A stretch of DNA of 64,000 bases from Planctomycetota bacterium (lineage in GTDB: Bacteria; Planctomycetota; Phycisphaerae; UBA1845; UTPLA1), in contig JAATGM010000001.1 of assembly GCA_015654675.1 (NCBI GenBank), forward strand, positions 1 through 64,000, written 5' to 3'. The translations under genes and the position numbers were made by a program. The first letter of the stretch is position 1, and the number at the start of each line of letters is the position of its first letter. Shown piece by piece: positions 1 through 64,000 of this stretch. The notes beneath the pieces are model-generated. The model was not told the origin of the DNA and did not search any database. It saw only the letters and a list, made by a program, of their open reading frames with translations.

Positions 1-12
1 ACCACCGCTCCA

Positions 13-2505
13 TCAACAGTCACTTCGCTGGCCACTCGCCTCGACGGCGTCCCCCCCGCATCGGCCGCGCCCACCGCCGCCGCCACTACCTCCGCCACCA
101 CCACCGCCGCGACCACCACCGCCACCGCCGAGGCCACCACCACCGCCGCCTCCGCCGAGACCTCCACCGCCGCCGCCCTGACCGCCGCCACCCTGACCAC
201 CGCCGCTCTGGCCGTTGCCGCCGGTTTGGATCAGTGAAAGCAGACTGATGCCAATCGTCGCACGGAAGTCGACCAGCCGGAACAATAGGTCCGTCACGTC
301 ATAGACCACCGGCGGAGGAGGCGGATTGAGACTGAACGCCTCCTTCGTCGAGATAGTGAGCACGCCATCATCGATTTCGTAGGCAAGCTGTGAACCCGCC
401 TCCGATCCGAGCGCCTCAAGGATCGAGTCCAGGACCTTTTCGTATGAAACTTCTTGAAGCTCGAGATTGATCTCTTTCTCGCGCTCGATGCCGGCTTGCT
501 CCAGAGCCGTCCACTGAACGAGAATATTCAACCCCGTCGCGTCGCGCAAATACTTTACAACCTGGTCGAGCGGCTGTGACTCGAAACGGACCTCCGGTGC
601 GATTCGCTTCAGCTTGCGTCGCGCCTTGCGAGTCGATTCGCGGCTCGCCTTGTCATTGTCGCCAGAATCCGTCTGGTCTTTCCGCCGCGCAGTGATCTCC
701 GGCCAGTTCCGCGGATACTGGATGTCGTGATGCCACGGGATCATTTCCTCTTCGTTTTCCTGAAGAATCTCCTGCGTCTGAAGTTTTCGCTCCTGCATCG
801 CGTCAAATGTCGCCGTCGTGACGCGCGTGCCCTCCAGCACTTCCCGCATAAACGTCGCTTGCTCGTTGGACGGGTCAATCGCCTGCACCTGCTTTAGCAC
901 GCCAATCGCTTCGTCGTAGCGCCGCTCCTTGCTCAGCTCCTCCGCCTGCGTCATCAGCGTTTCGAGCTGCCGGCGCTTGTTCTCCTCATTGAGTTGGATG
1001 CGCTTGGCCTCGTTCGCGGCGACTTCTGTCGTCTTCGCGTCCACCTGGCGCGCCGCATATTTCTTCTCTTCATCCCCGATGTACCGCGAAAGGTCGTCCG
1101 CCTTCTGCTTGTACTCGTCGTAGCGCGACGCCGGATACGCGTTGCGGCGGTTCGACTCGATCGTCTGCCGCGCGTAGTCCATCAACTGGTTCGCCTCGGT
1201 GAAGTTCTCCGCCGCGATCGCAGCCCGAATCTTGTCTTCGGTATCCGTGAACGTCTTCACGGCCTGTTGCCACAGAAGCTCCTGCTCCTGCACGACGCTG
1301 TCGACCAGGTTTGAAGCCCCCATCCCCTGCGACACCGCCGCCGACCCGGGCGACGAATACACCGGACCGCCGGAAGGCGGCGCCGGCGCGGCCGGAGAAG
1401 TCATCCCGCTTCCGCTGGATGCCTGCGCGTCCCCCGAAACCGGTTGCACTTCCAGGATCTCGCCATTGCCGCTCGACTGCATCATCGTCGGCGCCGGACT
1501 CTTGGCGGGTGGCGACGACGAGTAGATCGAAGTCCCGCTGCTCGACGAGTTGGTCGGCCAGTTTGTCGGCTCGCTCCGCGCCGGTGTTGTCGGTGCGACG
1601 GGCGGCGTGCTCGGTGGCATTGTCCCCGGAACCAACTGCTCGACCGGAATGACTTCGCTATTGCCCGACACGGAACCAGGCGGCGAAGACGATACCGGAA
1701 AATTTACGTTCACAGGTGGCGGCGTAAAAGTCGGCTGCTCGCTCACCGGCCGCACGGGCTCCGACTTCGCCGGCTCGATCTTCGCCGGCTCAACTTTGGC
1801 CGGCGCGTCCTTCGCCGGCGCGGGCTTGGCTGGTTCACTGGCGCTCGCGTCATCCGGCGCCGGTTCGTCGGCGGCCGGCTCGTCCGGCTTCGCCTCATCG
1901 CTCTTCGACTTGTCCGCCTTGGGCTCGTCCTTCTTTGTGTCGTCGTCCGACGCCGGCTCCGTCTCCGCCGGCGCATCCTTCGACTCATCGTCGCCGGTCT
2001 TCTCGTCGTCCCCCGATTCCTTGTCGTCGCCCTTCGGCGGCTCGAATGAAATCGACTCGGCCCGCGCCAACACAACTGTCGGCTTCGGCTGCGCGGCCGG
2101 CGCCGTGTCGCCCATCAGTCGCGTCGCGGCAGTGCGCCGCAGCGTCGCGTCTCCCAGCGCATTCGACGCAACCAACCGGTAGTACCGGTCCGCCGCGCGC
2201 CGATCGCCGGCCTTCGCCGACTTCTCCGCGAGTTCGAAATCGCGCCGCGCCTGATTCTGCTGATCCAGTCCGTCCTCGGCCTCGCGCAAGCACTTCCGAT
2301 ACTTCGCTTGCATCCCGGCATCCGGGAGTTGCTCGCTGTCGATGTCACGCAAAATTGAGAGGCACTCGTCGTACTGTCCGGCGTGAAGCTTCGCGGCCGC
2401 GCTCGAGAGTCGCGACTCGGAATTTAGTTCTTCTGCCGCGGCCGTCGAACAGGACGCTGCCAGCACGAAAAGGGCGACACCGAGATATGCGCGGCGCTGA
2501 TTCAC
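13..2505 (-). CDS. Secretin-like STN-domain protein with glycine-rich C-terminus
   Basis: An exported 830-residue protein, probably an outer-membrane or periplasmic partner of the PilM operon upstream. Visible parts are an N-terminal signal segment (about residues 7-24, with a possible lipobox Cys in LAASC), TPR-like helices (about 35-110 and 500-560), and a long Asp/Glu/Lys/Pro/Ala-rich low-complexity stretch (about 155-330). A secretin/TonB short N-terminal (STN, N0-like) domain follows at about 638-718. After it comes PPPPPVVYDVTDLLFRLVDF and a run of glycines. No secretin beta-barrel follows: the frame stops 18 codons after the glycine run, in a sequence that looks unrelated. A GAGGAGG Shine-Dalgarno lies about 9 bases before the ATG. 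The glycine run contains a C7 homopolymer (51-57), and dropping one base opens a frame to the window edge, so the true C-terminus is uncertain. Function is inferred from the STN domain and context. Confidence 0.6.
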   Translation of the reverse strand: MNQRRAYLGVALFVLAASCSTAAAEELNSESRLSSAAAKLHAGQYDECLSILRDIDSEQLPDAGMQAKYRKCLREAEDGLDQQNQARRDFELAEKSAKAGDRRAADRYYRLVASNALGDATLRRTAATRLMGDTAPAAQPKPTVVLARAESISFEPPKGDDKESGDDEKTGDDESKDAPAETEPASDDDTKKDEPKADKSKSDEAKPDEPAADEPAPDDASASEPAKPAPAKDAPAKVEPAKIEPAKSEPVRPVSEQPTFTPPPVNVNFPVSSSPPGSVSGNSEVIPVEQLVPGTMPPSTPPVAPTTPARSEPTNWPTNSSSSGTSIYSSSPPAKSPAPTMMQSSGNGEILEVQPVSGDAQASSGSGMTSPAAPAPPSGGPVYSSPGSAAVSQGMGASNLVDSVVQEQELLWQQAVKTFTDTEDKIRAAIAAENFTEANQLMDYARQTIESNRRNAYPASRYDEYKQKADDLSRYIGDEEKKYAARQVDAKTTEVAANEAKRIQLNEENKRRQLETLMTQAEELSKERRYDEAIGVLKQVQAIDPSNEQATFMREVLEGTRVTTATFDAMQERKLQTQEILQENEEEMIPWHHDIQYPRNWPEITARRKDQTDSGDNDKASRESTRKARRKLKRIAPEVRFESQPLDQVVKYLRDATGLNILVQWTALEQAGIEREKEINLELQEVSYEKVLDSILEALGSEAGSQLAYEIDDGVLTISTKEAFSLNPPPPPVVYDVTDLLFRLVDFRATIGISLLSLIQTGGNGQSGGGQGGGGQGGGGGGLGGGGGGGGLGGGGGGRGGGGGGGSGGGGGRGRCGGDAVEASGQRSDC
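60..240 (-). repeat. GGN-codon glycine-rich low-complexity tract
   Basis: A run of GGN codons encodes a poly-glycine linker in the secretin-like protein. It is simple-sequence DNA with a C7 homopolymer just beyond it at 51-57, and so is prone to slippage or base-calling error. Confidence 0.8.
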
Positions 2506-2875
2506 AACGGCCTCCTCTTTCGGGGTTTACCCGTCTGGTCACGGATCGGCACGACTACAGGCGGGACACCAATCTTCTTACTGTGGTCGGGCGGGAGTTT
2601 TTCGCTTGCGCCTGTTGCTGCCGTGGGTCCGGTGGGTCTGTCTGGCGCCGAGCCGCGCTCCCCTCGAAGCAGCTTGCTCGGGCAGTTCGAAAGCATACCA
2701 AAAACCAGTTCCCAACTTCAAGCCCGCAACCCCGTCTGCCAGCATTACGACCGCCTCCGCCCCCCTGCCGCGATTACCCCATCACCAGCACTGCCGCGGC
2801 TTCCAGGCCGGCCGCGCCGCCGCGAACCCCCGCCGCAATGCTGAAAAACAGGGTCTGTGGCTCATCCGTCCCGGG
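2506..2875. other. Intergenic region between two minus-strand genes
   Basis: This 370-base gap separates the stop of the 570-residue membrane protein from the start of the secretin-like gene. It is much longer than the 39-52 base gaps upstream in the same operon, so the secretin-like gene may have its own promoter. I see no convincing small gene. A 64-codon minus-strand frame at 2502-2696 has no recognisable features. Confidence 0.5.
2692..2721 (-). promoter_or_regulatory. Candidate promoter for the secretin-like gene
   Basis: On the minus strand, TTGAAG (2716-2721) and TATGCT (2692-2697) are 18 bases apart, about 190 bases before the secretin-like start. This is a visual sigma70-type match only. 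Confidence 0.25.
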
Positions 2876-4588
2876 CTAGCGGTTCCGACCATTGCCGGAC
2901 AGCTGCGCGTACTTCGGGTTCTTCTTGTCCAAAACCGGGTCGCGAATGCTCAACCGACCGTCCGCCGTGTCCACGCAAACCAGCGTCCCGCCGTCGGCAT
3001 TCTTTGCATCCGAAACAATATCCACGACCAGCACACCCGTTCCGAAATCGATGTCCCCCGCCTTCGGGATGCGCTGCTTTTTTCCAATCGGGTCACCCAC
3101 GCCAACAGTGAACTTGCCCTGTACAAACTTCCCAGATCGAAGCTTGAAGACCTCGACGTCGGCCGTTTTGTTTTTCGGATTGACGGTCTTCACGAAGTAG
3201 TATGTGTCTGTCCGGATCTCTACCGGTTCACTCGGCGGAGACCAATCCGACAGCAATGTCGCCATTCGAGCGTCACCCGGATTCTTCAACTCGCTCGCCT
3301 CACCATAAAATGGATTCACGACTTCGTAACGAATGCGGTAAACGTAGGATTGCCCCGCCGTCGCGTCGAGATCGACCGCCGCAATCGGCATCATCTTTTC
3401 CGGTCGTCGCGGTTTGTCGTGGACCTTCTTCTTGTGCTTGGCTTCGAGTTCCTTGGCGCGCGCTACGGCTTTGTCGTGCATCGCCGGCGGAACACCTTCC
3501 TCGCCCAGCGCCGCCTCAAGCAGAATCGCCGCCAGGTCGAAATCGACCGGCTTGTCCCGCGTCCCCTTCATCGCCACATCCGCCGCGCGCATCCATTTAT
3601 TGAATCGCCGCTCGGGAGTCGGCTCGACTCTGGCAGCGCTTCCGCCCGGCGCCCCCGGGCGCTTAAGCTCGCCGCTCGACGCGCCGCCAGTACCGGCTCG
3701 CGCATTCTCCTCCTCGTACCTGGGATCGCCATCGATCCAGGGCACTGGCGGATATTCGGCCGGGCCGCCAGATGTCGCGGCTGGAGGCGGAGTCCTCGCG
3801 ATCAGGTCACCATTCACCCCCAGCATCTCGCGAAACTTCCGCAGCAATTCTCCTTGATCCGCTGAGAGTCGTCCGCTCGCCGACACAGCGATTTCAGGAA
3901 TCGCAATTGGTTGGAACGGTTTGAAGGTCTCCACATCCTCCCACGGCGCGTTCGAATCCGCCGCCACGCGCCGCTGAAGCTGGACCGAAACGATTGCCAG
4001 CGGCGCGTCAAACTTGCCCGCCGGATACCCGGCTGCACGAAAGATATGGCCCTGCTCGAGCAGATCAAGTTGCGCTGCAGCGCCCGCCCCCGCGCGCGTC
4101 ATGGTTTGCGGCTCGGGGCCGCCGGAGCTTCCCACTGCATCGATCCCACGCGGTTCCGGAATACTGAGCGTCGCACGCCCGGCGCGAACAACCGGCTTTT
4201 CCGGCGGGAGAAGTTTCGCCAACTCGTGTTGCGCCTCACTCGCACCGCCGGACATGTCCACCAGTGTCGGGCTCCACTTCACCACCGGGCCGAAGCTTGG
4301 CTGAATCTTTGCCAGCGCGATGAGCCCGTCGTTGACGATCTTCGCAATATCGGTGTCGATCTTCTGCGCCTGCGCCGGGGGCAGTTGCCGCTTCAGAACG
4401 GCCAGTCGCGCTTTCTCCGCCGCGCTCGCGGCTTCATCGCAGATTTCGTTGGGGCTCTTCCCGTCCGCCGTCTTGAACGGACTCGAAACCAGGAACATAG
4501 CCACGGCGCCAACCAGCACCAGCGCCGCTACACCCAGCACCAGCTTCTCAACATGCAGTTCAAAGAAATTCGAGCGGGCTCTTGGCAT
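2876..4588 (-). CDS. Membrane-anchored protein of the pilus/secretion operon
   Basis: A 570-residue protein with a short cytoplasmic N-terminus, one transmembrane helix (about residues 15-34) and a long hydrophilic domain presumably in the periplasm. I do not recognise the family. A Pro/Ala/Gly-rich linker near residues 265-340 separates an N-terminal part, with helices at about 45-95, from a C-terminal beta-rich part. The C-terminal part has a phrase like GQSYVYRIRYEVVNPFYGEA (about 410-430) and ends in a segment resembling a small beta domain. GGAGG lies 8 bases before the ATG. It follows the 422-residue protein by 39 bases and so is probably cotranscribed with pilM. By position it could play the inner-membrane alignment role of PilP/GspC, which would link to the secretin-like product downstream; that is inference from gene order only. 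Confidence 0.7.
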   Translation of the reverse strand: MPRARSNFFELHVEKLVLGVAALVLVGAVAMFLVSSPFKTADGKSPNEICDEAASAAEKARLAVLKRQLPPAQAQKIDTDIAKIVNDGLIALAKIQPSFGPVVKWSPTLVDMSGGASEAQHELAKLLPPEKPVVRAGRATLSIPEPRGIDAVGSSGGPEPQTMTRAGAGAAAQLDLLEQGHIFRAAGYPAGKFDAPLAIVSVQLQRRVAADSNAPWEDVETFKPFQPIAIPEIAVSASGRLSADQGELLRKFREMLGVNGDLIARTPPPAATSGGPAEYPPVPWIDGDPRYEEENARAGTGGASSGELKRPGAPGGSAARVEPTPERRFNKWMRAADVAMKGTRDKPVDFDLAAILLEAALGEEGVPPAMHDKAVARAKELEAKHKKKVHDKPRRPEKMMPIAAVDLDATAGQSYVYRIRYEVVNPFYGEASELKNPGDARMATLLSDWSPPSEPVEIRTDTYYFVKTVNPKNKTADVEVFKLRSGKFVQGKFTVGVGDPIGKKQRIPKAGDIDFGTGVLVVDIVSDAKNADGGTLVCVDTADGRLSIRDPVLDKKNPKYAQLSGNGRNR

Positions 4589-4627
4589 CTCAGTTGCCTC
4601 CGCAAGTTTCAGGAATCCGTTGGATAC

Positions 4628-5896
4628 TCAATCGCGACCGCCCTTGGAGGCGTCGCGCGCGTCGATCGACGCCATGGCTTGCTTCAATTCCTCGGGAATG
4701 AATTTTTCAAATTCGCTCCGAAGAAAATATGCCTCCAGATCAATCGTTACCCGGGCCACCGGGTTGGGTCCGAACACGTAGGGCCGCTGAAGTGGATCGC
4801 TCGGGACCGCCGCAAATTCCACATTGATCGGCGAAATAAAGTTTGTCCGAGTCAGTTCATTCAGCAGCTCTGGAATTCTTCGCACGTCCACCACAGCCAC
4901 AAGTTGCACCGGAACCATGAACATCGACGCCGAGTTGTTTCTCCGTGTGAACGATGGTGCGAACATCGTCGACTGCTGGTGAAACCCGCCTCCATGCCCC
5001 AGACGAGGTGCGATCGCGATCTTCACCAGTTCCTTAACGGGCATGTATGCGACCCACTGGTGGTCGGTCTTGCCCTCTTTCGCCAGTACCGCCGCCTCGC
5101 GCTCGTTGACTCGCGCTATCGCCGTCACAATGTCCTGTTGTAACCAGAGCGAGAGCTGCGCCTGCCAGATCTCGTCTGGCGGCGCCGGAAGGTCCTTGTC
5201 GGCAAGCTGATGAAGCCCCAGCGCTTTGTCGTCCACATAGATCCATATTCGCTTTGCTCGCTCAAGTGACGCGACGAATTCCGGATCCTGCCGAAGCGCA
5301 TCCGTCCGTGTCGCCGGACGCTCGGCTTTCCCGGTTGGAGTCACCGGGTCAAATGCAGCCGCTTCTGCTAACGCCCACGGGTCTTCATTTGCCTTGCTCC
5401 GCGTCGGCTTCTTGGTCGACATTTGAAATCGCATGTCTTCGATATCGTTACGATTCGGTGCCGCGCCGCCGTTCAACCGCTTGATCAATCGCTCGACTTC
5501 AATCTTGTACTGATCCCGGAATCGGTACGCGTCGCCCGGCTTGAGAGGTTTCGGCAGGGCGTCGGCGACGATCGGTTCCCGCTTCTTTCGAACAACTTTT
5601 CCGTCCGCTGATTTTTCTTCTTCGAACGCGTTATAGCGCTGCAAGTCGAGCCCCGCCGCAATGGCCGCGTCAAATGCCTTCTTGTCTTTTTCGATCTGCG
5701 CCTTCTTCTGCTCGATCATTTCAGGGTTTGCCCCGGTCCCCGAATAAGAAGACACGCGCTGCACGAGTTGCTCAGGTATCGCCATCCGCTTCTTAATGTC
5801 GTCGCCGCGTAACCAACCCCACACGCCCATCCCGATTGCTGCAGCGATCACCAGAGCGAACACAATCGTCCGCCAGTTCTTCTTCAGGATGTCCAT
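4628..5896 (-). CDS. Membrane-anchored PilO/GspM-position protein
   Basis: A 422-residue protein with an N-terminal transmembrane helix (about residues 10-29), a predicted helical region with many Lys and Glu residues (about 50-75) and a C-terminal alpha/beta part. The C-terminal part includes an ATRTDALRQ segment and a MFMVPVQLVAVVDVRRIPEL strand-helix unit near residues 325-345. That unit resembles the ferredoxin-like folds of PilO and GspM proteins, but similarity was judged by eye. It lies 52 bases after pilM, with AAGGTGG 7 bases before its ATG. The architecture (short cytoplasmic tail, one TM, periplasmic domain) and place in the operon fit a PilO/GspM-type inner-membrane platform component. 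I could not assign the family from sequence alone. Confidence 0.7.
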   Translation of the reverse strand: MDILKKNWRTIVFALVIAAAIGMGVWGWLRGDDIKKRMAIPEQLVQRVSSYSGTGANPEMIEQKKAQIEKDKKAFDAAIAAGLDLQRYNAFEEEKSADGKVVRKKREPIVADALPKPLKPGDAYRFRDQYKIEVERLIKRLNGGAAPNRNDIEDMRFQMSTKKPTRSKANEDPWALAEAAAFDPVTPTGKAERPATRTDALRQDPEFVASLERAKRIWIYVDDKALGLHQLADKDLPAPPDEIWQAQLSLWLQQDIVTAIARVNEREAAVLAKEGKTDHQWVAYMPVKELVKIAIAPRLGHGGGFHQQSTMFAPSFTRRNNSASMFMVPVQLVAVVDVRRIPELLNELTRTNFISPINVEFAAVPSDPLQRPYVFGPNPVARVTIDLEAYFLRSEFEKFIPEELKQAMASIDARDASKGGRD

Positions 5897-5948
5897 GCGT
5901 CGTCCACCTTAAACAGATCAGGTTCCCGCGTTCGAACGCCACTTCGTC

Positions 5949-8150
5949 TCAGTCTCGATCCGCCGGCTTGTCCGGTGCAGGCGCTGCCGCCTTCGCGTCC
6001 GGCGCTTCCACCTTGCCCTTGTCGCCCGGCTTCGCCTTCGTCGCTTTCGGGAGCATGTCATCCGGCACTCGACCGCGGATCACCACCATTGTGACCCGAA
6101 ACGTCGAATCCCGGTCGGCCGGCTCGCCCGTCACGCTGTCGATGCCCGGCTTGGGCTTGTATTCGTCAATTGGATTGCCAATCTGAGTCACTCTTGGCGG
6201 TGGAGCCGCTGTACCCGGTCGGGCTGCACCCCGAGATTCGCCTCGGTCATCGCGCCCCCCCGCCCCTTTTCCAGCCGCCGAAGCGTTTCCCGCCGGCTGC
6301 GCGTACCCTGCCCCGGGAACACCCTTCTTCCCGGCCGCCCCCAAATCGTCCGACTTCACGTCCTTGACCCACCAGGTCCGATCCTTGCGCCGCCCCTCAA
6401 CCTTGAACTTCGCGACGATGTCGTCCACCAGTCCCGCGGCTTGCGTTGGATTCAGCGACGTTCGCCCGCGAATAATGATCGCCCACCCGGCCGTGCCAGA
6501 GTCCTGCGGCGCTGCTTCTTCGGCCGGTGCCCCGCGTGCCGATATCTGATTGCCCAAGAACGCTTTCTGCGCGTCCTTCGAGTCATATCTGCACAAGACG
6601 CTCTCTATCCAGACTTCAGTCCGCTCAGGCCGGCTGACTTGCTTCGCCAGAGCGACATATTCGTCGCTCGACTTCAGCTCGCGCATCGGCTGCGACGCCG
6701 CCTGCTTGAACACGGTCTCGATCAAATCCATGATCTGCGGGATGATGACATTCTGCCCGAGCAGCTCGGCCATCGTCTTCGCACGTGCCTGGAAATCCCC
6801 GCTGAGCTGCTGCTTTCCGAATTCCGATTTCAGCGTCTCCATGGCTTGAGCGGTCATCACCGCCGCCTCAAGCGGCGGTTTATCGCGCGGCGCCCCTTGT
6901 TGCAGAACGGCCACCGCTCGATCCAGCGGAATGGGCGAAATGTTCACGTCCTGCACAGACCCGGACTTCGCCGCCAGCGCGTTTGATGCCAGCATGTTCC
7001 CCAACCAGATCGCCCCGGCGGCTCCGGCCACGCATGCAGCGCTCGCCGCGAAAAAGACCCGCTTCTTTTTCCACATCTGCTGCCGGATCACTTCTACCGG
7101 CATCAGGCTCGACGTCACCGCCGAAACACCCAGCCCCTGCAGCGCCGCCCCCACCGCCACCGACAGCGACGACACGAAGTCGCCATACCCTGGCGCTTTC
7201 GATACCGCCGTCGCGTCAATCTTCGAAAAGCTGGCGAACCGGTCTACCTGCAATTGGAGATTCTGCTGTAGGAATTTCTGCAATCCCGGCAACCCAAACG
7301 CCCGCCCCAGGCCGATCACCCGCTGAATCTCCGACTGACGACGCGTCGACGTATAGAAACCGATCGACTGCTGCACCTGCCCGACCAGGTCCGCGAAGAC
7401 CGGCCGCATCGCCTGAAGAATCTGTCGGGCATACTTGCTCGTCGCCGCCGTGCGCTTCAGCGCTTCCGCCTTCGGAAACGCGAGCTTGAAGCTCTTCACC
7501 AGCGCGTCGGTGAAACTGTTGCCGCCCATCGGAATGACGCGCGACCAGAGCCCGCTCCCCTCGACAATGATCAAATCGATCGACTGCGCCCCAATATCCA
7601 TCAGCAGCGTCGTCTGCCCCTCGAGCTGACCGTCGAACTTCATCGAGTTGAAGGTCGCAAGCGGCGCCGACTGCACCAGCATGGGATGGATTCCCACCGC
7701 CGTGTAGTGCGCGAGCTGAGCCCGCACAAGTTCCTTCCGAATCGCAAAAATCCCCACTTCAACGTCCGGCGAATCCTTCGGCGACAGGATCTCGTAATCC
7801 CAGACGACCTCGTCCATGTCGAACGGGATCTGCTGCTGCGCCTCGTAGTTCACCATGTCCGGGATTTTCTTCATCTCCACCGGCGGCATCTTCGCGAACC
7901 GCGTCAATGTGATTTGTCCCGGAACGGTGACGACAACCTGCTCCTTCCGCACATCATGCTTGGCGATCAGCGCCTCCAGCGCCGAACGAATCAGCGCCTG
8001 CGAGTCCGCTTCCGACCCGGTCAGCATCTGCGGATGTTCGTGAATGAATACTTCCTGAAGCTCGACCTTGTCGCCGGACGCCTGCAGCTTCACGGCTTTC
8101 AGCGCACACTGTCCCAGGTCGATCCCCCAGACCGGAAGTTTCGCTGCCAT
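5949..8150 (-). CDS. pilM: Type IV pilus assembly protein PilM with fused PilN-like membrane part
   Basis: The N-terminal 340 residues form an actin-like PilM ATPase: it opens with VWGIDLGQCALKAVKL (phosphate-1 loop), followed by VVVTVPGQITLTRFAKMP and MVNYEAQQQIPFDMDEVVWD, and a second phosphate-binding motif LLMDIGAQSIDLIIV. PilM sits under the inner membrane and links the PilN/O platform to the pilus or secretion motor. The protein is 733 residues, twice the usual ~350. After PilM come a KKK-flanked transmembrane helix (about 362-385), a helical coiled region, a ferredoxin-like segment (about 555-600) and a Gly/Ala/Pro-rich tail. This looks like a PilM-PilN fusion. AAGGAG lies 8 bases before the ATG. 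It is the first gene of a minus-strand operon. The PilM call is secure; the PilN-like call rests on topology. Confidence 0.85.
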   Translation of the reverse strand: MAAKLPVWGIDLGQCALKAVKLQASGDKVELQEVFIHEHPQMLTGSEADSQALIRSALEALIAKHDVRKEQVVVTVPGQITLTRFAKMPPVEMKKIPDMVNYEAQQQIPFDMDEVVWDYEILSPKDSPDVEVGIFAIRKELVRAQLAHYTAVGIHPMLVQSAPLATFNSMKFDGQLEGQTTLLMDIGAQSIDLIIVEGSGLWSRVIPMGGNSFTDALVKSFKLAFPKAEALKRTAATSKYARQILQAMRPVFADLVGQVQQSIGFYTSTRRQSEIQRVIGLGRAFGLPGLQKFLQQNLQLQVDRFASFSKIDATAVSKAPGYGDFVSSLSVAVGAALQGLGVSAVTSSLMPVEVIRQQMWKKKRVFFAASAACVAGAAGAIWLGNMLASNALAAKSGSVQDVNISPIPLDRAVAVLQQGAPRDKPPLEAAVMTAQAMETLKSEFGKQQLSGDFQARAKTMAELLGQNVIIPQIMDLIETVFKQAASQPMRELKSSDEYVALAKQVSRPERTEVWIESVLCRYDSKDAQKAFLGNQISARGAPAEEAAPQDSGTAGWAIIIRGRTSLNPTQAAGLVDDIVAKFKVEGRRKDRTWWVKDVKSDDLGAAGKKGVPGAGYAQPAGNASAAGKGAGGRDDRGESRGAARPGTAAPPPRVTQIGNPIDEYKPKPGIDSVTGEPADRDSTFRVTMVVIRGRVPDDMLPKATKAKPGDKGKVEAPDAKAAAPAPDKPADRD

Positions 8151-8295
8151 CAGCGCGTCTCCTTACATGCTCGGGATTTTCAACTGGCCTCGGTTTGTCA
8201 TGGGCGGCCGTTCGCTTGGTTGGCTCTAGTGCGGCGGTCGCAGCCGATCGCGGTGGGCTTGGGCGCAAAATCGGCCGGACTGCGTATCCCCATTT

Positions 8296-8304
8296 ATTAT
8301 AGCA
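8296..8304 (-). promoter_or_regulatory. Extended -10 element upstream of pilM
   Basis: The minus strand reads TGCTATAAT, a consensus extended -10 box, about 145 bases before the pilM start. No clear -35 lies 16-18 bases further upstream, as is common for extended -10 promoters. Confidence 0.4.
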
Positions 8305-8419
8305 GCAGTTCTGCCGGCTACTACGCGCAACGAACAAATCCACCGTCGCGACGCTGGTCGGCGTCAGCAACCGTGGATTCGCCACGTATCCTATATATTA
8401 TGGAATGCTGCTAAGGGGA

Positions 8420-8974
8420 CTAGGGTGGCAGAGCGGGCGGCGCAGGTTCGATAAATGTGAAGTCCGTCCGGAACCCCCCGGGGGCGGCCGCGTCCTGCAC
8501 AAACGCAAACGTCAGCACACCCGCACACTGATACTCGATCCCGTCCTGCTCCACCTGTTGCAGTGCGTATCCTTCGGTCGGCTCGGCCGACAGTGGGTCG
8601 TTCGCCGGCGCACTCGAAAAGTAGATGTTTTGATGCAAAACCGGAGCATCATTGACCGTCAGGTTCTGAACCGTAATCAACCGAATAAGCTCTGCCCCCC
8701 CGATCGAGAACACCCGCCGGCACGCCTGAGTCTGTGTGGCAGCCGTCGTATTTCCCTCAACTCTCAACTGCCCAAAGACCGGCACTGTCGCCTTGTCCAG
8801 CGGGTCATAGCCCCCAAACGTAAAATTCGCCCGAAACGGTGTGTTATTCACGAATCCGATTTGGATATTGCCGCGCCGCGTCGCCGTCATCGTCAGAAAT
8901 GCAGACGGCGTGCAACTCGTCACAAGCATCGCCAGGCACAATGCAACTAGAATCCGAGTGCTTTTCCCGGACAT
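8420..8974 (-). CDS. Small putative lipoprotein of unknown function
   Basis: With the ATG at 8974, this 184-residue protein begins MSGKSTRILVALCLAMLVTSC, a classic lipoprotein signal with a lipobox ending at Cys21. In-frame ATGs at 9001 and 9010 also keep the signal; none has a decisive Shine-Dalgarno. The mature part is beta-rich, with NIQIGFVNNTPFRANFTFGG and a later FFAFVQD-like strand, and it contains paired cysteines (a TQACRRVF segment and YQCAGVL). I do not recognise the family. It is transcribed divergently from another lipoprotein gene at 9211 and lies 270 bases upstream of pilM on the same strand, so it could be loosely associated with that operon. Confidence 0.7.
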   Translation of the reverse strand: MSGKSTRILVALCLAMLVTSCTPSAFLTMTATRRGNIQIGFVNNTPFRANFTFGGYDPLDKATVPVFGQLRVEGNTTAATQTQACRRVFSIGGAELIRLITVQNLTVNDAPVLHQNIYFSSAPANDPLSAEPTEGYALQQVEQDGIEYQCAGVLTFAFVQDAAAPGGFRTDFTFIEPAPPALPP

Positions 8975-9210
8975 TGCGCGGAACTCGCTGCTGTGGGCCA
9001 TCCCCTTCATCAATAACATGATCGGCAGACACACCGGCGAGGCAACAGTCGATATAACGCTAGGAGCTGTCGATGCTTCGGTCAAGCGTCCCCGCCAAAC
9101 CCTCCGATGTTAGACCTGTCGGCTTCTACATTTGACATCGCGGGCCGGACGGGCCAAGAATGAGTAGAACCCGCCTCGCCGCCTCACTCGCAAGCAAGAG
9201 ACCACCCAAT

Positions 9211-10068
9211 ATGAATCTACAGACTAAGCGACTACAAATCACAGGCCGGCCGGTTCGCATCCCATCGTCCCTCATCGCATGGAGCATAGCCGCCACCCTC
9301 GTCGTCGCCTCCGGCTGCAACACCGACCTCATCCTCTACTTCCTCGGCGCGACCACCACGAATAACCCCCCGCCCGAGATGTCGATCACCTTCGTCCTGC
9401 CCGTGACAACCCAAAACGTTGCGCTGGGAGCGCCGGCCAACATCCAGTGGGCCGACATCGCCCCAGTCGCCGGAACTTTCATCACGCTAAAGGTCGACCG
9501 AGTCGATCCGACAACGCGCGAAATCATCTCCGAACTTCAACTCATAGCTTCGCGCGACGCCCAGGCCGACGGCGACAACGACAAGTTTGCCTGGGACGTC
9601 ACCGGCGTCATCGTCGGTTCGTACCAGCCGGTAATTACCATCCAGTCCCCATCCGGCCAATCCCAGACCACCAGTGCCCCTGGCGACTTTAACGTCACCA
9701 GTACGCTCCCCGCCCCCACCCTCACCTTCACCAATCCCGGCTCGACCGATGTCACCATCCCCAATCCGGGTTCGACCACCATCACCTGGACGGATAACGG
9801 CGTCGCCAATCCCGACACGCGCATTACGTTGCAACTCGATCCGACGGCCGGAAGCCCCGGCGACGAACGCACCATCGCCCAAAACATCAGCGCCGGCGCT
9901 GACGGAAACAACGGCAGCTTCAACTTCAACCGCAACGATGTCGACGGCAACCCAGTGCCCCCCGGCACCTACACCCTCGTCGCCACGCTCGTCGACGACA
10001 TCCACGACAATGGCCAGGGCGGCCCCATCACCGTCAGCGCCGTCGGCCGTATCATCCTCGATCCCTGA
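9211..10068 (+). CDS. Lipoprotein with Ser-Thr-rich Ig-like repeats
   Basis: The ATG at 9211, with AAGAG about 10 bases before it, gives 285 residues. It starts with a long basic N-region and hydrophobic core ending in the lipobox VASGC, so it should be a lipid-anchored envelope protein. The mature part has repeated phrases of the kind PEMSITFVLP and LTFTNPGSTDVTIPNPG, followed by a WTDNG motif, an Asp-rich segment and VPPGTYTLVATLVDD. These are typical of beta-sandwich modules that fold around short turns. A longer frame from 9160 would move the signal peptide inwards and is less likely. It is divergent from the lipoprotein at 8420. Function unknown. Confidence 0.75.
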   Translation: MNLQTKRLQITGRPVRIPSSLIAWSIAATLVVASGCNTDLILYFLGATTTNNPPPEMSITFVLPVTTQNVALGAPANIQWADIAPVAGTFITLKVDRVDPTTREIISELQLIASRDAQADGDNDKFAWDVTGVIVGSYQPVITIQSPSGQSQTTSAPGDFNVTSTLPAPTLTFTNPGSTDVTIPNPGSTTITWTDNGVANPDTRITLQLDPTAGSPGDERTIAQNISAGADGNNGSFNFNRNDVDGNPVPPGTYTLVATLVDDIHDNGQGGPITVSAVGRIILDP

Positions 10069-10130
10069 TCGGCCCAGCACTCGACGCAGTAACACTCGGC
10101 GCGCGATAATCCCCGATTCAAGGGGTCCGT

Positions 10131-11042
10131 ATGCCGCTGCACCTTGCAAACCCCGTCTCGTCAAAATCAACTGACCCCATCGGAATTTCCCGCCGCGCGT
10201 TTCTCGCGATTTGCGCCGCCGGTTGCGCCAAGTCCGTCCAACCCACCTACCCACCGACTGACGACTGGGCTCTGCTCGCCGATACGCACATCCAGGCCGA
10301 CCCCAAAGCGACCGCCTGGGATACATGCATGGCCGAAAACCTCGACCGCGCCATCGATCAGATTGCAACCCTCGATCCGCGCCACATTCTCTTCAACGGC
10401 GACGTCGCCTTCCGCGCCGGCGAGCCACCGGCGTACGCCCAATTCCTCAAAGCCGTCGATCGGCTGCCGAAGACCGGCCAGCTTCTGCACTTCACCGTCG
10501 GCAATCACGATCACCGCGCCAATTTCCTGTCCGCCATTCAAACACCACACGACGCGACCCTCGATTCCAAAGTCGTCTCGACCATCGGTGGACAAAACGC
10601 ACGCTATCTCCTGCTCGACACGCTCGAAAAGGTAAACGCCATCACCGGTGCGCTCGGTGACGCGCAGCGTTCATGGCTCGTCGCGCAACTAAACGCCGTC
10701 CCGAAGGACCCGACGATTCTCATTCTCCACCACAATCCTGACCTCTCACTCACCGGTCTAACCGACTCGTCGGCCTTCCTCGAAATCGTCCGCACCCACC
10801 GCCAGATCAAGGCGCTGATCTATGGCCACACCCACGAGTTTCGCATCGCCGATCTCGATGGCGTCCACCTGCTCAACCTTCCAGCCGTCGGCTACCGCTT
10901 CAACTCCAGAGAGCCGCTCGGTTGGGTGGAAGCACACATCTCGCCTGCCGGCGCCGATATTGAACTTCACTGCCTCGCCGGCACCAGCCCCCAATGCCGA
11001 GTCCACCGCAACCTCCCCTGGCGTCGCGATCGCGCGACATGA
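10131..11042 (+). CDS. Tat-exported calcineurin-like metallophosphoesterase
   Basis: This 303-residue protein carries the full two-metal phosphoesterase motif set: D51-x-H53, G90-D91, G124-N-H-D-H128, H200/H201 and G232-H-T-H235. A twin-arginine signal (SRRAFLAICAAGC, residues 20-32) ends in a Cys that fits a lipobox, so it is probably a Tat-exported lipoprotein acting in the periplasm on an unknown phosphoester. AAGGGG lies 5 bases before the ATG. It follows the lipoprotein gene at 9211 by 62 bases and precedes the DUF6599 gene by 85 bases, all on the plus strand. The substrate cannot be told from sequence. The family is broad, including cyclic-nucleotide, nucleotide and protein phosphatases. 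Confidence 0.85.
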   Translation: MPLHLANPVSSKSTDPIGISRRAFLAICAAGCAKSVQPTYPPTDDWALLADTHIQADPKATAWDTCMAENLDRAIDQIATLDPRHILFNGDVAFRAGEPPAYAQFLKAVDRLPKTGQLLHFTVGNHDHRANFLSAIQTPHDATLDSKVVSTIGGQNARYLLLDTLEKVNAITGALGDAQRSWLVAQLNAVPKDPTILILHHNPDLSLTGLTDSSAFLEIVRTHRQIKALIYGHTHEFRIADLDGVHLLNLPAVGYRFNSREPLGWVEAHISPAGADIELHCLAGTSPQCRVHRNLPWRRDRAT

Positions 11043-11127
11043 ATTGCACGCTCGGCTTTTGACATCCGTTATCAGCCCGCCTCTACTCTGGCGAGAGCCG
11101 TAGCCCCGTTTGGACCGATCAATCCCG

Positions 11128-12621
11128 ATGCCTACCCTCTTTGCCCGCCGGTACATGCGCGACGGACCGACCGCCACCGAGCGGATCATCGGCGTCGTCT
11201 GCCTGCTCCTGGTCGCTGCCATCACAATCAGCTTCGTCGCTTACGCAGTGCGCCACCGCGAGCCATTCTTCTCCGTCGATCCAACCCACGAACCCGCCGC
11301 CATCCCTCCCGAACTCAAGCACGCCCGCAGTCTATTGCCCGAAAGCCCCTCGCCGGGCTGGACGCGCCAGGACGCCGTCGCACTCACCCCCGATCAGGCC
11401 GCGCGCGCCCTCGCCGACGACGCCGAAAAATTCACTAAGGCCGGCCTGAAGAGACTCTACGAAGGCCGCTTCATCAGTCGCCTCGACTCGAAACAGCAGC
11501 TCACCGTGCGCGTCGCCGACATGGGAACGCCCGAAGCCGCGAAAGTAGTCTTCGACGCCGTCAAACCTGCAACCGCGGTCGGCGAGCCCGTCGGCGTCCG
11601 CGGTTGGCGAAACGGCGATGCAGCCGTTGGCTTTCAATCCGGGCGCTATTTCTCGCTCATCACTGCCAACAATGTCGCCTCCGGCGCGACGCTCACACCG
11701 CAGCTCCTCGCTCGCGAAGTCGCCGATCGCCAGATCGCCTACGACGCCTCCGCGCCGACCGCCGCGAAGCCCGACAAGAACGACAAGTCCGCAGCCGCGC
11801 CTGCCGCCGCCCTCCTGCCCACCGTCCCCGGCGGCGAGTGGAGCCCGGCCCAGGGCGTCGCCACCTACAACCCCGGCAACCTCTGGGAGAAAATCGACGG
11901 CCGCGCCGAGCAATACCTCGCCTTCGACTTTGAGCAGCTCGTCTTCGGTACCTACCGGCTCGCCGCCGACTCCGCCTCCTCGATCGACTGCTTCATCTAC
12001 AAAATGCGCGACCCCCTCAAGGCCTACGGCATTTTCCAGGCAGAGCGCTCCGGCCACCCCGAGTCCATCAAGCTCGGCAAGGAGGGCTATCGCACCAAGT
12101 CGAGCATTTTCTTCATAAAGGGCAAGGCCTACGTTCAACTCATCTCCGGAGAAGATTCGAAGGCAACGCCTGAACAATTCCTCGCGCTGGCGAACGCCAT
12201 CGCCGATTCCATCCCCGACGAAGGCGGCGGAAACTGGGCCGAAGCCCTCTTCCCGAAGAAGGACCTCGTCGAGGGCTCGTTCTCCTTCCAGCCTAAGAAC
12301 GCCTTCAGTCTCGACTTCCTTAACGACGTGTTCGCCGCCGAATATGAAGCGAACGGCGCCCACCTGACGCTCTTCATCCATCAGGCGCCCGACGAAGCCG
12401 CCGCCAAGAAAACCTTCGAGCTCTACGCCGACTACGTCCCCAAACAGGGAAAAATTGTCGAACGAGCCGCCTCTGACGGGGGCGAAACGCTCATCGCGGA
12501 TTTCGGCGGCGAGTATGATATGATCTTCTATAAAGGCCGGTATTTCGGCGGCGCAACCTCCGCCTCCGATCTCTCCGCAGCCAAATCGCGAATTGGCGAG
12601 CTTCGCGAGGCCCTCAAGTAG
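11128..12621 (+). CDS. DUF6599-family membrane-anchored protein
   Basis: From the ATG at 11128 this is a 497-residue protein; a TTG six codons earlier is less likely. A single transmembrane helix lies at about residues 18-40, followed by an exported domain. The second half carries the DUF6599 signature: an ATYNPGNLWEKIDGRAEQYL segment (about 248-267), then strands around IDCFIYKMRDPLKAYGIFQ and FIKGKAYVQLISGE. The first half (about 65-195) looks like a related, weaker copy with LTVRVADMGTPEAAKVVFDA and WRNGDAAVGFQSGRYF. The molecular function of DUF6599 is unknown; it often lies near redox or CO-dehydrogenase-like genes. It precedes the DUF362 gene by 42 bases, suggesting a shared operon and role with the Fe-S proteins that follow. 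Confidence 0.75.
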   Translation: MPTLFARRYMRDGPTATERIIGVVCLLLVAAITISFVAYAVRHREPFFSVDPTHEPAAIPPELKHARSLLPESPSPGWTRQDAVALTPDQAARALADDAEKFTKAGLKRLYEGRFISRLDSKQQLTVRVADMGTPEAAKVVFDAVKPATAVGEPVGVRGWRNGDAAVGFQSGRYFSLITANNVASGATLTPQLLAREVADRQIAYDASAPTAAKPDKNDKSAAAPAAALLPTVPGGEWSPAQGVATYNPGNLWEKIDGRAEQYLAFDFEQLVFGTYRLAADSASSIDCFIYKMRDPLKAYGIFQAERSGHPESIKLGKEGYRTKSSIFFIKGKAYVQLISGEDSKATPEQFLALANAIADSIPDEGGGNWAEALFPKKDLVEGSFSFQPKNAFSLDFLNDVFAAEYEANGAHLTLFIHQAPDEAAAKKTFELYADYVPKQGKIVERAASDGGETLIADFGGEYDMIFYKGRYFGGATSASDLSAAKSRIGELREALK

Positions 12622-12663
12622 CCGCGTACCTGTACGGCTGCAGATGGGCAACGGAGTCACCAC

Positions 12664-13836
12664 ATGAGTCACGATCATAGCGCCGAACAGACCAGCCCTC
12701 CCGGCGTCAGCCGCCGCGAGATGATGCTACGCGTCGGCGGCACACTGGCCGCTGTCGGCGGCTCCGTCTGGGCAGCGAAGCATCTCTACGATCCAAACGG
12801 CGACGCCGGCCTCCCCGTCCACGAGAAGGAGACGCTCAAGAACTACTTCGCCCCGCTCTTTGACGGCTGGTCGCCTTCCGACCCGCGCGTCAGTGTCGCC
12901 CGCGGCGCAGCAGTCGGTGAAGAGATTCCACGCGAGACTATTCAGAAAATGATCACCGCCGCCCTCGGCCCGATGGGCGGAATGTCACGCTTTATTGCCA
13001 AAGGTGACACAGTCCTCGTCAAGCCCAATGTCGCTTTCGATCGCGGACCGCGAATGGGCGCGACCACCAACCCCGACGTGGTCGCTGAAGTCATCCGAAT
13101 GTGCTTCGCCGCCGGCGCGAAGCGCGTCCTTGTCGCGGACAATCCCATCGAAAAAGCCGAACCCTGTTTCGCTAAATCCAAGATTCGTGAAGCCGCCGAA
13201 CGTGCCGGCGCCGAAGTCTTCCTGCCCGCCAATACCAGCTTCGCGCCAGTCGCCATTCGCGACCGCGACCCCGACCCGACCCGCAACGAAGCCCTGGGCA
13301 CCTGGGAAGTTTTCTACAAACCCCTGCGCCTTGCCGACAAAGTCATCGGTGTCCCGCCCATCAAAGACCACAACCTGTGCTTCGCCAGCATGTCCATCAA
13401 GAATTGGTACGGCCTGCTCTGCGGGCGCCGCAATCAGTTCCACCAGGCCATTCACGACATCGTCAGCGATCTCGGCATGATGATGAGCCCCACGCTTGTC
13501 CTTGTTGATGCAACCCGCGTCCTCATGAAGAACGGCCCAACCGGCGGCAAGCTAGAGGACGTCGCCGTCGGCGGCGTCGACGGCCGGCCCTGCATTGTCG
13601 CCAGCGTCGACCCGCTCGCGAGTGACGCCTGGTGCCTCCAGCACCTGCTCGGCCGCGACCCGGCCAACCTCCGCTACCTCTCGCTCGCCGAGCAAAAGAT
13701 CGGTCAGCGCATCGACGCCCGCAAACGAGCCGGCCCCGCCGCAGAAGGCCGCGTCGTCGCCGATGGCAAACGCTTCGCCTCGCGCGACTGGCAGGCCTAC
13801 GAACGCCAAGGACTGATCAAGGAGCAATCGGTGTAA
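12664..13836 (+). CDS. Tat-signal DUF362 protein
   Basis: A 390-residue DUF362 protein. The twin-arginine motif SRREMMLRVGG at residues 17-27 precedes a hydrophobic stretch, so it is probably exported folded, perhaps with a cofactor. DUF362 phrases include GDTVLVKPNVAFDRGP, TTNPDVVAEVIRMCFAAGAKRVLVADNP and PPIKDHNLCFASMSIKNWYGL. The domain is found alone or with ferredoxin domains in anaerobe-like redox clusters, but its reaction is not established. This copy has no ferredoxin cysteine cluster of its own. GGAG lies 9 bases before the ATG. It sits between the DUF6599 gene and, after the small DUF4160/DUF2442 pair, the polyferredoxin, which could supply the missing Fe-S function. Confidence 0.85.
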   Translation: MSHDHSAEQTSPPGVSRREMMLRVGGTLAAVGGSVWAAKHLYDPNGDAGLPVHEKETLKNYFAPLFDGWSPSDPRVSVARGAAVGEEIPRETIQKMITAALGPMGGMSRFIAKGDTVLVKPNVAFDRGPRMGATTNPDVVAEVIRMCFAAGAKRVLVADNPIEKAEPCFAKSKIREAAERAGAEVFLPANTSFAPVAIRDRDPDPTRNEALGTWEVFYKPLRLADKVIGVPPIKDHNLCFASMSIKNWYGLLCGRRNQFHQAIHDIVSDLGMMMSPTLVLVDATRVLMKNGPTGGKLEDVAVGGVDGRPCIVASVDPLASDAWCLQHLLGRDPANLRYLSLAEQKIGQRIDARKRAGPAAEGRVVADGKRFASRDWQAYERQGLIKEQSV

Positions 13837-13840
13837 ACCC

Positions 13841-14101
13841 ATGCCGGAAATCTCTCGCTTTTTCGGCATCATCGTGACCATGTACTTTGCAGACCATCCA
13901 CCACCCCATTTTCACGTGCGCTATGGCAACCGAAAGGGTCGATTCAGCATTGACGAGCCGCGAATGCTGGAAGGCGACCTTGGTCCACGCGCCCAGCGCA
14001 TGGTCGTCGAGTGGGCCGGCCAACATCTGGAAGATCTTCGCAAAGACTGGGAGCTTGCCCGATCCCGAAAACCGCTCGCACCCATCGCGCCACTCGAGTA
14101 G
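13841..14101 (+). CDS. DUF4160 small protein
   Basis: An 86-residue protein with the family core intact: MPEISRFFGIIVTMYFADH, then PPPHFHVRYG, an EGDLGPRA segment, and the WAGQHLEDLRKDWELAR helix ending PLAPIAPLE. It begins 4 bases after the DUF362 stop and precedes a DUF2442 gene by 11 bases. DUF4160-DUF2442 pairs are widespread two-gene units, often suspected of being toxin-antitoxin-like; that role is inference. Length and ends match the family, so it appears complete. Confidence 0.9.
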   Translation: MPEISRFFGIIVTMYFADHPPPHFHVRYGNRKGRFSIDEPRMLEGDLGPRAQRMVVEWAGQHLEDLRKDWELARSRKPLAPIAPLE

Positions 14102-14112
14102 TGAGATTCACC

Positions 14113-14394
14113 ATGAATCGTGATATCACCAAAGTACACCCGCTTTCGGATCATCGCCTTGAGCTGACTTTTGAAGGTGGCGAGCGTCGCTTGGTGAAGG
14201 TTTTGGATATCGTCCCATTCGACGGGGTCTTTGCCGACTTGAACAATCGAGAATTCTTCGAGAGCGTGCGCGTAGAGCCGACAATCGGAACAATTGTTTG
14301 GCCGAACGGTGCGGATCTGTGTCCCGATGTCCTTTACGAGCGCAGTGTTGCAATCGAACCCGAGTCCTTGACCGGTTCAAACGTGAGACGATAG
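14113..14394 (+). CDS. DUF2442 small protein
   Basis: The ATG at 14113 gives 93 residues with the DUF2442 pattern: ITKVHPLSDHRLELTFEGGE, VKVLDIVPFDGVFADLNNRE, FFESVRVEPTIGTIVWPNGADLCPDVLY (read as consecutive blocks). It is the partner gene of the DUF4160 protein. Both use noticeably less GC-rich codons than the flanking redox genes, for example GAAGGTGGC and GTGAAGGTTTTGG, hinting at later arrival. Function is not established. Confidence 0.88.
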   Translation: MNRDITKVHPLSDHRLELTFEGGERRLVKVLDIVPFDGVFADLNNREFFESVRVEPTIGTIVWPNGADLCPDVLYERSVAIEPESLTGSNVRR

Positions 14395-14434
14395 GGCGCG
14401 TCCATTAGGAACTCGACCGAGCCGTAGGATCCAC

Positions 14435-16672
14435 ATGCGAATCACCACCGTCCGCATCCTGGTCCAGATCGTCGTCTTCTCGCTCTTCATCGCCTTCTGC
14501 GTGCTTACGACTTTCCGCTTCGTCGACGAGCATCACGGCCAGTTCTGGATCAGCAAGTTCCTCGAAATCGACCCATTGGTCGGCATCGCCACCGCCATCT
14601 CCACCGGTACCGTCTACAAAGGCCTCGCCTGGGGCCTCGTCCTCCTGATCCCCACGCTTCTCCTCGGCCGCATCTTCTGCAACTGGATCTGCCCCTACGG
14701 CATCCTCCATCAGTTCATCGGCTGGGTCTTCAACACTCGCACCGCCAAGGACCGCATCGACTCCAACCGCTACCGCGGCATCTTCGCCTTCAAATACTGC
14801 ATCCTGATCGCGATGTTCGTCGCCCTCCTCGGCCAGATGAGTCTTGCGGTCCTGATTTCAGGTGCTGCCGTCGGACTTGTGTGCGGCGTCGCGGCCCTCG
14901 CCATCGTCATGACCACCAAATCCAAACAGACGGCGCGCAATCTCCTCATCGGCGTCGCCGTCATTGGAATCATCGCAACCTGCCTCGGCGCGCGGCAGCT
15001 CCACAAGGGCGACTGGAACGGAACCCTCCAGATCGGCCTGCTCGACCCGATCTGCCTCCTCCATCGCAGCTTTACCGCCGCCGTCCTTCCCGCCCTGAAC
15101 ATGCCCACCGCCGTTCAACAGGGCGTCCCCGGCGTCTTCTCCGGACTGGGAGACAACAAGCAGCACATCGGCGCATGGCTCATCGGCACGATGCTACTCG
15201 CCCTCGTGGCCGCCAACCTCTTCATCCCGCGCTTCTTCTGCCGCGTCCTCTGCCCGCTCGGCGCGTTCCTCGGAACCATCTCGCGCTTCGCCCTGTGGCG
15301 CATCGAACGCGATCCCCACAAATGCACAGACTGCGACCTTTGCCTCACCTCCTGCGAAGGCGCCAGCGACCCTCAAACCCAACTCCGCAAGAGCGAGTGC
15401 TTCGTCTGCTTCAACTGCATCGAAGACTGCCCCCACGACGCCCTCAGTTTCAAGTTCGTCGCGCCCAAGGCCCACGAAGTCGCTGGACCCGACATCCGCC
15501 TCCGATCTGGTGTCCTCGCCGCCGTGACCGGCTTCCTCTTCTATCCCCTGGCCCGCGCCGCCGGTAAGACCACCAAAGACTTCTCCGCCAGCAATCTCAT
15601 CCGCCCACCCGGCTCATGCGAAGAATTCGAATTCCTCGAGCGCTGCATCAAGTGCGATCAGTGCATCCGCGTCTGCCCAACCAACGTTCTCCAGCCCTAT
15701 CACTTCGACCTGCAAAACCTCGAAGCCCTCTGGACGCCCGTGATGAACTTCCGCATGGGCTACTGCCAGCTTCACTGCACCGCCTGCGGCGAAGTTTGTC
15801 CCACCGGCGCGATCCAGCGCATCGGCGTCGAACAAAAACTAGGACTCGGCGCCTACAGGGATGTCGGCCCCGTCGTCCTCGGCACCGCTCACTACGACCT
15901 CGGCCGTTGCCTCCCCTGGAGCATGAAGCGCCCCTGTGTCGTCTGCGAAGAGGTCTGCCCAACTTCCCCCAAGGCCATCTATACCGAGCGCATGGAGTTC
16001 CTCGAGCGCGACGGCAAGAAAGTCGTTCGCTCAGCGACCGCCAACACCGTCACCGTCGGCGAGTTGCCCCGCCCCGGCGAGTTCGAGCCCGAGCCCGCCG
16101 TGTTCCGCGCCAATCAGTTCCGCGGCGACGGAACCACCACCTACTGCCTCGAAGTCATCCACAAGTCCGGCGTCCGCGAAACTCACGACATCAAACGTAA
16201 CGACGCCGACACCCTCGAAATCGACGGCCAGTTCGACCAGCTCCCCCAGCCAGGCGAGTTCGCCGTCGTGAAATACGAGTGGAAAGTCCCCAAAATCGAC
16301 ACCAACTACTGCATCGGCTGCGGCCTGTGCGAGCAGGAATGCCCCGTCGTCGGTGATCGCCGCGCGGTCTATGTCACCGCCGAAGGCGAAAGCCGCTCCG
16401 CCCGCGAGCCCAGCCGCGAACGCAACCGCGGCCTGAATCTCAACAAGCTCGTCGAGGCCGGCGGAACCCGACGCGACGCCCTCTTCAGTCTCACCGGTCT
16501 GATCGCAACCGCCGAGCCAAAGCCAAAATCCTCATCCGGCTGTTGCGGCGGAGGCAGCAAATCATCCGGCTGTGGATGCAGCTCAAAGGCCCCGACCGCG
16601 AAGTCAAAATCGGCGGCAGAACCCCCAACCATCGATCTCCGCTCGTTCCTGAACAATCGAAATTACGGGTGA
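14435..16672 (+). CDS. Membrane polyferredoxin (NapH/NapG-like fusion)
   Basis: This 745-residue membrane protein is likely to carry electrons between the membrane quinone pool and Tat-exported partners. The N-terminal NapH-like part (residues 1-290) has about six transmembrane helices and two CxxxCP sites (CNWICPYG at 82 and CRVLCPLG near 268). Ferredoxin-type 4Fe-4S motifs follow: CTDCDLCLTSCEG with CFVCFNCIEDCP (about 297-332), CIKCDQCIRVCP (about 405), CTACGEVCP (about 449), CVVCEEVCP (about 503) and CIGCGLCEQECP (about 627). The LIRPPGSCEEFEFLERCIKC junction resembles the start of mature NapG, so it reads as a NapH-NapG fusion with extra cluster sites. The tail (about 700-720) is Ser/Gly/Cys-rich. 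AGGA precedes the ATG. No nap catalytic gene is present, so the donor or acceptor is unknown. Confidence 0.85.
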   Translation: MRITTVRILVQIVVFSLFIAFCVLTTFRFVDEHHGQFWISKFLEIDPLVGIATAISTGTVYKGLAWGLVLLIPTLLLGRIFCNWICPYGILHQFIGWVFNTRTAKDRIDSNRYRGIFAFKYCILIAMFVALLGQMSLAVLISGAAVGLVCGVAALAIVMTTKSKQTARNLLIGVAVIGIIATCLGARQLHKGDWNGTLQIGLLDPICLLHRSFTAAVLPALNMPTAVQQGVPGVFSGLGDNKQHIGAWLIGTMLLALVAANLFIPRFFCRVLCPLGAFLGTISRFALWRIERDPHKCTDCDLCLTSCEGASDPQTQLRKSECFVCFNCIEDCPHDALSFKFVAPKAHEVAGPDIRLRSGVLAAVTGFLFYPLARAAGKTTKDFSASNLIRPPGSCEEFEFLERCIKCDQCIRVCPTNVLQPYHFDLQNLEALWTPVMNFRMGYCQLHCTACGEVCPTGAIQRIGVEQKLGLGAYRDVGPVVLGTAHYDLGRCLPWSMKRPCVVCEEVCPTSPKAIYTERMEFLERDGKKVVRSATANTVTVGELPRPGEFEPEPAVFRANQFRGDGTTTYCLEVIHKSGVRETHDIKRNDADTLEIDGQFDQLPQPGEFAVVKYEWKVPKIDTNYCIGCGLCEQECPVVGDRRAVYVTAEGESRSAREPSRERNRGLNLNKLVEAGGTRRDALFSLTGLIATAEPKPKSSSGCCGGGSKSSGCGCSSKAPTAKSKSAAEPPTIDLRSFLNNRNYG

Positions 16673-16745
16673 TACCCAGTCCCAATTTGCCGTTACAATA
16701 TCTAGACAATCGGTCGAGCCAGTCGCCAGAAAGGAGTCGCTTCCA

Positions 16746-17957
16746 ATGTCCTTCAACCTGTCAGACGCAACGCGACGAGGATTCATCAAAGCCGGAGCAG
16801 CCGCCGCAGCCATTTCGGCCATCCCCTCAGTCCGCGCCGATGACGATGCTGCCCCGAAAGCCAAAGACGCCCCGCCCCTGCCGACCCGCAAGCTCGGCCG
16901 CAGCGGCGTCGAAGTCAGCATCCTCAATCAGGGCTGCGCCGTAAACATCACGCCGCGACTCCTCGACTACGCCTATGCCAAGGGCATCCGCTATTTCGAT
17001 ACCGCTGATTGCTACGGTCGCGGCCAGAGCGAGAAGGTCGTCGGTAAGTGGTTCGACAAGACCGGCAAGCGAAAAGAAATCTTCCTCGTCACCAAGTGTC
17101 ACCCCCACGGCGGCCCGAAGGAAATGGTAGGCATGGTCGACGAGCGGCTCGAAGCCCTCAAGACTGACTACATCGACCTCTTCTTCATGCACGCCCTGTG
17201 CGACAAGGAATACCCCGCCGAATCCGTCAACTGGCCCAAAAGCGACGAGTTCAAAGAGGCCAGCGAAAAGCTCAAGAAGAGCGGGAAGGTCAAGCTCGTC
17301 GGCTTCTCGACCCACGCCGACGAACGCGCCGAAGCCCTCTCCAACGCCGCCGAGGGCGGTTTCGCCGACGCGATCATGGTCAAGTACGACCCGCGCACCA
17401 AGAAAAGCGACAAGATGAACGCCGCCCTCGACAAGTGCGTTAAGGCCGGCATCGGCCTCATCGCCATGAAGACGCAGAGCAGCTCCCAGGCCTTCAAGGA
17501 TCGCTGGGCCAAGCTCACGAAGTCCAGTCTCTCCGTGCAGCAGGCCGTCGTGAAAGGTGTCCTCTCCGACGAACGCCTGACCGGCATGACCTCCCACATG
17601 GAGAACCTCAAGCAGATCGACGAAAACACGGCCGCCGCCCGCGACATCAAGATGGCCGCCGCCGATCACGATCTCCTGATGAGTCTCTACGCCGAAGGCC
17701 CGCACTATATGTGCGAGGTGTGCGGCGGCGAGTGCGCCGACGCAATTGGCCGGCCGAACGCCCTGCACGATGTCACCCGCAGCGTCATGTACTACGAGCG
17801 TTACGGACATCGCAGCACTGGCCGCGAGCTTTATCAGTCGCTCGCCCCGAACATGATCAACCTGTCCGATGAAGAACTCGGCATGGCCGCCGCCGCCTGC
17901 AAGGACGGCCTCGACTATCCGGCCATCTTCGCCAAGGCCCGGCGCTACTTCGGCTAG
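16746..17957 (+). CDS. Tat-signal aldo/keto reductase with Cys cluster
   Basis: A 403-residue aldo/keto reductase. The twin-arginine signal TRRGFIKAGAAAAAISAIP is at residues 9-27. The (beta/alpha)8 barrel keeps the catalytic set: Asp in YFDTADCYG, Tyr in the same motif, Lys in FLVTKCHPHGG and His in DLFFMHAL. A C-terminal extension has CEVCGGEC (about 322-329), which could bind metal or an Fe-S cluster, as in Fe-S-containing AKR relatives. NAD(P)H is not expected in the periplasm, so a folded, cofactor-loaded enzyme or a non-canonical electron donor is implied; that is inference. AAAGGAG lies 9 bases before the ATG. The gene follows the polyferredoxin by 73 bases. Confidence 0.88.
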   Translation: MSFNLSDATRRGFIKAGAAAAAISAIPSVRADDDAAPKAKDAPPLPTRKLGRSGVEVSILNQGCAVNITPRLLDYAYAKGIRYFDTADCYGRGQSEKVVGKWFDKTGKRKEIFLVTKCHPHGGPKEMVGMVDERLEALKTDYIDLFFMHALCDKEYPAESVNWPKSDEFKEASEKLKKSGKVKLVGFSTHADERAEALSNAAEGGFADAIMVKYDPRTKKSDKMNAALDKCVKAGIGLIAMKTQSSSQAFKDRWAKLTKSSLSVQQAVVKGVLSDERLTGMTSHMENLKQIDENTAAARDIKMAAADHDLLMSLYAEGPHYMCEVCGGECADAIGRPNALHDVTRSVMYYERYGHRSTGRELYQSLAPNMINLSDEELGMAAAACKDGLDYPAIFAKARRYFG

Positions 17958-17998
17958 CGCCCGGCCCCGGCCAACAAACGGAAACGACGCCCGCTCGG

Positions 17999-20014
17999 AT
18001 GCAGCCAACGGCCCTCAACGACCCCGCCGCCTCCTCACCGGCCCATGGCCGTGTCATTGCCGCGGTGGTTGGCATTGCGCTCGCCGCCGGCGCGCTGTTT
18101 CTCTATGTCCCTTCGCTAAGCTGCAAATTCCTCAACCTCGACGACTTCCAATACATCGTCGACAATCCTTACGTCCTCCGCCCAAGTTGGGAGCACGCCC
18201 GCGCCTTCTTCACCGAGTGGCGAAACCCCACCACCGTCGGCGGCTATTACCAGCCGCTCACCATGGTCTCGCTCATGCTCGATCGCATCATCGACGGCGT
18301 GGGCAAGCCCATCCCCGATCCGAAAGTCTTCCACGCCACCAACATCGCCATCCACGCCGCCAACTGCCTGCTGCTCTTCATCTGGCTCTCGCGCCTGACA
18401 CGCTCATTTCCCGCCGCCGCCGTCGGCGCTGTCCTCTTCGCCGTCCACCCGATGAACGTCGAATCCGTCACATGGATATGCCAGCGTAAGTCGCTGCTCG
18501 CGGCATTTTTCTCTCTTCTCACACTGATCGCCTACGACAAACACGCCCGCCGTCCCGGCGTCGGCTGGCTCACCGCAGCAACGCTCGCCTTCCTCCTCGC
18601 CCTGCTGTCGAAGCCAACCAGTTGGATGCTCCCCGTCTTCCTGCTCCTGCTCGACTTCTACCCCTACCGCCGCCTGAAGATCTCCGCGCTCGCGGAGAAA
18701 CTCCCGATGTTCCTGCTCGCCGTCGTCTTCGGCTGGATCGCCTATGTCTCGCAGAAAACGGGTGCCGGCGCAGTCGCCCCACACCTCGATGTCCTCCTGA
18801 AAAAGACACCGCTCGTCATCTGTCACAACATCACCTTCTACTTCACCAAGCTCCTCGTCCCGCTCAACCTCTGCCCGCAATACCCCGCCCCGCCGCTCGA
18901 CGCCATCAAGCTCACCGCCGCCCCGTTCGCCTGGGGCGTCGTCGGAACGGCCGCTCTCATCGCTCTGTTGATCGCCTTTCGCCGCCGGCGAATCGTTTGG
19001 GTCGGCGTGCTCGGCTTCCTCCTTCTCATTAACCCCGTCGTGCTCGGGCTCGTGGACTTTCAAGGTTCCATCACCGGCGACCGTTTCGTCTATCTCCCCA
19101 TGCTCTCGTTGCTCCTCATGCTCGGCTTCGGCATCGCCGTACTGGCCGCGCGCGGATTTTCAGCCAAGCTCGCCGTCGCCGGATTGGCGATCGTGGTCTC
19201 GCTGGCGTTTTCCTGGAAGACTTGGCGCCTGCAGGATGTCTACCTCGATAGCATCAACTACTGGGAATTCGTCGTCCGTCAGAATCCGAACGACGCCTAC
19301 TGCCGCATGGGCCTCGGCCGCGCCTGGCTGCTCGTCGACCGCAACGCAGCCGCCGAGTCCGAATTCCGAAAAGCCATCGAACTGAACCCCGATTTCGCGG
19401 ATTCCTATTTCTACCTCGGTGAAGTCCTCTACTACGAACAAAAGCCCACCGAGGCGAAGGAATGGATCGACAAGGGTCTCGCCCTCCGCCCCGACAGCTC
19501 GCAGGGCAACTTCTTCCTCGGTCTGGTCATGCAGCGCCTCGGTTACGTCTCTGAAACCATCGCGCCCTTCCAGCGCGCCCTCGAGCTTCGCCCCAACTGG
19601 CGCGAAGCCCTGCGCGGCCTCAGCATCGCCCTGCTCAAATCCGGCCGCGGCGCTGAATCGCTGCCTGTACTCACGCGCCTCGTCACGCTCGAACCCGACA
19701 ATCCCGTCAACCTCTACAATTACGCCGTCGCCCTTACCGAATCCGGCGAAGACCTCGCCGCACTCAACGTCATGCAGCAGGCCGTCGCGCTGAAGCCCGA
19801 CGACGGCAACATGCAATTCGCCCTCGCCGCCTGCGCCGCCAGCGCCGGCGACACGAATCTCGCCTGGAAGGCCCTCGAGGCCGCCGTCAAACTGCGACCG
19901 GAAATGATGGAGCTCGCCGCCGCCGAGCATCGCTTCGAAAAAATGCGCGCCTCGCCCCGCTGGCGCGTACTGAAGATCTCCGTCGAAGGCGCTCCCGCAA
20001 ATAAACCCAACTGA
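17999..20014 (+). CDS. TMTC-like membrane protein with C-terminal TPRs
   Basis: A 671-residue protein with about eleven transmembrane helices in residues 20-410 and five to six TPR units in about 430-650. The N-terminal half has the GT-C/TMTC hallmarks: FLNLDDFQYIVDNPYV after TM1, with the acidic pair expected at the catalytic loop, and a later segment AVHPMNVESVTWICQRKSLL. Family members are called O-mannosyl transferases or, in bacteria, TPR-containing membrane proteins of unproven activity. The polyprenol-sugar donor is inferred only. The gene begins 41 bases after the aldo/keto reductase and ends 156 bases before nuoI. Confidence 0.8.
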   Translation: MQPTALNDPAASSPAHGRVIAAVVGIALAAGALFLYVPSLSCKFLNLDDFQYIVDNPYVLRPSWEHARAFFTEWRNPTTVGGYYQPLTMVSLMLDRIIDGVGKPIPDPKVFHATNIAIHAANCLLLFIWLSRLTRSFPAAAVGAVLFAVHPMNVESVTWICQRKSLLAAFFSLLTLIAYDKHARRPGVGWLTAATLAFLLALLSKPTSWMLPVFLLLLDFYPYRRLKISALAEKLPMFLLAVVFGWIAYVSQKTGAGAVAPHLDVLLKKTPLVICHNITFYFTKLLVPLNLCPQYPAPPLDAIKLTAAPFAWGVVGTAALIALLIAFRRRRIVWVGVLGFLLLINPVVLGLVDFQGSITGDRFVYLPMLSLLLMLGFGIAVLAARGFSAKLAVAGLAIVVSLAFSWKTWRLQDVYLDSINYWEFVVRQNPNDAYCRMGLGRAWLLVDRNAAAESEFRKAIELNPDFADSYFYLGEVLYYEQKPTEAKEWIDKGLALRPDSSQGNFFLGLVMQRLGYVSETIAPFQRALELRPNWREALRGLSIALLKSGRGAESLPVLTRLVTLEPDNPVNLYNYAVALTESGEDLAALNVMQQAVALKPDDGNMQFALAACAASAGDTNLAWKALEAAVKLRPEMMELAAAEHRFEKMRASPRWRVLKISVEGAPANKPN

Positions 20015-20036
20015 CAAATCACCTTCCGCACGCAGT

Positions 20037-20064
20037 TTGCATCGCCGACGCCGCCCGCTAACAT
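20037..20064 (+). promoter_or_regulatory. Candidate promoter of the nuo operon
   Basis: TTGCAT (20037-20042) and TAACAT (20059-20064) are 16 bases apart, about 107 bases before the nuoI GTG. The 16-base spacing is shared with the stronger enolase and tRNA promoters in this window. Confidence 0.35.
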
Positions 20065-20170
20065 CGCCACACGATTCGGCCGTGGTGCAGTTGCACTAAG
20101 CCGACTACAATCGCCAAAACGGCCGTCAGCTCCGATCGGGCCCGGTCGAATTGCCGAACGAGGTGCCTGC

Positions 20171-20788
20171 GTGGGCCGTTATTTCGCCGACATCTGGGAC
20201 ACCCTCAAGACCATCTCCATCGGGATGGGAATCACCCTCAAATACTGCTTCGCCAAGACCGTGACGGTCCAATACCCGGACATGGCCCCGGTCCTCCAGC
20301 CGCGCTACCGCGGGTTCCACTGGTTCGAAGCCGAAAAGTGCATCGCCTGCGATCAGTGCGCGAAGGCCTGCCCGGTCGATTGCATCTACATCGAAAAAAC
20401 CGGTGCTCGAAAAATCGACAAAGCCACCGGTGAAGCCATCGGCGGGGCCCTCACGCGCTACGCCATCGACTACTCGAAATGCATGTTCTGCGCCCTCTGC
20501 TGCGAGCCGTGTCCGACCGACTGCATCCACATGGGCAACAACCACGACTTGAGCGCCTTCACCCGCAAGGAAATGGTCGTCGAGTTCACCGACCTCGCGA
20601 AAGAAGGCAAGCAGACACCCGAGCCAATCTGGATGCAGAAGGAAAAACTGCCCGCCTGGGCCGAAGAAAGAAAGCGTCAGTGGCAGGATCGCGCCGCTCC
20701 CGTGAAGGACGCCATGCTACGCGCCCTCCAGGCCAGCGAAGCGAAGAAACCCGCACCCGCCGCCCCGGCGCCGGCCGCGACAAACTGA
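20171..20788 (+). CDS. nuoI: NADH-quinone oxidoreductase subunit I
   Basis: A 205-residue complex I Q-module subunit that carries clusters N6a and N6b and relays electrons towards NuoB. Both 4Fe-4S motifs are intact: C57-x2-C60-x2-C63-x3-C67 and C104-x2-C107-x2-C110-x3-C114. The GTG start at 20171 has GAGGT 7 bases upstream. The C-terminal Lys/Pro/Ala-rich tail (about 150-205) is longer than in E. coli. It is the first gene of the operon, whereas nuoA normally leads and nuoI lies between nuoH and nuoJ. Confidence 0.95.
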   Translation: MGRYFADIWDTLKTISIGMGITLKYCFAKTVTVQYPDMAPVLQPRYRGFHWFEAEKCIACDQCAKACPVDCIYIEKTGARKIDKATGEAIGGALTRYAIDYSKCMFCALCCEPCPTDCIHMGNNHDLSAFTRKEMVVEFTDLAKEGKQTPEPIWMQKEKLPAWAEERKRQWQDRAAPVKDAMLRALQASEAKKPAPAAPAPAATN

Positions 20789-20801
20789 GGAGCCGCCCCC
20801 G

Positions 20802-21257
20802 ATGCCCAATGAAAGCGCAAATCTGGTCCTCGGCCTCTTCCTCTTCATGGTCGGCGGCATCGCCATGGTGCTTGCCCCGCTGACCATCGGAAAGCTCGTC
20901 CGTGCCCGGCTTCCGCACCCCGAAAAAGACGCCCCCTACGAATGCGGCGAACCCGCCATCGGCCCGAGCTGGGTCCAGTTCGATTTGCGTTTCTACGTCG
21001 TCGCCCTCGTCTTCATCATCTTCGACATCGAAATGGCACTGTTCTATCCGTGGGCAGTCGTCTTCCGCTCCGCCGGAATCGCCGCCCTCTGGGACATGCT
21101 CATCTTCTTCGCATTGATCGTCGTCGGTTTCCTCTACCTCTGGCGCTTCGGCTATCTCAACTGGGTCCGCTCCACCGCCAGCACCAGCAAGCCCTCCGAA
21201 AAAGAGCTTCTCGCGAAGCCGAGTGCCCTGTCAGCCGCAGCGCGGCAGTGGGCTTGA
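20802..21257 (+). CDS. nuoA: NADH-quinone oxidoreductase subunit A
   Basis: A 151-residue three-helix membrane subunit at the junction of the Q-module and membrane arm. It has PYECGEPAIGPSWVQFDLRF, the conserved loop, followed by FIIFDIEMALFYPWAVVF. GAGGAG lies 9 bases before the ATG, and nuoI ends 13 bases upstream. A short Ser/Lys-rich C-terminal tail extends the usual length. Confidence 0.95.
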   Translation: MPNESANLVLGLFLFMVGGIAMVLAPLTIGKLVRARLPHPEKDAPYECGEPAIGPSWVQFDLRFYVVALVFIIFDIEMALFYPWAVVFRSAGIAALWDMLIFFALIVVGFLYLWRFGYLNWVRSTASTSKPSEKELLAKPSALSAAARQWA

Positions 21258-21284
21258 TCAGGCACGACTGCAAGGAACTCCTCC

Positions 21285-21809
21285 ATGAGTTGGATCGAAA
21301 ACCGATTTGAAGAGGGCCTCATCGTCACCTCGCTCGACTGGGCCATCAACTGGGGCCGCTCCAACGCCATCTGGCCCATGACCTTCGGCCTCGCCTGTTG
21401 CGCCATCGAGATGATGGCCGTCGGCGCCAGCCGCTTCGACATCGATCGTTTCGGCGCGGGCGCCTTCCGCGCCACCCCGCGTCAATCCGACCTCATGATC
21501 GTCGCCGGCACCGTCACGTACAAAATGGCCAGCCGCGTGAAGCGCCTTTACCACCAGATGCCCGAACCGAAATACGTCATCGCCATGGGCGCCTGCACCA
21601 TCGGCGGCGGCCCCTACTTCAAGCACGGCTACCACGTCGTAAAGGGTGTCGACCTCGTCGTCCCCGTCGATGTCTACGTCCCCGGCTGCCCGCCGCGCCC
21701 GGAGGCCCTGCTCGAAGGTCTCATGCGTCTGCAAGACAAAATTCGCGGCCAGTCCATCGCCAAGGATCGCTGGCGTGACGTGAAGGAAGAGGCCTTCGCC
21801 TCCGCGTGA
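21285..21809 (+). CDS. nuoB: NADH-quinone oxidoreductase subunit B
   Basis: The 174-residue subunit that holds the terminal 4Fe-4S cluster N2, which reduces quinone. The cluster ligands are C38-C39, C104 and C135. Conserved phrases [30 protein letters not shown] and [17 protein letters not shown] are present. AAGGA precedes the ATG, 27 bases after nuoA. Confidence 0.96.
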
Positions 21810-21813
21810 AATC

Positions 21814-22380
21814 ATGACCATTGAAGGCATTGCCAATCTGCTGAAGGAAAAGTTTCCCGACGCCGGCATCGAAGCCCGCCTAGAGAGCCGCCACCCGCAC
21901 GTAATCGTAAAGCCCGAACACTGGCTCACGGTCGCCGAGTTCCTGCGAAACGATCCCCAGTTGAAATTCGACTGGCTCCGCTGCATCACCGGCGTCGACT
22001 ACATCGAAGACAAGCAGCTCGCCGCCATCTACGACTTTCACTCAACGCAGCGCCCCGCCCAGTCCGACGGCCTGTGGTCCGCCCGCGGCGAGCTATCAGT
22101 AAAGGTCCTCGCGCCCCGCGACAACCCCATGGTCCCCAGCGTCTGCCACCTCTGGGGCGCGGCCGATTGGCACGAGCGCGAAACCTACGACCTCGTCGGA
22201 ATCAATTTCCAGAATCACCCCGACTCGGTCGACGATCTCAACGGCCGCCATCCGCGCCGCATCCTCTGTCCCGACGATTGGCAAGGCCACCCGCTCCAGA
22301 AGGACTACGAATTCCCGCTCGAATATCACGGAATCCCCGCCGTCACCGAGTTTGGACAAACTCGGCCGCTGCACGGTTGA
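21814..22380 (+). CDS. nuoC: NADH-quinone oxidoreductase subunit C
   Basis: The 188-residue 30-kDa subunit of the Q-module, encoded separately from nuoD. It keeps SVCHLWGAADWHERETYDL and a C-terminal RRILCPDDWQGHPLQKDYE motif. It starts 4 bases after nuoB with no strong Shine-Dalgarno, suggesting translational coupling. Confidence 0.94.
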   Translation: MTIEGIANLLKEKFPDAGIEARLESRHPHVIVKPEHWLTVAEFLRNDPQLKFDWLRCITGVDYIEDKQLAAIYDFHSTQRPAQSDGLWSARGELSVKVLAPRDNPMVPSVCHLWGAADWHERETYDLVGINFQNHPDSVDDLNGRHPRRILCPDDWQGHPLQKDYEFPLEYHGIPAVTEFGQTRPLHG

Positions 22381-22398
22381 CCAGACGCGAGAACCCCG

Positions 22399-23583
22399 AT
22401 GGCTGACACCGTCCTCGAATCCCGCCCCGACCTGAACCTCGACGTCGTCCGCGACGAAATCGGCGACGTGCGCACCGAGGAAATGCTCGTCAATATGGGT
22501 CCGCAGCACCCCTCCACGCACGGCGTGCTCCGCATCGTCCTCCGCACCGACGGCGAGATGGTCCTCGAAGCCGTGCCCCACATCGGCTACCTCCACCGCT
22601 GCGCCGAAAAAATCGGCGAAAACGTCGCCCCCTATCAATACATCCCCTACACCGACCGAATGGACTATCTCGCCGGGATGAACAACAACCTGGCGTTCTC
22701 GCTCGCGATCGAAGCCCTCACCGGCCTCGAAGTTCCCAAGCGTGCCCAGGTCATCCGCGTCATCTTCGCCGAGATGAACCGCATCGCCTCGCACCTCGTT
22801 TCAATGGGCGCTTACGGCCTCGATATGGGCGCGTTCACGCCATTTCTCTACGCCTTCCGCGAACGCGAGCGCATCCTCGATCTCTTCGAGGCCTCCTGCG
22901 GAGCCCGCCTCACCTACAGTTATATCACCATCGGCGGCGTAACCGACGACGTCCCCGAGCGCTTCATCGATGTCTGCCGCGAATACCTCGACTACTTCGA
23001 GCCCAAGATCGCTGAATACAACAACCTGCTTTCGTTCAATCACATCTTCGTGAAACGCACCGCCAATGTCGGCATCATCTCCGCCGAAAAAGCCATCAAC
23101 TGGGGCCTATCAGGGCCAAGTCTCCGCGGCAGCGGCGTGAAATGGGATCTTCGCAAAGTCCATCCCGATTGCGGCTACGACGAATACGACTTCGACATCC
23201 CCGTGGGCCAGGGCCTTAAGGGCCAGCTCGGCGACTGCTGGGACCGCTATTTCGTCCGCATCCAGGAAATGCAGCAATCCGTCCGAATCGTCCGCCAGGC
23301 CCTCGACAAACTCGCCGGCACGCCGGGAGAGTACAAACACAAGTCGGGCAAGTCGGTCAAACTCCCGAAGGACGAAATCTATTACGAAATCGAAGGCGCT
23401 CGCGGCCAGCTCGGATTTTTCATCCAGGGCGACGGCTCGCAAATCCCTTACCGCGTCAAAGCTCGCGGCCCCAGTTATTGCAATCTTTCAATCACCAACG
23501 AGGTCGTCAAAGACTGCCTCCTCGCCGACGTCCCCGCCATCATCGGCTCGATTGACGTCGTCATGGGCGAGGTTGATCGCTGA
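22399..23583 (+). CDS. nuoD: NADH-quinone oxidoreductase subunit D
   Basis: The 394-residue 49-kDa subunit that forms the quinone-binding site with NuoB. Signature residues are in MGPQHPSTHGVLRIVLRTDG and the C-terminal DVPAIIGSIDVVMGEVDR. The PHIGYLHRCAEKIGE and QYIPYTDRMDYLAG motifs are complete. It ends 157 bases before nuoH, the only large gap inside the nuo cluster. Confidence 0.96.
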   Translation: MADTVLESRPDLNLDVVRDEIGDVRTEEMLVNMGPQHPSTHGVLRIVLRTDGEMVLEAVPHIGYLHRCAEKIGENVAPYQYIPYTDRMDYLAGMNNNLAFSLAIEALTGLEVPKRAQVIRVIFAEMNRIASHLVSMGAYGLDMGAFTPFLYAFRERERILDLFEASCGARLTYSYITIGGVTDDVPERFIDVCREYLDYFEPKIAEYNNLLSFNHIFVKRTANVGIISAEKAINWGLSGPSLRGSGVKWDLRKVHPDCGYDEYDFDIPVGQGLKGQLGDCWDRYFVRIQEMQQSVRIVRQALDKLAGTPGEYKHKSGKSVKLPKDEIYYEIEGARGQLGFFIQGDGSQIPYRVKARGPSYCNLSITNEVVKDCLLADVPAIIGSIDVVMGEVDR

Positions 23584-23688
23584 CCCCTCAACTTTGTGGA
23601 AATCCCGTCGCCTCAGGCGCTTAAGTCGCGAAGTGCTCTCTGCTGATTGCCATGCAAACCTCTTCCAATCCCAACCCGATTCGCTATA

Positions 23689-23708
23689 TTCGTGAAACTA
23701 TTCACGAA
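23689..23708. promoter_or_regulatory. Perfect inverted repeat between nuoD and nuoH
   Basis: TTCGTGAA and TTCACGAA form an exact 8-base inverted repeat around ACTA, 33 bases before the nuoH GTG and in the only sizeable gap of the nuo cluster. It could be an operator for a dimeric regulator or a small RNA hairpin; no T-run follows, so a terminator is unlikely. Confidence 0.5.
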
Positions 23709-23740
23709 CCGGCCGGTCGGCCGTCCTGAAAGGCAGCGCG

Positions 23741-25594
23741 GTGTCACAGGCGACAATTCCATGGATTGAACCCGTCCCCGAAAAGCGGGTCGCCATGCGC
23801 CGTAAGGCCCTGCTCGTCCTCTTCGGAGGCGGCCTCACGGCCCTCATCGTCGGCTGCGTCATGCTCGGAGTTTTCCGCGCCCTCCCCGACCAGGTCGGCA
23901 CCATCGTCTTCATCCTCGCCGGTGTCCTCCCGATTCTCGGCGGCCTCGGCCTCATCCCGCTCGGCCTGCTTAACGGCAGTGTCGTCCTCACAACACTCGG
24001 CTTCGCCCAGATCGGCATCGGCGCCCTCGTAGGCGGCCTGCTCAAGGCAACACCGATCGATCCCCTAGTCGTCGGCGTCTTACTACTTGTAATCGGCCCA
24101 ATCGCTGCCGGCCTCGCCATGCTCACCGCCGCCGGCGTCATCGTGGCCTTCAAACAAGTTGTCCAACTTCTTCTCATGCGCTGGACAGCCCTCATCCTCT
24201 TTTGCGGCGGAATCGTCTCAATCATCCTGCTCGTCTGGGCCCATGCATTCGTCTTCCGCTACGTCGCCCAACTCGCGAATGACACAACCCTTAACACATC
24301 CGCCACCACGACCTTCGGCGGCGATCTCACCATCGCCGAGCTTTCGACGCGCTTCAGCGGAAATTGGCGCCCCGTCGCATTTGTCCTCTGGCCCCTGCAA
24401 TTCGGCCTCATCCGCGACCTCATCGCCATGGGCGGCGTCATCGGCTTCATCAGCATCATCCCGCTCTACACCATCTGGTGGGAACGCAAAGTCGCCGGCC
24501 GCATCCAATCCCGGCTCGGCCCCATGCGTGTCGGCGGCTGGCACGGTTGGGCCCAGTCCTTCGCCGACGGCATGAAGCTCATCTGCAAGGAAGATTTCGT
24601 CCCGCCCGAAGGCGACGGCACGCTCTTCCGCCTTGCCCCCTATCTCGCATTCGTGCCCGCCATCTGCGCCTTCATCGCCCTGCCCTTCGCAACCACCTAC
24701 GTCTTCCGCGACCTCGACGTCGCCCTGCTCTTCATCCTCGCCATGCTCGGCATCGAAGTTCTCGGTGTCATCATCGCCGGCTGGGCCAGCAACAATAAAT
24801 GGAGCGTGTACGGCGCGATGCGCGAGGCCTGCCAGATGGTCTCCTACGAAATCCCGATGGGTATGGCCCTGCTCGTACCGGTCATGACCGCCGGCGCCCT
24901 CCGCCTGACCGACATCGCCAAACTCCAGCAGGATGGCTTCGGATCCTGGCTCGCCTGGAATAATCCGTTCTGCCTTATCGCCTTCTTCTGCTACTACACC
25001 GCCTCGCTCGCCTCCTGTAAGCGCGCCCCGTTTGATCTGCCCGAGTCCGAATCCGAACTCGTCGCCGGCTTCCACACCGAGTACAGCGGCTTCCGCTGGT
25101 CGCTCTTCTTCTTCGCCGAATACGCCGCCATGTTCGCCGTCTCCGGCCTCGCCGTGATTCTCTTCCTCGGCGCGTGGTATGGCCCGCTTCCGCTGAGCTG
25201 GGCCCCGGCCGGCAACGACATCGCCTCCGCCGTTGTTCGCGGCCTGCTCTTCGACGGCCCGATCCTCTTCATCCTCAAGTGCGGCCTCTTGCTCTACGTC
25301 CAGATCTGGATTCGTTGGACGCTCCCGCGCATCCGGATTGACCAGGTGCTCTACGCCTGCATCCAGGTCTTGTTGCCGCTGACCATGCTCGTCGTCCTCG
25401 GCAGCACGTTCTGGCTGCTCTTCGACAACAGCGCCCATCCCGCATTCGAAAGCTTTGCAAAAGTTGTTCGCGGGCTTCTGTCGCTCGTCGGCGTCGTCAT
25501 TTCAATCGCCATCGCCGGCTTCATCATCTTTGGTTTCGTGAACCGTCGCCGCCTCGTCGGCACCCTGGCCATCGAACACTTCCCCGGGAGCTGA
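23741..25594 (+). CDS. nuoH: NADH-quinone oxidoreductase subunit H, N-terminally extended
   Basis: A membrane-arm subunit that couples quinone reduction to proton pumping. The core (about residues 215-617) has the family motifs: WWERKVAGRIQSRLGPMRVG, a later KEDFVPP loop and RAPFDLPESESELVAGFHTE. The protein is 617 residues, well above the common 330-430. Its first ~215 residues form about five extra transmembrane helices (for example near 22-44, 54-77, 80-100, 107-130 and 148-170) that I do not recognise. The GTG start with an AAAGGCAG leader lies 157 bases after nuoD. The extension is in frame without any break, so it is part of the same open reading frame unless the true start is internal. 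Confidence 0.9.
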   Translation: MSQATIPWIEPVPEKRVAMRRKALLVLFGGGLTALIVGCVMLGVFRALPDQVGTIVFILAGVLPILGGLGLIPLGLLNGSVVLTTLGFAQIGIGALVGGLLKATPIDPLVVGVLLLVIGPIAAGLAMLTAAGVIVAFKQVVQLLLMRWTALILFCGGIVSIILLVWAHAFVFRYVAQLANDTTLNTSATTTFGGDLTIAELSTRFSGNWRPVAFVLWPLQFGLIRDLIAMGGVIGFISIIPLYTIWWERKVAGRIQSRLGPMRVGGWHGWAQSFADGMKLICKEDFVPPEGDGTLFRLAPYLAFVPAICAFIALPFATTYVFRDLDVALLFILAMLGIEVLGVIIAGWASNNKWSVYGAMREACQMVSYEIPMGMALLVPVMTAGALRLTDIAKLQQDGFGSWLAWNNPFCLIAFFCYYTASLASCKRAPFDLPESESELVAGFHTEYSGFRWSLFFFAEYAAMFAVSGLAVILFLGAWYGPLPLSWAPAGNDIASAVVRGLLFDGPILFILKCGLLLYVQIWIRWTLPRIRIDQVLYACIQVLLPLTMLVVLGSTFWLLFDNSAHPAFESFAKVVRGLLSLVGVVISIAIAGFIIFGFVNRRRLVGTLAIEHFPGS

Positions 25595-25614
25595 CGCCGC
25601 CGCGCTGACCAACC

Positions 25615-26124
25615 ATGAACGTCAACACCTGGCTTGAGCCCATCGTCTTCTTCCTATTCGCTGGCGTGGTGCTTTTCTCCGCCATCGGCATCGTCCTCAC
25701 GCGCAATATCGTCCGCGCCGCCCTGTTCCTTCTCGGGACGCTCGGTGGCGTCGCCGGCCTTTACTTCCTCCTCATGGCCAACCTGCTCGCCGCCATCCAA
25801 CTCATCGTCTACGCCGGCGGAACCCTCGTCCTCATCGTCTTCGGCGTCATGCTCACCAGTAAGTCACCCTGGGTCCGCTTTGCCCCATCGCGCAGCGAGG
25901 CGGCCGCCGCCACCACAATCGGCCTCGTCCTCTTCGCGGCGCTTGCCAAAATCGTCACGGGCATCGACTGGACCGTCGCCGCCCATCCCGCCGATCAGCC
26001 CGCGACCGTCCGCCAGGTCGGCAACCTGCTCCTACAGCAATACCTCGTCCCTTTCGAAGTCGCTTCGGTTCTCCTGCTCGTTGTCATGATCGGCGCGGCC
26101 TATCTCGCCCGTCCGGAGAACTGA
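25615..26124 (+). CDS. nuoJ: NADH-quinone oxidoreductase subunit J
   Basis: A 169-residue membrane subunit with five predicted helices and the conserved IVLTRNIVRAALFLLGTLGG and AAIQLIVYAGGTLVLIVFGV segments. It lies 20 bases after nuoH and 4 bases before nuoK. Confidence 0.93.
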   Translation: MNVNTWLEPIVFFLFAGVVLFSAIGIVLTRNIVRAALFLLGTLGGVAGLYFLLMANLLAAIQLIVYAGGTLVLIVFGVMLTSKSPWVRFAPSRSEAAAATTIGLVLFAALAKIVTGIDWTVAAHPADQPATVRQVGNLLLQQYLVPFEVASVLLLVVMIGAAYLARPEN

Positions 26125-26128
26125 CCCA

Positions 26129-26440
26129 ATGACCTCGATCGGCCTCCAACACTACCTCCTCCTCGCCGCGGCCCTTTTTTGCCTCGGCATCCTCACCATG
26201 ACGCTCAAGCGAAACGCCATCGGAATCCTCATCGGCGTCGAGCTCATCTTGAATGCCGCCAACCTCAACCTCGTCGCGTTCACCCGCTATCGAACAGGCG
26301 CGATTGACGGCCAGATCGTCGCCGTCTTCATCATCCTGCTTGCCGCCGCCGAAGCGGCCATCGCCATCGCCATCTTCATGAACTTCTACAACAGTCTCGC
26401 CACGATCGACGTCGATCGCGCCGACCAATTGCAGGGCTGA
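26129..26440 (+). CDS. nuoK: NADH-quinone oxidoreductase subunit K
   Basis: A 103-residue three-helix antiporter-like subunit. It has MTLKRNAIGILIGVELILNA, with the membrane Glu, and IILLAAAEAAIAIAIFMNFY, with the second. It is tightly packed between nuoJ and nuoL, with 4-base gaps. Confidence 0.95.
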   Translation: MTSIGLQHYLLLAAALFCLGILTMTLKRNAIGILIGVELILNAANLNLVAFTRYRTGAIDGQIVAVFIILLAAAEAAIAIAIFMNFYNSLATIDVDRADQLQG

Positions 26441-26444
26441 CCCG

Positions 26445-29012
26445 ATGATCGACTTGGATTTAGCCCTGGCCCTCGGCGTCCTGATCCCGCTGATCAGCTT
26501 CACCTTCTTGGCATTCTTCGGCTCGAAGCTCCCCGGCATCGTCCCCGATGCCCACGGTCATGATGAACACGGCCACGAGCTTCCCCCCGATCATCTCCAC
26601 AAGTCCGACCACTCCCACGCGCCGGCGCACGATGCCGGCCACGGCGACCATCACCACTTCCCTCCAAAAGAAAAGAAGCCACCAGGCGGCAATCCCCTCG
26701 CCGGCTACATCGCCACCGCCGCTATCGCCACCAGTTGCCTCCTCGCGACCTACGTCCTTGTGAAGTGGGTTGGCATGGCCCCCGGCCAGCGCACCGCCTA
26801 CGCCGCCGAAATGGCCGCGAAGCACACCTTCCACTGGGCCGACCTCGGCAAGCTCAATCTCTCCGTCGCCGTCAACCTCGACTCGCTGACCGTCATCATG
26901 TTCTTCATGGTGACCTTCGTCGCGAGCTGGATTCACGTCTTCTCCCTCGGCTACATGGCCGAAGACCCGCGCTTCCACCGCTTTTTCACCTACCTGTCGC
27001 TCTTCTGCTTCGCGATGCTCGGCCTGCTCATCAGCAACTCCCTGCTCTTCCTCTTCATATTCTGGGAGTTGGTCGGCCTCTGCTCCTACTTCCTGATTGG
27101 CTTCTGGTTCGAGAAGAAGTCCGCGTCGAACGCCGCCATCAAGGCCTTCATCACCAACCGCGTCGGCGACCTCGGATTCATCGTCGGTCTCATGCTCGTC
27201 ATCTTCTATCTGCAGGATGTCTCCCTGGCCGGCGCGACCGCAAAGTTCCGCGCCCTCGCCGACGACCCGGCCGCCGCCCTCTTCACGCAGACTTTCTGGG
27301 GCGTAAACCTCGCCACCTGGATGGGCATCGGCCTCTTCTGCGGCGCGGTCGGCAAGTCCGCCCAGTTCCCGCTGCACGTCTGGCTGCCCGACGCCATGGA
27401 AGGCCCGACCCCCGTCTCGGCCCTCATTCACGCCGCCACGATGGTTGCCGCCGGCGTTTATCTCGTCGCCCGCATCTTCGGCCTGCTCACCCCGCAGGCC
27501 CAGTTCGTCATCGCAGTCATCGGCTGCATCACCCTCGGCATGACCGCCCTCATCGCCGCCGTCCAGACCGACATCAAAAAGGTCCTCGCCTACTCCACCC
27601 TCTCGCAGCTTGGCTACATGATCTTCGGCATGGGCGTCGGCGCATGGGTCGGCGCGCTGTTCCATCTTCTCACACACGCCTTCTTCAAGGCCCTGCTCTT
27701 CCTCGGCTCCGGCCAGGTCATCGCCGGCTGCCACCACGAGCAGGACATGCGTCGCATGGGCGGCCTCCGCAGCAAAATGCCGGTTACCTGCTGGACCTTC
27801 TTCCTCGCCGTGCTCGCCATCTCGGGCGCCGGCATCCCCTGGTCCGGCTTCGGTATCGGTGGTTATCACAGCAAGGACGAGATTCTCGTCGTCGCCTACC
27901 ACCGCGCGTACAAGTGGTTCGATGAAGTCCACCACTCGGAGCATCATTCCGCGCTGTCGTCGTCCGAGGCATACGCAGCGGAGCCCGCTCACGGCGGCGA
28001 CCAGAAGGATTCTCACACCACGGCGTCACACGGTTCGGGCGGACACAATTCGCTCGGCGCCATCTACCCGCAAGTACCCCCACTCCCCAAGTGGATGTTC
28101 TGGATACCCGTAATCATTGCTTACATCACTCCGTTCTACATGACCCGTTGCTGGATTCTCACGTTCGCTGGCAAGCCTCGCGACGAGCATGTTCACGAGC
28201 ACGCCCATGAGAAGCCCATCATGTGGGTTCCACTCGTCGTTCTCGCAATCGCATCTGTTCTCTGCGCATCGATTCCGTTCCTCACCGTACGTCTCCTGGT
28301 CGCCGATGCCGCTCACACGCCCGAAGCACACGCGCCAATCGACAAGCTCGTCGGTTCGCGCGTCTCCTCGCTCACTCCGGCCGTCAACGGCGAGGAATTG
28401 CATGATGCACATCAGGCTCTCGGCTGGATCGTCGGCTTCGCCTTCGTCGCCGGCATGGGCCTCGCCTGGGCCATCTACCGCAATGGCTTCGGCTTCGCCA
28501 ACGCAATCGTGAAGAGCAACCCGCTCTTCCGCGGTATCCACACTGCACTCATGCGACGCCTCTACATAGACGACCTCTACAACCTCGTCCTCGTCGGCGG
28601 CACCCACGTCATCGCCCGTCTCAGCGCCTTCCTCGATAAGCTACTGGTCGACGGCCTCGTCAATCTCGTCGCCGCCCTCACCCGCGTCTTCTCCAGCTTC
28701 ACCGGCCGCCAGCTCGACATGCCCATCAAGGCCGGCGACATCGGCTTCGTCGATGCCATCGTCAACGGCATCGCGAACGCCACCCGCACCGTGGCAGACT
28801 TGGTCCGCCGCCCGCAGTCCGGCCGCATCCGCCTCTACATTCTCACGCTGGCCGGCGTCGCCGCCCTCATCCTCGCCTCGGTCGCCTTCTGGGATCAGCT
28901 CGAGGCCCTCCCCGGTCGCTTCAAGCCCGCCGATTCGAAAACGAAAACGCAATTGTCAGCCGCCATCGCTGGCGGCGATTCTCTAGCTTCGGGTGCTCAC
29001 CGTGATCAGTGA
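26445..29012 (+). CDS. nuoL: NADH-quinone oxidoreductase subunit L with His-rich inserts
   Basis: The 855-residue distal proton-pumping subunit, longer than the usual ~610-650. Core motifs are intact: FIFWELVGLCSYFLIGFWFE, FPLHVWLPDAMEGPTPVSAL and LAYSTLSQLGYMIFGMGVGA. Two His-rich segments are inserted. One follows TM1 (residues 37-71, about 15 His); the other is at about residues 496-535 (HHSEHH and HGSGGH). A shorter HVHEHAHEK lies near 587. They sit in loops between helices and could bind metal or be spacers. The C-terminal lateral helix region is present. It overlaps the start of nuoM by up to 20 bases. Confidence 0.94.
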   Translation: MIDLDLALALGVLIPLISFTFLAFFGSKLPGIVPDAHGHDEHGHELPPDHLHKSDHSHAPAHDAGHGDHHHFPPKEKKPPGGNPLAGYIATAAIATSCLLATYVLVKWVGMAPGQRTAYAAEMAAKHTFHWADLGKLNLSVAVNLDSLTVIMFFMVTFVASWIHVFSLGYMAEDPRFHRFFTYLSLFCFAMLGLLISNSLLFLFIFWELVGLCSYFLIGFWFEKKSASNAAIKAFITNRVGDLGFIVGLMLVIFYLQDVSLAGATAKFRALADDPAAALFTQTFWGVNLATWMGIGLFCGAVGKSAQFPLHVWLPDAMEGPTPVSALIHAATMVAAGVYLVARIFGLLTPQAQFVIAVIGCITLGMTALIAAVQTDIKKVLAYSTLSQLGYMIFGMGVGAWVGALFHLLTHAFFKALLFLGSGQVIAGCHHEQDMRRMGGLRSKMPVTCWTFFLAVLAISGAGIPWSGFGIGGYHSKDEILVVAYHRAYKWFDEVHHSEHHSALSSSEAYAAEPAHGGDQKDSHTTASHGSGGHNSLGAIYPQVPPLPKWMFWIPVIIAYITPFYMTRCWILTFAGKPRDEHVHEHAHEKPIMWVPLVVLAIASVLCASIPFLTVRLLVADAAHTPEAHAPIDKLVGSRVSSLTPAVNGEELHDAHQALGWIVGFAFVAGMGLAWAIYRNGFGFANAIVKSNPLFRGIHTALMRRLYIDDLYNLVLVGGTHVIARLSAFLDKLLVDGLVNLVAALTRVFSSFTGRQLDMPIKAGDIGFVDAIVNGIANATRTVADLVRRPQSGRIRLYILTLAGVAALILASVAFWDQLEALPGRFKPADSKTKTQLSAAIAGGDSLASGAHRDQ

Positions 29013-30570
29013 CCAAAACATCCTGAATTGGATCGTCTTCCTCCCCATGATCGGCATGGTCCTCTGCCTCGCCGCGCCCAACGCCAAGGCCGTCAAGATC
29101 GTTGGCATCGGCACGACCTTCCTGACCTTCCTGCTCTCGCTGCGGCTCTTCCCCCCGTTCTGGAACCACCTCTTCGGTTCCGCCTACGGCACCGCCGAGT
29201 CGATTCATTTTGGATTCGCGCGCGACTGGATCAGCATCGGAAAATTCAACATCGAATACCGCGTCGGCCTCGACGGCCTCAGCTTCCCCATGGTCATCCT
29301 GACCACCCTCACCAGCTTTCTCGCCGCCATCGCCAGTTGGAACTTCGAAGATTGGCGCGTCAACAAGGGCATCCGCGGCTACTTCGCCCTCTTCCTCCTC
29401 CTTGAAACCGGAATGCTCGGCACCTTCGTCGCATTGGACTTCTTCCTCTTCTACATCTTCTGGGAAGTCATGCTCCTGCCGATGTACTTCCTCATCGGTG
29501 TCTGGGGCGGCCCGCGCAAGGAATACGCCGCCATAAAGTTCTTCCTCTACACCTTCCTCGGTTCGGTCCTCATCCTCATCGCCCTGCTCGCGATGTACTT
29601 CAAGGCCTCCGACGTAGGCGTCCACACCTTCAACCTGATCGACTACGCCACCAACCCGGCCATCCACCAGATCTTCAACGCCGAGTCCACCCAGTTCCTC
29701 CGTTGGAACTTCGGCCTGGCCATGTTCGTGATGCTCTTCATCGGCTTCGCGGTGAAGGTGCCGGTCTTCCCGTTCCACACGTGGCTGCCCGACGCCCACG
29801 TCGAAGCCCCGACGCCCATCTCCATGATTCTGGCCGGCGTCCTGCTCAAGCTCGGCGGTTACGGCCTCCTGCGCATCTGCTACCCCATCTTCCCCGCCGC
29901 CGGCCACACCGCCGCCTACGCCCTCGCCCTGCTCGGCCTCATCAACATCATCTACGGCGCACTCTGCGCCATGGCCCAGACCGACTTCAAGCGCCTCGTC
30001 GCTTACAGCTCCGTCTCACACATGGGCTACGTCCTGCTCGGCATCGCCATCATGACCGACACAGGTTTCCAGGGTGCCATGTTCCAGATGTTGGCCCACG
30101 GAATCTCCAGCCCAATGTGCTTCTTCCTTGTCGGCGTCATTTACGACCGCGCCCACCATCGCGAAATCAACAAATTCGGCGGCGTCTGGCTCTCAATGCC
30201 CGTCTATGGCTCTCTAGCCACGCTGGGCTTCTTCGCTTCGCTCGGCCTGCCCGGCCTGTGCGGATTCATCGGCGAAATCTGGGTGCTCCTCGGCGCGTTC
30301 AACGCCCCGTTCCCCTGGGCCAAGCCCGTCGCCATCGTCGCCGCATTCGGAGTCGTCCTCACCGCCGGCTACATCCTTTGGCTCATCCAGCGCGTCTATC
30401 TCGGCAAGGAAAAGGCCGAATACAGCGGCTTCCCGGACGCATCCGCCCGCGAAGTCTTCGTTCTCTCCATCATGGGCGCGCTGGCCATCTTCATGGGCGT
30501 CCTGCCCATGTTTACCTTCCGTCTCATGAACGGAACCCTCGACAACATCGTGAAACTCTTTAACTCGTAA
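28993..30570 (+). CDS. nuoM: NADH-quinone oxidoreductase subunit M
   Basis: A 525-residue proton-pumping subunit with FIFWEVMLLP-like (FYIFWEVMLLPMYFLIGVWG), FPFHTWLPDAHVEAPTPISM and LVAYSSVSHMGYVLLGIAIM motifs. The GTG at 28993 overlaps nuoL by 20 bases; a second GTG at 29002 would reduce the overlap to 11. Neither has a strong Shine-Dalgarno, so coupling to nuoL is likely. Confidence 0.95.
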   Translation: MLTVISDQNILNWIVFLPMIGMVLCLAAPNAKAVKIVGIGTTFLTFLLSLRLFPPFWNHLFGSAYGTAESIHFGFARDWISIGKFNIEYRVGLDGLSFPMVILTTLTSFLAAIASWNFEDWRVNKGIRGYFALFLLLETGMLGTFVALDFFLFYIFWEVMLLPMYFLIGVWGGPRKEYAAIKFFLYTFLGSVLILIALLAMYFKASDVGVHTFNLIDYATNPAIHQIFNAESTQFLRWNFGLAMFVMLFIGFAVKVPVFPFHTWLPDAHVEAPTPISMILAGVLLKLGGYGLLRICYPIFPAAGHTAAYALALLGLINIIYGALCAMAQTDFKRLVAYSSVSHMGYVLLGIAIMTDTGFQGAMFQMLAHGISSPMCFFLVGVIYDRAHHREINKFGGVWLSMPVYGSLATLGFFASLGLPGLCGFIGEIWVLLGAFNAPFPWAKPVAIVAAFGVVLTAGYILWLIQRVYLGKEKAEYSGFPDASAREVFVLSIMGALAIFMGVLPMFTFRLMNGTLDNIVKLFNS

Positions 30571-30584
30571 AGGCGGTCGATCGC

Positions 30585-32240
30585 GTGCTGCTGGCCATTG
30601 CCAATTCGTTCTGGATGCCCGACCTCGACGCCGTCGTCGCCATCGGTCCCCTATGGGGCCTCGCCGGCACGATTGTCGCCATCGTCCTCGCCGCCCTCGT
30701 CCTCGGCCGCAGCGCCGCCGTCTCCTCCGTCATCACCATCATCGGCGCAACGCTCACCGCCTGGATCTGCTTCACTCACGCCCCGCGCGTCGCTCAATCC
30801 GCCTGGGCCGGCCTCGCGCCCGCCGGCGGATCGCCCATGCTACTCGTCGACAATTTCGCGATCCTCTTCATTCTGCTGATCTGCCTCTTCCTCGCCTGCG
30901 TCACCGGCCTCTGGATGATCGGCGCCTCGACCAACGCCCGCGAATCCGCCGCCCACCTTCGCAACGGCCCTGAGTTCTTCGTTCTCCTCGTCGGCTCCGC
31001 CTTCGGCATGGCCCTGATGGTCTCCACCACAAACCTTCTCATGATCATCCTCGCCATCGAAATGGCCTCGCTCCCGTCCTACGCTATCGTCGGTTTCCAA
31101 AAGCGAAATCGCATCGCCGCCGAGGCCTCCCTGAAGTACGTCCTCTTCGGCGCAGTCACCAGCGCCCTCATGGCCTACGGCATCTCGCTGCTCTACGGCT
31201 TCTACGGCACGCTTGATGTCAACGAGATCGGCCGCCTCGTCTCCACCGAACTCGCCGCCACCGATACACCCGCTGCCGCCAAGGCCCTTATCTCCGTCGC
31301 CCTCTTCGGCCTGATGGCCGGCATCGGCTTCAAAATCTCCGCCGTCCCCTTCCATTTCTGGTGCCCGGACGTTTTCGAGGGCGCGTCGATCGAAGTCACC
31401 ACCTGGCTCTCTGTCGCAAGCAAGGCCGCCGGCCTGGGCCTCCTCCTTCGCATCATCGCCGCCGTCCTTCAACCCCTGGCCGAAACCTTCGACAACCCCC
31501 TTTCAACGACGGTCGCCATGTTCGCCGCCGTCACTTGCACAGTCGGCAACCTCGCCGCCTTCCCTCAAACCAGCGTCAAGCGGCTACTGGCCTATTCCTC
31601 AATCGCCCACGCCGGCTACATGCTCATGGCCGGCGCAATCATTTGGCAGGCCAAACCCGGCAGCGATGTAGCCAACCCCGCCTTCGCCGCCCTCATCGTT
31701 TACATCATCGTCTATCTCTTCATGAACCTCGGCGCGTTCGGCTGCACCGCCCTCGTCTACTGGGCCACCGGCAGCGAAAAGATCGAGGCCTTCCGCGGTC
31801 TCGGCCGGCGCAGTCCGCTCATTGCCGCCGCCATGACCGTCTGCCTCTTCAGTCTCGTCGGCCTCCCGCCCTTCGGCGGCTTCATCGCCAAGTTCTACCT
31901 GCTGATGGCCCTCTTCAAGTCCAATCTGGTCTGGCTCGTCGCCGTCGCCCTGCTGAACTCGATCTTCAGTCTCTACTTCTATTCCCGCATCGCCTACGCT
32001 ATGTACTTCGCCGACGACGGCAAGCCCGCCTTCTCGGTCCCCGCCTTCGGCCGTGCCCTGGTCATTGCCGCCGCCATCGTCATTCTTCTCACCGGCATCC
32101 CCATCGCCGGCGGTTTGATCGGCCGGGCCAATCAGTTCGCCAGCCATCTCTACCCCATCGCCGCACGGACTACGTTTGCCGAACCGCAGGCCGCGGCCGC
32201 GAAAGACCCAATCCCACTCGCCGCGCGGAGCGCCCCATGA
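30585..32240 (+). CDS. nuoN: NADH-quinone oxidoreductase subunit N
   Basis: A 551-residue proton-pumping subunit. It has SLPSYAIVGFQKRNRIAAEA, VPFHFWCPDVFEGASIEVTT and KRLLAYSSIAHAGYMLMAGA. The GTG at 30585 has AGGCGG 8 bases upstream. Its stop overlaps the next gene as ATGA. It is the last nuo gene: no nuoE, nuoF or nuoG is found in this cluster. Confidence 0.95.
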   Translation: MLLAIANSFWMPDLDAVVAIGPLWGLAGTIVAIVLAALVLGRSAAVSSVITIIGATLTAWICFTHAPRVAQSAWAGLAPAGGSPMLLVDNFAILFILLICLFLACVTGLWMIGASTNARESAAHLRNGPEFFVLLVGSAFGMALMVSTTNLLMIILAIEMASLPSYAIVGFQKRNRIAAEASLKYVLFGAVTSALMAYGISLLYGFYGTLDVNEIGRLVSTELAATDTPAAAKALISVALFGLMAGIGFKISAVPFHFWCPDVFEGASIEVTTWLSVASKAAGLGLLLRIIAAVLQPLAETFDNPLSTTVAMFAAVTCTVGNLAAFPQTSVKRLLAYSSIAHAGYMLMAGAIIWQAKPGSDVANPAFAALIVYIIVYLFMNLGAFGCTALVYWATGSEKIEAFRGLGRRSPLIAAAMTVCLFSLVGLPPFGGFIAKFYLLMALFKSNLVWLVAVALLNSIFSLYFYSRIAYAMYFADDGKPAFSVPAFGRALVIAAAIVILLTGIPIAGGLIGRANQFASHLYPIAARTTFAEPQAAAAKDPIPLAARSAP

Positions 32241-32662
32241 CCGCCCCCGCCACCATCGACGCGCTGGCCGATTGCTACGAAGCCGAGTGCCGCAGTCTCA
32301 TCGGCCACTTGCCCAACAGCTCGCCCTTCATCTCATGGCTCGGCGTGGCCGATCAGGCCGTCATGCGTCGAATCGTCGCAGACGAGACGTCTCACGAGCG
32401 CCGCCTGTTTGATCTCATGTTGGAATTGGATAGTTCCCCGCCGCCCGCCATCCGCGGTACCGAAACCGGCGCCATCGCCTACCTCGACATCCGCGCCCTA
32501 CTCCCGCGCATTACCGCCGACAAGCGCCGCCTCCTCGCCGCTTACGAAACCAACGCCTCCCGTCTCGCCGCCGACAAGCGCGCCTCGGCCCTGGTCTCTT
32601 CCATCCTCGACGACGAACGCCGCCACTTGGCCGAGCTGCAGCGCATCGAAAAAGTCCAGTAA
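32237..32662 (+). CDS. Ferritin-like small protein coupled to nuoN
   Basis: A 141-residue, almost entirely helical protein whose ATG overlaps the nuoN stop (ATGA), so translation is probably coupled. The four helices carry residues in the ferritin/rubrerythrin pattern: E15 or E17 (YEAECRSL), E50-x2-H53 (ADETSHERR), E104 (AAYETNAS) and E127-x2-H130 (DDERRHLAEL). This could bind a diiron site. I recognise no named family, and the four-helix call is inferred from the motif spacing and helix pattern. Its role in complex I assembly or oxidative protection is speculation from position. Confidence 0.7.
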   Translation: MTAPATIDALADCYEAECRSLIGHLPNSSPFISWLGVADQAVMRRIVADETSHERRLFDLMLELDSSPPPAIRGTETGAIAYLDIRALLPRITADKRRLLAAYETNASRLAADKRASALVSSILDDERRHLAELQRIEKVQ

Positions 32663-32725
32663 TCGCCCTGCTCGCGTCGCGCCCCACCTGCGACCAACCC
32701 ATCCCTCGCGTGTATCATCTTCTGC

Positions 32726-33805
32726 ATGCCCACCGCCCCCGCCGTCCCAATCGCCCCTCTCCTCGAACTCATGGCCGCCCGCGAGGCCTCCGACCTCCAT
32801 CTCATCCCCGGTTACAAGCCCACCCTGCGAATTAACGGCGAGCTGGTCGCCGCCGGCGATACAACCCTCGATGCATCCCAGATCATCCCGATGCTCACCC
32901 CGATCGCCCCGCCCGCGATCGCCCCGCGTCTCGCCGCTGCGACCGATCTCGACTTCGCCTGCTCATTCACTCACAACGGCCAGACCCTTCGCGCCCGCGT
33001 AAACGTCTTCTCCGCCTCGGGCCGCCCCGGCGCCTGCCTCCGGCTGATCCCCTCGCGTATCCCCACCACCGCCGAACTCGCCTTCCCCGAAGACCTCGCC
33101 GCCCGCGTGGAAAAGCTGCAAACCGGCCTCGTCCTCATCACCGGCATCACCGGCTCCGGAAAAACCTCGACGCTCGCCGCCCTCGTCCAGCGCTTCAACA
33201 CCGCCGGCGGCTTCCGCATCATCACCATCGAGGAGCCCATCGAATACGTCTTCCCGCCCACCCCCGCCGGCCTCGTCTCGCAGCGCGAAGTCGGCATCGA
33301 CGTCCCCAGCTTCTACGACGGCCTCCGCTTCGGTCTCCGCCAGGATCCCGACATCCTCCTCGTCGGCGAAATCCGCGATCGCGAAACCGCCCAGCTCGCC
33401 CTCTCCGCCGCCGAGACCGGCCACCTCATCTTCGCCACGCTCCACACCGCCGACGCCAAGGGCGCCATCACGCGCCTGGTCGACCTCTTCCCGCCCGACA
33501 CACACGACGACGTCCGCACCCAGCTCTCCATGTCGCTCCGCTGCGTCATCGCCCAGCACCTGCTCCCACCCCCGCAGCGCGGCGGCCGCCGAATCCTCGC
33601 CCTCGAAGTGCTGATGACAAACTTCAGCGTCCGCTCCGCCATCCGCACCGGAAAAATTGAATCAATCGACACTTCCATTCAATCAGGAAAAAAAGACGGA
33701 ATGATCGCGCTGGACGGCTATCTACGCGACCTCGTCCAGCAGGGAAAAATCGACCTGCCCACCGCCAGACAATTCGCCAAAGACCCGACCGAGCTCGGCG
33801 CGTAG
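32726..33805 (+). CDS. pilT: PilT-family type IV pilus retraction ATPase
   Basis: A 359-residue hexameric secretion ATPase of the PilT/PilU type, which drives pilus retraction. Walker A is GITGSGKTST (140-149), the Asp box IITIEEPIEYVF is at 165-176, Walker B is PDILLVGEIRDRET (208-221) and the His box is TGHLIFATLHTADA (231-244). The N-terminal PAS-like part includes REASDLHLIPGYKPTLRING. The C-terminal AIRTGK and DTSIQSGKKDGM motifs, typical of PilT, are present. It stands alone, 63 bases after the ferritin-like gene and convergent with the ClC gene; the PilM operon is about 24 kb away. Confidence 0.92.
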   Translation: MPTAPAVPIAPLLELMAAREASDLHLIPGYKPTLRINGELVAAGDTTLDASQIIPMLTPIAPPAIAPRLAAATDLDFACSFTHNGQTLRARVNVFSASGRPGACLRLIPSRIPTTAELAFPEDLAARVEKLQTGLVLITGITGSGKTSTLAALVQRFNTAGGFRIITIEEPIEYVFPPTPAGLVSQREVGIDVPSFYDGLRFGLRQDPDILLVGEIRDRETAQLALSAAETGHLIFATLHTADAKGAITRLVDLFPPDTHDDVRTQLSMSLRCVIAQHLLPPPQRGGRRILALEVLMTNFSVRSAIRTGKIESIDTSIQSGKKDGMIALDGYLRDLVQQGKIDLPTARQFAKDPTELGA

Positions 33806-33823
33806 TCCCGCAATCAGCGATCG

Positions 33824-35683
33824 CTAGCGTCGCACCAACCTCAGCCGCCCCAGATCAATCTCCGGCTCCTGCGGCGTCAGTTCATCCATCCGCCGCCGAT
33901 ACGCCTTCAGCAGATCGCTTCGCGTCACGATCCCCACCAGCGACGCATCGGCCCGGCGAACAACCGGCAAGCGCCCGATGTCATGATTCACAAGGTGGTC
34001 CATCGCCTGCCGCAGCGTGCAATCGTCGTACACAATCTTCGGCGGTCGCCGGATCAACTCGCCGACCGGCCGCCCGAGTTCACCCCGCGCGTTGATCAAA
34101 TCGCGCCGCGTCAGCACGCCCGTCACATGTCCCGCCTCATTCACAACCGGAAATCCCTGATGCGTCGCCCCGGCCGCCCCCGATTCCATCCACGCCCGTA
34201 CTTGCCCCACCGAATCCTCGGCTCGCATCGTCACCACCCGCCGGCTGGCCACGTCGCGCACCACCAGTTGATCGAGCACGTCCGCCGCATACCCAGTCGG
34301 CACGAGCACGCCGCGCCGCGCGATCTTCTCCGTCATCATCGTGTGCCGCATCAAAAGGCAGGACGCCAGATAAGCCGCCGCTCCGCCCCCCAGCAGCGGC
34401 AACAACGTGTCTGGCTGCCGCGTCAGCTCAAATCCCATCACGATCGAAGCCAGCAGCGCTCGCGATGCCCCGGCAAACATCGCCACCATCCCGACCAGTG
34501 CCGCTACGCGCGGATCAATATGCCCGTGCGGGATCATCCGCGCCGCCGCCACGCCCAGCACGGCCCCCAGTCCGCTGCCGATCGTGAACAGCGGCGCCAT
34601 CGTCCCGCCCGAAGTCCCGCTCCCCAGCGACACCGCCCACGAAATAAACTTCATCGCACACAGCGCCCCCACGGCGGCAAGCGCCATCTGCCCATTCAAT
34701 ATGTCCGTGATGTTCCGATACCCAACGCCCAGCGTCCGCGGGAAAAAGTATCCGATCGCGCCGACCGCCACCGCTCCAATCGCCGGCCACCACATCCAGT
34801 GAATCGGGAGCCGCTCGAACTGGTCCTCGATCGCATAAACCGTCCGCGTCACCCCCACCGAAATCGCCCCGATGATCGCCCCAAGCAACACGTACACGCC
34901 CAGCGCCACGGGCGCCGCCTGCGTAATCGTCTCCATCGCGAACATCGGCGCGGTCCCGACCAGAACGGCCCGCACTCCGCCCGCCGCCGCAGCCGCCAGC
35001 GCCACCGGAACAAGCGATCGCGGCCGAAACTCAAAAAGCAAAAGTTCCACGGCTAGCAACACCGCCGCGATCGGCGTACCGAACACCGACGTCATACCCG
35101 CCGCCGCCCCCGCCGCCAGCAGCGTCTTCCGCTCGGCTGCCGCCGTCGGCAGCACTTGCCCGATCAACGAACCAAGCGCCCCGCCCGTCGCGATAATCGG
35201 CCCTTCCGCTCCAAACGGTCCGCCCGTTCCGATCGCAATCGCCGCCGACAACGGCTTCAGCAGCGTCATCCGCGCCGGAATCCGGCTGTCATTCCGCAGC
35301 ACCTGTTCCATCGCCTCCGGAATGCCGTGCCCGCGAATCGCCGGCGAACCCAGCCGCGCCATGACGCCGACAATCAACCCGCCGATCACCGGCACGCCGA
35401 TCACCCAGACTCCAAGATGATTCGCCGCCGGCGTCGCATCCGCCGTAGAGAGCCGCCCGAAAAATGCAAGATTCGTGAAAAAATCGATGAGCAGCAGCAG
35501 CCCCTGCGCGACAAACGCCGCGATGACTCCAAGTCCGACGCAAATCGCGGACACATAGAGCGTCCGCCGATCCACAACAGTCACATGCGGCGGAATGTCC
35601 GCCGCCGAAAGCGTCGGCCCCATCCCCGGCGAAACCGGCAACCCCTCCGTCGTCGACGCCTCCGCCACGGAATGCTGACTCAT
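33824..35683 (-). CDS. ClC chloride channel/transporter with CBS domains
   Basis: A 619-residue membrane protein. The ClC domain (about 40-440) has the selectivity motifs GHGIPEA (GSGIP variant), GGPFGAEGP with the gating Glu kept and Ala at the usual Lys/Arg, and GTSGGTMAPLF (GxFxP variant). Two CBS domains follow at about 470-590; they include VRDVASRRVVTMRAEDSV and a C-terminal HDIGRLPVVRRADASLVGIV repeat and may bind adenine nucleotides. Whether it is a channel or a proton/chloride exchanger cannot be read from these motifs. It lies downstream of the enolase and coiled-coil genes on the same strand. Confidence 0.9.
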   Translation of the reverse strand: MSQHSVAEASTTEGLPVSPGMGPTLSAADIPPHVTVVDRRTLYVSAICVGLGVIAAFVAQGLLLLIDFFTNLAFFGRLSTADATPAANHLGVWVIGVPVIGGLIVGVMARLGSPAIRGHGIPEAMEQVLRNDSRIPARMTLLKPLSAAIAIGTGGPFGAEGPIIATGGALGSLIGQVLPTAAAERKTLLAAGAAAGMTSVFGTPIAAVLLAVELLLFEFRPRSLVPVALAAAAAGGVRAVLVGTAPMFAMETITQAAPVALGVYVLLGAIIGAISVGVTRTVYAIEDQFERLPIHWMWWPAIGAVAVGAIGYFFPRTLGVGYRNITDILNGQMALAAVGALCAMKFISWAVSLGSGTSGGTMAPLFTIGSGLGAVLGVAAARMIPHGHIDPRVAALVGMVAMFAGASRALLASIVMGFELTRQPDTLLPLLGGGAAAYLASCLLMRHTMMTEKIARRGVLVPTGYAADVLDQLVVRDVASRRVVTMRAEDSVGQVRAWMESGAAGATHQGFPVVNEAGHVTGVLTRRDLINARGELGRPVGELIRRPPKIVYDDCTLRQAMDHLVNHDIGRLPVVRRADASLVGIVTRSDLLKAYRRRMDELTPQEPEIDLGRLRLVRR

Positions 35684-35777
35684 CTCGGTCTCCTGTGTTT
35701 CGAGCGCGCACCAATGCCCGCGCCGGATTCGAAATGCACTTAAGCAGGATTATAGATGCCCCAAGCCCCGAAGGTGA

Positions 35778-36446
35778 CTAAGCCCGTCGTCCTGCCGCGC
35801 CCTTCGGCGGATACAGCACAAACGCCGCCACCAGCAACCCCGCCGACATCAACAGCAATACCACTCGCACGCCCGGCATCAGATACAGCCGCACCAGCCC
35901 GCGCTCCAGCGCCCACGACTCCGCCTCGCGGCTCCAGCGCGGCCAGTTCGTCGGCACCAGCTCAAGATCGCGATCCAGAATCGTCGCCGCCGCCGGGCCC
36001 GTCGTCGTGGGCACGCCCAGGTCCACCAGCGGCACCTGAACGATCTCCTCGCCCTCGCGCTGATACTTCAGGTCAATCTGCGCCAGCCGCTCATTCACCA
36101 GTGGGTCTCCCCGAAAAGCGTCAATCAGCTTCCGCGCGTTCTCAATCTCGGCCGTCTGCCGCTGCACGTCCGCCCGCAGCGCACGTTCCTCGACCAGCAC
36201 CAGCGCATGCTCGCGCAACACCGGCAGCACCACCGCCGGCGCATAAAGCACGAACGCCATCACCGTCAGAACCACGAACATGATCCGATGACCCCACGGC
36301 GATCCCCCGCCGGCTTCGCGCGTCCGCTCGCCCCCGACCGCCTCATCGGATGTCGAATATCCAGCCAATGATTCCGCTCGCGCACTCACGCCCGGTTCGA
36401 CTCCGTTCGCACCGTAGCGTCCGGCCTCTCGCCGGACGGAATTCAC
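35778..36446 (-). CDS. Two-TM coiled-coil protein downstream of enolase (FtsB position)
   Basis: A 222-residue protein. A hydrophilic N-terminus is followed by TM1 (about 55-77, IMFVVLTVMAFVLYAPAVVL), a heptad-like coiled coil (about 78-125, ERALRADVQRQTAEIENARK), a linker, and a second hydrophobic helix near 192-213. In many bacteria, the gene after eno is ftsB, a short TM-coiled-coil divisome protein; the position and TM-coil pattern match, but the second TM and length do not. It starts at GTG (36444-36446), 21 bases after enolase. I call it a divergent FtsB/DivIC-like protein at low confidence. Confidence 0.6.
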   Translation of the reverse strand: MNSVRREAGRYGANGVEPGVSARAESLAGYSTSDEAVGGERTREAGGGSPWGHRIMFVVLTVMAFVLYAPAVVLPVLREHALVLVEERALRADVQRQTAEIENARKLIDAFRGDPLVNERLAQIDLKYQREGEEIVQVPLVDLGVPTTTGPAAATILDRDLELVPTNWPRWSREAESWALERGLVRLYLMPGVRVVLLLMSAGLLVAAFVLYPPKGAAGRRA

Positions 36447-36467
36447 CAGCCCCGCGGATGACGTTCT

Positions 36468-37817
<1,350 letters not shown>

Positions 37818-37823
37818 ACCCGC

Positions 37824-37851
37824 TTGTCACCACGCCAACTCCCATTACAAT
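37824..37851 (+). promoter_or_regulatory. tRNA-Tyr promoter
   Basis: TTGTCA (37824-37829) and TACAAT (37846-37851) are 16 bases apart; transcription should start near 37858, about 20 bases before the tRNA. Its -35 lies 6 bases from that of the divergent eno promoter. Confidence 0.6.
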
Positions 37852-37858
37852 CCCTCTC

Positions 37859-37875
37859 CCGGTCCCCAGGACCGG
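37859..37875 (+). other. Hairpin in the tRNA-Tyr leader
   Basis: CCGGTCC and GGACCGG flank a 3-base loop, forming a perfect 7-base stem that ends 3 bases before the mature tRNA. It may assist or guide 5' processing of the precursor, or act at the DNA level in the eno/tRNA intergenic region. Confidence 0.4.
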
Positions 37876-37878
37876 CCA

Positions 37879-37962
37879 GGGCGTGTGTCCGAGTGGCCAA
37901 AGGAGACGGGCTGTAAACCCGTTGGCTTTACGCCTTCGCTGGTTCGAATCCAGCCGCGCCCA
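37879..37962 (+). tRNA. tRNA-Tyr (GUA anticodon)
   Basis: An 84-base class II tRNA. The acceptor stem pairs GGGCGTG (37879-37885) with CGCGCCC (37955-37961), with discriminator A37962. The anticodon stem ACGGG/CCCGT holds the loop CTGTAAA, so the anticodon is GTA at 37913-37915. A long variable arm follows, as expected for bacterial tRNA-Tyr, and GGTTCGAATCC forms the T-arm. CCA is not encoded. Confidence 0.95.
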
Positions 37963-38050
37963 TTGATTTTTCTCTAATGGCCCCCTCTTGACGGCCATCT
38001 GCATCGCACGTTCCGACCGGCGTCAATTCTCAGAACTAGCAAAATAAGAT

Positions 38051-38078
38051 TCGCCCCCCGATAGAATTCAAGGGGCGA
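38051..38078 (-). terminator. Candidate terminator of the minus-strand lipoprotein gene
   Basis: TCGCCCC and GGGGCGA form a 7-base GC-rich stem with a 14-base loop. On the minus strand it is followed by ATCTTATTTT, about 38 bases after the stop of the lipoprotein gene. It might also stop plus-strand read-through from tRNA-Tyr. Confidence 0.5.
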
Positions 38079-38115
38079 TTCGTGACTGGCCGGTGCACTC
38101 GATCAATTCGTTTCG

Positions 38116-39270
38116 CTATTGATCGATCACCCGAATGTGATACTCATTGAATTCAACATTCACCATGGTCGCGGTCCCGGCGTCATTGTCAGAGCCCGTA
38201 TCGCCGACGCAGTGGAAGCACTTCACGAGATCGGCCGGCGATAGACAGATCGAATCGAGCGTGTGGTTCGTATCCACGTACGATGCCTCCGAGTGAATGG
38301 GGCCCAGGAAGGCCAGAATTCGAACGCCGGGCGGAGGCGCGTAGACCTGCCGCCACTCCGACAATCCGTTCGCCTCTGTAAAGTCATCTTCCGTCTCCAC
38401 CGCGTCCATCGACGCTCGCGCGATGATCCCGACTCCGTCGAACGCAATGTCGCACGCCACGTGCACGGCGGGACCGTTACCTGCGAAGTCCGCATCGCCG
38501 TGCGTGTGCGGCGGCGTGTAATTGAAGCTGGACATGCCGATCACAATGTCGCGCGGTTGCGGCGGCAGCGGCTGGATGATCGGCAGAGTCGAAATCGGCA
38601 GGTTGTTCCACGTCAGAATGAGTTGATTGCTCTGGTTGTTCAGCGGAACGCCGTTCGACCCGAGATTGAACACGCCCTGATAGTGCGTGGGCACGGCCAG
38701 CGCATTGGTGACATCCACCATCTGCGTTCCCTGCAGCAGCATCAATTTCATATTGGCTCCCGCCGGGTCCTTCACGTCAAAGTCATAGCCATAGAAGGTG
38801 ATGGAATTGAGCTCGGTTCCGACGCGCGCCATGTCGATCTTGTCTGGGACGAAACTGATAAAGGCCGGCGGCGGCTGAATGTAAGGTTGTCCGGTAATCT
38901 GCGCCTTGATCTTGAGCAACCCCTGGATCATCCGGTTCGACATGAAGTCGGCCGTCGCGATCACGCTGACCGTCGCCGCGCCGATGCCCCGCTGCAGAAC
39001 TTCGTCCACATCCGCCTTCACGTCGTTTTCAGCGGCCGGCAGTTGGTCCTCCAACCCGCGGACAATCTCTTCCCAGTGGGCGCTGTCTGTATTGAGACTG
39101 GCGATCGCAACATTGATGGAGTTGACCGCGCTGTCGAGCGAGTCCGTAACGCCGCCGACTCCGCAACCACCAACTGCAATCGCCGCGGCAAGCCCACACA
39201 ACAACAGGCGAGCCGGCCCAAATCGGAATGCGCCGCGGATTGATCGTAAATCGCCCTCATTGATATTCAC
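38116..39270 (-). CDS. Putative lipoprotein of unknown function
   Basis: A 384-residue protein with an N-terminal signal ending in the lipobox AVGGC (Cys about 36). A helical segment (about 45-110, with SAHWEEIVRGLEDQLPAAEN) precedes a beta-rich domain. The latter includes an LNSITFYGYDFDVKDPAGAN strand-turn unit (about 155-175) and a C-terminal part with a CFHCVGDTGSDND sequence (about 345-357). I do not recognise the family. The start is GTG at 39268-39270 with AGGAG 7 bases before it. An ATG three codons inside would also fit but has no Shine-Dalgarno. Confidence 0.75.
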   Translation of the reverse strand: MNINEGDLRSIRGAFRFGPARLLLCGLAAAIAVGGCGVGGVTDSLDSAVNSINVAIASLNTDSAHWEEIVRGLEDQLPAAENDVKADVDEVLQRGIGAATVSVIATADFMSNRMIQGLLKIKAQITGQPYIQPPPAFISFVPDKIDMARVGTELNSITFYGYDFDVKDPAGANMKLMLLQGTQMVDVTNALAVPTHYQGVFNLGSNGVPLNNQSNQLILTWNNLPISTLPIIQPLPPQPRDIVIGMSSFNYTPPHTHGDADFAGNGPAVHVACDIAFDGVGIIARASMDAVETEDDFTEANGLSEWRQVYAPPPGVRILAFLGPIHSEASYVDTNHTLDSICLSPADLVKCFHCVGDTGSDNDAGTATMVNVEFNEYHIRVIDQ

Positions 39271-39726
39271 GGTGTTTCTCCTGATTCAGATCGGGTTCAA
39301 GTTCTCTTTGGGGCTCACCCGGCCGGCTCAAGCCGCTGTCGAGCAGACTCAACCAGGCCCGCGATCGGCCGTCGCTAAGAGAGGCGCAGGCAACCGGGTC
39401 GCGCGGACAGAAATGCGCGGCCGATTAACGCAGGATCAGCATGGGCTGCTTAAGTGCAGGATTCTGAATGAGTTCCGGCCGAGCACCGTCCCCCAATGGA
39501 GCCGCAAGAACTAGCTGCGTGTCTGTGTGCGTGCGGCGCTCCATGGCGCCAATCAGCGAACCGAGAGGGCTGATGGAATGTCAATTCTGATTGACGCACA
39601 AACCGACTTCCGAGGTTTCCGACGTCCGATGTGAACCATCACGGCCCGATCGATGGCGCCAGCATAGGCCCATTCGTCGCCCCTGGGTCACTTCGGTCGC
39701 CAACGCCAGCGCCGCGCCTACGCAAA
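39271..39726. other. Intergenic region
   Basis: This 456-base gap lies between the lipoprotein start and the end of the monooxygenase-fold gene, both on the minus strand. I see no gene. A perfect inverted repeat GTCAAT-TCTG-ATTGAC lies at 39580-39595; no promoter with correct spacing accompanies it. Confidence 0.5.
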
Positions 39727-40200
39727 TCAACCAAAATCGATCGGCGTGAAAGCCGAAAACAACTGCTTCGCCTCCGCCAAATTCCCGATCGCCTCGTAAT
39801 CGCATGCCTCGCCGAATTTCTGCCACATCGCCTGCACGGCCTTGTTCGTATGCGCCGACTCAACCGCCTTCGCCGACTTCCACTCGAACACCTCCACAAT
39901 CGTCCCATCCGCTGCCCGCATGGCGTACGCCGGCCGCTCCGTCACAAGCCCCTCTTTCAGCAGCACAGTCATGTGGTTTTTCACCAGCTCCAGCAACTGC
40001 GCGTCTTTCCCCGCCTTTGGTCGATAGCACACGATCACAAACTGGCCCATCGAACTCTCCTTTCGTGACTGGACTTCCGATTTCGCCACCGGTCCGCGCC
40101 CGACCGAGCCCTTCTCCGCCGGCGTCTGCGCTCCCAGCGGTAACTCAAACGCCAGGATCGCAATCCCGGCCAGCAGCATCATTCCGATCGCCGTTTTCAT
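39727..40200 (-). CDS. Antibiotic-biosynthesis-monooxygenase-fold protein, exported form
   Basis: The small ABM-like domain (about 105 residues, from GQFVIVCYRPKAGKDAQL through ERPAYAMRAADGTIVEVFEW to the C-terminus) is a dimeric ferredoxin-like fold; many members bind heme or quinones or have unknown roles. The ATG at 40200, with GGGAG 7 bases upstream, adds a signal peptide (MKTAIGMMLLAGIAILAFEL, then PLGAQ). A second ATG at 40048-40050 has the stronger AAAGGAG site and would give the bare cytosolic domain of 107 residues. Both starts may be used. It is divergent from an AraC regulator, which may control it. Confidence 0.75.
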   Translation of the reverse strand: MKTAIGMMLLAGIAILAFELPLGAQTPAEKGSVGRGPVAKSEVQSRKESSMGQFVIVCYRPKAGKDAQLLELVKNHMTVLLKEGLVTERPAYAMRAADGTIVEVFEWKSAKAVESAHTNKAVQAMWQKFGEACDYEAIGNLAEAKQLFSAFTPIDFG

Positions 40201-40281
40201 CGAACGACTCCCGATCAACCCAACCGCGCAAGTGACGGCGGTACGCCGGCGCCACCGCAAACATGTCGCTATTCAAGCCGA

Positions 40282-40309
40282 TTCAGCATTGGCGATCTAT
40301 CGCTATAAT
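40282..40309 (+). promoter_or_regulatory. Promoter of the AraC gene
   Basis: A perfect TATAAT lies at 40304-40309, with TTCAGC 16 bases upstream (40282-40287). Transcription would start at about 40316-40318, at or next to the ATG at 40318. Confidence 0.5.
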
Positions 40310-40317
40310 GCCAGAAT

Positions 40318-41100
40318 ATGTCGATTAAGCGCAAGCTCCCGCTGCCCTATTGGGATCCCCGCTACGATCTGGTTCCCTTCGCATTCGACCTCCCCCACCG
40401 TCATCAGATCCCCCTCCATCTCCACCACCGCGACCAGCTCGTCTATGCCCGAACCGGTGTCATGACAATCACCACAAATCGCGGCGCCTGGGTCATCCCG
40501 CCCAATCGCGCCGTCTGGGTGCCCAATGGCGTAGAGCACCGCCTGCGCATGTCCGGCCGAGTCGAAATGCGAACCCTCTACTTTCGCCATGACGTGGTCT
40601 CATCGCTGCCGAGATCCTGCTGTGTCGTCGCGGTCTCTCCGCTGCTCCGCGAACTCATCCTCTACGTTGTTGCCCATGGCCCACTGAAACGCCGCACCGC
40701 TCGCGGCCGCCGCATCCTCGATTTCCTGCTCGACCAAATGCGCCAACTCGCGGTCCTCCCCCTCCACGTGCCCTGGCCAACCGACCCGCGCGCCCGCCGG
40801 GTCGCTGAGTCCGTCGCCGAAAATCCCGCCTCGGCCGTCACGCTCGATCAACACGCCAAGCGCATCCACGCCGGCAAACGCACGATCGAGCGACTCTTCT
40901 TGGCCGAAACAAACCTTTCCTTTCGCCACTGGCGACAGCAGGTTCGCCTGCTGCAGAGTCTCGAACGCCTGGCCGCCGGCAAAACCGTCACCACGGCCGC
41001 CCTCGACGTCGGCTACGACAGCACCAGCGCATTCATCGCTGCGTTCCGACAGACGTTCGGCGCCACGCCCCGCAAATACTTCCGCGATGACCCCCAATGA
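40318..41100 (+). CDS. AraC-family transcriptional regulator
   Basis: A 260-residue regulator. The N-terminal cupin-like half has LPHRHQIPLHLHHRDQLVYA, ending with VIPPNRAVWVPNGVEHRLRM, a possible metal or ligand pocket. The C-terminal half has the two AraC helix-turn-helices: LDQHAKRIHAGKRTIERLF and TAALDVGYDSTSAFIAAFRQ followed by FGATPRKYF. It is divergent from the monooxygenase-fold gene, the usual layout for regulator and target. The promoter (TATAAT at 40304-40309) leaves no leader before the ATG, so the mRNA may be leaderless. Confidence 0.92.
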   Translation: MSIKRKLPLPYWDPRYDLVPFAFDLPHRHQIPLHLHHRDQLVYARTGVMTITTNRGAWVIPPNRAVWVPNGVEHRLRMSGRVEMRTLYFRHDVVSSLPRSCCVVAVSPLLRELILYVVAHGPLKRRTARGRRILDFLLDQMRQLAVLPLHVPWPTDPRARRVAESVAENPASAVTLDQHAKRIHAGKRTIERLFLAETNLSFRHWRQQVRLLQSLERLAAGKTVTTAALDVGYDSTSAFIAAFRQTFGATPRKYFRDDPQ

Positions 41101-41172
41101 CCCCACTCGGCGCGAAAAATCCCCCATTTCGCGGCATCAGACGCGTTCCCAACCGCCCCCTCACATTTCCTC

Positions 41173-41199
41173 TTGACCCCGACCCAAGCATGATAGAAT
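41173..41199 (+). promoter_or_regulatory. Candidate promoter of the first subtilase
   Basis: TTGACC (41173-41178) and TAGAAT (41194-41199) are 15 bases apart, about 70 bases before the ATG at 41268. The spacing is slightly short. Confidence 0.35.
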
Positions 41200-41267
41200 A
41201 CGCATATCCGGGCGATCGAGCCCCTTCCTGCCAGGGCGAGCCTCACCATCCCCGTGTCGAGGTTCTC

Positions 41268-44200
41268 ATGCGCGCGTTCAACTTGCTGTATTTAGCCGTC
41301 GCTACCCTCGTTCTGACCTCTGCCGCGCTCGCACAGCAGACCAATCCCGACCCGAGCCACCCCCCAAAATCCAGAATCTCAAATTCGCTCTCGGCCCTCG
41401 GCCGAGAATACATTCGAGCTCGGGACAACAACCTTCGCTTCCAGACTCCCCCGCAATTCGCCCCACTCGTCGTCGACGACGCCGGCCGAGTCCGCGTCCG
41501 AGTCACCGCCCGCGATGTCGCCGCCCTAAAGCCCGCCCTGGTCGCGATGGGATTCATCCCGGCAGGCGAGCGCCCCGCCCTGCATTTCATCGAGGGCTTT
41601 GTCCCCCTCGATCGCATCGACACCCTCGAACCGCTCGCCGCAAACGGACTCATGGGCGTCGTCCCCTCGCTTCGACCGATCCTCCAGGCTGGCATCGTCA
41701 ACAGCCAGGCCGACAACGTCCTCTACACAGATCGGGTCCGAACCGCTCGCCCCACCGGCTACGACGGCACCGGTATCAAGATCGGCGTACTGAGCGACAG
41801 CTACGACTCAATGGGCGGAGCCGCGGCCGGCGTCGCGTCAGGCGATCTGCCCCCGGATGTTCAACTCGTCCAGCCCGATATCCTCTTGCGTGGCACGGAC
41901 GAAGGCCGCGCCATGCTCGAGCTTATTCACGACCTCGCGCCCGGCGCTAAGCTCGCATTCGCCACCGCATTCGGCGACGAATCCAGTTTCGCCGACAACA
42001 TCATCGCCCTCCAACAAGCCGGCTGCAAAGTAATCTGCGACGACGTCCGCTACCTCGAAGAGCCCTACTTCCAGGACGGCGTCATATCTCAGGCTGTTCG
42101 TACCGTCTCGACTCGCGGCGTCGCCTACTTCAGCTCCGCGGGCAATCAGGCCTCCCGCTCATTCGAGTCCGTCGGCTGGCGTGAAACCGGCATCCAATCC
42201 CCGGTCGGCCCCTATTTCATCCAGTGGTTCGACTTTGACGACGGCCCGGGCGCCGACGCGCGCCAACTCGTACAGCTCACGCGCGGCCAATCGATTTCCA
42301 TCATGCTGCAGTGGGACGATCCCTTTTATACCACTAACGGCGTGGTCAACGACCTCGATATTTACGTGGTTGAGGCCGGTGGAAACGAAATCCTCACCAA
42401 ATCTTACGGCGACGACGACAACATCCTCAATCAAACGCCAACCGAGTTCGTCTACTACGAAAACGACAGCACTCCTTTTCAATTCGTCGAAATCATGATC
42501 CATCGCACGCAGGGATTCGGTCCCGCGCGGCTCAAATACATCAATTTCGGCTCCAACATTTTCATTCAGGAATTCGACACACGCAGCCCCACCGTCACCG
42601 CCCACGGAAGCGGCGACGGCGGACTCGCGGTGGCCGCCGCGCCATATTTCAATCACACCACGCCCGAATCATTCACGTCCACCGGTCCGCGCACCGTTCT
42701 TTTCACCCCGAGCGGCGCGCGCTTGCCATTTGAAGATGTCCGCGACGCACCACAAATCTGTGCCATCGATGGCACAGACACGACTTTCTTTTATCAGTCC
42801 GACTTTGAGGGCAACGGCCACCCCAACTTCTTCGGCACCTCAGCCGCCGCACCGCACGCCGCCGCCGTGGCCGCCCTGATTCGGCAGGCCATTCCCGACT
42901 ATTCCCCGCAAGACGTTTACAACCTTCTACAAACCACCGCTGACCCAGCCATCGGCGGCCCCGGATTCGACGTCCAAACCGGTGCCGGTCTCATCAACGC
43001 CTGGAATGCCATCTTTGGCGCACCGGTGCCCGCCACCATTCCCTTCACGGACGGCTTCGAATCAGGCATCCTCTCGCCCGCGTGGGAACTTCGATCGACC
43101 GTCAACGGCCGCATCCAGGTCACCGCCGCGAACAGTCCCGCCGGCGGCCTCAAGCACGTCACCATGGACACATTCTTCCGCGCCGGCTCTCCAAACACGT
43201 TTTCGCTCAACGAACTCATCCTCCACGTTTTCGCCGACGGCTACGACGACATCCAACTCGTCTACACTCATCGCCGCTTTGCCGACTTTGATCACGAAAT
43301 GTCCGCCTTCTTTTCCGGCTCGCAAAACTCGGATGGCATCGCCATCAGCGTCGACGGCATCAACTGGTATCGCGTGATCAGTCTGACAGGCGCTAATTCA
43401 ACTGCCGTAAACCAGACCCGCGTCCTGAATCTCTCACAACTGGCCTCCGATGTCGGAATTGTCCCGGGTCGCGATTTCCGAATTAAGTTCCAGCAATATG
43501 AAGATGCCCCGATTCCGTTAGCCGGATTTACCTTTGACAACATCGCCGTGATCGGAAGCCGAATCACACCCGCAATTGTCGTCCCACCCAGCGATCGCAC
43601 CGTCTGCCTTGGGGCACCCGCCGCGTTCACGGTCGCCGCCGCCGGCAACCCACCGCTTTCCTACCGCTGGCAGAAAAATGGCGTCGATCTCACCACCGAC
43701 GCTCACGTGACCGGCACCAATACCCCGACGCTGTCTATTGCCGCCTCAATCCTCGCCGACGCGGGCGCCTATGGTGTCATCGTCACCAATTCCACCGGCG
43801 GTCAGGTAACGAGTCCCGCCGCAACCCTGACCATTAATTCCCCTCCATCGATCGCCAGTTCCGAGTTGAACGTGGTCACATGCCCCTCGCAACACGCCTC
43901 TATCCAACCAAACATCAGCGGCTCTGCTCCGATCTCCTATCAGTGGTTCAAGGATGGCCAGCCGATCAACGGCGCGACCGGTCCGTCCCTGACATTCGAT
44001 TCCGCCCGCTATCTGGACGCCGGCCTCTATACACTCCGTGCGACGAACCCCTGCGGCGAAATCACCACCGCGCCTATCGAGCTTCAAGTCTTCGCACCGG
44101 AATTCTGTGATCCGACGCTCGGCTTCCAGGGTTGCCCTGATGACCAGACCGTTACCGCATCAACGCCGGACGGCGAAGTCGTCTATTTCTATCCGCCGCA

Positions 44201-44561
44201 GGTCATCCCCCCGTCCGATCGTGTCGTGCTCTCCGCCACCCACGCCCCTGCTTCGCTCTTTCCGATCGGGCTGACCATCGTGACCTTTTCCGCCCGGGAT
44301 ACCCTCACCAACGTCCAAAAGAGCTGCAATTTCACGGTCACAGTCGTCCAACCCCCGGGCGACCCGCTCACCGGCCAACCGGGCTATCCAGCGCCGGCGT
44401 CAAACCCGTCAACCCCTGCCCCCGCCGGGCAACCCCTTCCACCCGATGTTGTTAGCCCCGGCTGCGCCACGATGGGGTTTTTCGAAATGCTCGCATGTGC
44501 ACTCGTCCCGTTCACGCTAAGGCGTCGCGCTTGCCATCGTCGCCCCGGATTGCGACAATAA
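41268..44561 (+). CDS. Secreted S8 subtilase with Ig-like and HYR domains (paralogue 1)
   Basis: The ATG at 41268 with GAGG upstream gives 1097 residues starting with a signal peptide (LLYLAVATLVLTSAALAQQ); a frame open from 41097 is longer without a signal. The peptidase catalytic triad is D177 (GVLSDSYD), H221 (ELIHDLAPGAKLAF) and S525 (FFGTSAAAPHAAAVAALI). A beta-jelly-roll-like domain follows (about 585-765), then two Ig-like domains (about 765-940, with SYRWQKNGVDL and SYQWFKDGQPI) and a HYR domain after LGFQGCPDDQTVTAS. The end is a Cys, a hydrophobic stretch and an Arg cluster (CATMGFFEML to LRRRA), like a sorting or anchoring signal. It is a tandem paralogue of the next gene. Substrate unknown. 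Confidence 0.9.
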   Translation: MRAFNLLYLAVATLVLTSAALAQQTNPDPSHPPKSRISNSLSALGREYIRARDNNLRFQTPPQFAPLVVDDAGRVRVRVTARDVAALKPALVAMGFIPAGERPALHFIEGFVPLDRIDTLEPLAANGLMGVVPSLRPILQAGIVNSQADNVLYTDRVRTARPTGYDGTGIKIGVLSDSYDSMGGAAAGVASGDLPPDVQLVQPDILLRGTDEGRAMLELIHDLAPGAKLAFATAFGDESSFADNIIALQQAGCKVICDDVRYLEEPYFQDGVISQAVRTVSTRGVAYFSSAGNQASRSFESVGWRETGIQSPVGPYFIQWFDFDDGPGADARQLVQLTRGQSISIMLQWDDPFYTTNGVVNDLDIYVVEAGGNEILTKSYGDDDNILNQTPTEFVYYENDSTPFQFVEIMIHRTQGFGPARLKYINFGSNIFIQEFDTRSPTVTAHGSGDGGLAVAAAPYFNHTTPESFTSTGPRTVLFTPSGARLPFEDVRDAPQICAIDGTDTTFFYQSDFEGNGHPNFFGTSAAAPHAAAVAALIRQAIPDYSPQDVYNLLQTTADPAIGGPGFDVQTGAGLINAWNAIFGAPVPATIPFTDGFESGILSPAWELRSTVNGRIQVTAANSPAGGLKHVTMDTFFRAGSPNTFSLNELILHVFADGYDDIQLVYTHRRFADFDHEMSAFFSGSQNSDGIAISVDGINWYRVISLTGANSTAVNQTRVLNLSQLASDVGIVPGRDFRIKFQQYEDAPIPLAGFTFDNIAVIGSRITPAIVVPPSDRTVCLGAPAAFTVAAAGNPPLSYRWQKNGVDLTTDAHVTGTNTPTLSIAASILADAGAYGVIVTNSTGGQVTSPAATLTINSPPSIASSELNVVTCPSQHASIQPNISGSAPISYQWFKDGQPINGATGPSLTFDSARYLDAGLYTLRATNPCGEITTAPIELQVFAPEFCDPTLGFQGCPDDQTVTASTPDGEVVYFYPPQVIPPSDRVVLSATHAPASLFPIGLTIVTFSARDTLTNVQKSCNFTVTVVQPPGDPLTGQPGYPAPASNPSTPAPAGQPLPPDVVSPGCATMGFFEMLACALVPFTLRRRACHRRPGLRQ

Positions 44562-44689
44562 CAAACATCGGGGCGAAATTAGCCGCTCCCATCATAGTTT
44601 GGACGATGCGAGTTCTCGGTGCGAGACGGGACTAGTCGTTTGTCCGCTATCGGGACGCACTTCCAGTTTTTTGTTCGTGAGGTTTTGAA

Positions 44690-47600
44690 ATGCTTGCGCG
44701 CGCACTCTGGTTTGTTTCTGGAATTCTCTTTCTCTCATCCTTCACATCCATCGCAATGGCGGAGACGTCGCCGTTTGCCGCCCCTGCTGACCCGCTTCAC
44801 CCCGAGCTCACCTTTCGAACCGCCTATTCTGCGGAATATTCGGGCCCCGTGACCCCGTCGCTGACCGAACTCGTGCGCGTCCGCTCCGCTGCTCAGGCCG
44901 CCGGCCTGGCGATGCCCACCCTGCCAAAATCAGTTCGACTGATGATCGATCCGCAGGAGCGCGTCCTTGTGCGGATCATTGCTTCTGACATCGCCGCCAT
45001 GCTCCCTCGACTCAACGCCCTCGGCTATGTCGAAATCGGGTCGCGCGCCGATCTCTTGCGCACTGAGGGCTATCTGCCCATCAATATGGTCGAATCGGTC
45101 GCCGCATTGCAGAATCCCGGAATCCGGAGCATCGCCCCTATTCGCCGACCCATCCTGCATGTCGGCCGCGTCACCAGTCAGGCCGACATCATCATGCAGG
45201 CTGATCGCGTGCGCGCCTCCGTGCCGACCGGATTCGACGGAACCGGTATCAAAGTTGGCGTCCTGTCTGACAGCTATAACGGAACCGGAACCGCCGCCGC
45301 CGGTGTGCTCGGCGGTGATCTCCCTCCAAACGTCCAGGTCCTCGAAGACTATTTGCAGTCAGATGCCACGGACGAAGGTCGCGGAATGTTGGAACTGATT
45401 CACGACCTTGCCCCCGGTTCCGGTCTCGCCTTCGCCACCGCCTACGGCGGCGAGATCGGTTTCGCCCTCAACATCACTCGCCTTCAACAGCAGGCCGGGT
45501 GCAAAGTGATCGTCGACGATGTCGGCTACTTCGAGGAGCCCATGTTTCAGGATGGCGTCGTCGCTCAGGCAGTCGATACCGTCAGGGCGGCTGGAACTGC
45601 CTATTTCTCTTCAGCCGGAAACAGCGGAACTTCATCCTATGAGTCCATCGCTTACAGCGAGACGACCATCCAGACTGCGGTCGATGGCTTCACCGATCAG
45701 TGGTTTAATTTCGGAACGCCGGGGCTGCCGGATGCCACGCAGCACATTACCTTTCCGCGCTTCACTGAAATGCTGATCTCGTTCCAATGGGACGACCCGT
45801 TCGACTCTGCCGCGCCCGGAGTTCAGACCAATCTGGATATCTATTTCGTCGACACGAATACCGGCGAGATCATTAGCTCATCGACCGACAATAACATCAG
45901 CACAAATCGACCGGTTGAGCTCGGCTATCTCGTCAATTTCAGTCCCGGCACCGAAACGGCCGAGCTCATGATTCACCGAAAAGCGGGCCCCATGCCCACT
46001 CGCATCAAATGGATCGACTTCGCCGGTGGTGTCTCCGTCGAACACGCCACCAACAGCTCAACCATATCCGGGCATCCGGGCGCTGCGGGCGCCATGGGTG
46101 TCGCCGCCGCCGCATACTTTGACCATTATCGCGCCGAAAGTTTTTCTTCCCGTGGTCCTGTGACGATGCTCTTCGCACCCAATGGCACACGCCTCCCGCA
46201 GGCGACCTCCCGCGAAAAACCGGACATCATGGCCATCGACGGCACCGACACTTCCTTCTTCCCCGGCTATCAGGGCGCCGATTTCGAAGGGAATGGTTTT
46301 CCCAACTTCTTCGGCACTTCGGCTGCGGCTCCCCACGCGGCCGCAATCGCGGCCCTCATGCTGAGCCGCAATTCGGCCCTCACGCCGACCCAGATCTACG
46401 ACACCATGCGCTCCACCGCCGATTCGCGCGTCGGAACGCCCGGGTACGATGTCGCCACCGGCTACGGACTGGTTAACGACTACGCGGCCGTCTTTGGACC
46501 GCCCGTCCCCGCGACACTCCCATTTCTGGATGGATTCGAGTCCGGCGTGCTTTCCCAGGCATGGGAGACCGTCACGAACGTCAACGGTCGTATCCGCGTC
46601 AGTGCCAGCAATGCCCCCGCGAACGGCTCGTACCATGCCATGCTCGATACCTTTTTTGGTGCGTCGTCGCCCGACTCCACTTCACGCAACGAACTAATTC
46701 TCCACATAAACCCCGCGGGGGCTGGAGACGTCACGCTTTCATTCAACCAGAAGGAATTCACTGACGAAGACAACATCATGTCCGCTTCGTTCAACGGTCA
46801 ACAGGACTCCGATGGCGTCGCGTTTAGCGCCGATGGAAATAATTGGATTCGCCTCGTCAGTCTTACTTCCGCCAATTCGCTGAACAGCTACCAGCCCTTC
46901 ACCTTTAACCTGTCATCGATCGCGGCTTCCAATGGAGTGACTCTCGGCTCCGATGTCCGAATCAAATTCCAGCAGTTCGACAACTCCTCGATCCCCAACG
47001 ACGGGTTCGCATTCGACGACATCTTCATCGTCAGTGCATCGAGTCCGCCATTCATCTCTCAACAATCACATTCGGTCGTCAAATGCTCCGGCGAAATGGT
47101 CAATTTGACTGTATCCGCTATTTCCGTCGCCGCGCCGTCGTACAGATGGCGCAAGAATGGAATCGATCTCGTTGATGGTGGAAACGTCTCCGGTTCGTCG
47201 ACTCCATCGCTCTCGTTGAATTCCCTGTCCACCTCCGACATAGGCGTCTATTCCGTGCGGGTGACCAATCCAAACGGATTCGTAGACAGTGCCGACATAT
47301 CAATCGGCGTCGTTATAGCGCCCTTCGCCTTAATCACATCTCCGTCGGAGCTGCGCTGCATCGGTGACTCAATACTCTTTGCCCCTGCTGTGGGGGGCAC
47401 CGCCCCACTCTCGTTCCAATGGTATAAGGACAACAACGCCATCGCCGGACGGACTGATCCCACGCTCGCACTTGCCGCGCTGACTGCAACTGACACCGGT
47501 AGTTACACACTCGCCGTAACGAATCCGTGCCGCACCTTTACAAGTGAGCCGATCAATTTCACCGTGGCGCCACCGATTACCTGCAATCCCACCCTCGGCT

Positions 47601-48043
47601 TCCAGGGCTGTCCCGACGATCAAACCGTCACGGCTACTTCCGCTGACGGCGCCCTTGTCTATTTCTATCCCCCGCAGGTCATCCCCGCCTCCAATCGCGT
47701 CCTCCTGGCTTCGACCCACGCCCCTGCAACGATGTTCCCCGTCGGCGAAACAACGGTGACGTTCTCCGCGACCGACACCCAGACCGCCGCATTCGAGTCG
47801 TGCAGCTTCAAAGTCACCGTCATCAATACGCTGAGCGCCAATGGACAGCCCACATTCCCGAACATCACAAACCCCAATGCAATCTCGCCAGCCAACCCCC
47901 TCGGCCAGTCCACCCCCACCGCCTCCAATGCCACCTGCGCCTCCGTCGGGCTGGTCGACGGAATGCTCGTCGCCGCCGTGCCCATCGCCCTCACATTCGT
48001 CTCGCGACGCTCCAGACGCCGTCGTCTCTCGTCGCTCCCCTGA
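44690..48043 (+). CDS. Secreted S8 subtilase with Ig-like and HYR domains (paralogue 2)
   Basis: A 1117-residue protein with the same architecture as its upstream neighbour. The signal peptide is at 1-25, and the catalytic triad is D194 (GVLSDSYN), H238 (ELIHDLAPGSGLAF) and S544 (FFGTSAAAPHAAAIAALM). A jelly-roll-like domain with LPFLDGFESGVLSQAWETV comes next, then two Ig-like domains (SYRWRKNGIDL, SFQWYKDNNAI) and a HYR domain. The C-terminus has Cys, a hydrophobic helix and an Arg-rich tail (VSRRSRRRRL). GAGG precedes the ATG. The LGFQGCPDDQTVTA and VYFYPPQVIP phrases are nearly identical between the paralogues, so the tandem copy seems to be a duplication that has since diverged. Confidence 0.9.
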   Translation: MLARALWFVSGILFLSSFTSIAMAETSPFAAPADPLHPELTFRTAYSAEYSGPVTPSLTELVRVRSAAQAAGLAMPTLPKSVRLMIDPQERVLVRIIASDIAAMLPRLNALGYVEIGSRADLLRTEGYLPINMVESVAALQNPGIRSIAPIRRPILHVGRVTSQADIIMQADRVRASVPTGFDGTGIKVGVLSDSYNGTGTAAAGVLGGDLPPNVQVLEDYLQSDATDEGRGMLELIHDLAPGSGLAFATAYGGEIGFALNITRLQQQAGCKVIVDDVGYFEEPMFQDGVVAQAVDTVRAAGTAYFSSAGNSGTSSYESIAYSETTIQTAVDGFTDQWFNFGTPGLPDATQHITFPRFTEMLISFQWDDPFDSAAPGVQTNLDIYFVDTNTGEIISSSTDNNISTNRPVELGYLVNFSPGTETAELMIHRKAGPMPTRIKWIDFAGGVSVEHATNSSTISGHPGAAGAMGVAAAAYFDHYRAESFSSRGPVTMLFAPNGTRLPQATSREKPDIMAIDGTDTSFFPGYQGADFEGNGFPNFFGTSAAAPHAAAIAALMLSRNSALTPTQIYDTMRSTADSRVGTPGYDVATGYGLVNDYAAVFGPPVPATLPFLDGFESGVLSQAWETVTNVNGRIRVSASNAPANGSYHAMLDTFFGASSPDSTSRNELILHINPAGAGDVTLSFNQKEFTDEDNIMSASFNGQQDSDGVAFSADGNNWIRLVSLTSANSLNSYQPFTFNLSSIAASNGVTLGSDVRIKFQQFDNSSIPNDGFAFDDIFIVSASSPPFISQQSHSVVKCSGEMVNLTVSAISVAAPSYRWRKNGIDLVDGGNVSGSSTPSLSLNSLSTSDIGVYSVRVTNPNGFVDSADISIGVVIAPFALITSPSELRCIGDSILFAPAVGGTAPLSFQWYKDNNAIAGRTDPTLALAALTATDTGSYTLAVTNPCRTFTSEPINFTVAPPITCNPTLGFQGCPDDQTVTATSADGALVYFYPPQVIPASNRVLLASTHAPATMFPVGETTVTFSATDTQTAAFESCSFKVTVINTLSANGQPTFPNITNPNAISPANPLGQSTPTASNATCASVGLVDGMLVAAVPIALTFVSRRSRRRRLSSLP

Positions 48044-48141
48044 CCACCGCTTGCGGCCACGCGCCCGCCTATGGTAAAAACGCGTCCGTGACGATCGCTT
48101 CCACCGCCACGGATGGTCCGGCCCTCGCCCGCGGGGCGAGC

Positions 48142-48756
48142 ATGCGGATTAATCTGCCCAATCAGATCACCCTCGTCCGGCTCGTGCTCGCCATCATCTT
48201 CTGCTTCCTCCTCACGCGCTTCGACTGGCGGCTCCGCGATCAGCAGGTCGCCCTGATCGACTGGACCCTCGCACTCTTCATCGTCGCCGCCCTCTCCGAC
48301 ATCCTTGACGGCTGGCTCGCCCGCCGAAGCAATCAGGTCACCGCCTTCGGTCGAGTCGTCGACCCCTTCGTCGATAAAATGCTCGTCTGCGGCGGCTTCG
48401 TACTCTTGCTCGGCCGAAACTTCGTCAATCAGAAAACAGGCGAAAACGTCGCCGGCATCGAGGCGTGGATGGTCGTGGTGATCATCGGACGCGAATTGCT
48501 CGTCACCGGTCTCCGCGGCCTCAGCGAATCACAGGGCTCTCAATTCGCCGCAAACGCACTCGGCAAACTGAAAATGTGGGTCCAGTGCTTCACCATCGGC
48601 TGGATTCTTTTCTGCCTCACCCGCGGCCGCTCGCACGCCGTCCTCCTTCAGCTTCGCCCCTGGTGGATCTGGGCCACCATCGTCATCACCCTCGGTTCGC
48701 TCATCGCCTATCTCTTCCAGGCCCGCACCGCGCTCGCAAGGCAGGCCCGCGCCTAG
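48142..48756 (+). CDS. pgsA: CDP-diacylglycerol-glycerol-3-phosphate phosphatidyltransferase
   Basis: A 204-residue membrane enzyme that makes phosphatidylglycerophosphate, the committed step to phosphatidylglycerol and cardiolipin. The CDP-alcohol phosphatidyltransferase motif D-x2-D-G-x2-A-R-x8-G-x3-D-x3-D is exact in SDILDGWLARRSNQVTAFGR followed by VVDPFVDK. The N-terminal LPNQITLVRLVLA and the ELLVTGLRGL segment are typical of PgsA rather than of PssA. The frame is open further upstream, but the ATG at 48142 gives the family length. It follows the subtilase by 98 bases and precedes uppP by 27. Confidence 0.92.
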   Translation: MRINLPNQITLVRLVLAIIFCFLLTRFDWRLRDQQVALIDWTLALFIVAALSDILDGWLARRSNQVTAFGRVVDPFVDKMLVCGGFVLLLGRNFVNQKTGENVAGIEAWMVVVIIGRELLVTGLRGLSESQGSQFAANALGKLKMWVQCFTIGWILFCLTRGRSHAVLLQLRPWWIWATIVITLGSLIAYLFQARTALARQARA

Positions 48757-48783
48757 TCTCGATTCCTTCCCTCAGGAGAAACA

Positions 48784-49596
48784 ATGACCGACGTCATCAA
48801 GGCCGCCATTCTCGGTGTCATCGAAGGCCTCACCGAGTTCCTACCCGTCTCCAGCACCGGCCACATGATCCTCGCCGAGCCCCTCCTCAAAATTGACCCC
48901 GAATTGCCCCCCTGGCATGCATTCCTCTACTTCATTCAGATCGGCGCGATCCTCGCCGTGGTCGTCTACTTCTTCCGCCGCCTAATAAAGCAGATCTTCT
49001 CGCCGTCCAGCCGCGACTGGAAAAACCACATCCTGACCAAGCTCGCAGTCGCCTCAATCCCGGCCGCGGCGATCGGCCTCCCGCTCAACAAATGGATCGA
49101 GAAGCACCTGGAAAAGCCCGTCTTCGTAGCCATCGCGCTGATCGTCGGCGCAGGCGTAATGGAGCTGATCGAGCGCCGCTATCGCCGCACCGGCACGGCC
49201 GACATGTCGACTGTCACGCTTCGGCAGGCCTTCCTCATCGGCCTCGCGCAATGCGTCAGCATGATTCCCGGCACGTCCCGCGCGATGGCCACCATCATGG
49301 GCGGCCTGCTCGTGGGTCTTCCGATCGCCCTCGCGACCGAGTTTTCCTTCTACCTGGCCATTCCGACGCTGCTCGGCGCCGGCCTGCTGAAAATCGTCAA
49401 ACACCGCCACGAGCTCCACGCCAACGAAGCCACGCTGCTCGGCGTCGGCTTCGTAACGGCCTTCGTCGTTGCCCTGCTCGTAGTGGAAATGTTTATGCGA
49501 TTTGTGCAAAACCACCGCCTCCGCCCCTTCGCGATCTATCGCGTCGTGCTGGGCGCGGCGGTCCTGCTCGCCTGGAAATTCGGCTGGATGTCCTGA
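48784..49596 (+). CDS. uppP: Undecaprenyl-diphosphatase
   Basis: A 270-residue membrane protein that recycles undecaprenyl pyrophosphate for peptidoglycan and polysaccharide synthesis, and can give bacitracin resistance. Conserved motifs are EGLTEFLPVSSTGHMIL (residues 14-30) and CVSMIPGTSRAMATIMGGLL (about 158-177), holding the catalytic Glu, Ser and Arg residues. CAGGAGAAACA precedes the ATG. It is downstream of pgsA, an envelope-lipid pair, and convergent with the foldase gene. Confidence 0.95.
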   Translation: MTDVIKAAILGVIEGLTEFLPVSSTGHMILAEPLLKIDPELPPWHAFLYFIQIGAILAVVVYFFRRLIKQIFSPSSRDWKNHILTKLAVASIPAAAIGLPLNKWIEKHLEKPVFVAIALIVGAGVMELIERRYRRTGTADMSTVTLRQAFLIGLAQCVSMIPGTSRAMATIMGGLLVGLPIALATEFSFYLAIPTLLGAGLLKIVKHRHELHANEATLLGVGFVTAFVVALLVVEMFMRFVQNHRLRPFAIYRVVLGAAVLLAWKFGWMS

Positions 49597-49625
49597 AAGA
49601 TCTGTTCGGCTGACCGGTCCGTGAT

Positions 49626-51728
49626 TTACAGACCGTGGTCCGGCGCCACGGGCTCCGGCCGGCTCGGATCAACGGGGACATGCTCCCCTTCCGCAGTCTT
49701 CGCCCGCACGAACTCGCACCGTCGTTCAATGTCCTTGCCCCGGTACCACTCCGTCCGCAGAACCAGTCGGCGCAAGACCATCAGGGTCTGTCGACCGCTC
49801 TGATAATCCTTCTCCGCGTACTTGTCCTCGCGAACGATCTGCGAATCGAGCAAGCTCGCCACGACGGCCATTTTGTCCTTCGCCAGCGCGACAAAGTTCA
49901 CCTTCGCCGGCTTCCCGTCGGCCGGAGCAGTCGCAGTCGGTCTCGTCGTCGGTCCCGCCTCGATAACCGGCGGCGTCCACAACGGCGATGCCATGTCAAA
50001 GCATCTGTCCACCAGATCCGTGCTCCGCACCCCCACCTCGGAAATCATGGGCGCTTCCAGCGTCGATCCGCCCGAAATCGCCGCCGCCAGAAACTTCGCC
50101 CGGTCACCCGACATCATGATCGACTCGCGTCGCGCGAAAAACTGCGTCTCGCGCGGCACAAACTGTCCGCCGTATTTCGCTTCCTGCAGGTCTGTCGAAA
50201 GCCGGTATGCCTCGTCCAGCCCGCCGTTCCTCGCCGATGCAAAGAATTCCTTCGCTCGCGCTTCGGCCCGCTTGAATGCGTGCAGCTCGCGCAAATCGCG
50301 CTCCACCTCGCTCCGCGCTTCGTCAAGCGAAACCGGCGTAGATGGCTCGCGCACCTCAATCACTCGAAAGATGTACTGGTCCGCGGGCTCACCGTTCTCT
50401 TCCGTATAAATGGGAAGATCAGTCGCCTGCATCAGCCCCAGACGCAGCGCCGTGTCCCCGGCCTTCTTGGCGTCGTAGAATCCCGGCACGCGGAACGCAT
50501 ACTCCGCAAACGTCAGCCGATCGTTGCCTTCACCGATCGTGTACGCCTTGCCGATGCCGATGTCCTTGCCCGCATCGTCCTCGGTGATCAACTCGGTCTG
50601 CTTGAAAACCAGCGGCATGCCATACTGCTTCGACAGCCGCTCCTTCACCTCGGACATCCACGCCGCCGCCTTCACCTCCGCTGGTGCCGTCTTGTAACCG
50701 TCCGCTCCCGCCGGAACCCCGATCCACGGCTTTCCAAGCTCAGTGCTTGCGCTCTGCATCACTTCGCGAATCCGGCTGACCGCCGCTTTGCGCTTCAGCG
50801 ACTTCTCAATCTTTCCGCGCGCCTCTTCGAACGTCATCGGGCGGCGCACCAGCTCCTTCCGCGGCAGCGCCGGCTGCGTCATCGGACCGGAAGTCGGCTG
50901 CGTGTCGGCCGCGAGATCCTTCATCTCGATCGTCTCGAAATCCGGCTGGTCCTTGCTCTTTCGATATTGCCGGCGAACCTCTTCCTCGTTCAGCGTGATC
51001 GTCGGAATCGCCTCCTCGACGCGCGCCGCGATGTATTCAACTCGCACCCGTCGCGGCCACTTGTATCCATATCCATCCGGGCTATCCGCCGCGGTAACGT
51101 TCTTGTATTTCTCGAACTGCGCTGCCGCCTCGGCCGGGTCGATCTTCTCCGTCGGATCGACGAACTCGCTCGCCTTGAACGCCACCATCCGGCACTTGAT
51201 CTTGTCCTGCGTATCGCGCACGAAGTGCCGCACCTCGTGGTCCGATGGCTGGCAAACGTCCACCGCCTCCGACGCATACCCCTCGATCAGCAGCAACTCG
51301 CCGATCGCCTCCCGGATCTGGTCAAGCGACACCGAATACCGCTGGCGAATGGCATCCAGCATCTCCAACGGGATGCGCTGCGTAATCACTTCCTCCAATT
51401 CCGTCGGCGAAACCACTACCCCGCTCCGCCGCGCCTCCGCCAGCAGCATGTACCAATGCTCCGGCTTGAGTGCGTCTTCGCGCGTCAGCAGCGTCTGCGA
51501 CGGAACCCGCCAGTTCATCCCCAGCGCCTCCAGGATCGTCGTCGACCCTGTCGATGCCGCCAGATCGCCGTTCGTGATCGACTTCCCAAACGCCGTCCCG
51601 ATCGCCATTTTGGACGGATCAGGCGTCAGAAGCTGCCGAAGCGGCTCTCCAACCAGCCACGAAATCAGGATAAACACCACAACCACGGCCAGAATCTGCC
51701 GGTTGTGCTCTCGGAAAAACTTCATCAT
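49626..51728 (-). CDS. PpiD/SurA-like periplasmic peptidyl-prolyl isomerase
   Basis: From the ATG at 51728 (a second ATG follows directly) this is a 700-residue protein. An N-terminal membrane anchor (about 11-29, ILAVVVVFILISWLVGEPL) is followed by a SurA-like N-terminal chaperone domain; SVSLDQIREAIGELLLIEGY lies near residue 130. The middle and C-terminal parts are hydrophilic and mostly helical, with a parvulin-like segment near 450-540 (LTFAEYAFRVPGFYDAKKAG, then a YIFRVIEVREPSTPVSLDEA segment). This layout is typical of anchored PpiD/SurA-type foldases that help outer-membrane or secreted proteins fold. The parvulin domain is diverged, so isomerase activity is uncertain. Confidence 0.75.
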   Translation of the reverse strand: MMKFFREHNRQILAVVVVFILISWLVGEPLRQLLTPDPSKMAIGTAFGKSITNGDLAASTGSTTILEALGMNWRVPSQTLLTREDALKPEHWYMLLAEARRSGVVVSPTELEEVITQRIPLEMLDAIRQRYSVSLDQIREAIGELLLIEGYASEAVDVCQPSDHEVRHFVRDTQDKIKCRMVAFKASEFVDPTEKIDPAEAAAQFEKYKNVTAADSPDGYGYKWPRRVRVEYIAARVEEAIPTITLNEEEVRRQYRKSKDQPDFETIEMKDLAADTQPTSGPMTQPALPRKELVRRPMTFEEARGKIEKSLKRKAAVSRIREVMQSASTELGKPWIGVPAGADGYKTAPAEVKAAAWMSEVKERLSKQYGMPLVFKQTELITEDDAGKDIGIGKAYTIGEGNDRLTFAEYAFRVPGFYDAKKAGDTALRLGLMQATDLPIYTEENGEPADQYIFRVIEVREPSTPVSLDEARSEVERDLRELHAFKRAEARAKEFFASARNGGLDEAYRLSTDLQEAKYGGQFVPRETQFFARRESIMMSGDRAKFLAAAISGGSTLEAPMISEVGVRSTDLVDRCFDMASPLWTPPVIEAGPTTRPTATAPADGKPAKVNFVALAKDKMAVVASLLDSQIVREDKYAEKDYQSGRQTLMVLRRLVLRTEWYRGKDIERRCEFVRAKTAEGEHVPVDPSRPEPVAPDHGL

Positions 51729-51780
51729 GGGGCTGCGTCTCCGTTGCGCTCTCGACCTTCCAACCGATTGAGAACCCAGC

Positions 51781-51808
51781 AGTTTATCGCGCCAAAAACC
51801 CGACGCAA
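51781..51808 (-). promoter_or_regulatory. Candidate promoter of the foldase gene
   Basis: On the minus strand, TTGCGT (51803-51808) and TAAACT (51781-51786) are 16 bases apart, 53 bases before the start. The spacing matches the other good promoters in this window. Confidence 0.4.
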
Positions 51809-51876
51809 CCGCCCGCCCCAGGCCCCACCACAACCCTCCCCGTGAGCGCGCCCCACCCGGCCCCGTTAACCGTGCT

Positions 51877-53436
51877 ATGAACAAAATTCGCTCGACAATC
51901 GCACTGTTTTCGATCCCGCTCGTCGCCGCAATCGCCCGCGCCGAGCCGCCCCTCGCCGCCGCCGACGTACTCGCGAAAGTCCGCGCTGCCGTCGGATATG
52001 ACACCCTCGCCAAACTCCCTGCCCTCGAACTGCGTGGCACTGTCGCCCGCTACGGGAAAACCGCCAACTTCCACTTCCTCGCCCTGCCCGATGGCCGATT
52101 CCTCGAGGAAATCTCCGGACAACTCGGCGAGTCCTCCGGCTTCGACGGCGTCACCGCCTGGGTCAACGACTGGTCCCGCGCCACCCGCCGCGTCGACCTC
52201 CAGGACCGCGAACTGTCGCTCGCCCCCGCTTGGATCCGCTCCGGCCGCTGGCTCGCTCCCGATGGTCCGTTCGATATCACAATCAACACCAAGCGCTCCA
52301 ACGAGAAAACCGTCGTCCTCACCCTCAAGCTGAAAGACGGAGTCTTCGCCGCGCAAATCACCATCGACCGCGCCACTTGGCTCCCCCAGTCCGCCCAGGC
52401 CGTCGTCTCAGGCGATCGCCGCACCTGGACCTACAGCGACTACAAGAAATCGGCCGGCGTAATGCTCCCCCATCGCGTCAAGCTCGACGCCTCCGGCCAG
52501 ACCGATATCGTCACCATCACCAGGGTGACCACCCCCACGGCGCCAGCTGTCGACGCCTTCGCCTACAAGCCCCACGCCCCATCCAACGCCACGTTCGACT
52601 CAACCGCCCCAGCCAAGCTCGAGCTGAAGCGCACCCGCACCGGCCACATCCTCTGCCGCCCGAAGCTCGACGGTCAGGACGTCGGCTGGTTCATCCTCGA
52701 TTCCGGCGCGGGCCTCACCTGCATCGACAAGGCCGTCGCCGACAAGATCGGTCTCGAAACCATCGGCGACATCCCCGCCACCGGAATGGGCGGCACAGTC
52801 CAGACCCATCTCCGCGCTGGCAAGACGTTCCAACTCGGCCGCCTTACCACGACCGACAACATCTATGTCGACCTCGATCTCCGCGCCTTCACCAAAATCA
52901 TGGGCGAGACCATCGCCGGCATCGTCGGCTATCCCGTCTTCCAGGCCTCGGTCGTGGAGCTCGAAATCGCCGGCCCGTCCGCCTGGCTCTACGACCCCGC
53001 CGACTACAAGCTCGCCGACGCAAAGTGGGAGCCGCTCAAGCTCACCTCGAACCACCCCTGCTGTGAGGCCCGCTTTGAAGGCGACCGCGCCGGCGTATTC
53101 CGCCTCGACACCGGCGCCGCCGGCAGCGTCTCGTTCCACACCCCGGCCGTGAAGCAGCTCAACCTGCTCAAGAATCGCAAGACCTCCATGAGCATGGAGG
53201 GCGGCGTCGGCGGAATGAAGCTCTCCCGCGCCGGAAAGTTGAAATGGTTCGAGTTGGGCGGCCACCGCTTCGAGAAGCCCAAGGTCATCTTCTCGACCGC
53301 CGACGAGGGTCCGCTCGCCGACGAATACGTCCTCGGCAATCTCGGTCACGACTTCATCAAGCCGTTCCGCCTCGTCCTCTCCTATCAGGCCAACCAGATC
53401 GCGTTCGTACCCCTGGCGTCAGCGGCCGAGAAATAG
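51877..53436 (+). CDS. Exported two-domain retropepsin-like aspartyl protease
   Basis: A 519-residue protein with a signal peptide (about 1-22, FSIPLVAAIARA). The N-terminal ~230 residues resemble outer-membrane-protein-like or LolA-type beta domains (FDGVTAWVNDWSRATRRVDL, a DYKKSAGVMLPHRVKLD segment). Two retropepsin-like modules follow, each with its own active-site loop: ILDSGAGLTCID (Asp about 274) and FRLDTGAAGSVSF (Asp about 411). Retropepsins act as dimers of one-Asp domains, so having two in one chain suggests a single-chain pair, like pepsin. The substrate is unknown. It is divergent from the foldase gene and convergent with the giant HYR/dockerin gene, separated by a bidirectional terminator. 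Confidence 0.85.
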   Translation: MNKIRSTIALFSIPLVAAIARAEPPLAAADVLAKVRAAVGYDTLAKLPALELRGTVARYGKTANFHFLALPDGRFLEEISGQLGESSGFDGVTAWVNDWSRATRRVDLQDRELSLAPAWIRSGRWLAPDGPFDITINTKRSNEKTVVLTLKLKDGVFAAQITIDRATWLPQSAQAVVSGDRRTWTYSDYKKSAGVMLPHRVKLDASGQTDIVTITRVTTPTAPAVDAFAYKPHAPSNATFDSTAPAKLELKRTRTGHILCRPKLDGQDVGWFILDSGAGLTCIDKAVADKIGLETIGDIPATGMGGTVQTHLRAGKTFQLGRLTTTDNIYVDLDLRAFTKIMGETIAGIVGYPVFQASVVELEIAGPSAWLYDPADYKLADAKWEPLKLTSNHPCCEARFEGDRAGVFRLDTGAAGSVSFHTPAVKQLNLLKNRKTSMSMEGGVGGMKLSRAGKLKWFELGGHRFEKPKVIFSTADEGPLADEYVLGNLGHDFIKPFRLVLSYQANQIAFVPLASAAEK

Positions 53437-53451
53437 GCACAAGCACTTTCG

Positions 53452-53499
53452 AAAAAAAACACGGGTGTCCGCGACTCACCATGAATCGCGGACACCCGT
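53452..53499. terminator. Bidirectional rho-independent terminator
   Basis: ACGGGTGTCCGCGA (53461-53474) and its exact complement (53486-53499) form a perfect 14-base stem with an 11-base loop. An A8 run (53452-53459) gives a T8 tract on the minus strand, and TTCATTT follows on the plus strand. It lies between the stops of two convergent genes, 23 bases from one and 16 from the other. Confidence 0.9.
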
Positions 53500-53522
53500 T
53501 TCATTTCAAGAGGACGCCAACC

Positions 53523-56500
53523 TTACGGAATCAACGCGTCCACCATTCCCGGAATGTCGCGACCGTTCACCACGCCGTCGCAATTCGTGTCCGATCGGTA
53601 CACGTGCAGCGGTGTCGTATCCAGTCCAAGCAGGACCTGGATAAACGGTCCAACGTCCGAGCTGTTGACCACCGAGTCGTTGTTCACATCAGGCGTCGCG
53701 ACAACGTGCACGGTGAAGCTGCACGTCACCGAATTCGTACCGTCCGTCGCCGTGTACTCGATGGTCGTTGTCGACCCGTTCGCGAACGTCGAACCAGGAG
53801 CCGGACCCTGCGTCTGGCTGATCGAAGAACTGCAATTATCACTCGCCGTCGGAGGCGTCCACGACACGACCGCCGCACAGTTCGGTGCGTTCGTGTTGCT
53901 CGTGATATTCGACGGACAACCGGCGATCACTGGCGGAGTCACGTCGTTCACAGTGAACGTCGCCCCGCAGGTCGTCGAATTGTTCGCCGCGTCCTTCACG
54001 GTAATCGTGACCGCAGTCGGGCCCGGGCCTACCAGAGTTCCGACCAGCGGAACCTGTGAGATCACCAGACTTCCGGACGCTGTGCAGTTGTCCGAGGCCG
54101 TCACGCCGCCTGTGAAGTCGGGCACCGCCGCCTGGCAATTCGCATCGGCATTCGCCGACTGGTTGCCCGCGCACACCGAGATCGACGGCGCGTCATCGTC
54201 AGTCACCGTGACTGTGAAGTTGCACGTCGACACTCGACCGTTCACGTCCGTCGCCGTGTAGGTCACCATCGTCGGGCCTAGCGGGAACGTGTCACCCGAA
54301 TTGTGCGTCGATACCAGGCTCTGCACCGAGCAATTGTCCGTCGCCGTCGGCGCGGTCCACGTCGCCACGGCCGAGCAATTCGGTGCCTCCGTGCCGAGCG
54401 CGATATTGCCCGGGCAATCATGGATTACAGGATCCTGCGTATCAGACACGATCACGTCGAAGGCGCATGTCGCCGTATTGTTCGATGCATCCGTGGCCGT
54501 ATAGACGATATGCGTCGTGCCCACCGGGAAGCTCGACCCCGATGCCGGACCCTGCGTTTGCACGATGCTCACGCCCGGCTGGTTGTCGGTCGCCGTCGGC
54601 GCCGTCCAGGTCACCGTCGTTGAACAAAGGCCTGCATCGGCGTCCGCCATGATCGTCTTCGGGCAGTTGTGAATCACCGGCGATTCATTGTCTACGACTG
54701 TGATCGAGAAGATGCACGTCGTAATGTGGCCGACGCCATCCGTCGCGGTGTACGTCACCGACGTAACACCCACAGGGAATGCATCGCCCGGATTGTGCGT
54801 CGATACAAAGCTCACGAGATTGCAATTGTCCGTCGCCGTCGGCGCGGTCCAAGTCACCACTGCCGTCGGTTGACCCGCATCGGTCGGAACCGGCCCGATG
54901 TCAGCCGGGCAGTCCGCAATGGCCGGCGCGGTCGTATCGCTCACCGTGAACATCGCCTGACACGTGGACTCATTGTTCGCCGCGTCCTTAACGCTGATCG
55001 TCACCGCGTGAGCGCCGAGGCCTACCAGCGTGCCAGCCGTCGGCGTCTGCGTGATGACCAGGCTGCCCGTAGCCGTACAGTTGTCCGTGGCGGAAACGCC
55101 CGCCGTGAAGTCCGGCACCGCCGCCTGGCAATTGGCATCAGCCGAAGCCGACTGGTCGCCTGCGCAAGTCCCGATCACCGGTGCCGTCACATCGCTCACC
55201 GTAAACGTCGGATTGCAGGTCGCAATGTTTCCGGCCTTATCGGCGACGGATACCGTCACATTTGTCACGCCCAGCCCGACCAGCGTTCCCGCCAGCGGAC
55301 TCTGCGTGATGACCAGATTTCCGCTCGCCGTGCAGTTGTCACTTGCCGAGACGCCGGTAGTAAAGTTCGGCACCGCCGCCTGGCAGCCGGCGTCGGCATT
55401 CGCCGTCTGGTTGCTTGAGCACGTCCCGATCACCGGCGGAACCGTCTCTGGCAGACTCCACGTCAGCGTGAACGTCCCGCCCGCATTGATGCCAATGCCG
55501 CCGGCGACCCGAATGAAGTACGGAGTCCCCGCCGTCACCGCCACAGTCACCGACGAGCCCGGAGCACACGCCCCAGCGCCATTGTCGTTGCAACTACTGC
55601 CCGTCGGCGTCAACTGATTCGAAACCGTTGCCGTCGGGCAGCCCGTGTGGACCGAGAGCAGCGTGTCATAGGTCCCGCAGGTCGTCACGGTCAGGTTACC
55701 CGTCGCACACGCCGTGATGGTGTACCAGACGTCGAACAGCGGATCATTCGCATTCGTCGCGCAGGTCGCCAGCAGGTTCGATACGGGCGTAAATACCGTC
55801 GCCGTCGATCCCACCGTTGTCTGACCGGAGAGCGAACCAGCCGAATCGGTCAGCATCGTCGCCGATCCGCAACCGTCATTCGCGGGCGTCGGATCACAAT
55901 ACACATTCAGCGAATAGGTCCCGGTGTTCGTGCTGAACGCGTGCACCAGAATCCAGTAGATCTGGCCCGGCGTCGTCGCGAAGGCCACCTTCGACCGGAA
56001 CCCGGCACTGATATCGTCGTTCATCGTGACGCAGCTCAGCGTCGCGCAATTCGGACCCGTGTACACCGACAGCTTCGAGTCGAAGCTCGTCCCGGTGATC
56101 GTATCCGCCGTCACCGTCGCGCCCGTGCCGACAATTGAGTACCAGACGCCCGGTGCCGTAACTGCCGAACTACCGCTGTTGTTCGCGATGCTCGGCGCAA
56201 CCGGCGTACAGTCTGGAGCCGACGAGTCGATCGTCGCGCCAACGGTGGTGCCGGTCGATACCGACGGACAGGTCACCGCGATGGCCCCGCCGCAAGTGTC
56301 GTTCACCACAGTCAGTGCGGCCTTGATATTGATCACACCGCCGACGGCCGCGCCCTTATCCGAAACGCGGATAAGGTAGGTCCCCGCCGGCAGTCCGCTG
56401 AATGTCAGACACGACGAAGTCGCCCCACAAGGCGACCCGCCGCAGTCGTCGTTGCACCCGATCTCCACCGGCACGGCGCACGTCCCCGAATAGGCGCTCA

Positions 56501-59500
56501 ACACTGTGTCCATCGCCGATCCACACGTATCGATCGAGAGCTGCTGGTTCGCCGCCAGCGCGCTGCTCAGTACCACGCTGTACCAGACATCCCGGCTCGA
56601 AGCCCCACCCGGATCGCACGACGCCGTTCCGTCATTTGTCGCGAGCGCCGTGTTCCCACTGACCGCTGCCGCACCGAGCGTCAATGCGATCGCTCCGGAG
56701 CAGTTATTATTCGCGGGAGGAATTTCAGCGTTCACTTTCAATGTGATCGCACCGCCCGCCGAAACGCCCTTCGAAGCCACGCGAATCCTGTACGTCGTGC
56801 TCGCCGCCAGACTGACGAGTACCTCGGACTGAGACGATCCGCTGCAAATGCCGGACGTCGCGTCGTCGTTGCACCCGCTCGCTACCTCCGTCGGCACCGC
56901 ACACGACGTGTTATAGACAGTCAAAACTGTGTCGATCAGACTTCCACAGGTATTGATCCGCCAGTTCCCCGCTTGCGACGCCGTGGTCGTGAGCGTCCAC
57001 CACAAATCCTTGCTTGTCGCGCCGCACGACGGCACGAGCCCGTCGTCCGTCGCGCACGAATTATCCGCCGTCACGGTCGCCGTGCCGCCCCCCGTCGAGA
57101 GTAGCGTCGCCGTTGCGCATGTGTCGTTCGCGGGCGCTCCCGGCGTGACGGTCAGCGTGAAGCAACCCGTCGTAACGGACGAACTGAATTGTGCGACACG
57201 GATGATATAAGGTGTGCCGGCCGTCAGCGTCAGATTCAACATCCGGCTCAGCCCGGCGAGCGTGCCGCAGCCGTCGTCATCGCACGTTGTGGCGTTGCTG
57301 AGTGACGGTGTGGGGCAAAGCGTCCCGATCGAGATGGCCGTATCGATTGAAGGGCTTGTTGAGCAGAGACTGATAGTCCATGGACATGAACTGGACGGCG
57401 TGAAGTAATAGAAGAGGTCCTTCTGACCCGTACCGCTTTGGCAACTGTTCGCAGCGTTTCCTTCAGAATTGGCCGGCGTAAGATTGCCGATCATCGTTCC
57501 GCCGCTACCAGGGATCGTGTACAGCGGGTCGCCACCTCCCATGCAAACGTCATTGCCGGGAGTCGCGGGCACCACCACCAGATTAAACGCCCCGCCTGCT
57601 GCCGGGTTGCCCTTCGACATCACACGAATCTTGTAAGTCGTGGACGACGACAAAACGAGCCCCAGAATTCGCGACTGTGTGCCGCTCCCACATCCCGCAT
57701 CGTCATCGTTGCACGCAACGACCGCCCCGCTGGCTGCCGGACACCCGTTCCAAACTTCCAAAACGGTGTCGAACGCCGTCCCGCTGCACAAGCTGATGTT
57801 GTAGGCGCCCGTGCAACTCGGCTGAAATGAGTACCAGACATCCCGATCGACATTCACGTTCGGCGAGCAACCCGTTGTCGGATTGGGACCGTCGAGCGTT
57901 GCGGCTGCACTGTTTCCGTTCACGCCGCCAGCGCCCGTTCCCGTCGATGCAATCACTGATGCCGATGCACAATTATCATTCGGCGGCGGCCCGCCGATTG
58001 CAATGCTGCCGGTGTAGTTATAGCTCGTCGCGCCAACCATCACGCCGCCAAACATGGACGGAGTGGGGGCCTGAATAATGCGCACTGCGTACCACGTGCC
58101 CGCCGTGACGCTGCTGTTGATCGAGATCGGCGCACAACGGTTAGACGAAGTTGACGACACCAGAGTGGTCGCGCCTGTGCAAATGCCAGCGGCGCCCAAC
58201 TGCCGCAGGCTGACGATACCTGAAAACTGAGCCGTCAATGAAACTGAGATGATGTCCGTCACCGTCGACTGGAATCTGTACCAGTCGACATCCCTGCCGT
58301 CGTCATAACCCCGCGCCGTTCCACACACATTTACCGTTCCCGTACCGAGCGATCCGAGGTCGGTGAAGAGGTTGGGAGTGCTGTCGCAGCCATCATTCGT
58401 CGCTGGTCCGAATCCGGCTTCTGCCTCCTTGGTGGCCCCACCGGGGCAACCGATTGTGCAGGTGCTGCATACCACCGCTCCCGAGCATGCCACTCCATTG
58501 TCGCTGATGCGAAGTGTAAAGGCCGTTGTGACCGCGCCTCCGCCGAATGGTGAAATCCAGACGTAGTAGGTCTGACCGGGGAGCGTGCACCATGAAGTAG
58601 ATGCTTGTGTTCCGGCGCACGACGGTCCGTCGTCGTCGCCGGTTGCCACAATCGACAGCCCGTCGCACGTTCCGCAGAAGACTTCGATGAGGCTGTCTAG
58701 AGCTGCGCCGGGGCACAACGACGCCGACAGTGTGTTGCCACTGCCCGTAACGGTGTACCACAGCCCGCGGCGTCCGCCTGTGCTTCCGATCATTCCGGTG
58801 GCAGTAGACCCGAAGTAGGGCGGCGACGGCGCAATGGGATTGGTGGCAGTCGCGTTGTACTCGACCGTCGCGCCGGTAAAAGTACCACTCGTATTAACCG
58901 GCGTTAGATATGGACCGACGATGTTCTGAGCCGTCGCACAATTGTCGTTATCCGGGGCGGAAGCAGCATTCACGACGAGCGAAATATACGCGCCGCCCGA
59001 GTTGCTTCCGTCGCTGAATGTCACCGGGATGCTCTTTGTTCCGGCGCTGGTTCCGCCTGCGACAGTGGCCATAAACGAATAGATACCGTCGCTCGCCGCC
59101 TCATCTCCGTTTGTGCCATTGTCAAACAACGTCTGCGTGGCCGATCCGCCGATCGACGTAAGGTCTGCTGTCGCGGTCGTTCCCGGATTGAGAATGTTCG
59201 TCGCGCACAACCGGGGAGTGATTATCAACCTTGCCTGCGCGCCCGCCTCGACCATTCCAGGGGATGCCCATCCAATTCCGCTAAGACCGAGATTGGCGGC
59301 AGTCGCCGTATTTCGAGGACTCGGGAATGCATTCGCGAAATCCGCGGCGTTATTGCTGGTGTCTTGCACACCGCAAACATTGCGCATCACCGACATACCC
59401 AGGATTGGAGCCGGAGTATTATTTGCGGTGCTTCCGCCCGACTGCGGTTCCCGACAGTTTGCAGTCGTCCCAAATCCAACCATATCCATGACGGAGGCCC

Positions 59501-59942
59501 CCGGCGTAGGGCACTGGCTCCCGCTTAGTGCGGTCGTGCTGTTGCACAATGCCACCTTGCCCGCACTGGCAGCCATGGCAATTGTTCCAGTGACGTCGGG
59601 TGTCGGAAGTGCCGCCGCTTGCCCAACGGGCCAGCCGGTTCCGGTCGATTCTTGAACCAGCAAATATTTGCCTGTTCCCAATGTCACCGCTGGAAGGTTT
59701 GTAACGCTCCAGGTTGTGCCTGTATCAGATGCATACTGGACGGACCATCCGGTCAGCAATTGGGGCGCCCCGGCATTGTAGAGTTCAATGAAATCGGAGG
59801 CATAGGTCGCACCACCATTGCCACCAGCGCCGTAGACCTGGCTGATCTTCACCTGCCCCTGCGCCACACCGCCAACTCCAAGACAACACGCAACCGCCAG
59901 CGCCGCCGTCTTCAAAACGCCAAACTTGCTCGCCGAACTCAT
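53523..59942 (-). CDS. Giant exported LTD/PPC-like/HYR/dockerin protein
   Basis: From the ATG at 59942, which has AAGGAG 6 bases upstream, the protein is 2139 residues with a signal peptide (ALAVACCLGVGGVAQGQ). Order of parts: a lamin-tail-like domain (about 30-150, VKISQVYGAGGNGGATYASD), a linker beta domain, then about eight ~130-residue repeats (about 330-1500). Each repeat opens with phrases such as PPNDNCASA or PANDTCATA and has a SxDTVLxVY-type core, resembling bacterial pre-peptidase C-terminal domains. Seven HYR repeats of ~83 residues (about 1500-2080) follow. The end is a dockerin-like pair of calcium loops (DVNNDSVVNSSDVGPF and DTNCDGVVNGRDIPGM). It is probably a cell-surface or secreted adhesin or scaffold-bound protein. 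No catalytic domain is recognised, and the cohesin partner is unknown. Confidence 0.85.
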   Translation of the reverse strand: MSSASKFGVLKTAALAVACCLGVGGVAQGQVKISQVYGAGGNGGATYASDFIELYNAGAPQLLTGWSVQYASDTGTTWSVTNLPAVTLGTGKYLLVQESTGTGWPVGQAAALPTPDVTGTIAMAASAGKVALCNSTTALSGSQCPTPGASVMDMVGFGTTANCREPQSGGSTANNTPAPILGMSVMRNVCGVQDTSNNAADFANAFPSPRNTATAANLGLSGIGWASPGMVEAGAQARLIITPRLCATNILNPGTTATADLTSIGGSATQTLFDNGTNGDEAASDGIYSFMATVAGGTSAGTKSIPVTFSDGSNSGGAYISLVVNAASAPDNDNCATAQNIVGPYLTPVNTSGTFTGATVEYNATATNPIAPSPPYFGSTATGMIGSTGGRRGLWYTVTGSGNTLSASLCPGAALDSLIEVFCGTCDGLSIVATGDDDGPSCAGTQASTSWCTLPGQTYYVWISPFGGGAVTTAFTLRISDNGVACSGAVVCSTCTIGCPGGATKEAEAGFGPATNDGCDSTPNLFTDLGSLGTGTVNVCGTARGYDDGRDVDWYRFQSTVTDIISVSLTAQFSGIVSLRQLGAAGICTGATTLVSSTSSNRCAPISINSSVTAGTWYAVRIIQAPTPSMFGGVMVGATSYNYTGSIAIGGPPPNDNCASASVIASTGTGAGGVNGNSAAATLDGPNPTTGCSPNVNVDRDVWYSFQPSCTGAYNISLCSGTAFDTVLEVWNGCPAASGAVVACNDDDAGCGSGTQSRILGLVLSSSTTYKIRVMSKGNPAAGGAFNLVVVPATPGNDVCMGGGDPLYTIPGSGGTMIGNLTPANSEGNAANSCQSGTGQKDLFYYFTPSSSCPWTISLCSTSPSIDTAISIGTLCPTPSLSNATTCDDDGCGTLAGLSRMLNLTLTAGTPYIIRVAQFSSSVTTGCFTLTVTPGAPANDTCATATLLSTGGGTATVTADNSCATDDGLVPSCGATSKDLWWTLTTTASQAGNWRINTCGSLIDTVLTVYNTSCAVPTEVASGCNDDATSGICSGSSQSEVLVSLAASTTYRIRVASKGVSAGGAITLKVNAEIPPANNNCSGAIALTLGAAAVSGNTALATNDGTASCDPGGASSRDVWYSVVLSSALAANQQLSIDTCGSAMDTVLSAYSGTCAVPVEIGCNDDCGGSPCGATSSCLTFSGLPAGTYLIRVSDKGAAVGGVINIKAALTVVNDTCGGAIAVTCPSVSTGTTVGATIDSSAPDCTPVAPSIANNSGSSAVTAPGVWYSIVGTGATVTADTITGTSFDSKLSVYTGPNCATLSCVTMNDDISAGFRSKVAFATTPGQIYWILVHAFSTNTGTYSLNVYCDPTPANDGCGSATMLTDSAGSLSGQTTVGSTATVFTPVSNLLATCATNANDPLFDVWYTITACATGNLTVTTCGTYDTLLSVHTGCPTATVSNQLTPTGSSCNDNGAGACAPGSSVTVAVTAGTPYFIRVAGGIGINAGGTFTLTWSLPETVPPVIGTCSSNQTANADAGCQAAVPNFTTGVSASDNCTASGNLVITQSPLAGTLVGLGVTNVTVSVADKAGNIATCNPTFTVSDVTAPVIGTCAGDQSASADANCQAAVPDFTAGVSATDNCTATGSLVITQTPTAGTLVGLGAHAVTISVKDAANNESTCQAMFTVSDTTAPAIADCPADIGPVPTDAGQPTAVVTWTAPTATDNCNLVSFVSTHNPGDAFPVGVTSVTYTATDGVGHITTCIFSITVVDNESPVIHNCPKTIMADADAGLCSTTVTWTAPTATDNQPGVSIVQTQGPASGSSFPVGTTHIVYTATDASNNTATCAFDVIVSDTQDPVIHDCPGNIALGTEAPNCSAVATWTAPTATDNCSVQSLVSTHNSGDTFPLGPTMVTYTATDVNGRVSTCNFTVTVTDDDAPSISVCAGNQSANADANCQAAVPDFTGGVTASDNCTASGSLVISQVPLVGTLVGPGPTAVTITVKDAANNSTTCGATFTVNDVTPPVIAGCPSNITSNTNAPNCAAVVSWTPPTASDNCSSSISQTQGPAPGSTFANGSTTTIEYTATDGTNSVTCSFTVHVVATPDVNNDSVVNSSDVGPFIQVLLGLDTTPLHVYRSDTNCDGVVNGRDIPGMVDALIP
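53698..55445 (-). repeat. Seven tandem HYR repeats in the giant protein
   Basis: Seven coding repeats of about 250 bases. Each begins with a D-x2-x-P-x-I-x2-C pattern and has a TATDNC or ASDNC core, ending T-C-x-F-x-V. Units 1, 2 and 6 are close relatives (ANADANCQAAVPDF-type), and units 3, 4, 5 and 7 form a second type (TWTAPTATDN). Confidence 0.85.
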
Positions 59943-60491
59943 ATCCTTCTCCTTAATTCCCATTCGCCGGGTCGCCGCGATCCAAACGCGCAGCTCCGCC
60001 GCCAAGGCGATCCCCTATCGCCGGCCCAATCCTCGAATCTCGAAACGTTGTGATCTTGATACTCGGGACCAATGAGCCCGACTCCGGCCGCGGCCGAAAG
60101 CAGCCTCGAAACGTGACAACAGAATCCGCACGAGCGGTTTGCTCATCCGATTCTCGTTCGCGCAGTTGAGCAGAAAACCCGAGTCCGACGTGCCGTGCTT
60201 TCCCTGCTCCAACGTGCAAAACCGACTCTACCACATTCGCGCTGGAGCAAACAAGAAATTAATTTGCGGGGCTAAAGCTATTATGGATGAACTTTGTCGA
60301 TTTGCCCGCCTGGCCGCCGAACCGGACCGCCCCGATTCCCGGCCCCCCCAACTCCTGCCGAGCTCCCACTCCCCGCCGCAATTCCCGACGATGCACTCTC
60401 GTTTCACAGCCCCCTGTGCTCCGCCCGCCCCGCCACCCCGGACAATCCCTCATCCGCTAGAATGTCGCCAACCAACCGGAAGGATGCACGA
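59943..60491. other. Divergent intergenic region
   Basis: This 549-base region lies between the divergent giant-protein gene and the ATPase gene. No further gene is supported; a plus-strand frame upstream of the ATPase (from 60294) is Pro/Arg-rich and lacks a start signal. A weak promoter candidate is listed separately. Confidence 0.5.
60225..60254 (-). promoter_or_regulatory. Candidate promoter of the giant-protein gene
   Basis: On the minus strand, TTGTTT (60249-60254) and TAGAGT (60225-60230) are 18 bases apart, about 285 bases before the start. This is a weak match. Confidence 0.25.
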
Positions 60492-62975
60492 ATGCTCCCA
60501 GACTACGAAAAACTCGGCGCCTTCTACCTGGGCAAGACTTACGACCTCGCAAAGCGAGCCCACACCAACCAGATCGTCCTCTACGACTCAAAAGACCTCG
60601 TCACCCACGCCGTCGTCGTCGGCATGACCGGCAGCGGCAAGACCGGCCTCTGCATCACGATGCTCGAAGAGGCCGCGATCGACGCCATCCCCGCCATCAT
60701 CATCGACCCCAAAGGCGACCTCTCAAACCTCCTGCTCACCTTCCCCAACCTCAAGCCCGAAGACTTCGCCCCCTGGATCAACGCCGACGACGCCCGCAAA
60801 AAAGGCGTCGAGCCCGCCGACTTCGCCGCCCAACAAGCCGACCTCTGGAAAAAAGGCCTCGCCGATTGGCAGCAGGATGGCGACCGCATCCAGCGTCTCC
60901 GCGATTCCGCTGACTTCGCGATCTATACCCCCGGCAGCAATGCCGGCCTCCCAGTCTCTATCCTCAAATCCTTCGCCGCCCCACCCGCTGAAATCGCCAA
61001 CGACTCCGAGCTCCTCCGCGAACGCATCACCAGCACCGTCACCAGTCTGCTCGGCCTCATGAACATCCAGGCCGACCCGCTCCAGAGCCGCGAACACATC
61101 CTCCTCTCCACCATCTTCGCCAACGCCTGGGACGAGCGCCGCGATCTCGACCTCCCAGCCCTCATCCAGGCCATCCAGAATCCGCCCGTCTCGCGCGTCG
61201 GCGTCATGGAGCTCGAAACCTTCTACCCCGCCCGCGACCGCTTCAACCTCGCCATGCAGCTCAACAACCTCATCGCCTCGCCCGGTTTCGCCCGCTGGAC
61301 CGCAGGCGAGCCGCTCGACATCAACGCCCTGCTCCACACCCCCGCCGGCAAGCCGCGCATTTCGATCTTCTCCATCGCCCACCTCAACGACGCCGAGCGC
61401 ATGTTCTTCGTCTCGCTCCTCCTCAACCAGACGCTCGGCTGGGTCCGCACCCAGTCCGGAACCTCCAGTCTCCGCGCCATCATCTATATGGACGAAATCG
61501 CCGGCTACTTCCCTCCGGTCGCGAACCCGCCCTCGAAACAACCCCTGCTCACCCTCATGAAGCAAGCCCGCGCCTTCGGCGTCGGCCTCGTCCTCGCCAC
61601 GCAAAACCCCGTCGACCTCGACTACAAAGGCCTCTCAAACGCCGGCACGTGGTTCATCGGCCGCCTCCAGACCGAGCGCGACAAAGCCCGCGTCCTCGAC
61701 GGCCTCGAAGGCGCCGCAGCCAGCGCATCCGCAAAGTTCGACCGCGGCCAGGTCGAATCCGCCCTCGCCCAGCTTGGCAACCGCGTCTTCCTCATGAACA
61801 ACGTCCACGACGACGCCCCCGAAATCATCGAAACTCGCTGGGCCATGTCCTACCTCCGCGGCCCCCTGACTCGCGACCAAATCCGCGCGCTCACAGACTC
61901 GCAGCGAAAAACCGGATCGCCGGCCGCGAGTGCAGCCCGCGCAACACAACCACCACCAGCAAAGCCCACCGAGCGCGCCACCCCCGCACAAAGCTCAACG
62001 CGCACGAAGTCCGCCGAAACCTCTTCACAGCGCCCCGTCCTCCCCCCGGAAATCCCGCAATACTTCATCCCGGTCCGCACCACGCCCGCCGCCGCCGCGC
62101 TCGTCTACCGCCCTCTCCTCCTCGGCTCCGCCAAAGTCTACTTCGCCGACGCCAAACTCGGTGTCGACCTCGAACAACCCGCCGCCTACGTCGCCCCCAT
62201 CAAGCCCGGCCCCGTCTCCGTCGATTGGGACGCCGCCGAGCAGACCGATATCAACGAAACCGACATCGAGCACGACCCCGTCGACGGCGCCGCCTTCTCC
62301 GCCCTCCCGGCCGACGCCGGCAAACCCAAATCCTACGACGCCTGGAAGAAAAGCTTCGGCGACATGCTCTACCGCAGTTGCCGCGTCGAGCTCCTCCGCA
62401 GCGGCAGTTTCAAGCTCACCTCAAAGCCCAACGAATCCGAACGCGACTTCTGCGCCCGCCTCGCCCTCGCCGCCCGCGAAGAGCGCGACGCCGCCGTCGA
62501 AAAAATCCGCGAACGCTTCGCCCCCAAACTCGCCACTCTGCACGAACGCCTCCGCCGCGCCCAGCAGACCAAGGCCGTCCAGGAAGAACAGGCCACTCAG
62601 GCCAAGCTCTCCACCGTCGTCTCGTTTGGCAGCGCCATCCTCTCCGCCTTCTTTGGCAAGAAAACCATGTCCGCGACGAACGTCGGCAAAGCCGGCACCG
62701 CCATCCGCGGCGTCGGTCGCTCCATGAAAGAGTCCAGCGACGTCACCCGCGCCGACGAATCCGTCGAAGCCGTCCAGCAGCAGATCGCCGAATTCGAATC
62801 TCAGATCAAAACAGAAGTAGACGATCTGTCCGCCAAGCCCGACCCAGCCGCCGACAAACTCGAAAAGCTCACCCTCAAGCCGAAGAAGACCAACATCTCC
62901 GTCCGAACTGTCGTCCTCGTCTGGGCCCCCCACGAACTCGACCCCACCGGAAACGCCACACCCCTCTGGCAATAA
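60492..62975 (+). CDS. HerA/VirB4-like ATPase with C-terminal coiled coils
   Basis: The ATG at 60492, with GGAAGGA 8 bases upstream, gives 827 residues (an ATG 10 codons earlier is possible). The P-loop GMTGSGKTGL is at 44-53 and the Walker B segment IIYMDEIAGYF near 331-341, with IIIDPKGDLSNLLL (about 68-81) between, all typical of HerA/FtsK-superfamily ATPases with a DUF87-like core. LATQNPVDLDYKGLSNAGTW near 370-390 is the sensor-like strand. A Pro/Ala/Ser-rich linker (about 470-520) leads to a C-terminal unit with a long Arg/Glu-rich coiled coil (about 645-710). HerA partners such as NurA, Sir2 or DUF4297 are not adjacent. It may be a DNA or protein translocase; the role is unknown. Confidence 0.85.
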   Translation: MLPDYEKLGAFYLGKTYDLAKRAHTNQIVLYDSKDLVTHAVVVGMTGSGKTGLCITMLEEAAIDAIPAIIIDPKGDLSNLLLTFPNLKPEDFAPWINADDARKKGVEPADFAAQQADLWKKGLADWQQDGDRIQRLRDSADFAIYTPGSNAGLPVSILKSFAAPPAEIANDSELLRERITSTVTSLLGLMNIQADPLQSREHILLSTIFANAWDERRDLDLPALIQAIQNPPVSRVGVMELETFYPARDRFNLAMQLNNLIASPGFARWTAGEPLDINALLHTPAGKPRISIFSIAHLNDAERMFFVSLLLNQTLGWVRTQSGTSSLRAIIYMDEIAGYFPPVANPPSKQPLLTLMKQARAFGVGLVLATQNPVDLDYKGLSNAGTWFIGRLQTERDKARVLDGLEGAAASASAKFDRGQVESALAQLGNRVFLMNNVHDDAPEIIETRWAMSYLRGPLTRDQIRALTDSQRKTGSPAASAARATQPPPAKPTERATPAQSSTRTKSAETSSQRPVLPPEIPQYFIPVRTTPAAAALVYRPLLLGSAKVYFADAKLGVDLEQPAAYVAPIKPGPVSVDWDAAEQTDINETDIEHDPVDGAAFSALPADAGKPKSYDAWKKSFGDMLYRSCRVELLRSGSFKLTSKPNESERDFCARLALAAREERDAAVEKIRERFAPKLATLHERLRRAQQTKAVQEEQATQAKLSTVVSFGSAILSAFFGKKTMSATNVGKAGTAIRGVGRSMKESSDVTRADESVEAVQQQIAEFESQIKTEVDDLSAKPDPAADKLEKLTLKPKKTNISVRTVVLVWAPHELDPTGNATPLWQ

Positions 62976-62984
62976 TCACCGCGC

Positions 62985-64000
62985 TCACCCCGGCGGCGCC
63001 AACCCCTCACTCGGCGTCCCACTGGGCGCAGCCGTCCCCGGCGGCCCCACCCGCACAGTCACCTTCCGCGTGTAAGTCTTCGCCCCGCGCAGCGAAACCT
63101 TCGCCGACACATCATAAGTCCCCGGCTGCGCATACTCGTGCGTCGGCGCCTCCTCCTCCGACTGCTCCCCATCCCCAAACACCCACACAATCCGCGAATA
63201 CGCCGGCTTCGCCTCGCACCAGAACTTCACCACCCGCCGATTCTTCACATCCACCTTCGCCGTCCGCAGCCGGATCCACGGCCGCTCCTTCGCGATCTTC
63301 TTGAAGAAGTTCCACGACAGCGCCACATCCAGCCGCTTGTGCGACCCCGGCACCTCAAGCTGCTCCACAAACATATTCTTGTCGCGCAGCCACGTGATGC
63401 ATTCCAGCGACTCCGGCCGCAGCAAATCCGTATTGCCATAATAGATGAAGATCGGCTGCCACCGATCCATCCGCGTCGGCTCTACCGCAATGTAATCCGC
63501 CTTGAAGTTCCCCTGCCGAATCGCCAGCGCCCGAAACACATCGGGATTCCGCAGCCCCGTGTACAACACCGCGAAAGACCCCGCCGACCACCCCGTCAGA
63601 AAAACCCGCTCCTCCGACACGTTGTATTGCGCCTTCAACCGCGAAACCAAATCCAGAATCGTCCGCTCGTCGGCCTGTTCCTTCTCGATCTGCCCCGTCA
63701 CGGAAGGAACAATGTCCCCATGCGTCCCGCCCAACACCGGCGCCGCAACGATGATCTCATGCTCCTCCGCGAACTGCGCCCACTCCCGGATCTGCGCCCA
63801 CGCGTCGTCCCACGGGTTCGTCCCATGACACGCGATCACCACCGGATACGGCCGCCGCTTGTCATACGTCGACGGAACGTACAGATAAAACTTCCCCTCC
63901 CCGCCTGGGAGAGACTCCTCCTTGATCTCCGCCTTCGTCGGCAACGTGGTCGTCACCGGACAGCCGCACACAAACCCCAAGCAAACCCCCGCCAATAACC
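62985..64000 (-). CDS. Esterase/PHB-depolymerase-like lipoprotein, partial at window edge
   Basis: This minus-strand gene runs off the right edge. A TTG at 63995 is in frame, but the frame stays open to 64000, so the true start is probably outside. The visible N-terminus (AGVCLGFVCGCPV) reads like the end of a lipoprotein signal. The alpha/beta-hydrolase domain has YPVVIACHGTNPWDDAW (oxyanion region) and the nucleophile elbow VFLTGWSAGSFAVLYTGL with the catalytic Ser. The acidic residue may be in IYYGNTDLLRPE, and a His in EVPGSHKRLDVALSW completes the triad. A PKD-like domain follows (WVFGDGEQSEEEAPTHEYAQPGTYD). It fits a secreted esterase or polymer depolymerase; the substrate is not determined. 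It ends 9 bases after the ATPase stop. Confidence 0.8.
   Translation of the reverse strand, partial: LLAGVCLGFVCGCPVTTTLPTKAEIKEESLPGGEGKFYLYVPSTYDKRRPYPVVIACHGTNPWDDAWAQIREWAQFAEEHEIIVAAPVLGGTHGDIVPSVTGQIEKEQADERTILDLVSRLKAQYNVSEERVFLTGWSAGSFAVLYTGLRNPDVFRALAIRQGNFKADYIAVEPTRMDRWQPIFIYYGNTDLLRPESLECITWLRDKNMFVEQLEVPGSHKRLDVALSWNFFKKIAKERPWIRLRTAKVDVKNRRVVKFWCEAKPAYSRIVWVFGDGEQSEEEAPTHEYAQPGTYDVSAKVSLRGAKTYTRKVTVRVGPPGTAAPSGTPSEGLAPPG

Follow-up and report, generated by a model that had tools for sequence, protein, structure and literature searches.

A conserved four-gene module placing a Tat-exported DUF362 protein with a LarA-like fold beside a fused NapH-NapG polyferredoxin

A 64,000-nucleotide stretch of a Planctomycetota genome (hereafter the window) contains a run of genes for Tat-exported and iron-sulfur redox proteins that a preliminary description read as a single electron-transfer system. 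The locus raises two questions: whether these genes belong together, and how an exported aldo/keto reductase (AKR) could obtain hydride where NAD(P)H is not expected.

Gene content of the run and its conserved core

Pfam searches of the window ORFs placed all five genes named in that description (metallophosphoesterase, DUF6599, DUF362, polyferredoxin and AKR) on the + strand between 10131 and 17957, within 8 kb as it had stated. A DUF2442 gene breaks up the run.

10131..11042, + strand: metallophosphoesterase, Tat lipoprotein (Pfam E 1.2e-11; SRRAFLA motif and lipobox Cys)
11128..12621, + strand: DUF6599 protein (Pfam PF20244, 3e-54; called ORF 11110-12621)
12664..13836, + strand: DUF362 protein with Tat motif SRREMM (Pfam PF04015, 2.8e-36)
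14011..14394, + strand: DUF2442 gene, between DUF362 and NapHG (Pfam PF10387, 1.7e-14)
14435..16672, + strand: NapHG, fused polyferredoxin of 745 aa (NCBIfam NapG 6.7e-18 and NapH 7.9e-16, both below cut-off)
16746..17957, + strand: AKR with Tat motif TRRGF (Pfam PF00248, 7.6e-31)

For DUF6599 the ATG at 11128 is the better start because homologues open with MPTxFxRxYMR. The run also holds a gene for a TPR membrane protein and ends against the nuo (complex I) operon, which begins at 20171. A functional link to complex I was rejected, as nuo adjacency was found only in the same-family locus L065.

Related loci were collected using NapHG alone as the query, and 48 with flanking sequence were counted. 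DUF362 was present in 46/48, DUF6599 in 42/48 and AKR in 22/48; both DUF362 and DUF6599 were adjacent and on the same strand in 41. The order DUF6599, DUF362, NapHG, with or without a following AKR, recurs in about a dozen bacterial phyla, so the proposed co-occurrence in unrelated genomes holds. In several lineages (loci L094-L098 and L101) DUF6599 is fused to the NapHG C-terminus. Bacteroidales have the DUF362-NapHG pair, and cultured sulfate reducers with the module include Desulfoferrobacter suflitae and Desulfacinum infernum.

The related loci, with L065 as the closest relative among them, contained no homologue of the metallophosphoesterase or of DUF2442. Both were rejected as members on this ground, against the earlier inclusion of the phosphoesterase, and the conserved unit is therefore four genes. 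A chance neighborhood of unrelated redox genes might be suspected from the phosphoesterase, DUF2442 and TPR genes in the window run and from its abutting the nuo operon, but an order conserved across so many phyla, together with direct gene fusions, already refutes this reading, to which we give a negligible probability. The four-gene module is real, with co-occurrence far above chance. It also appears undescribed, as had been proposed: the literature searched, which covered few subscription journals and preprints, contained no paper on the combination and gave no matches for DUF6599, for DUF362 with NapH or for a Tat-exported AKR with a polyferredoxin.

NapHG, DUF6599 and the exported AKR

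The polyferredoxin, previously credited with five or six 4Fe-4S sites, has six and is an exact fusion of NapH and NapG. It has predicted transmembrane segments, and all 24 cluster cysteines are invariant in a 10-sequence alignment, the source of the conservation given here.

14678..14695, + strand: first NapH CX3CP motif, C82-P87 (invariant)
15239..15256, + strand: second NapH CX3CP motif, C269-P274 (invariant)
15323..15430, + strand: NapH-part ferredoxin with two 4Fe-4S sites, C297-C332 (invariant)
15644..16342, + strand: NapG part with four 4Fe-4S sites, C404-414, C444-455, C492-508 and C626-636 (invariant)

The two CX3CP motifs and the division of clusters, two in the NapH part and four in the NapG part, match the NapGH quinol dehydrogenase of periplasmic nitrate reduction. 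The NapG part follows a hydrophobic segment, and at this place a Parabacteroides (Bacteroidales) homologue still carries the NapG-type twin-arginine motif RRTFLSAG internally. Unlike NapGH, NapHG is one polypeptide, its scores do not reach the curated cut-offs (64.8 vs 269 bits for NapG and 58.3 vs 213 for NapH), and in place of NapAB it is conserved together with DUF6599, DUF362 and AKR. MauM/MauN and NosGH, relatives of NapGH, are also among the closest known systems. A NapHG profile found no match in the PDB at 1e-5. From its motifs we infer that NapHG is a quinone-linked transmembrane electron wire.

The DUF6599 protein is predicted to have one N-terminal membrane anchor (TM 20-38), in agreement with the preliminary description, followed by periplasmic domains. 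Its structure model (pLDDT 88.6) matched no PDB fold at E<=1e-3, the top hit being an uninformative one to TP0453 at 1.1e-3, and its alignment contained neither invariant residues nor conserved metal ligands.

The AKR resembles other PF00248 enzymes in its intact Asp/Tyr/Lys/His tetrad (D85, Y90, K117 and H149, kept in 44, 43, 45 and 45 of 45 homologues). It differs from canonical AKRs in being Tat-exported, with twin arginines in 44/45 homologues, and in having a C-terminal site of four cysteines. The CxxCxxxC site pointed out earlier is conserved and, with C385, provides four putative ligands for one cluster.

17712..17735, + strand: AKR cysteines C323xxC326xxxC330, putative 4Fe-4S ligands (45, 44 and 43 of 45 homologues)
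17898..17900, + strand: AKR C385, fourth putative cluster ligand (45 of 45 homologues)

Canonical AKRs hold the NADPH phosphates with basic residues, whereas comparison with 5dan revealed no conserved Lys or Arg at the corresponding positions 282-288 of the module AKR. The hydride source is thus unexplained, which we count against the best explanation given below.

The number of AKR genes bears on whether the four genes might instead serve maturation or repair, for instance of an exported metalloprotein or an envelope lipid, with quinol electrons reducing a protein or lipid target. The DUF6599-DUF362-NapHG trio is usually present once, related loci showed no consistent association of the module with sugar or organic-acid genes, and the commonest recognizable extra neighbors are larBCE, an AmmeMemoRadiSam trio and a spermidine-synthase-like membrane protein, all of which would fit such a role. 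AKR copies, however, vary from none to three per locus, with one to three beside a still single trio in L113, L116, L129 and L147, and this variation suits substrate diversification. AKRs as a family act on small carbonyls and sugars, and the tetrad here is intact. We therefore regard a maturation or repair system as improbable.

The DUF362 protein and the nickel-pincer nucleotide

The twin arginines of DUF362 do not vary among 39 sequences drawn from many phyla. Together with those of the AKR and with the SRRxFLK-like form of the N-terminal motif, they indicate that the Tat signals are, as previously read, probably genuine. The other conserved residues listed pair, by hhalign, with residues through which the racemase LarA works with the nickel-pincer nucleotide (NPN).

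12712..12717, + strand: DUF362 twin arginines R17-R18 (invariant in 39)
13369..13371, + strand: His236, aligned with LarA catalytic His174 (invariant in 39)
13399..13401, + strand: Lys246, aligned with LarA Lys184, the thioamide tether of NPN (invariant in 39)
13441..13443, + strand: His260, aligned with LarA His200, a nickel ligand (invariant in 39)

The equivalent of Lys246 is retained in every other DUF362 subtype sampled. All 12 PDB matches of the DUF362 structure model (pLDDT 88.7) at E<=1e-3 are LarA-like, with low TM-scores to LarA of about 0.34. The hhalign comparison, made with a broader set of DUF362 proteins against eleven LarA sequences, paired the H/K/H residues automatically; it scored 31.5, above all 200 shuffled controls (mean 15.7, sd 3.1, max 27.7), at an HH-suite probability of just 11%. 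Aligning the 39 DUF362 sequences with only four LarA sequences gave nothing useful, and a sequence search against the PDB found no match. PF04015 is the sole Pfam match, with none to Lar_N; DUF362 and Lar_N share clan CL0471 (PMC11770544). The position equivalent to the second LarA catalytic histidine, His108, is not His in DUF362; single-His LarA homologues exist (PMC12611868). Further differences from LarA racemases and epimerases are Tat export and coupling to a polyferredoxin. All 39 module proteins also match the Npun_F2552 family (NCBIfam NF052623, best 2.6e-23), the window protein at 54 bits vs a 500-bit cut-off, and the literature searched contained no description of that family's function. 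By model and alignment, DUF362 looks like a LarA-superfamily protein.

About 15% of genomes, many of them cyanobacterial, make NPN without LarA, and its user there is unknown (PMC11796402). NPN biosynthesis genes adjoin DUF362 in several unrelated lineages: larE-larC-larB lie upstream in six Acidobacteriota module loci, larC-larE-larB in Chromatiales locus L154, larE in Planctomycetota locus L112, and, on a 2.35-Mb Streptomyces plasmid, larE-larB-larC roughly 5 kb away from its single DUF362 match. The source genome has larC and larE, and a search of it found no LarA. Two genomes of its family lack DUF362, and these same two are the only ones that lack larC. Among LarA-negative genomes tested, from a list partly picked from the larC results, larE occurs in 16/16 with DUF362 and 0/8 without. 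Of the 50 module genomes, 44 have larC. Phylum-wide, larC occurs in 33/37 LarA-negative genomes with DUF362 vs 41/71 without, which is only moderately in favor. Synechococcus elongatus and Haloferax volcanii matched larC and DUF362 and did not match LarA. Several types of DUF362 occur in the majority of genomes, and counts made per genome therefore cannot be assigned to the module protein in particular.

Some genomes count against the NPN reading. In 41 planctomycetes larC occurs in the absence of both LarA and DUF362; conversely, Bacteroides ihuae carries DUF362 and lacks larC. Genomes G142, G157, G182 and G218 lack detectable larC, and their DUF362s keep H/K/H. These DUF362 proteins, and the presence of the fold in 4nar, a Thermotoga protein deposited as a putative uronate isomerase and not described as an NPN enzyme, suggest an alternative in which a NapGH-like quinone-linked chain is retained and the LarA-like fold and H/K/H have a purpose other than NPN, such as another metal, a plain structural lysine or a different covalent cofactor. 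Three of the four genomes (G142, G157 and G218) nevertheless have larE, none being detected in G182, and in G157 larB lies 2.4 kb from DUF362. The adjacency of larB, larC and larE in unrelated lineages, and the way larE and larC track DUF362 among LarA-negative relatives, also speak against a non-NPN role, which we consider possible but rather unlikely.

A proposed exported hydride carrier and its meaning

The reading of the cluster as one electron-transfer system is supported, and three elements are new to it: a LarA-like DUF362 with cofactor-holding residues, the exact NapH+NapG fusion, and the exclusion of the phosphoesterase. We lean, at a chance slightly better than even, toward a periplasmic oxidoreductase that is linked to quinone and in which DUF362 holds the nickel-pincer nucleotide as a tethered hydride cofactor. 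NapHG would act as a single-chain equivalent of NapGH whose four periplasmic 4Fe-4S sites exchange electrons with the quinone pool, which it may feed or drain, and DUF6599, membrane-anchored or fused to NapHG, would be the periplasmic scaffold of a presumed complex. DUF362 would be loaded with NPN in the cytoplasm, exported folded via Tat, and serve as a tethered nicotinamide-like hydride or electron carrier. The AKR, for which a separate 4Fe-4S site is predicted, would be an exchangeable substrate module that may reduce or oxidize a carbonyl or alcohol compound outside the cytoplasm. A tethered niacin-derived carrier would answer the puzzle, raised in the preliminary description, that NAD(P)H is not expected there.

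The broader proposal, that DUF362 proteins are non-LarA users of NPN and that here the cofactor leaves the cytoplasm on a Tat substrate to do net redox chemistry as a tethered stand-in for NAD(P)H, connected by NapHG to the quinone pool, is plausible at a little under an even chance. NPN production without LarA in cyanobacteria and haloarchaea could be explained by this family, and DUF362 is well placed as a candidate for the missing user of the cofactor. If it does bind NPN, it would answer the question of who uses NPN in LarA-negative genomes, take the cofactor beyond hidden-redox isomerases into net electron transfer, and provide a route for hydride chemistry in places that have no free NAD(P)H. 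The module adds a conserved respiratory unit to the envelope biology of the phyla that carry it, and gives two DUF families, DUF6599 and DUF362, a function to hunt for.

A conserved four-gene unit

The preliminary description placed a cluster of Tat-exported and Fe-S redox proteins at 10131-17957, and the five genes that it named are confirmed at their coordinates on the + strand, each with a significant family match.

Gene run of the window and its surroundings
10131-11042, + strand: metallophosphoesterase (calcineurin-like Tat lipoprotein)
11110-12621 (likelier start 11128), + strand: DUF6599
12664-13836, + strand: DUF362
14011-14394: DUF2442 gene, between DUF362 and NapHG, inside the operon
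14435-16672, + strand: NapHG, a single-chain NapH/NapG-like polyferredoxin
14825-15022: hydrophobic insertion, NapHG residues 131-196 (from alignment)
16746-17957, + strand: aldo/keto reductase (AKR)
20171-29000: nuo (complex I) genes, order nuoI-A-B-C-D-H, directly downstream of the run

Searching wide loci by tblastn with the window proteins, we found the arrangement DUF6599>DUF362>NapHG, often with AKR next, in the same taxonomic family and order and in other classes of the phylum; DUF6599 was found in 40 of 199 Planctomycetota genomes. Neither the phosphoesterase nor DUF2442 had a counterpart in those loci, and the phosphoesterase is not beside the module even in a 75%-identical relative. 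Four of the five genes originally grouped thus belong together, their order recurring across phyla, and the phosphoesterase is apparently a recent neighbour. DUF2442 is inserted within the window operon, and relatives are without it.

When named GTDB genomes were scanned, the query was the NapHG alignment by itself, and it gave 80 loci, so that partner genes played no part in finding them. Flanks of 3 kb or more on both sides of NapHG were available for 48 loci, in which the adjacent same-strand genes were DUF362 (46/48), DUF6599 (42/48), both (41/48) and AKR (22/48). Record titles name Planctomycetota, Acidobacteriota, Desulfobacterota, Myxococcota, Verrucomicrobiota, SAR324, Hydrogenedentota, Gemmatimonadota, Sumerlaeota, Armatimonadota, Chromatiales, Bacteroidota and Nitrospinae, and this linkage across many phyla bears out the co-occurrence expected of the four genes outside the window's genome. 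The order in Acidobacteriota is NapHG>DUF6599>DUF362>DUF362, and several planctomycete genomes (L094-L098, L101) fuse NapHG and DUF6599 into a polypeptide of ~820 residues. Because AKR copies vary (0, 1, 2 or 3 per locus; three in L129), we infer that DUF362, NapHG and DUF6599 form the core, AKR being an accessory that can be exchanged. We are in very little doubt that the four genes form a genuine, conserved system.

Other neighbours were also observed. In Acidobacteriota and one planctomycete the module is adjoined by a spermidine-synthase-like membrane protein, an extra DUF362 and an AmmeMemoRadiSam pair, namely a radical SAM protein with a Tat-like N-terminus and a MEMO1/AMMECR1-like protein (L084:14061-18041, L167:4704-7275, L173:15541-18392, L177:12269-15119, L180:12313-15161). 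In L094, L095, L097, L098 and L103 the polynucleotide phosphorylase gene pnp lies ~3 kb from DUF6599, either as a separate gene or as part of its fusion with NapHG. Downstream of the window run are a TPR membrane protein and the nuo operon (from 20171); the adjacency to nuo is common to the window and its closest relative, L065, only.

NapHG, AKR and DUF6599

In a 10-sequence alignment NapHG has eight invariant cysteines in its NapH part (two clusters), sixteen in its NapG part (four clusters) and two invariant CX3CP motifs, which settles the earlier estimate of five or six 4Fe-4S sites at six. It holds the full NapH and NapG inventory of motifs and clusters, but within one chain, and since it scores well under the curated cut-offs of the NapG and NapH models we name it NapGH-like, not NapGH. 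Membrane segments are predicted within the NapH part, and the extra ~66-residue hydrophobic insertion at 131-196, which among the aligned sequences only the window protein and loci L065 and L066 have, seems to add two more. The Parabacteroides distasonis homologue retains a twin-arginine motif, RRTFLSAG, where its NapH and NapG parts meet, which fits a fusion in which the NapG signal survived as a membrane segment. NapGH has an established quinone-coupled role, and because of this NapHG is, by analogy, likely to exchange electrons with quinone.

A twin-arginine motif starts 44 of 45 AKR homologues, which retain the tetrad Asp85, Tyr90, Lys117 and His149. Conservation of Cys323 (45 of 45), Cys326 (44), Cys330 (43) and the distant Cys385 (45) suggests one 4Fe-4S cluster. 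In the region where canonical AKRs bind the NADPH phosphates (PK..R in the comparison structure 5dan), the alignment of homologues has no conserved basic residue, which counts against the usual dependence on free NADPH.

DUF6599 has one N-terminal membrane segment followed by periplasmic alpha/beta domains. No position of its alignment is invariant, nor is any Cys or His conserved, and its model, predicted with confidence (pLDDT 88.6), matches no solved structure significantly; a scaffold is the simplest reading.

DUF362 and the nickel-pincer nucleotide

DUF362 and LarA, the lactate racemase that uses nickel-pincer nucleotide (NPN), belong to families sharing one Pfam clan (PMC11770544). Built with 39 aligned sequences, the AlphaFold model of the window DUF362 reaches a confident pLDDT of 88.7 (pTM 0.83), and all 12 PDB matches at E <= 1e-3 are LarA-like, the top one being nickel-pincer lactate racemase 5huq, with TM-scores of only ~0.34, so that the likeness is incomplete. 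When the DUF362 profile was aligned with a profile of eleven LarA sequences, a single stretch was picked out, pairing DUF362 His236, Lys246 and His260 with His174, Lys184 and His200 as numbered on the LarA sequence; its score of 31.5 was above that of every one of 200 controls with shuffled columns (mean 15.7, sd 3.1, max 27.7). With residue numbers as in the 5huq work, we take Lys184 to be the thioamide tether and His200 the nickel ligand. Published features of LarA are a lysine that tethers the cofactor, a histidine that ligates nickel and two catalytic histidines, His108 and His174 (PMC12611868); the second histidine, His108, is not conserved in DUF362, which is therefore not classed as LarA. 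His236, Lys246 and His260 are invariant across the 39 system proteins and kept in other sampled DUF362 subtypes, some spelled LarA-like (GHLFAGFGGAIK versus SHFFAGFSGGRK). DUF362 may hold the same cofactor as LarA, and on balance we favour NPN binding by the window protein. A ~437-aa DUF362 without obvious Tat signal (L275:9656-10966, G000:C38), widespread in the window's family, could be a cytoplasmic NPN user.

In six Acidobacteriota loci the NPN biosynthesis genes sit immediately upstream of the module (larE-larC-larB), as they do in Chromatiales L154 (larC-larE-larB), and larE lies downstream in planctomycete L112. Outside the module, larB is 2.4 kb from DUF362 in genome G157, and a 2.35-Mb Streptomyces plasmid has larE-larB-larC ~5 kb from its sole DUF362 match. 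About 15% of genomes have larB, larC and larE without larA, cyanobacteria being prominent, and the protein using NPN there awaits identification (PMC11796402, mBio 2024). Profiles across the window's family found LarA in none of its genomes, the window's included, which has larC and larE. There larC occurs in 15 of 17 genomes, and the two negatives, G203 and G206, are exactly those without any DUF362. Among LarA-negative genomes larE passes the curated cut-off in 16/16 with DUF362 and 0/8 without, a contrast that is supportive rather than independent because those eight were partly picked as larC-less. The phylum-wide trend is weaker (larC in 33/37 LarA-negative genomes with DUF362 vs 41/71 without); module genomes have larC in 44/50, and in 7 of the 9 without LarA. 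Two of the named controls, Synechococcus elongatus and Haloferax volcanii, likewise carry larC together with DUF362 but lack LarA.

Against the link, Bacteroides ihuae, a named control, has DUF362 without larC, a Tat DUF362-NapHG pair is present in Bacteroidales, larC was undetected in larE-positive G142, G157 and G218, and G182 has neither. The 41 planctomycetes with larC but neither LarA nor DUF362 must mean that other NPN users exist or that divergent users escape the models. Since most genomes have several DUF362 types, genome profiles are unassignable to the system DUF362, and adjacency is the more specific evidence.

Proposed mechanism

NPN would be loaded onto DUF362 ahead of Tat export, so that its tethered pyridinium could play, outside the cytoplasm, the part of NAD(P)H inside. 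NapHG would connect the NPN-bearing DUF362 with the quinone pool, and AKR would determine the range of substrates. The wiring principle is like that of NapGH and the cofactor chemistry would be like that of LarA; two of the four families are without an assigned function, and in the open-access library searched we found no described system that unites such wiring with such chemistry.
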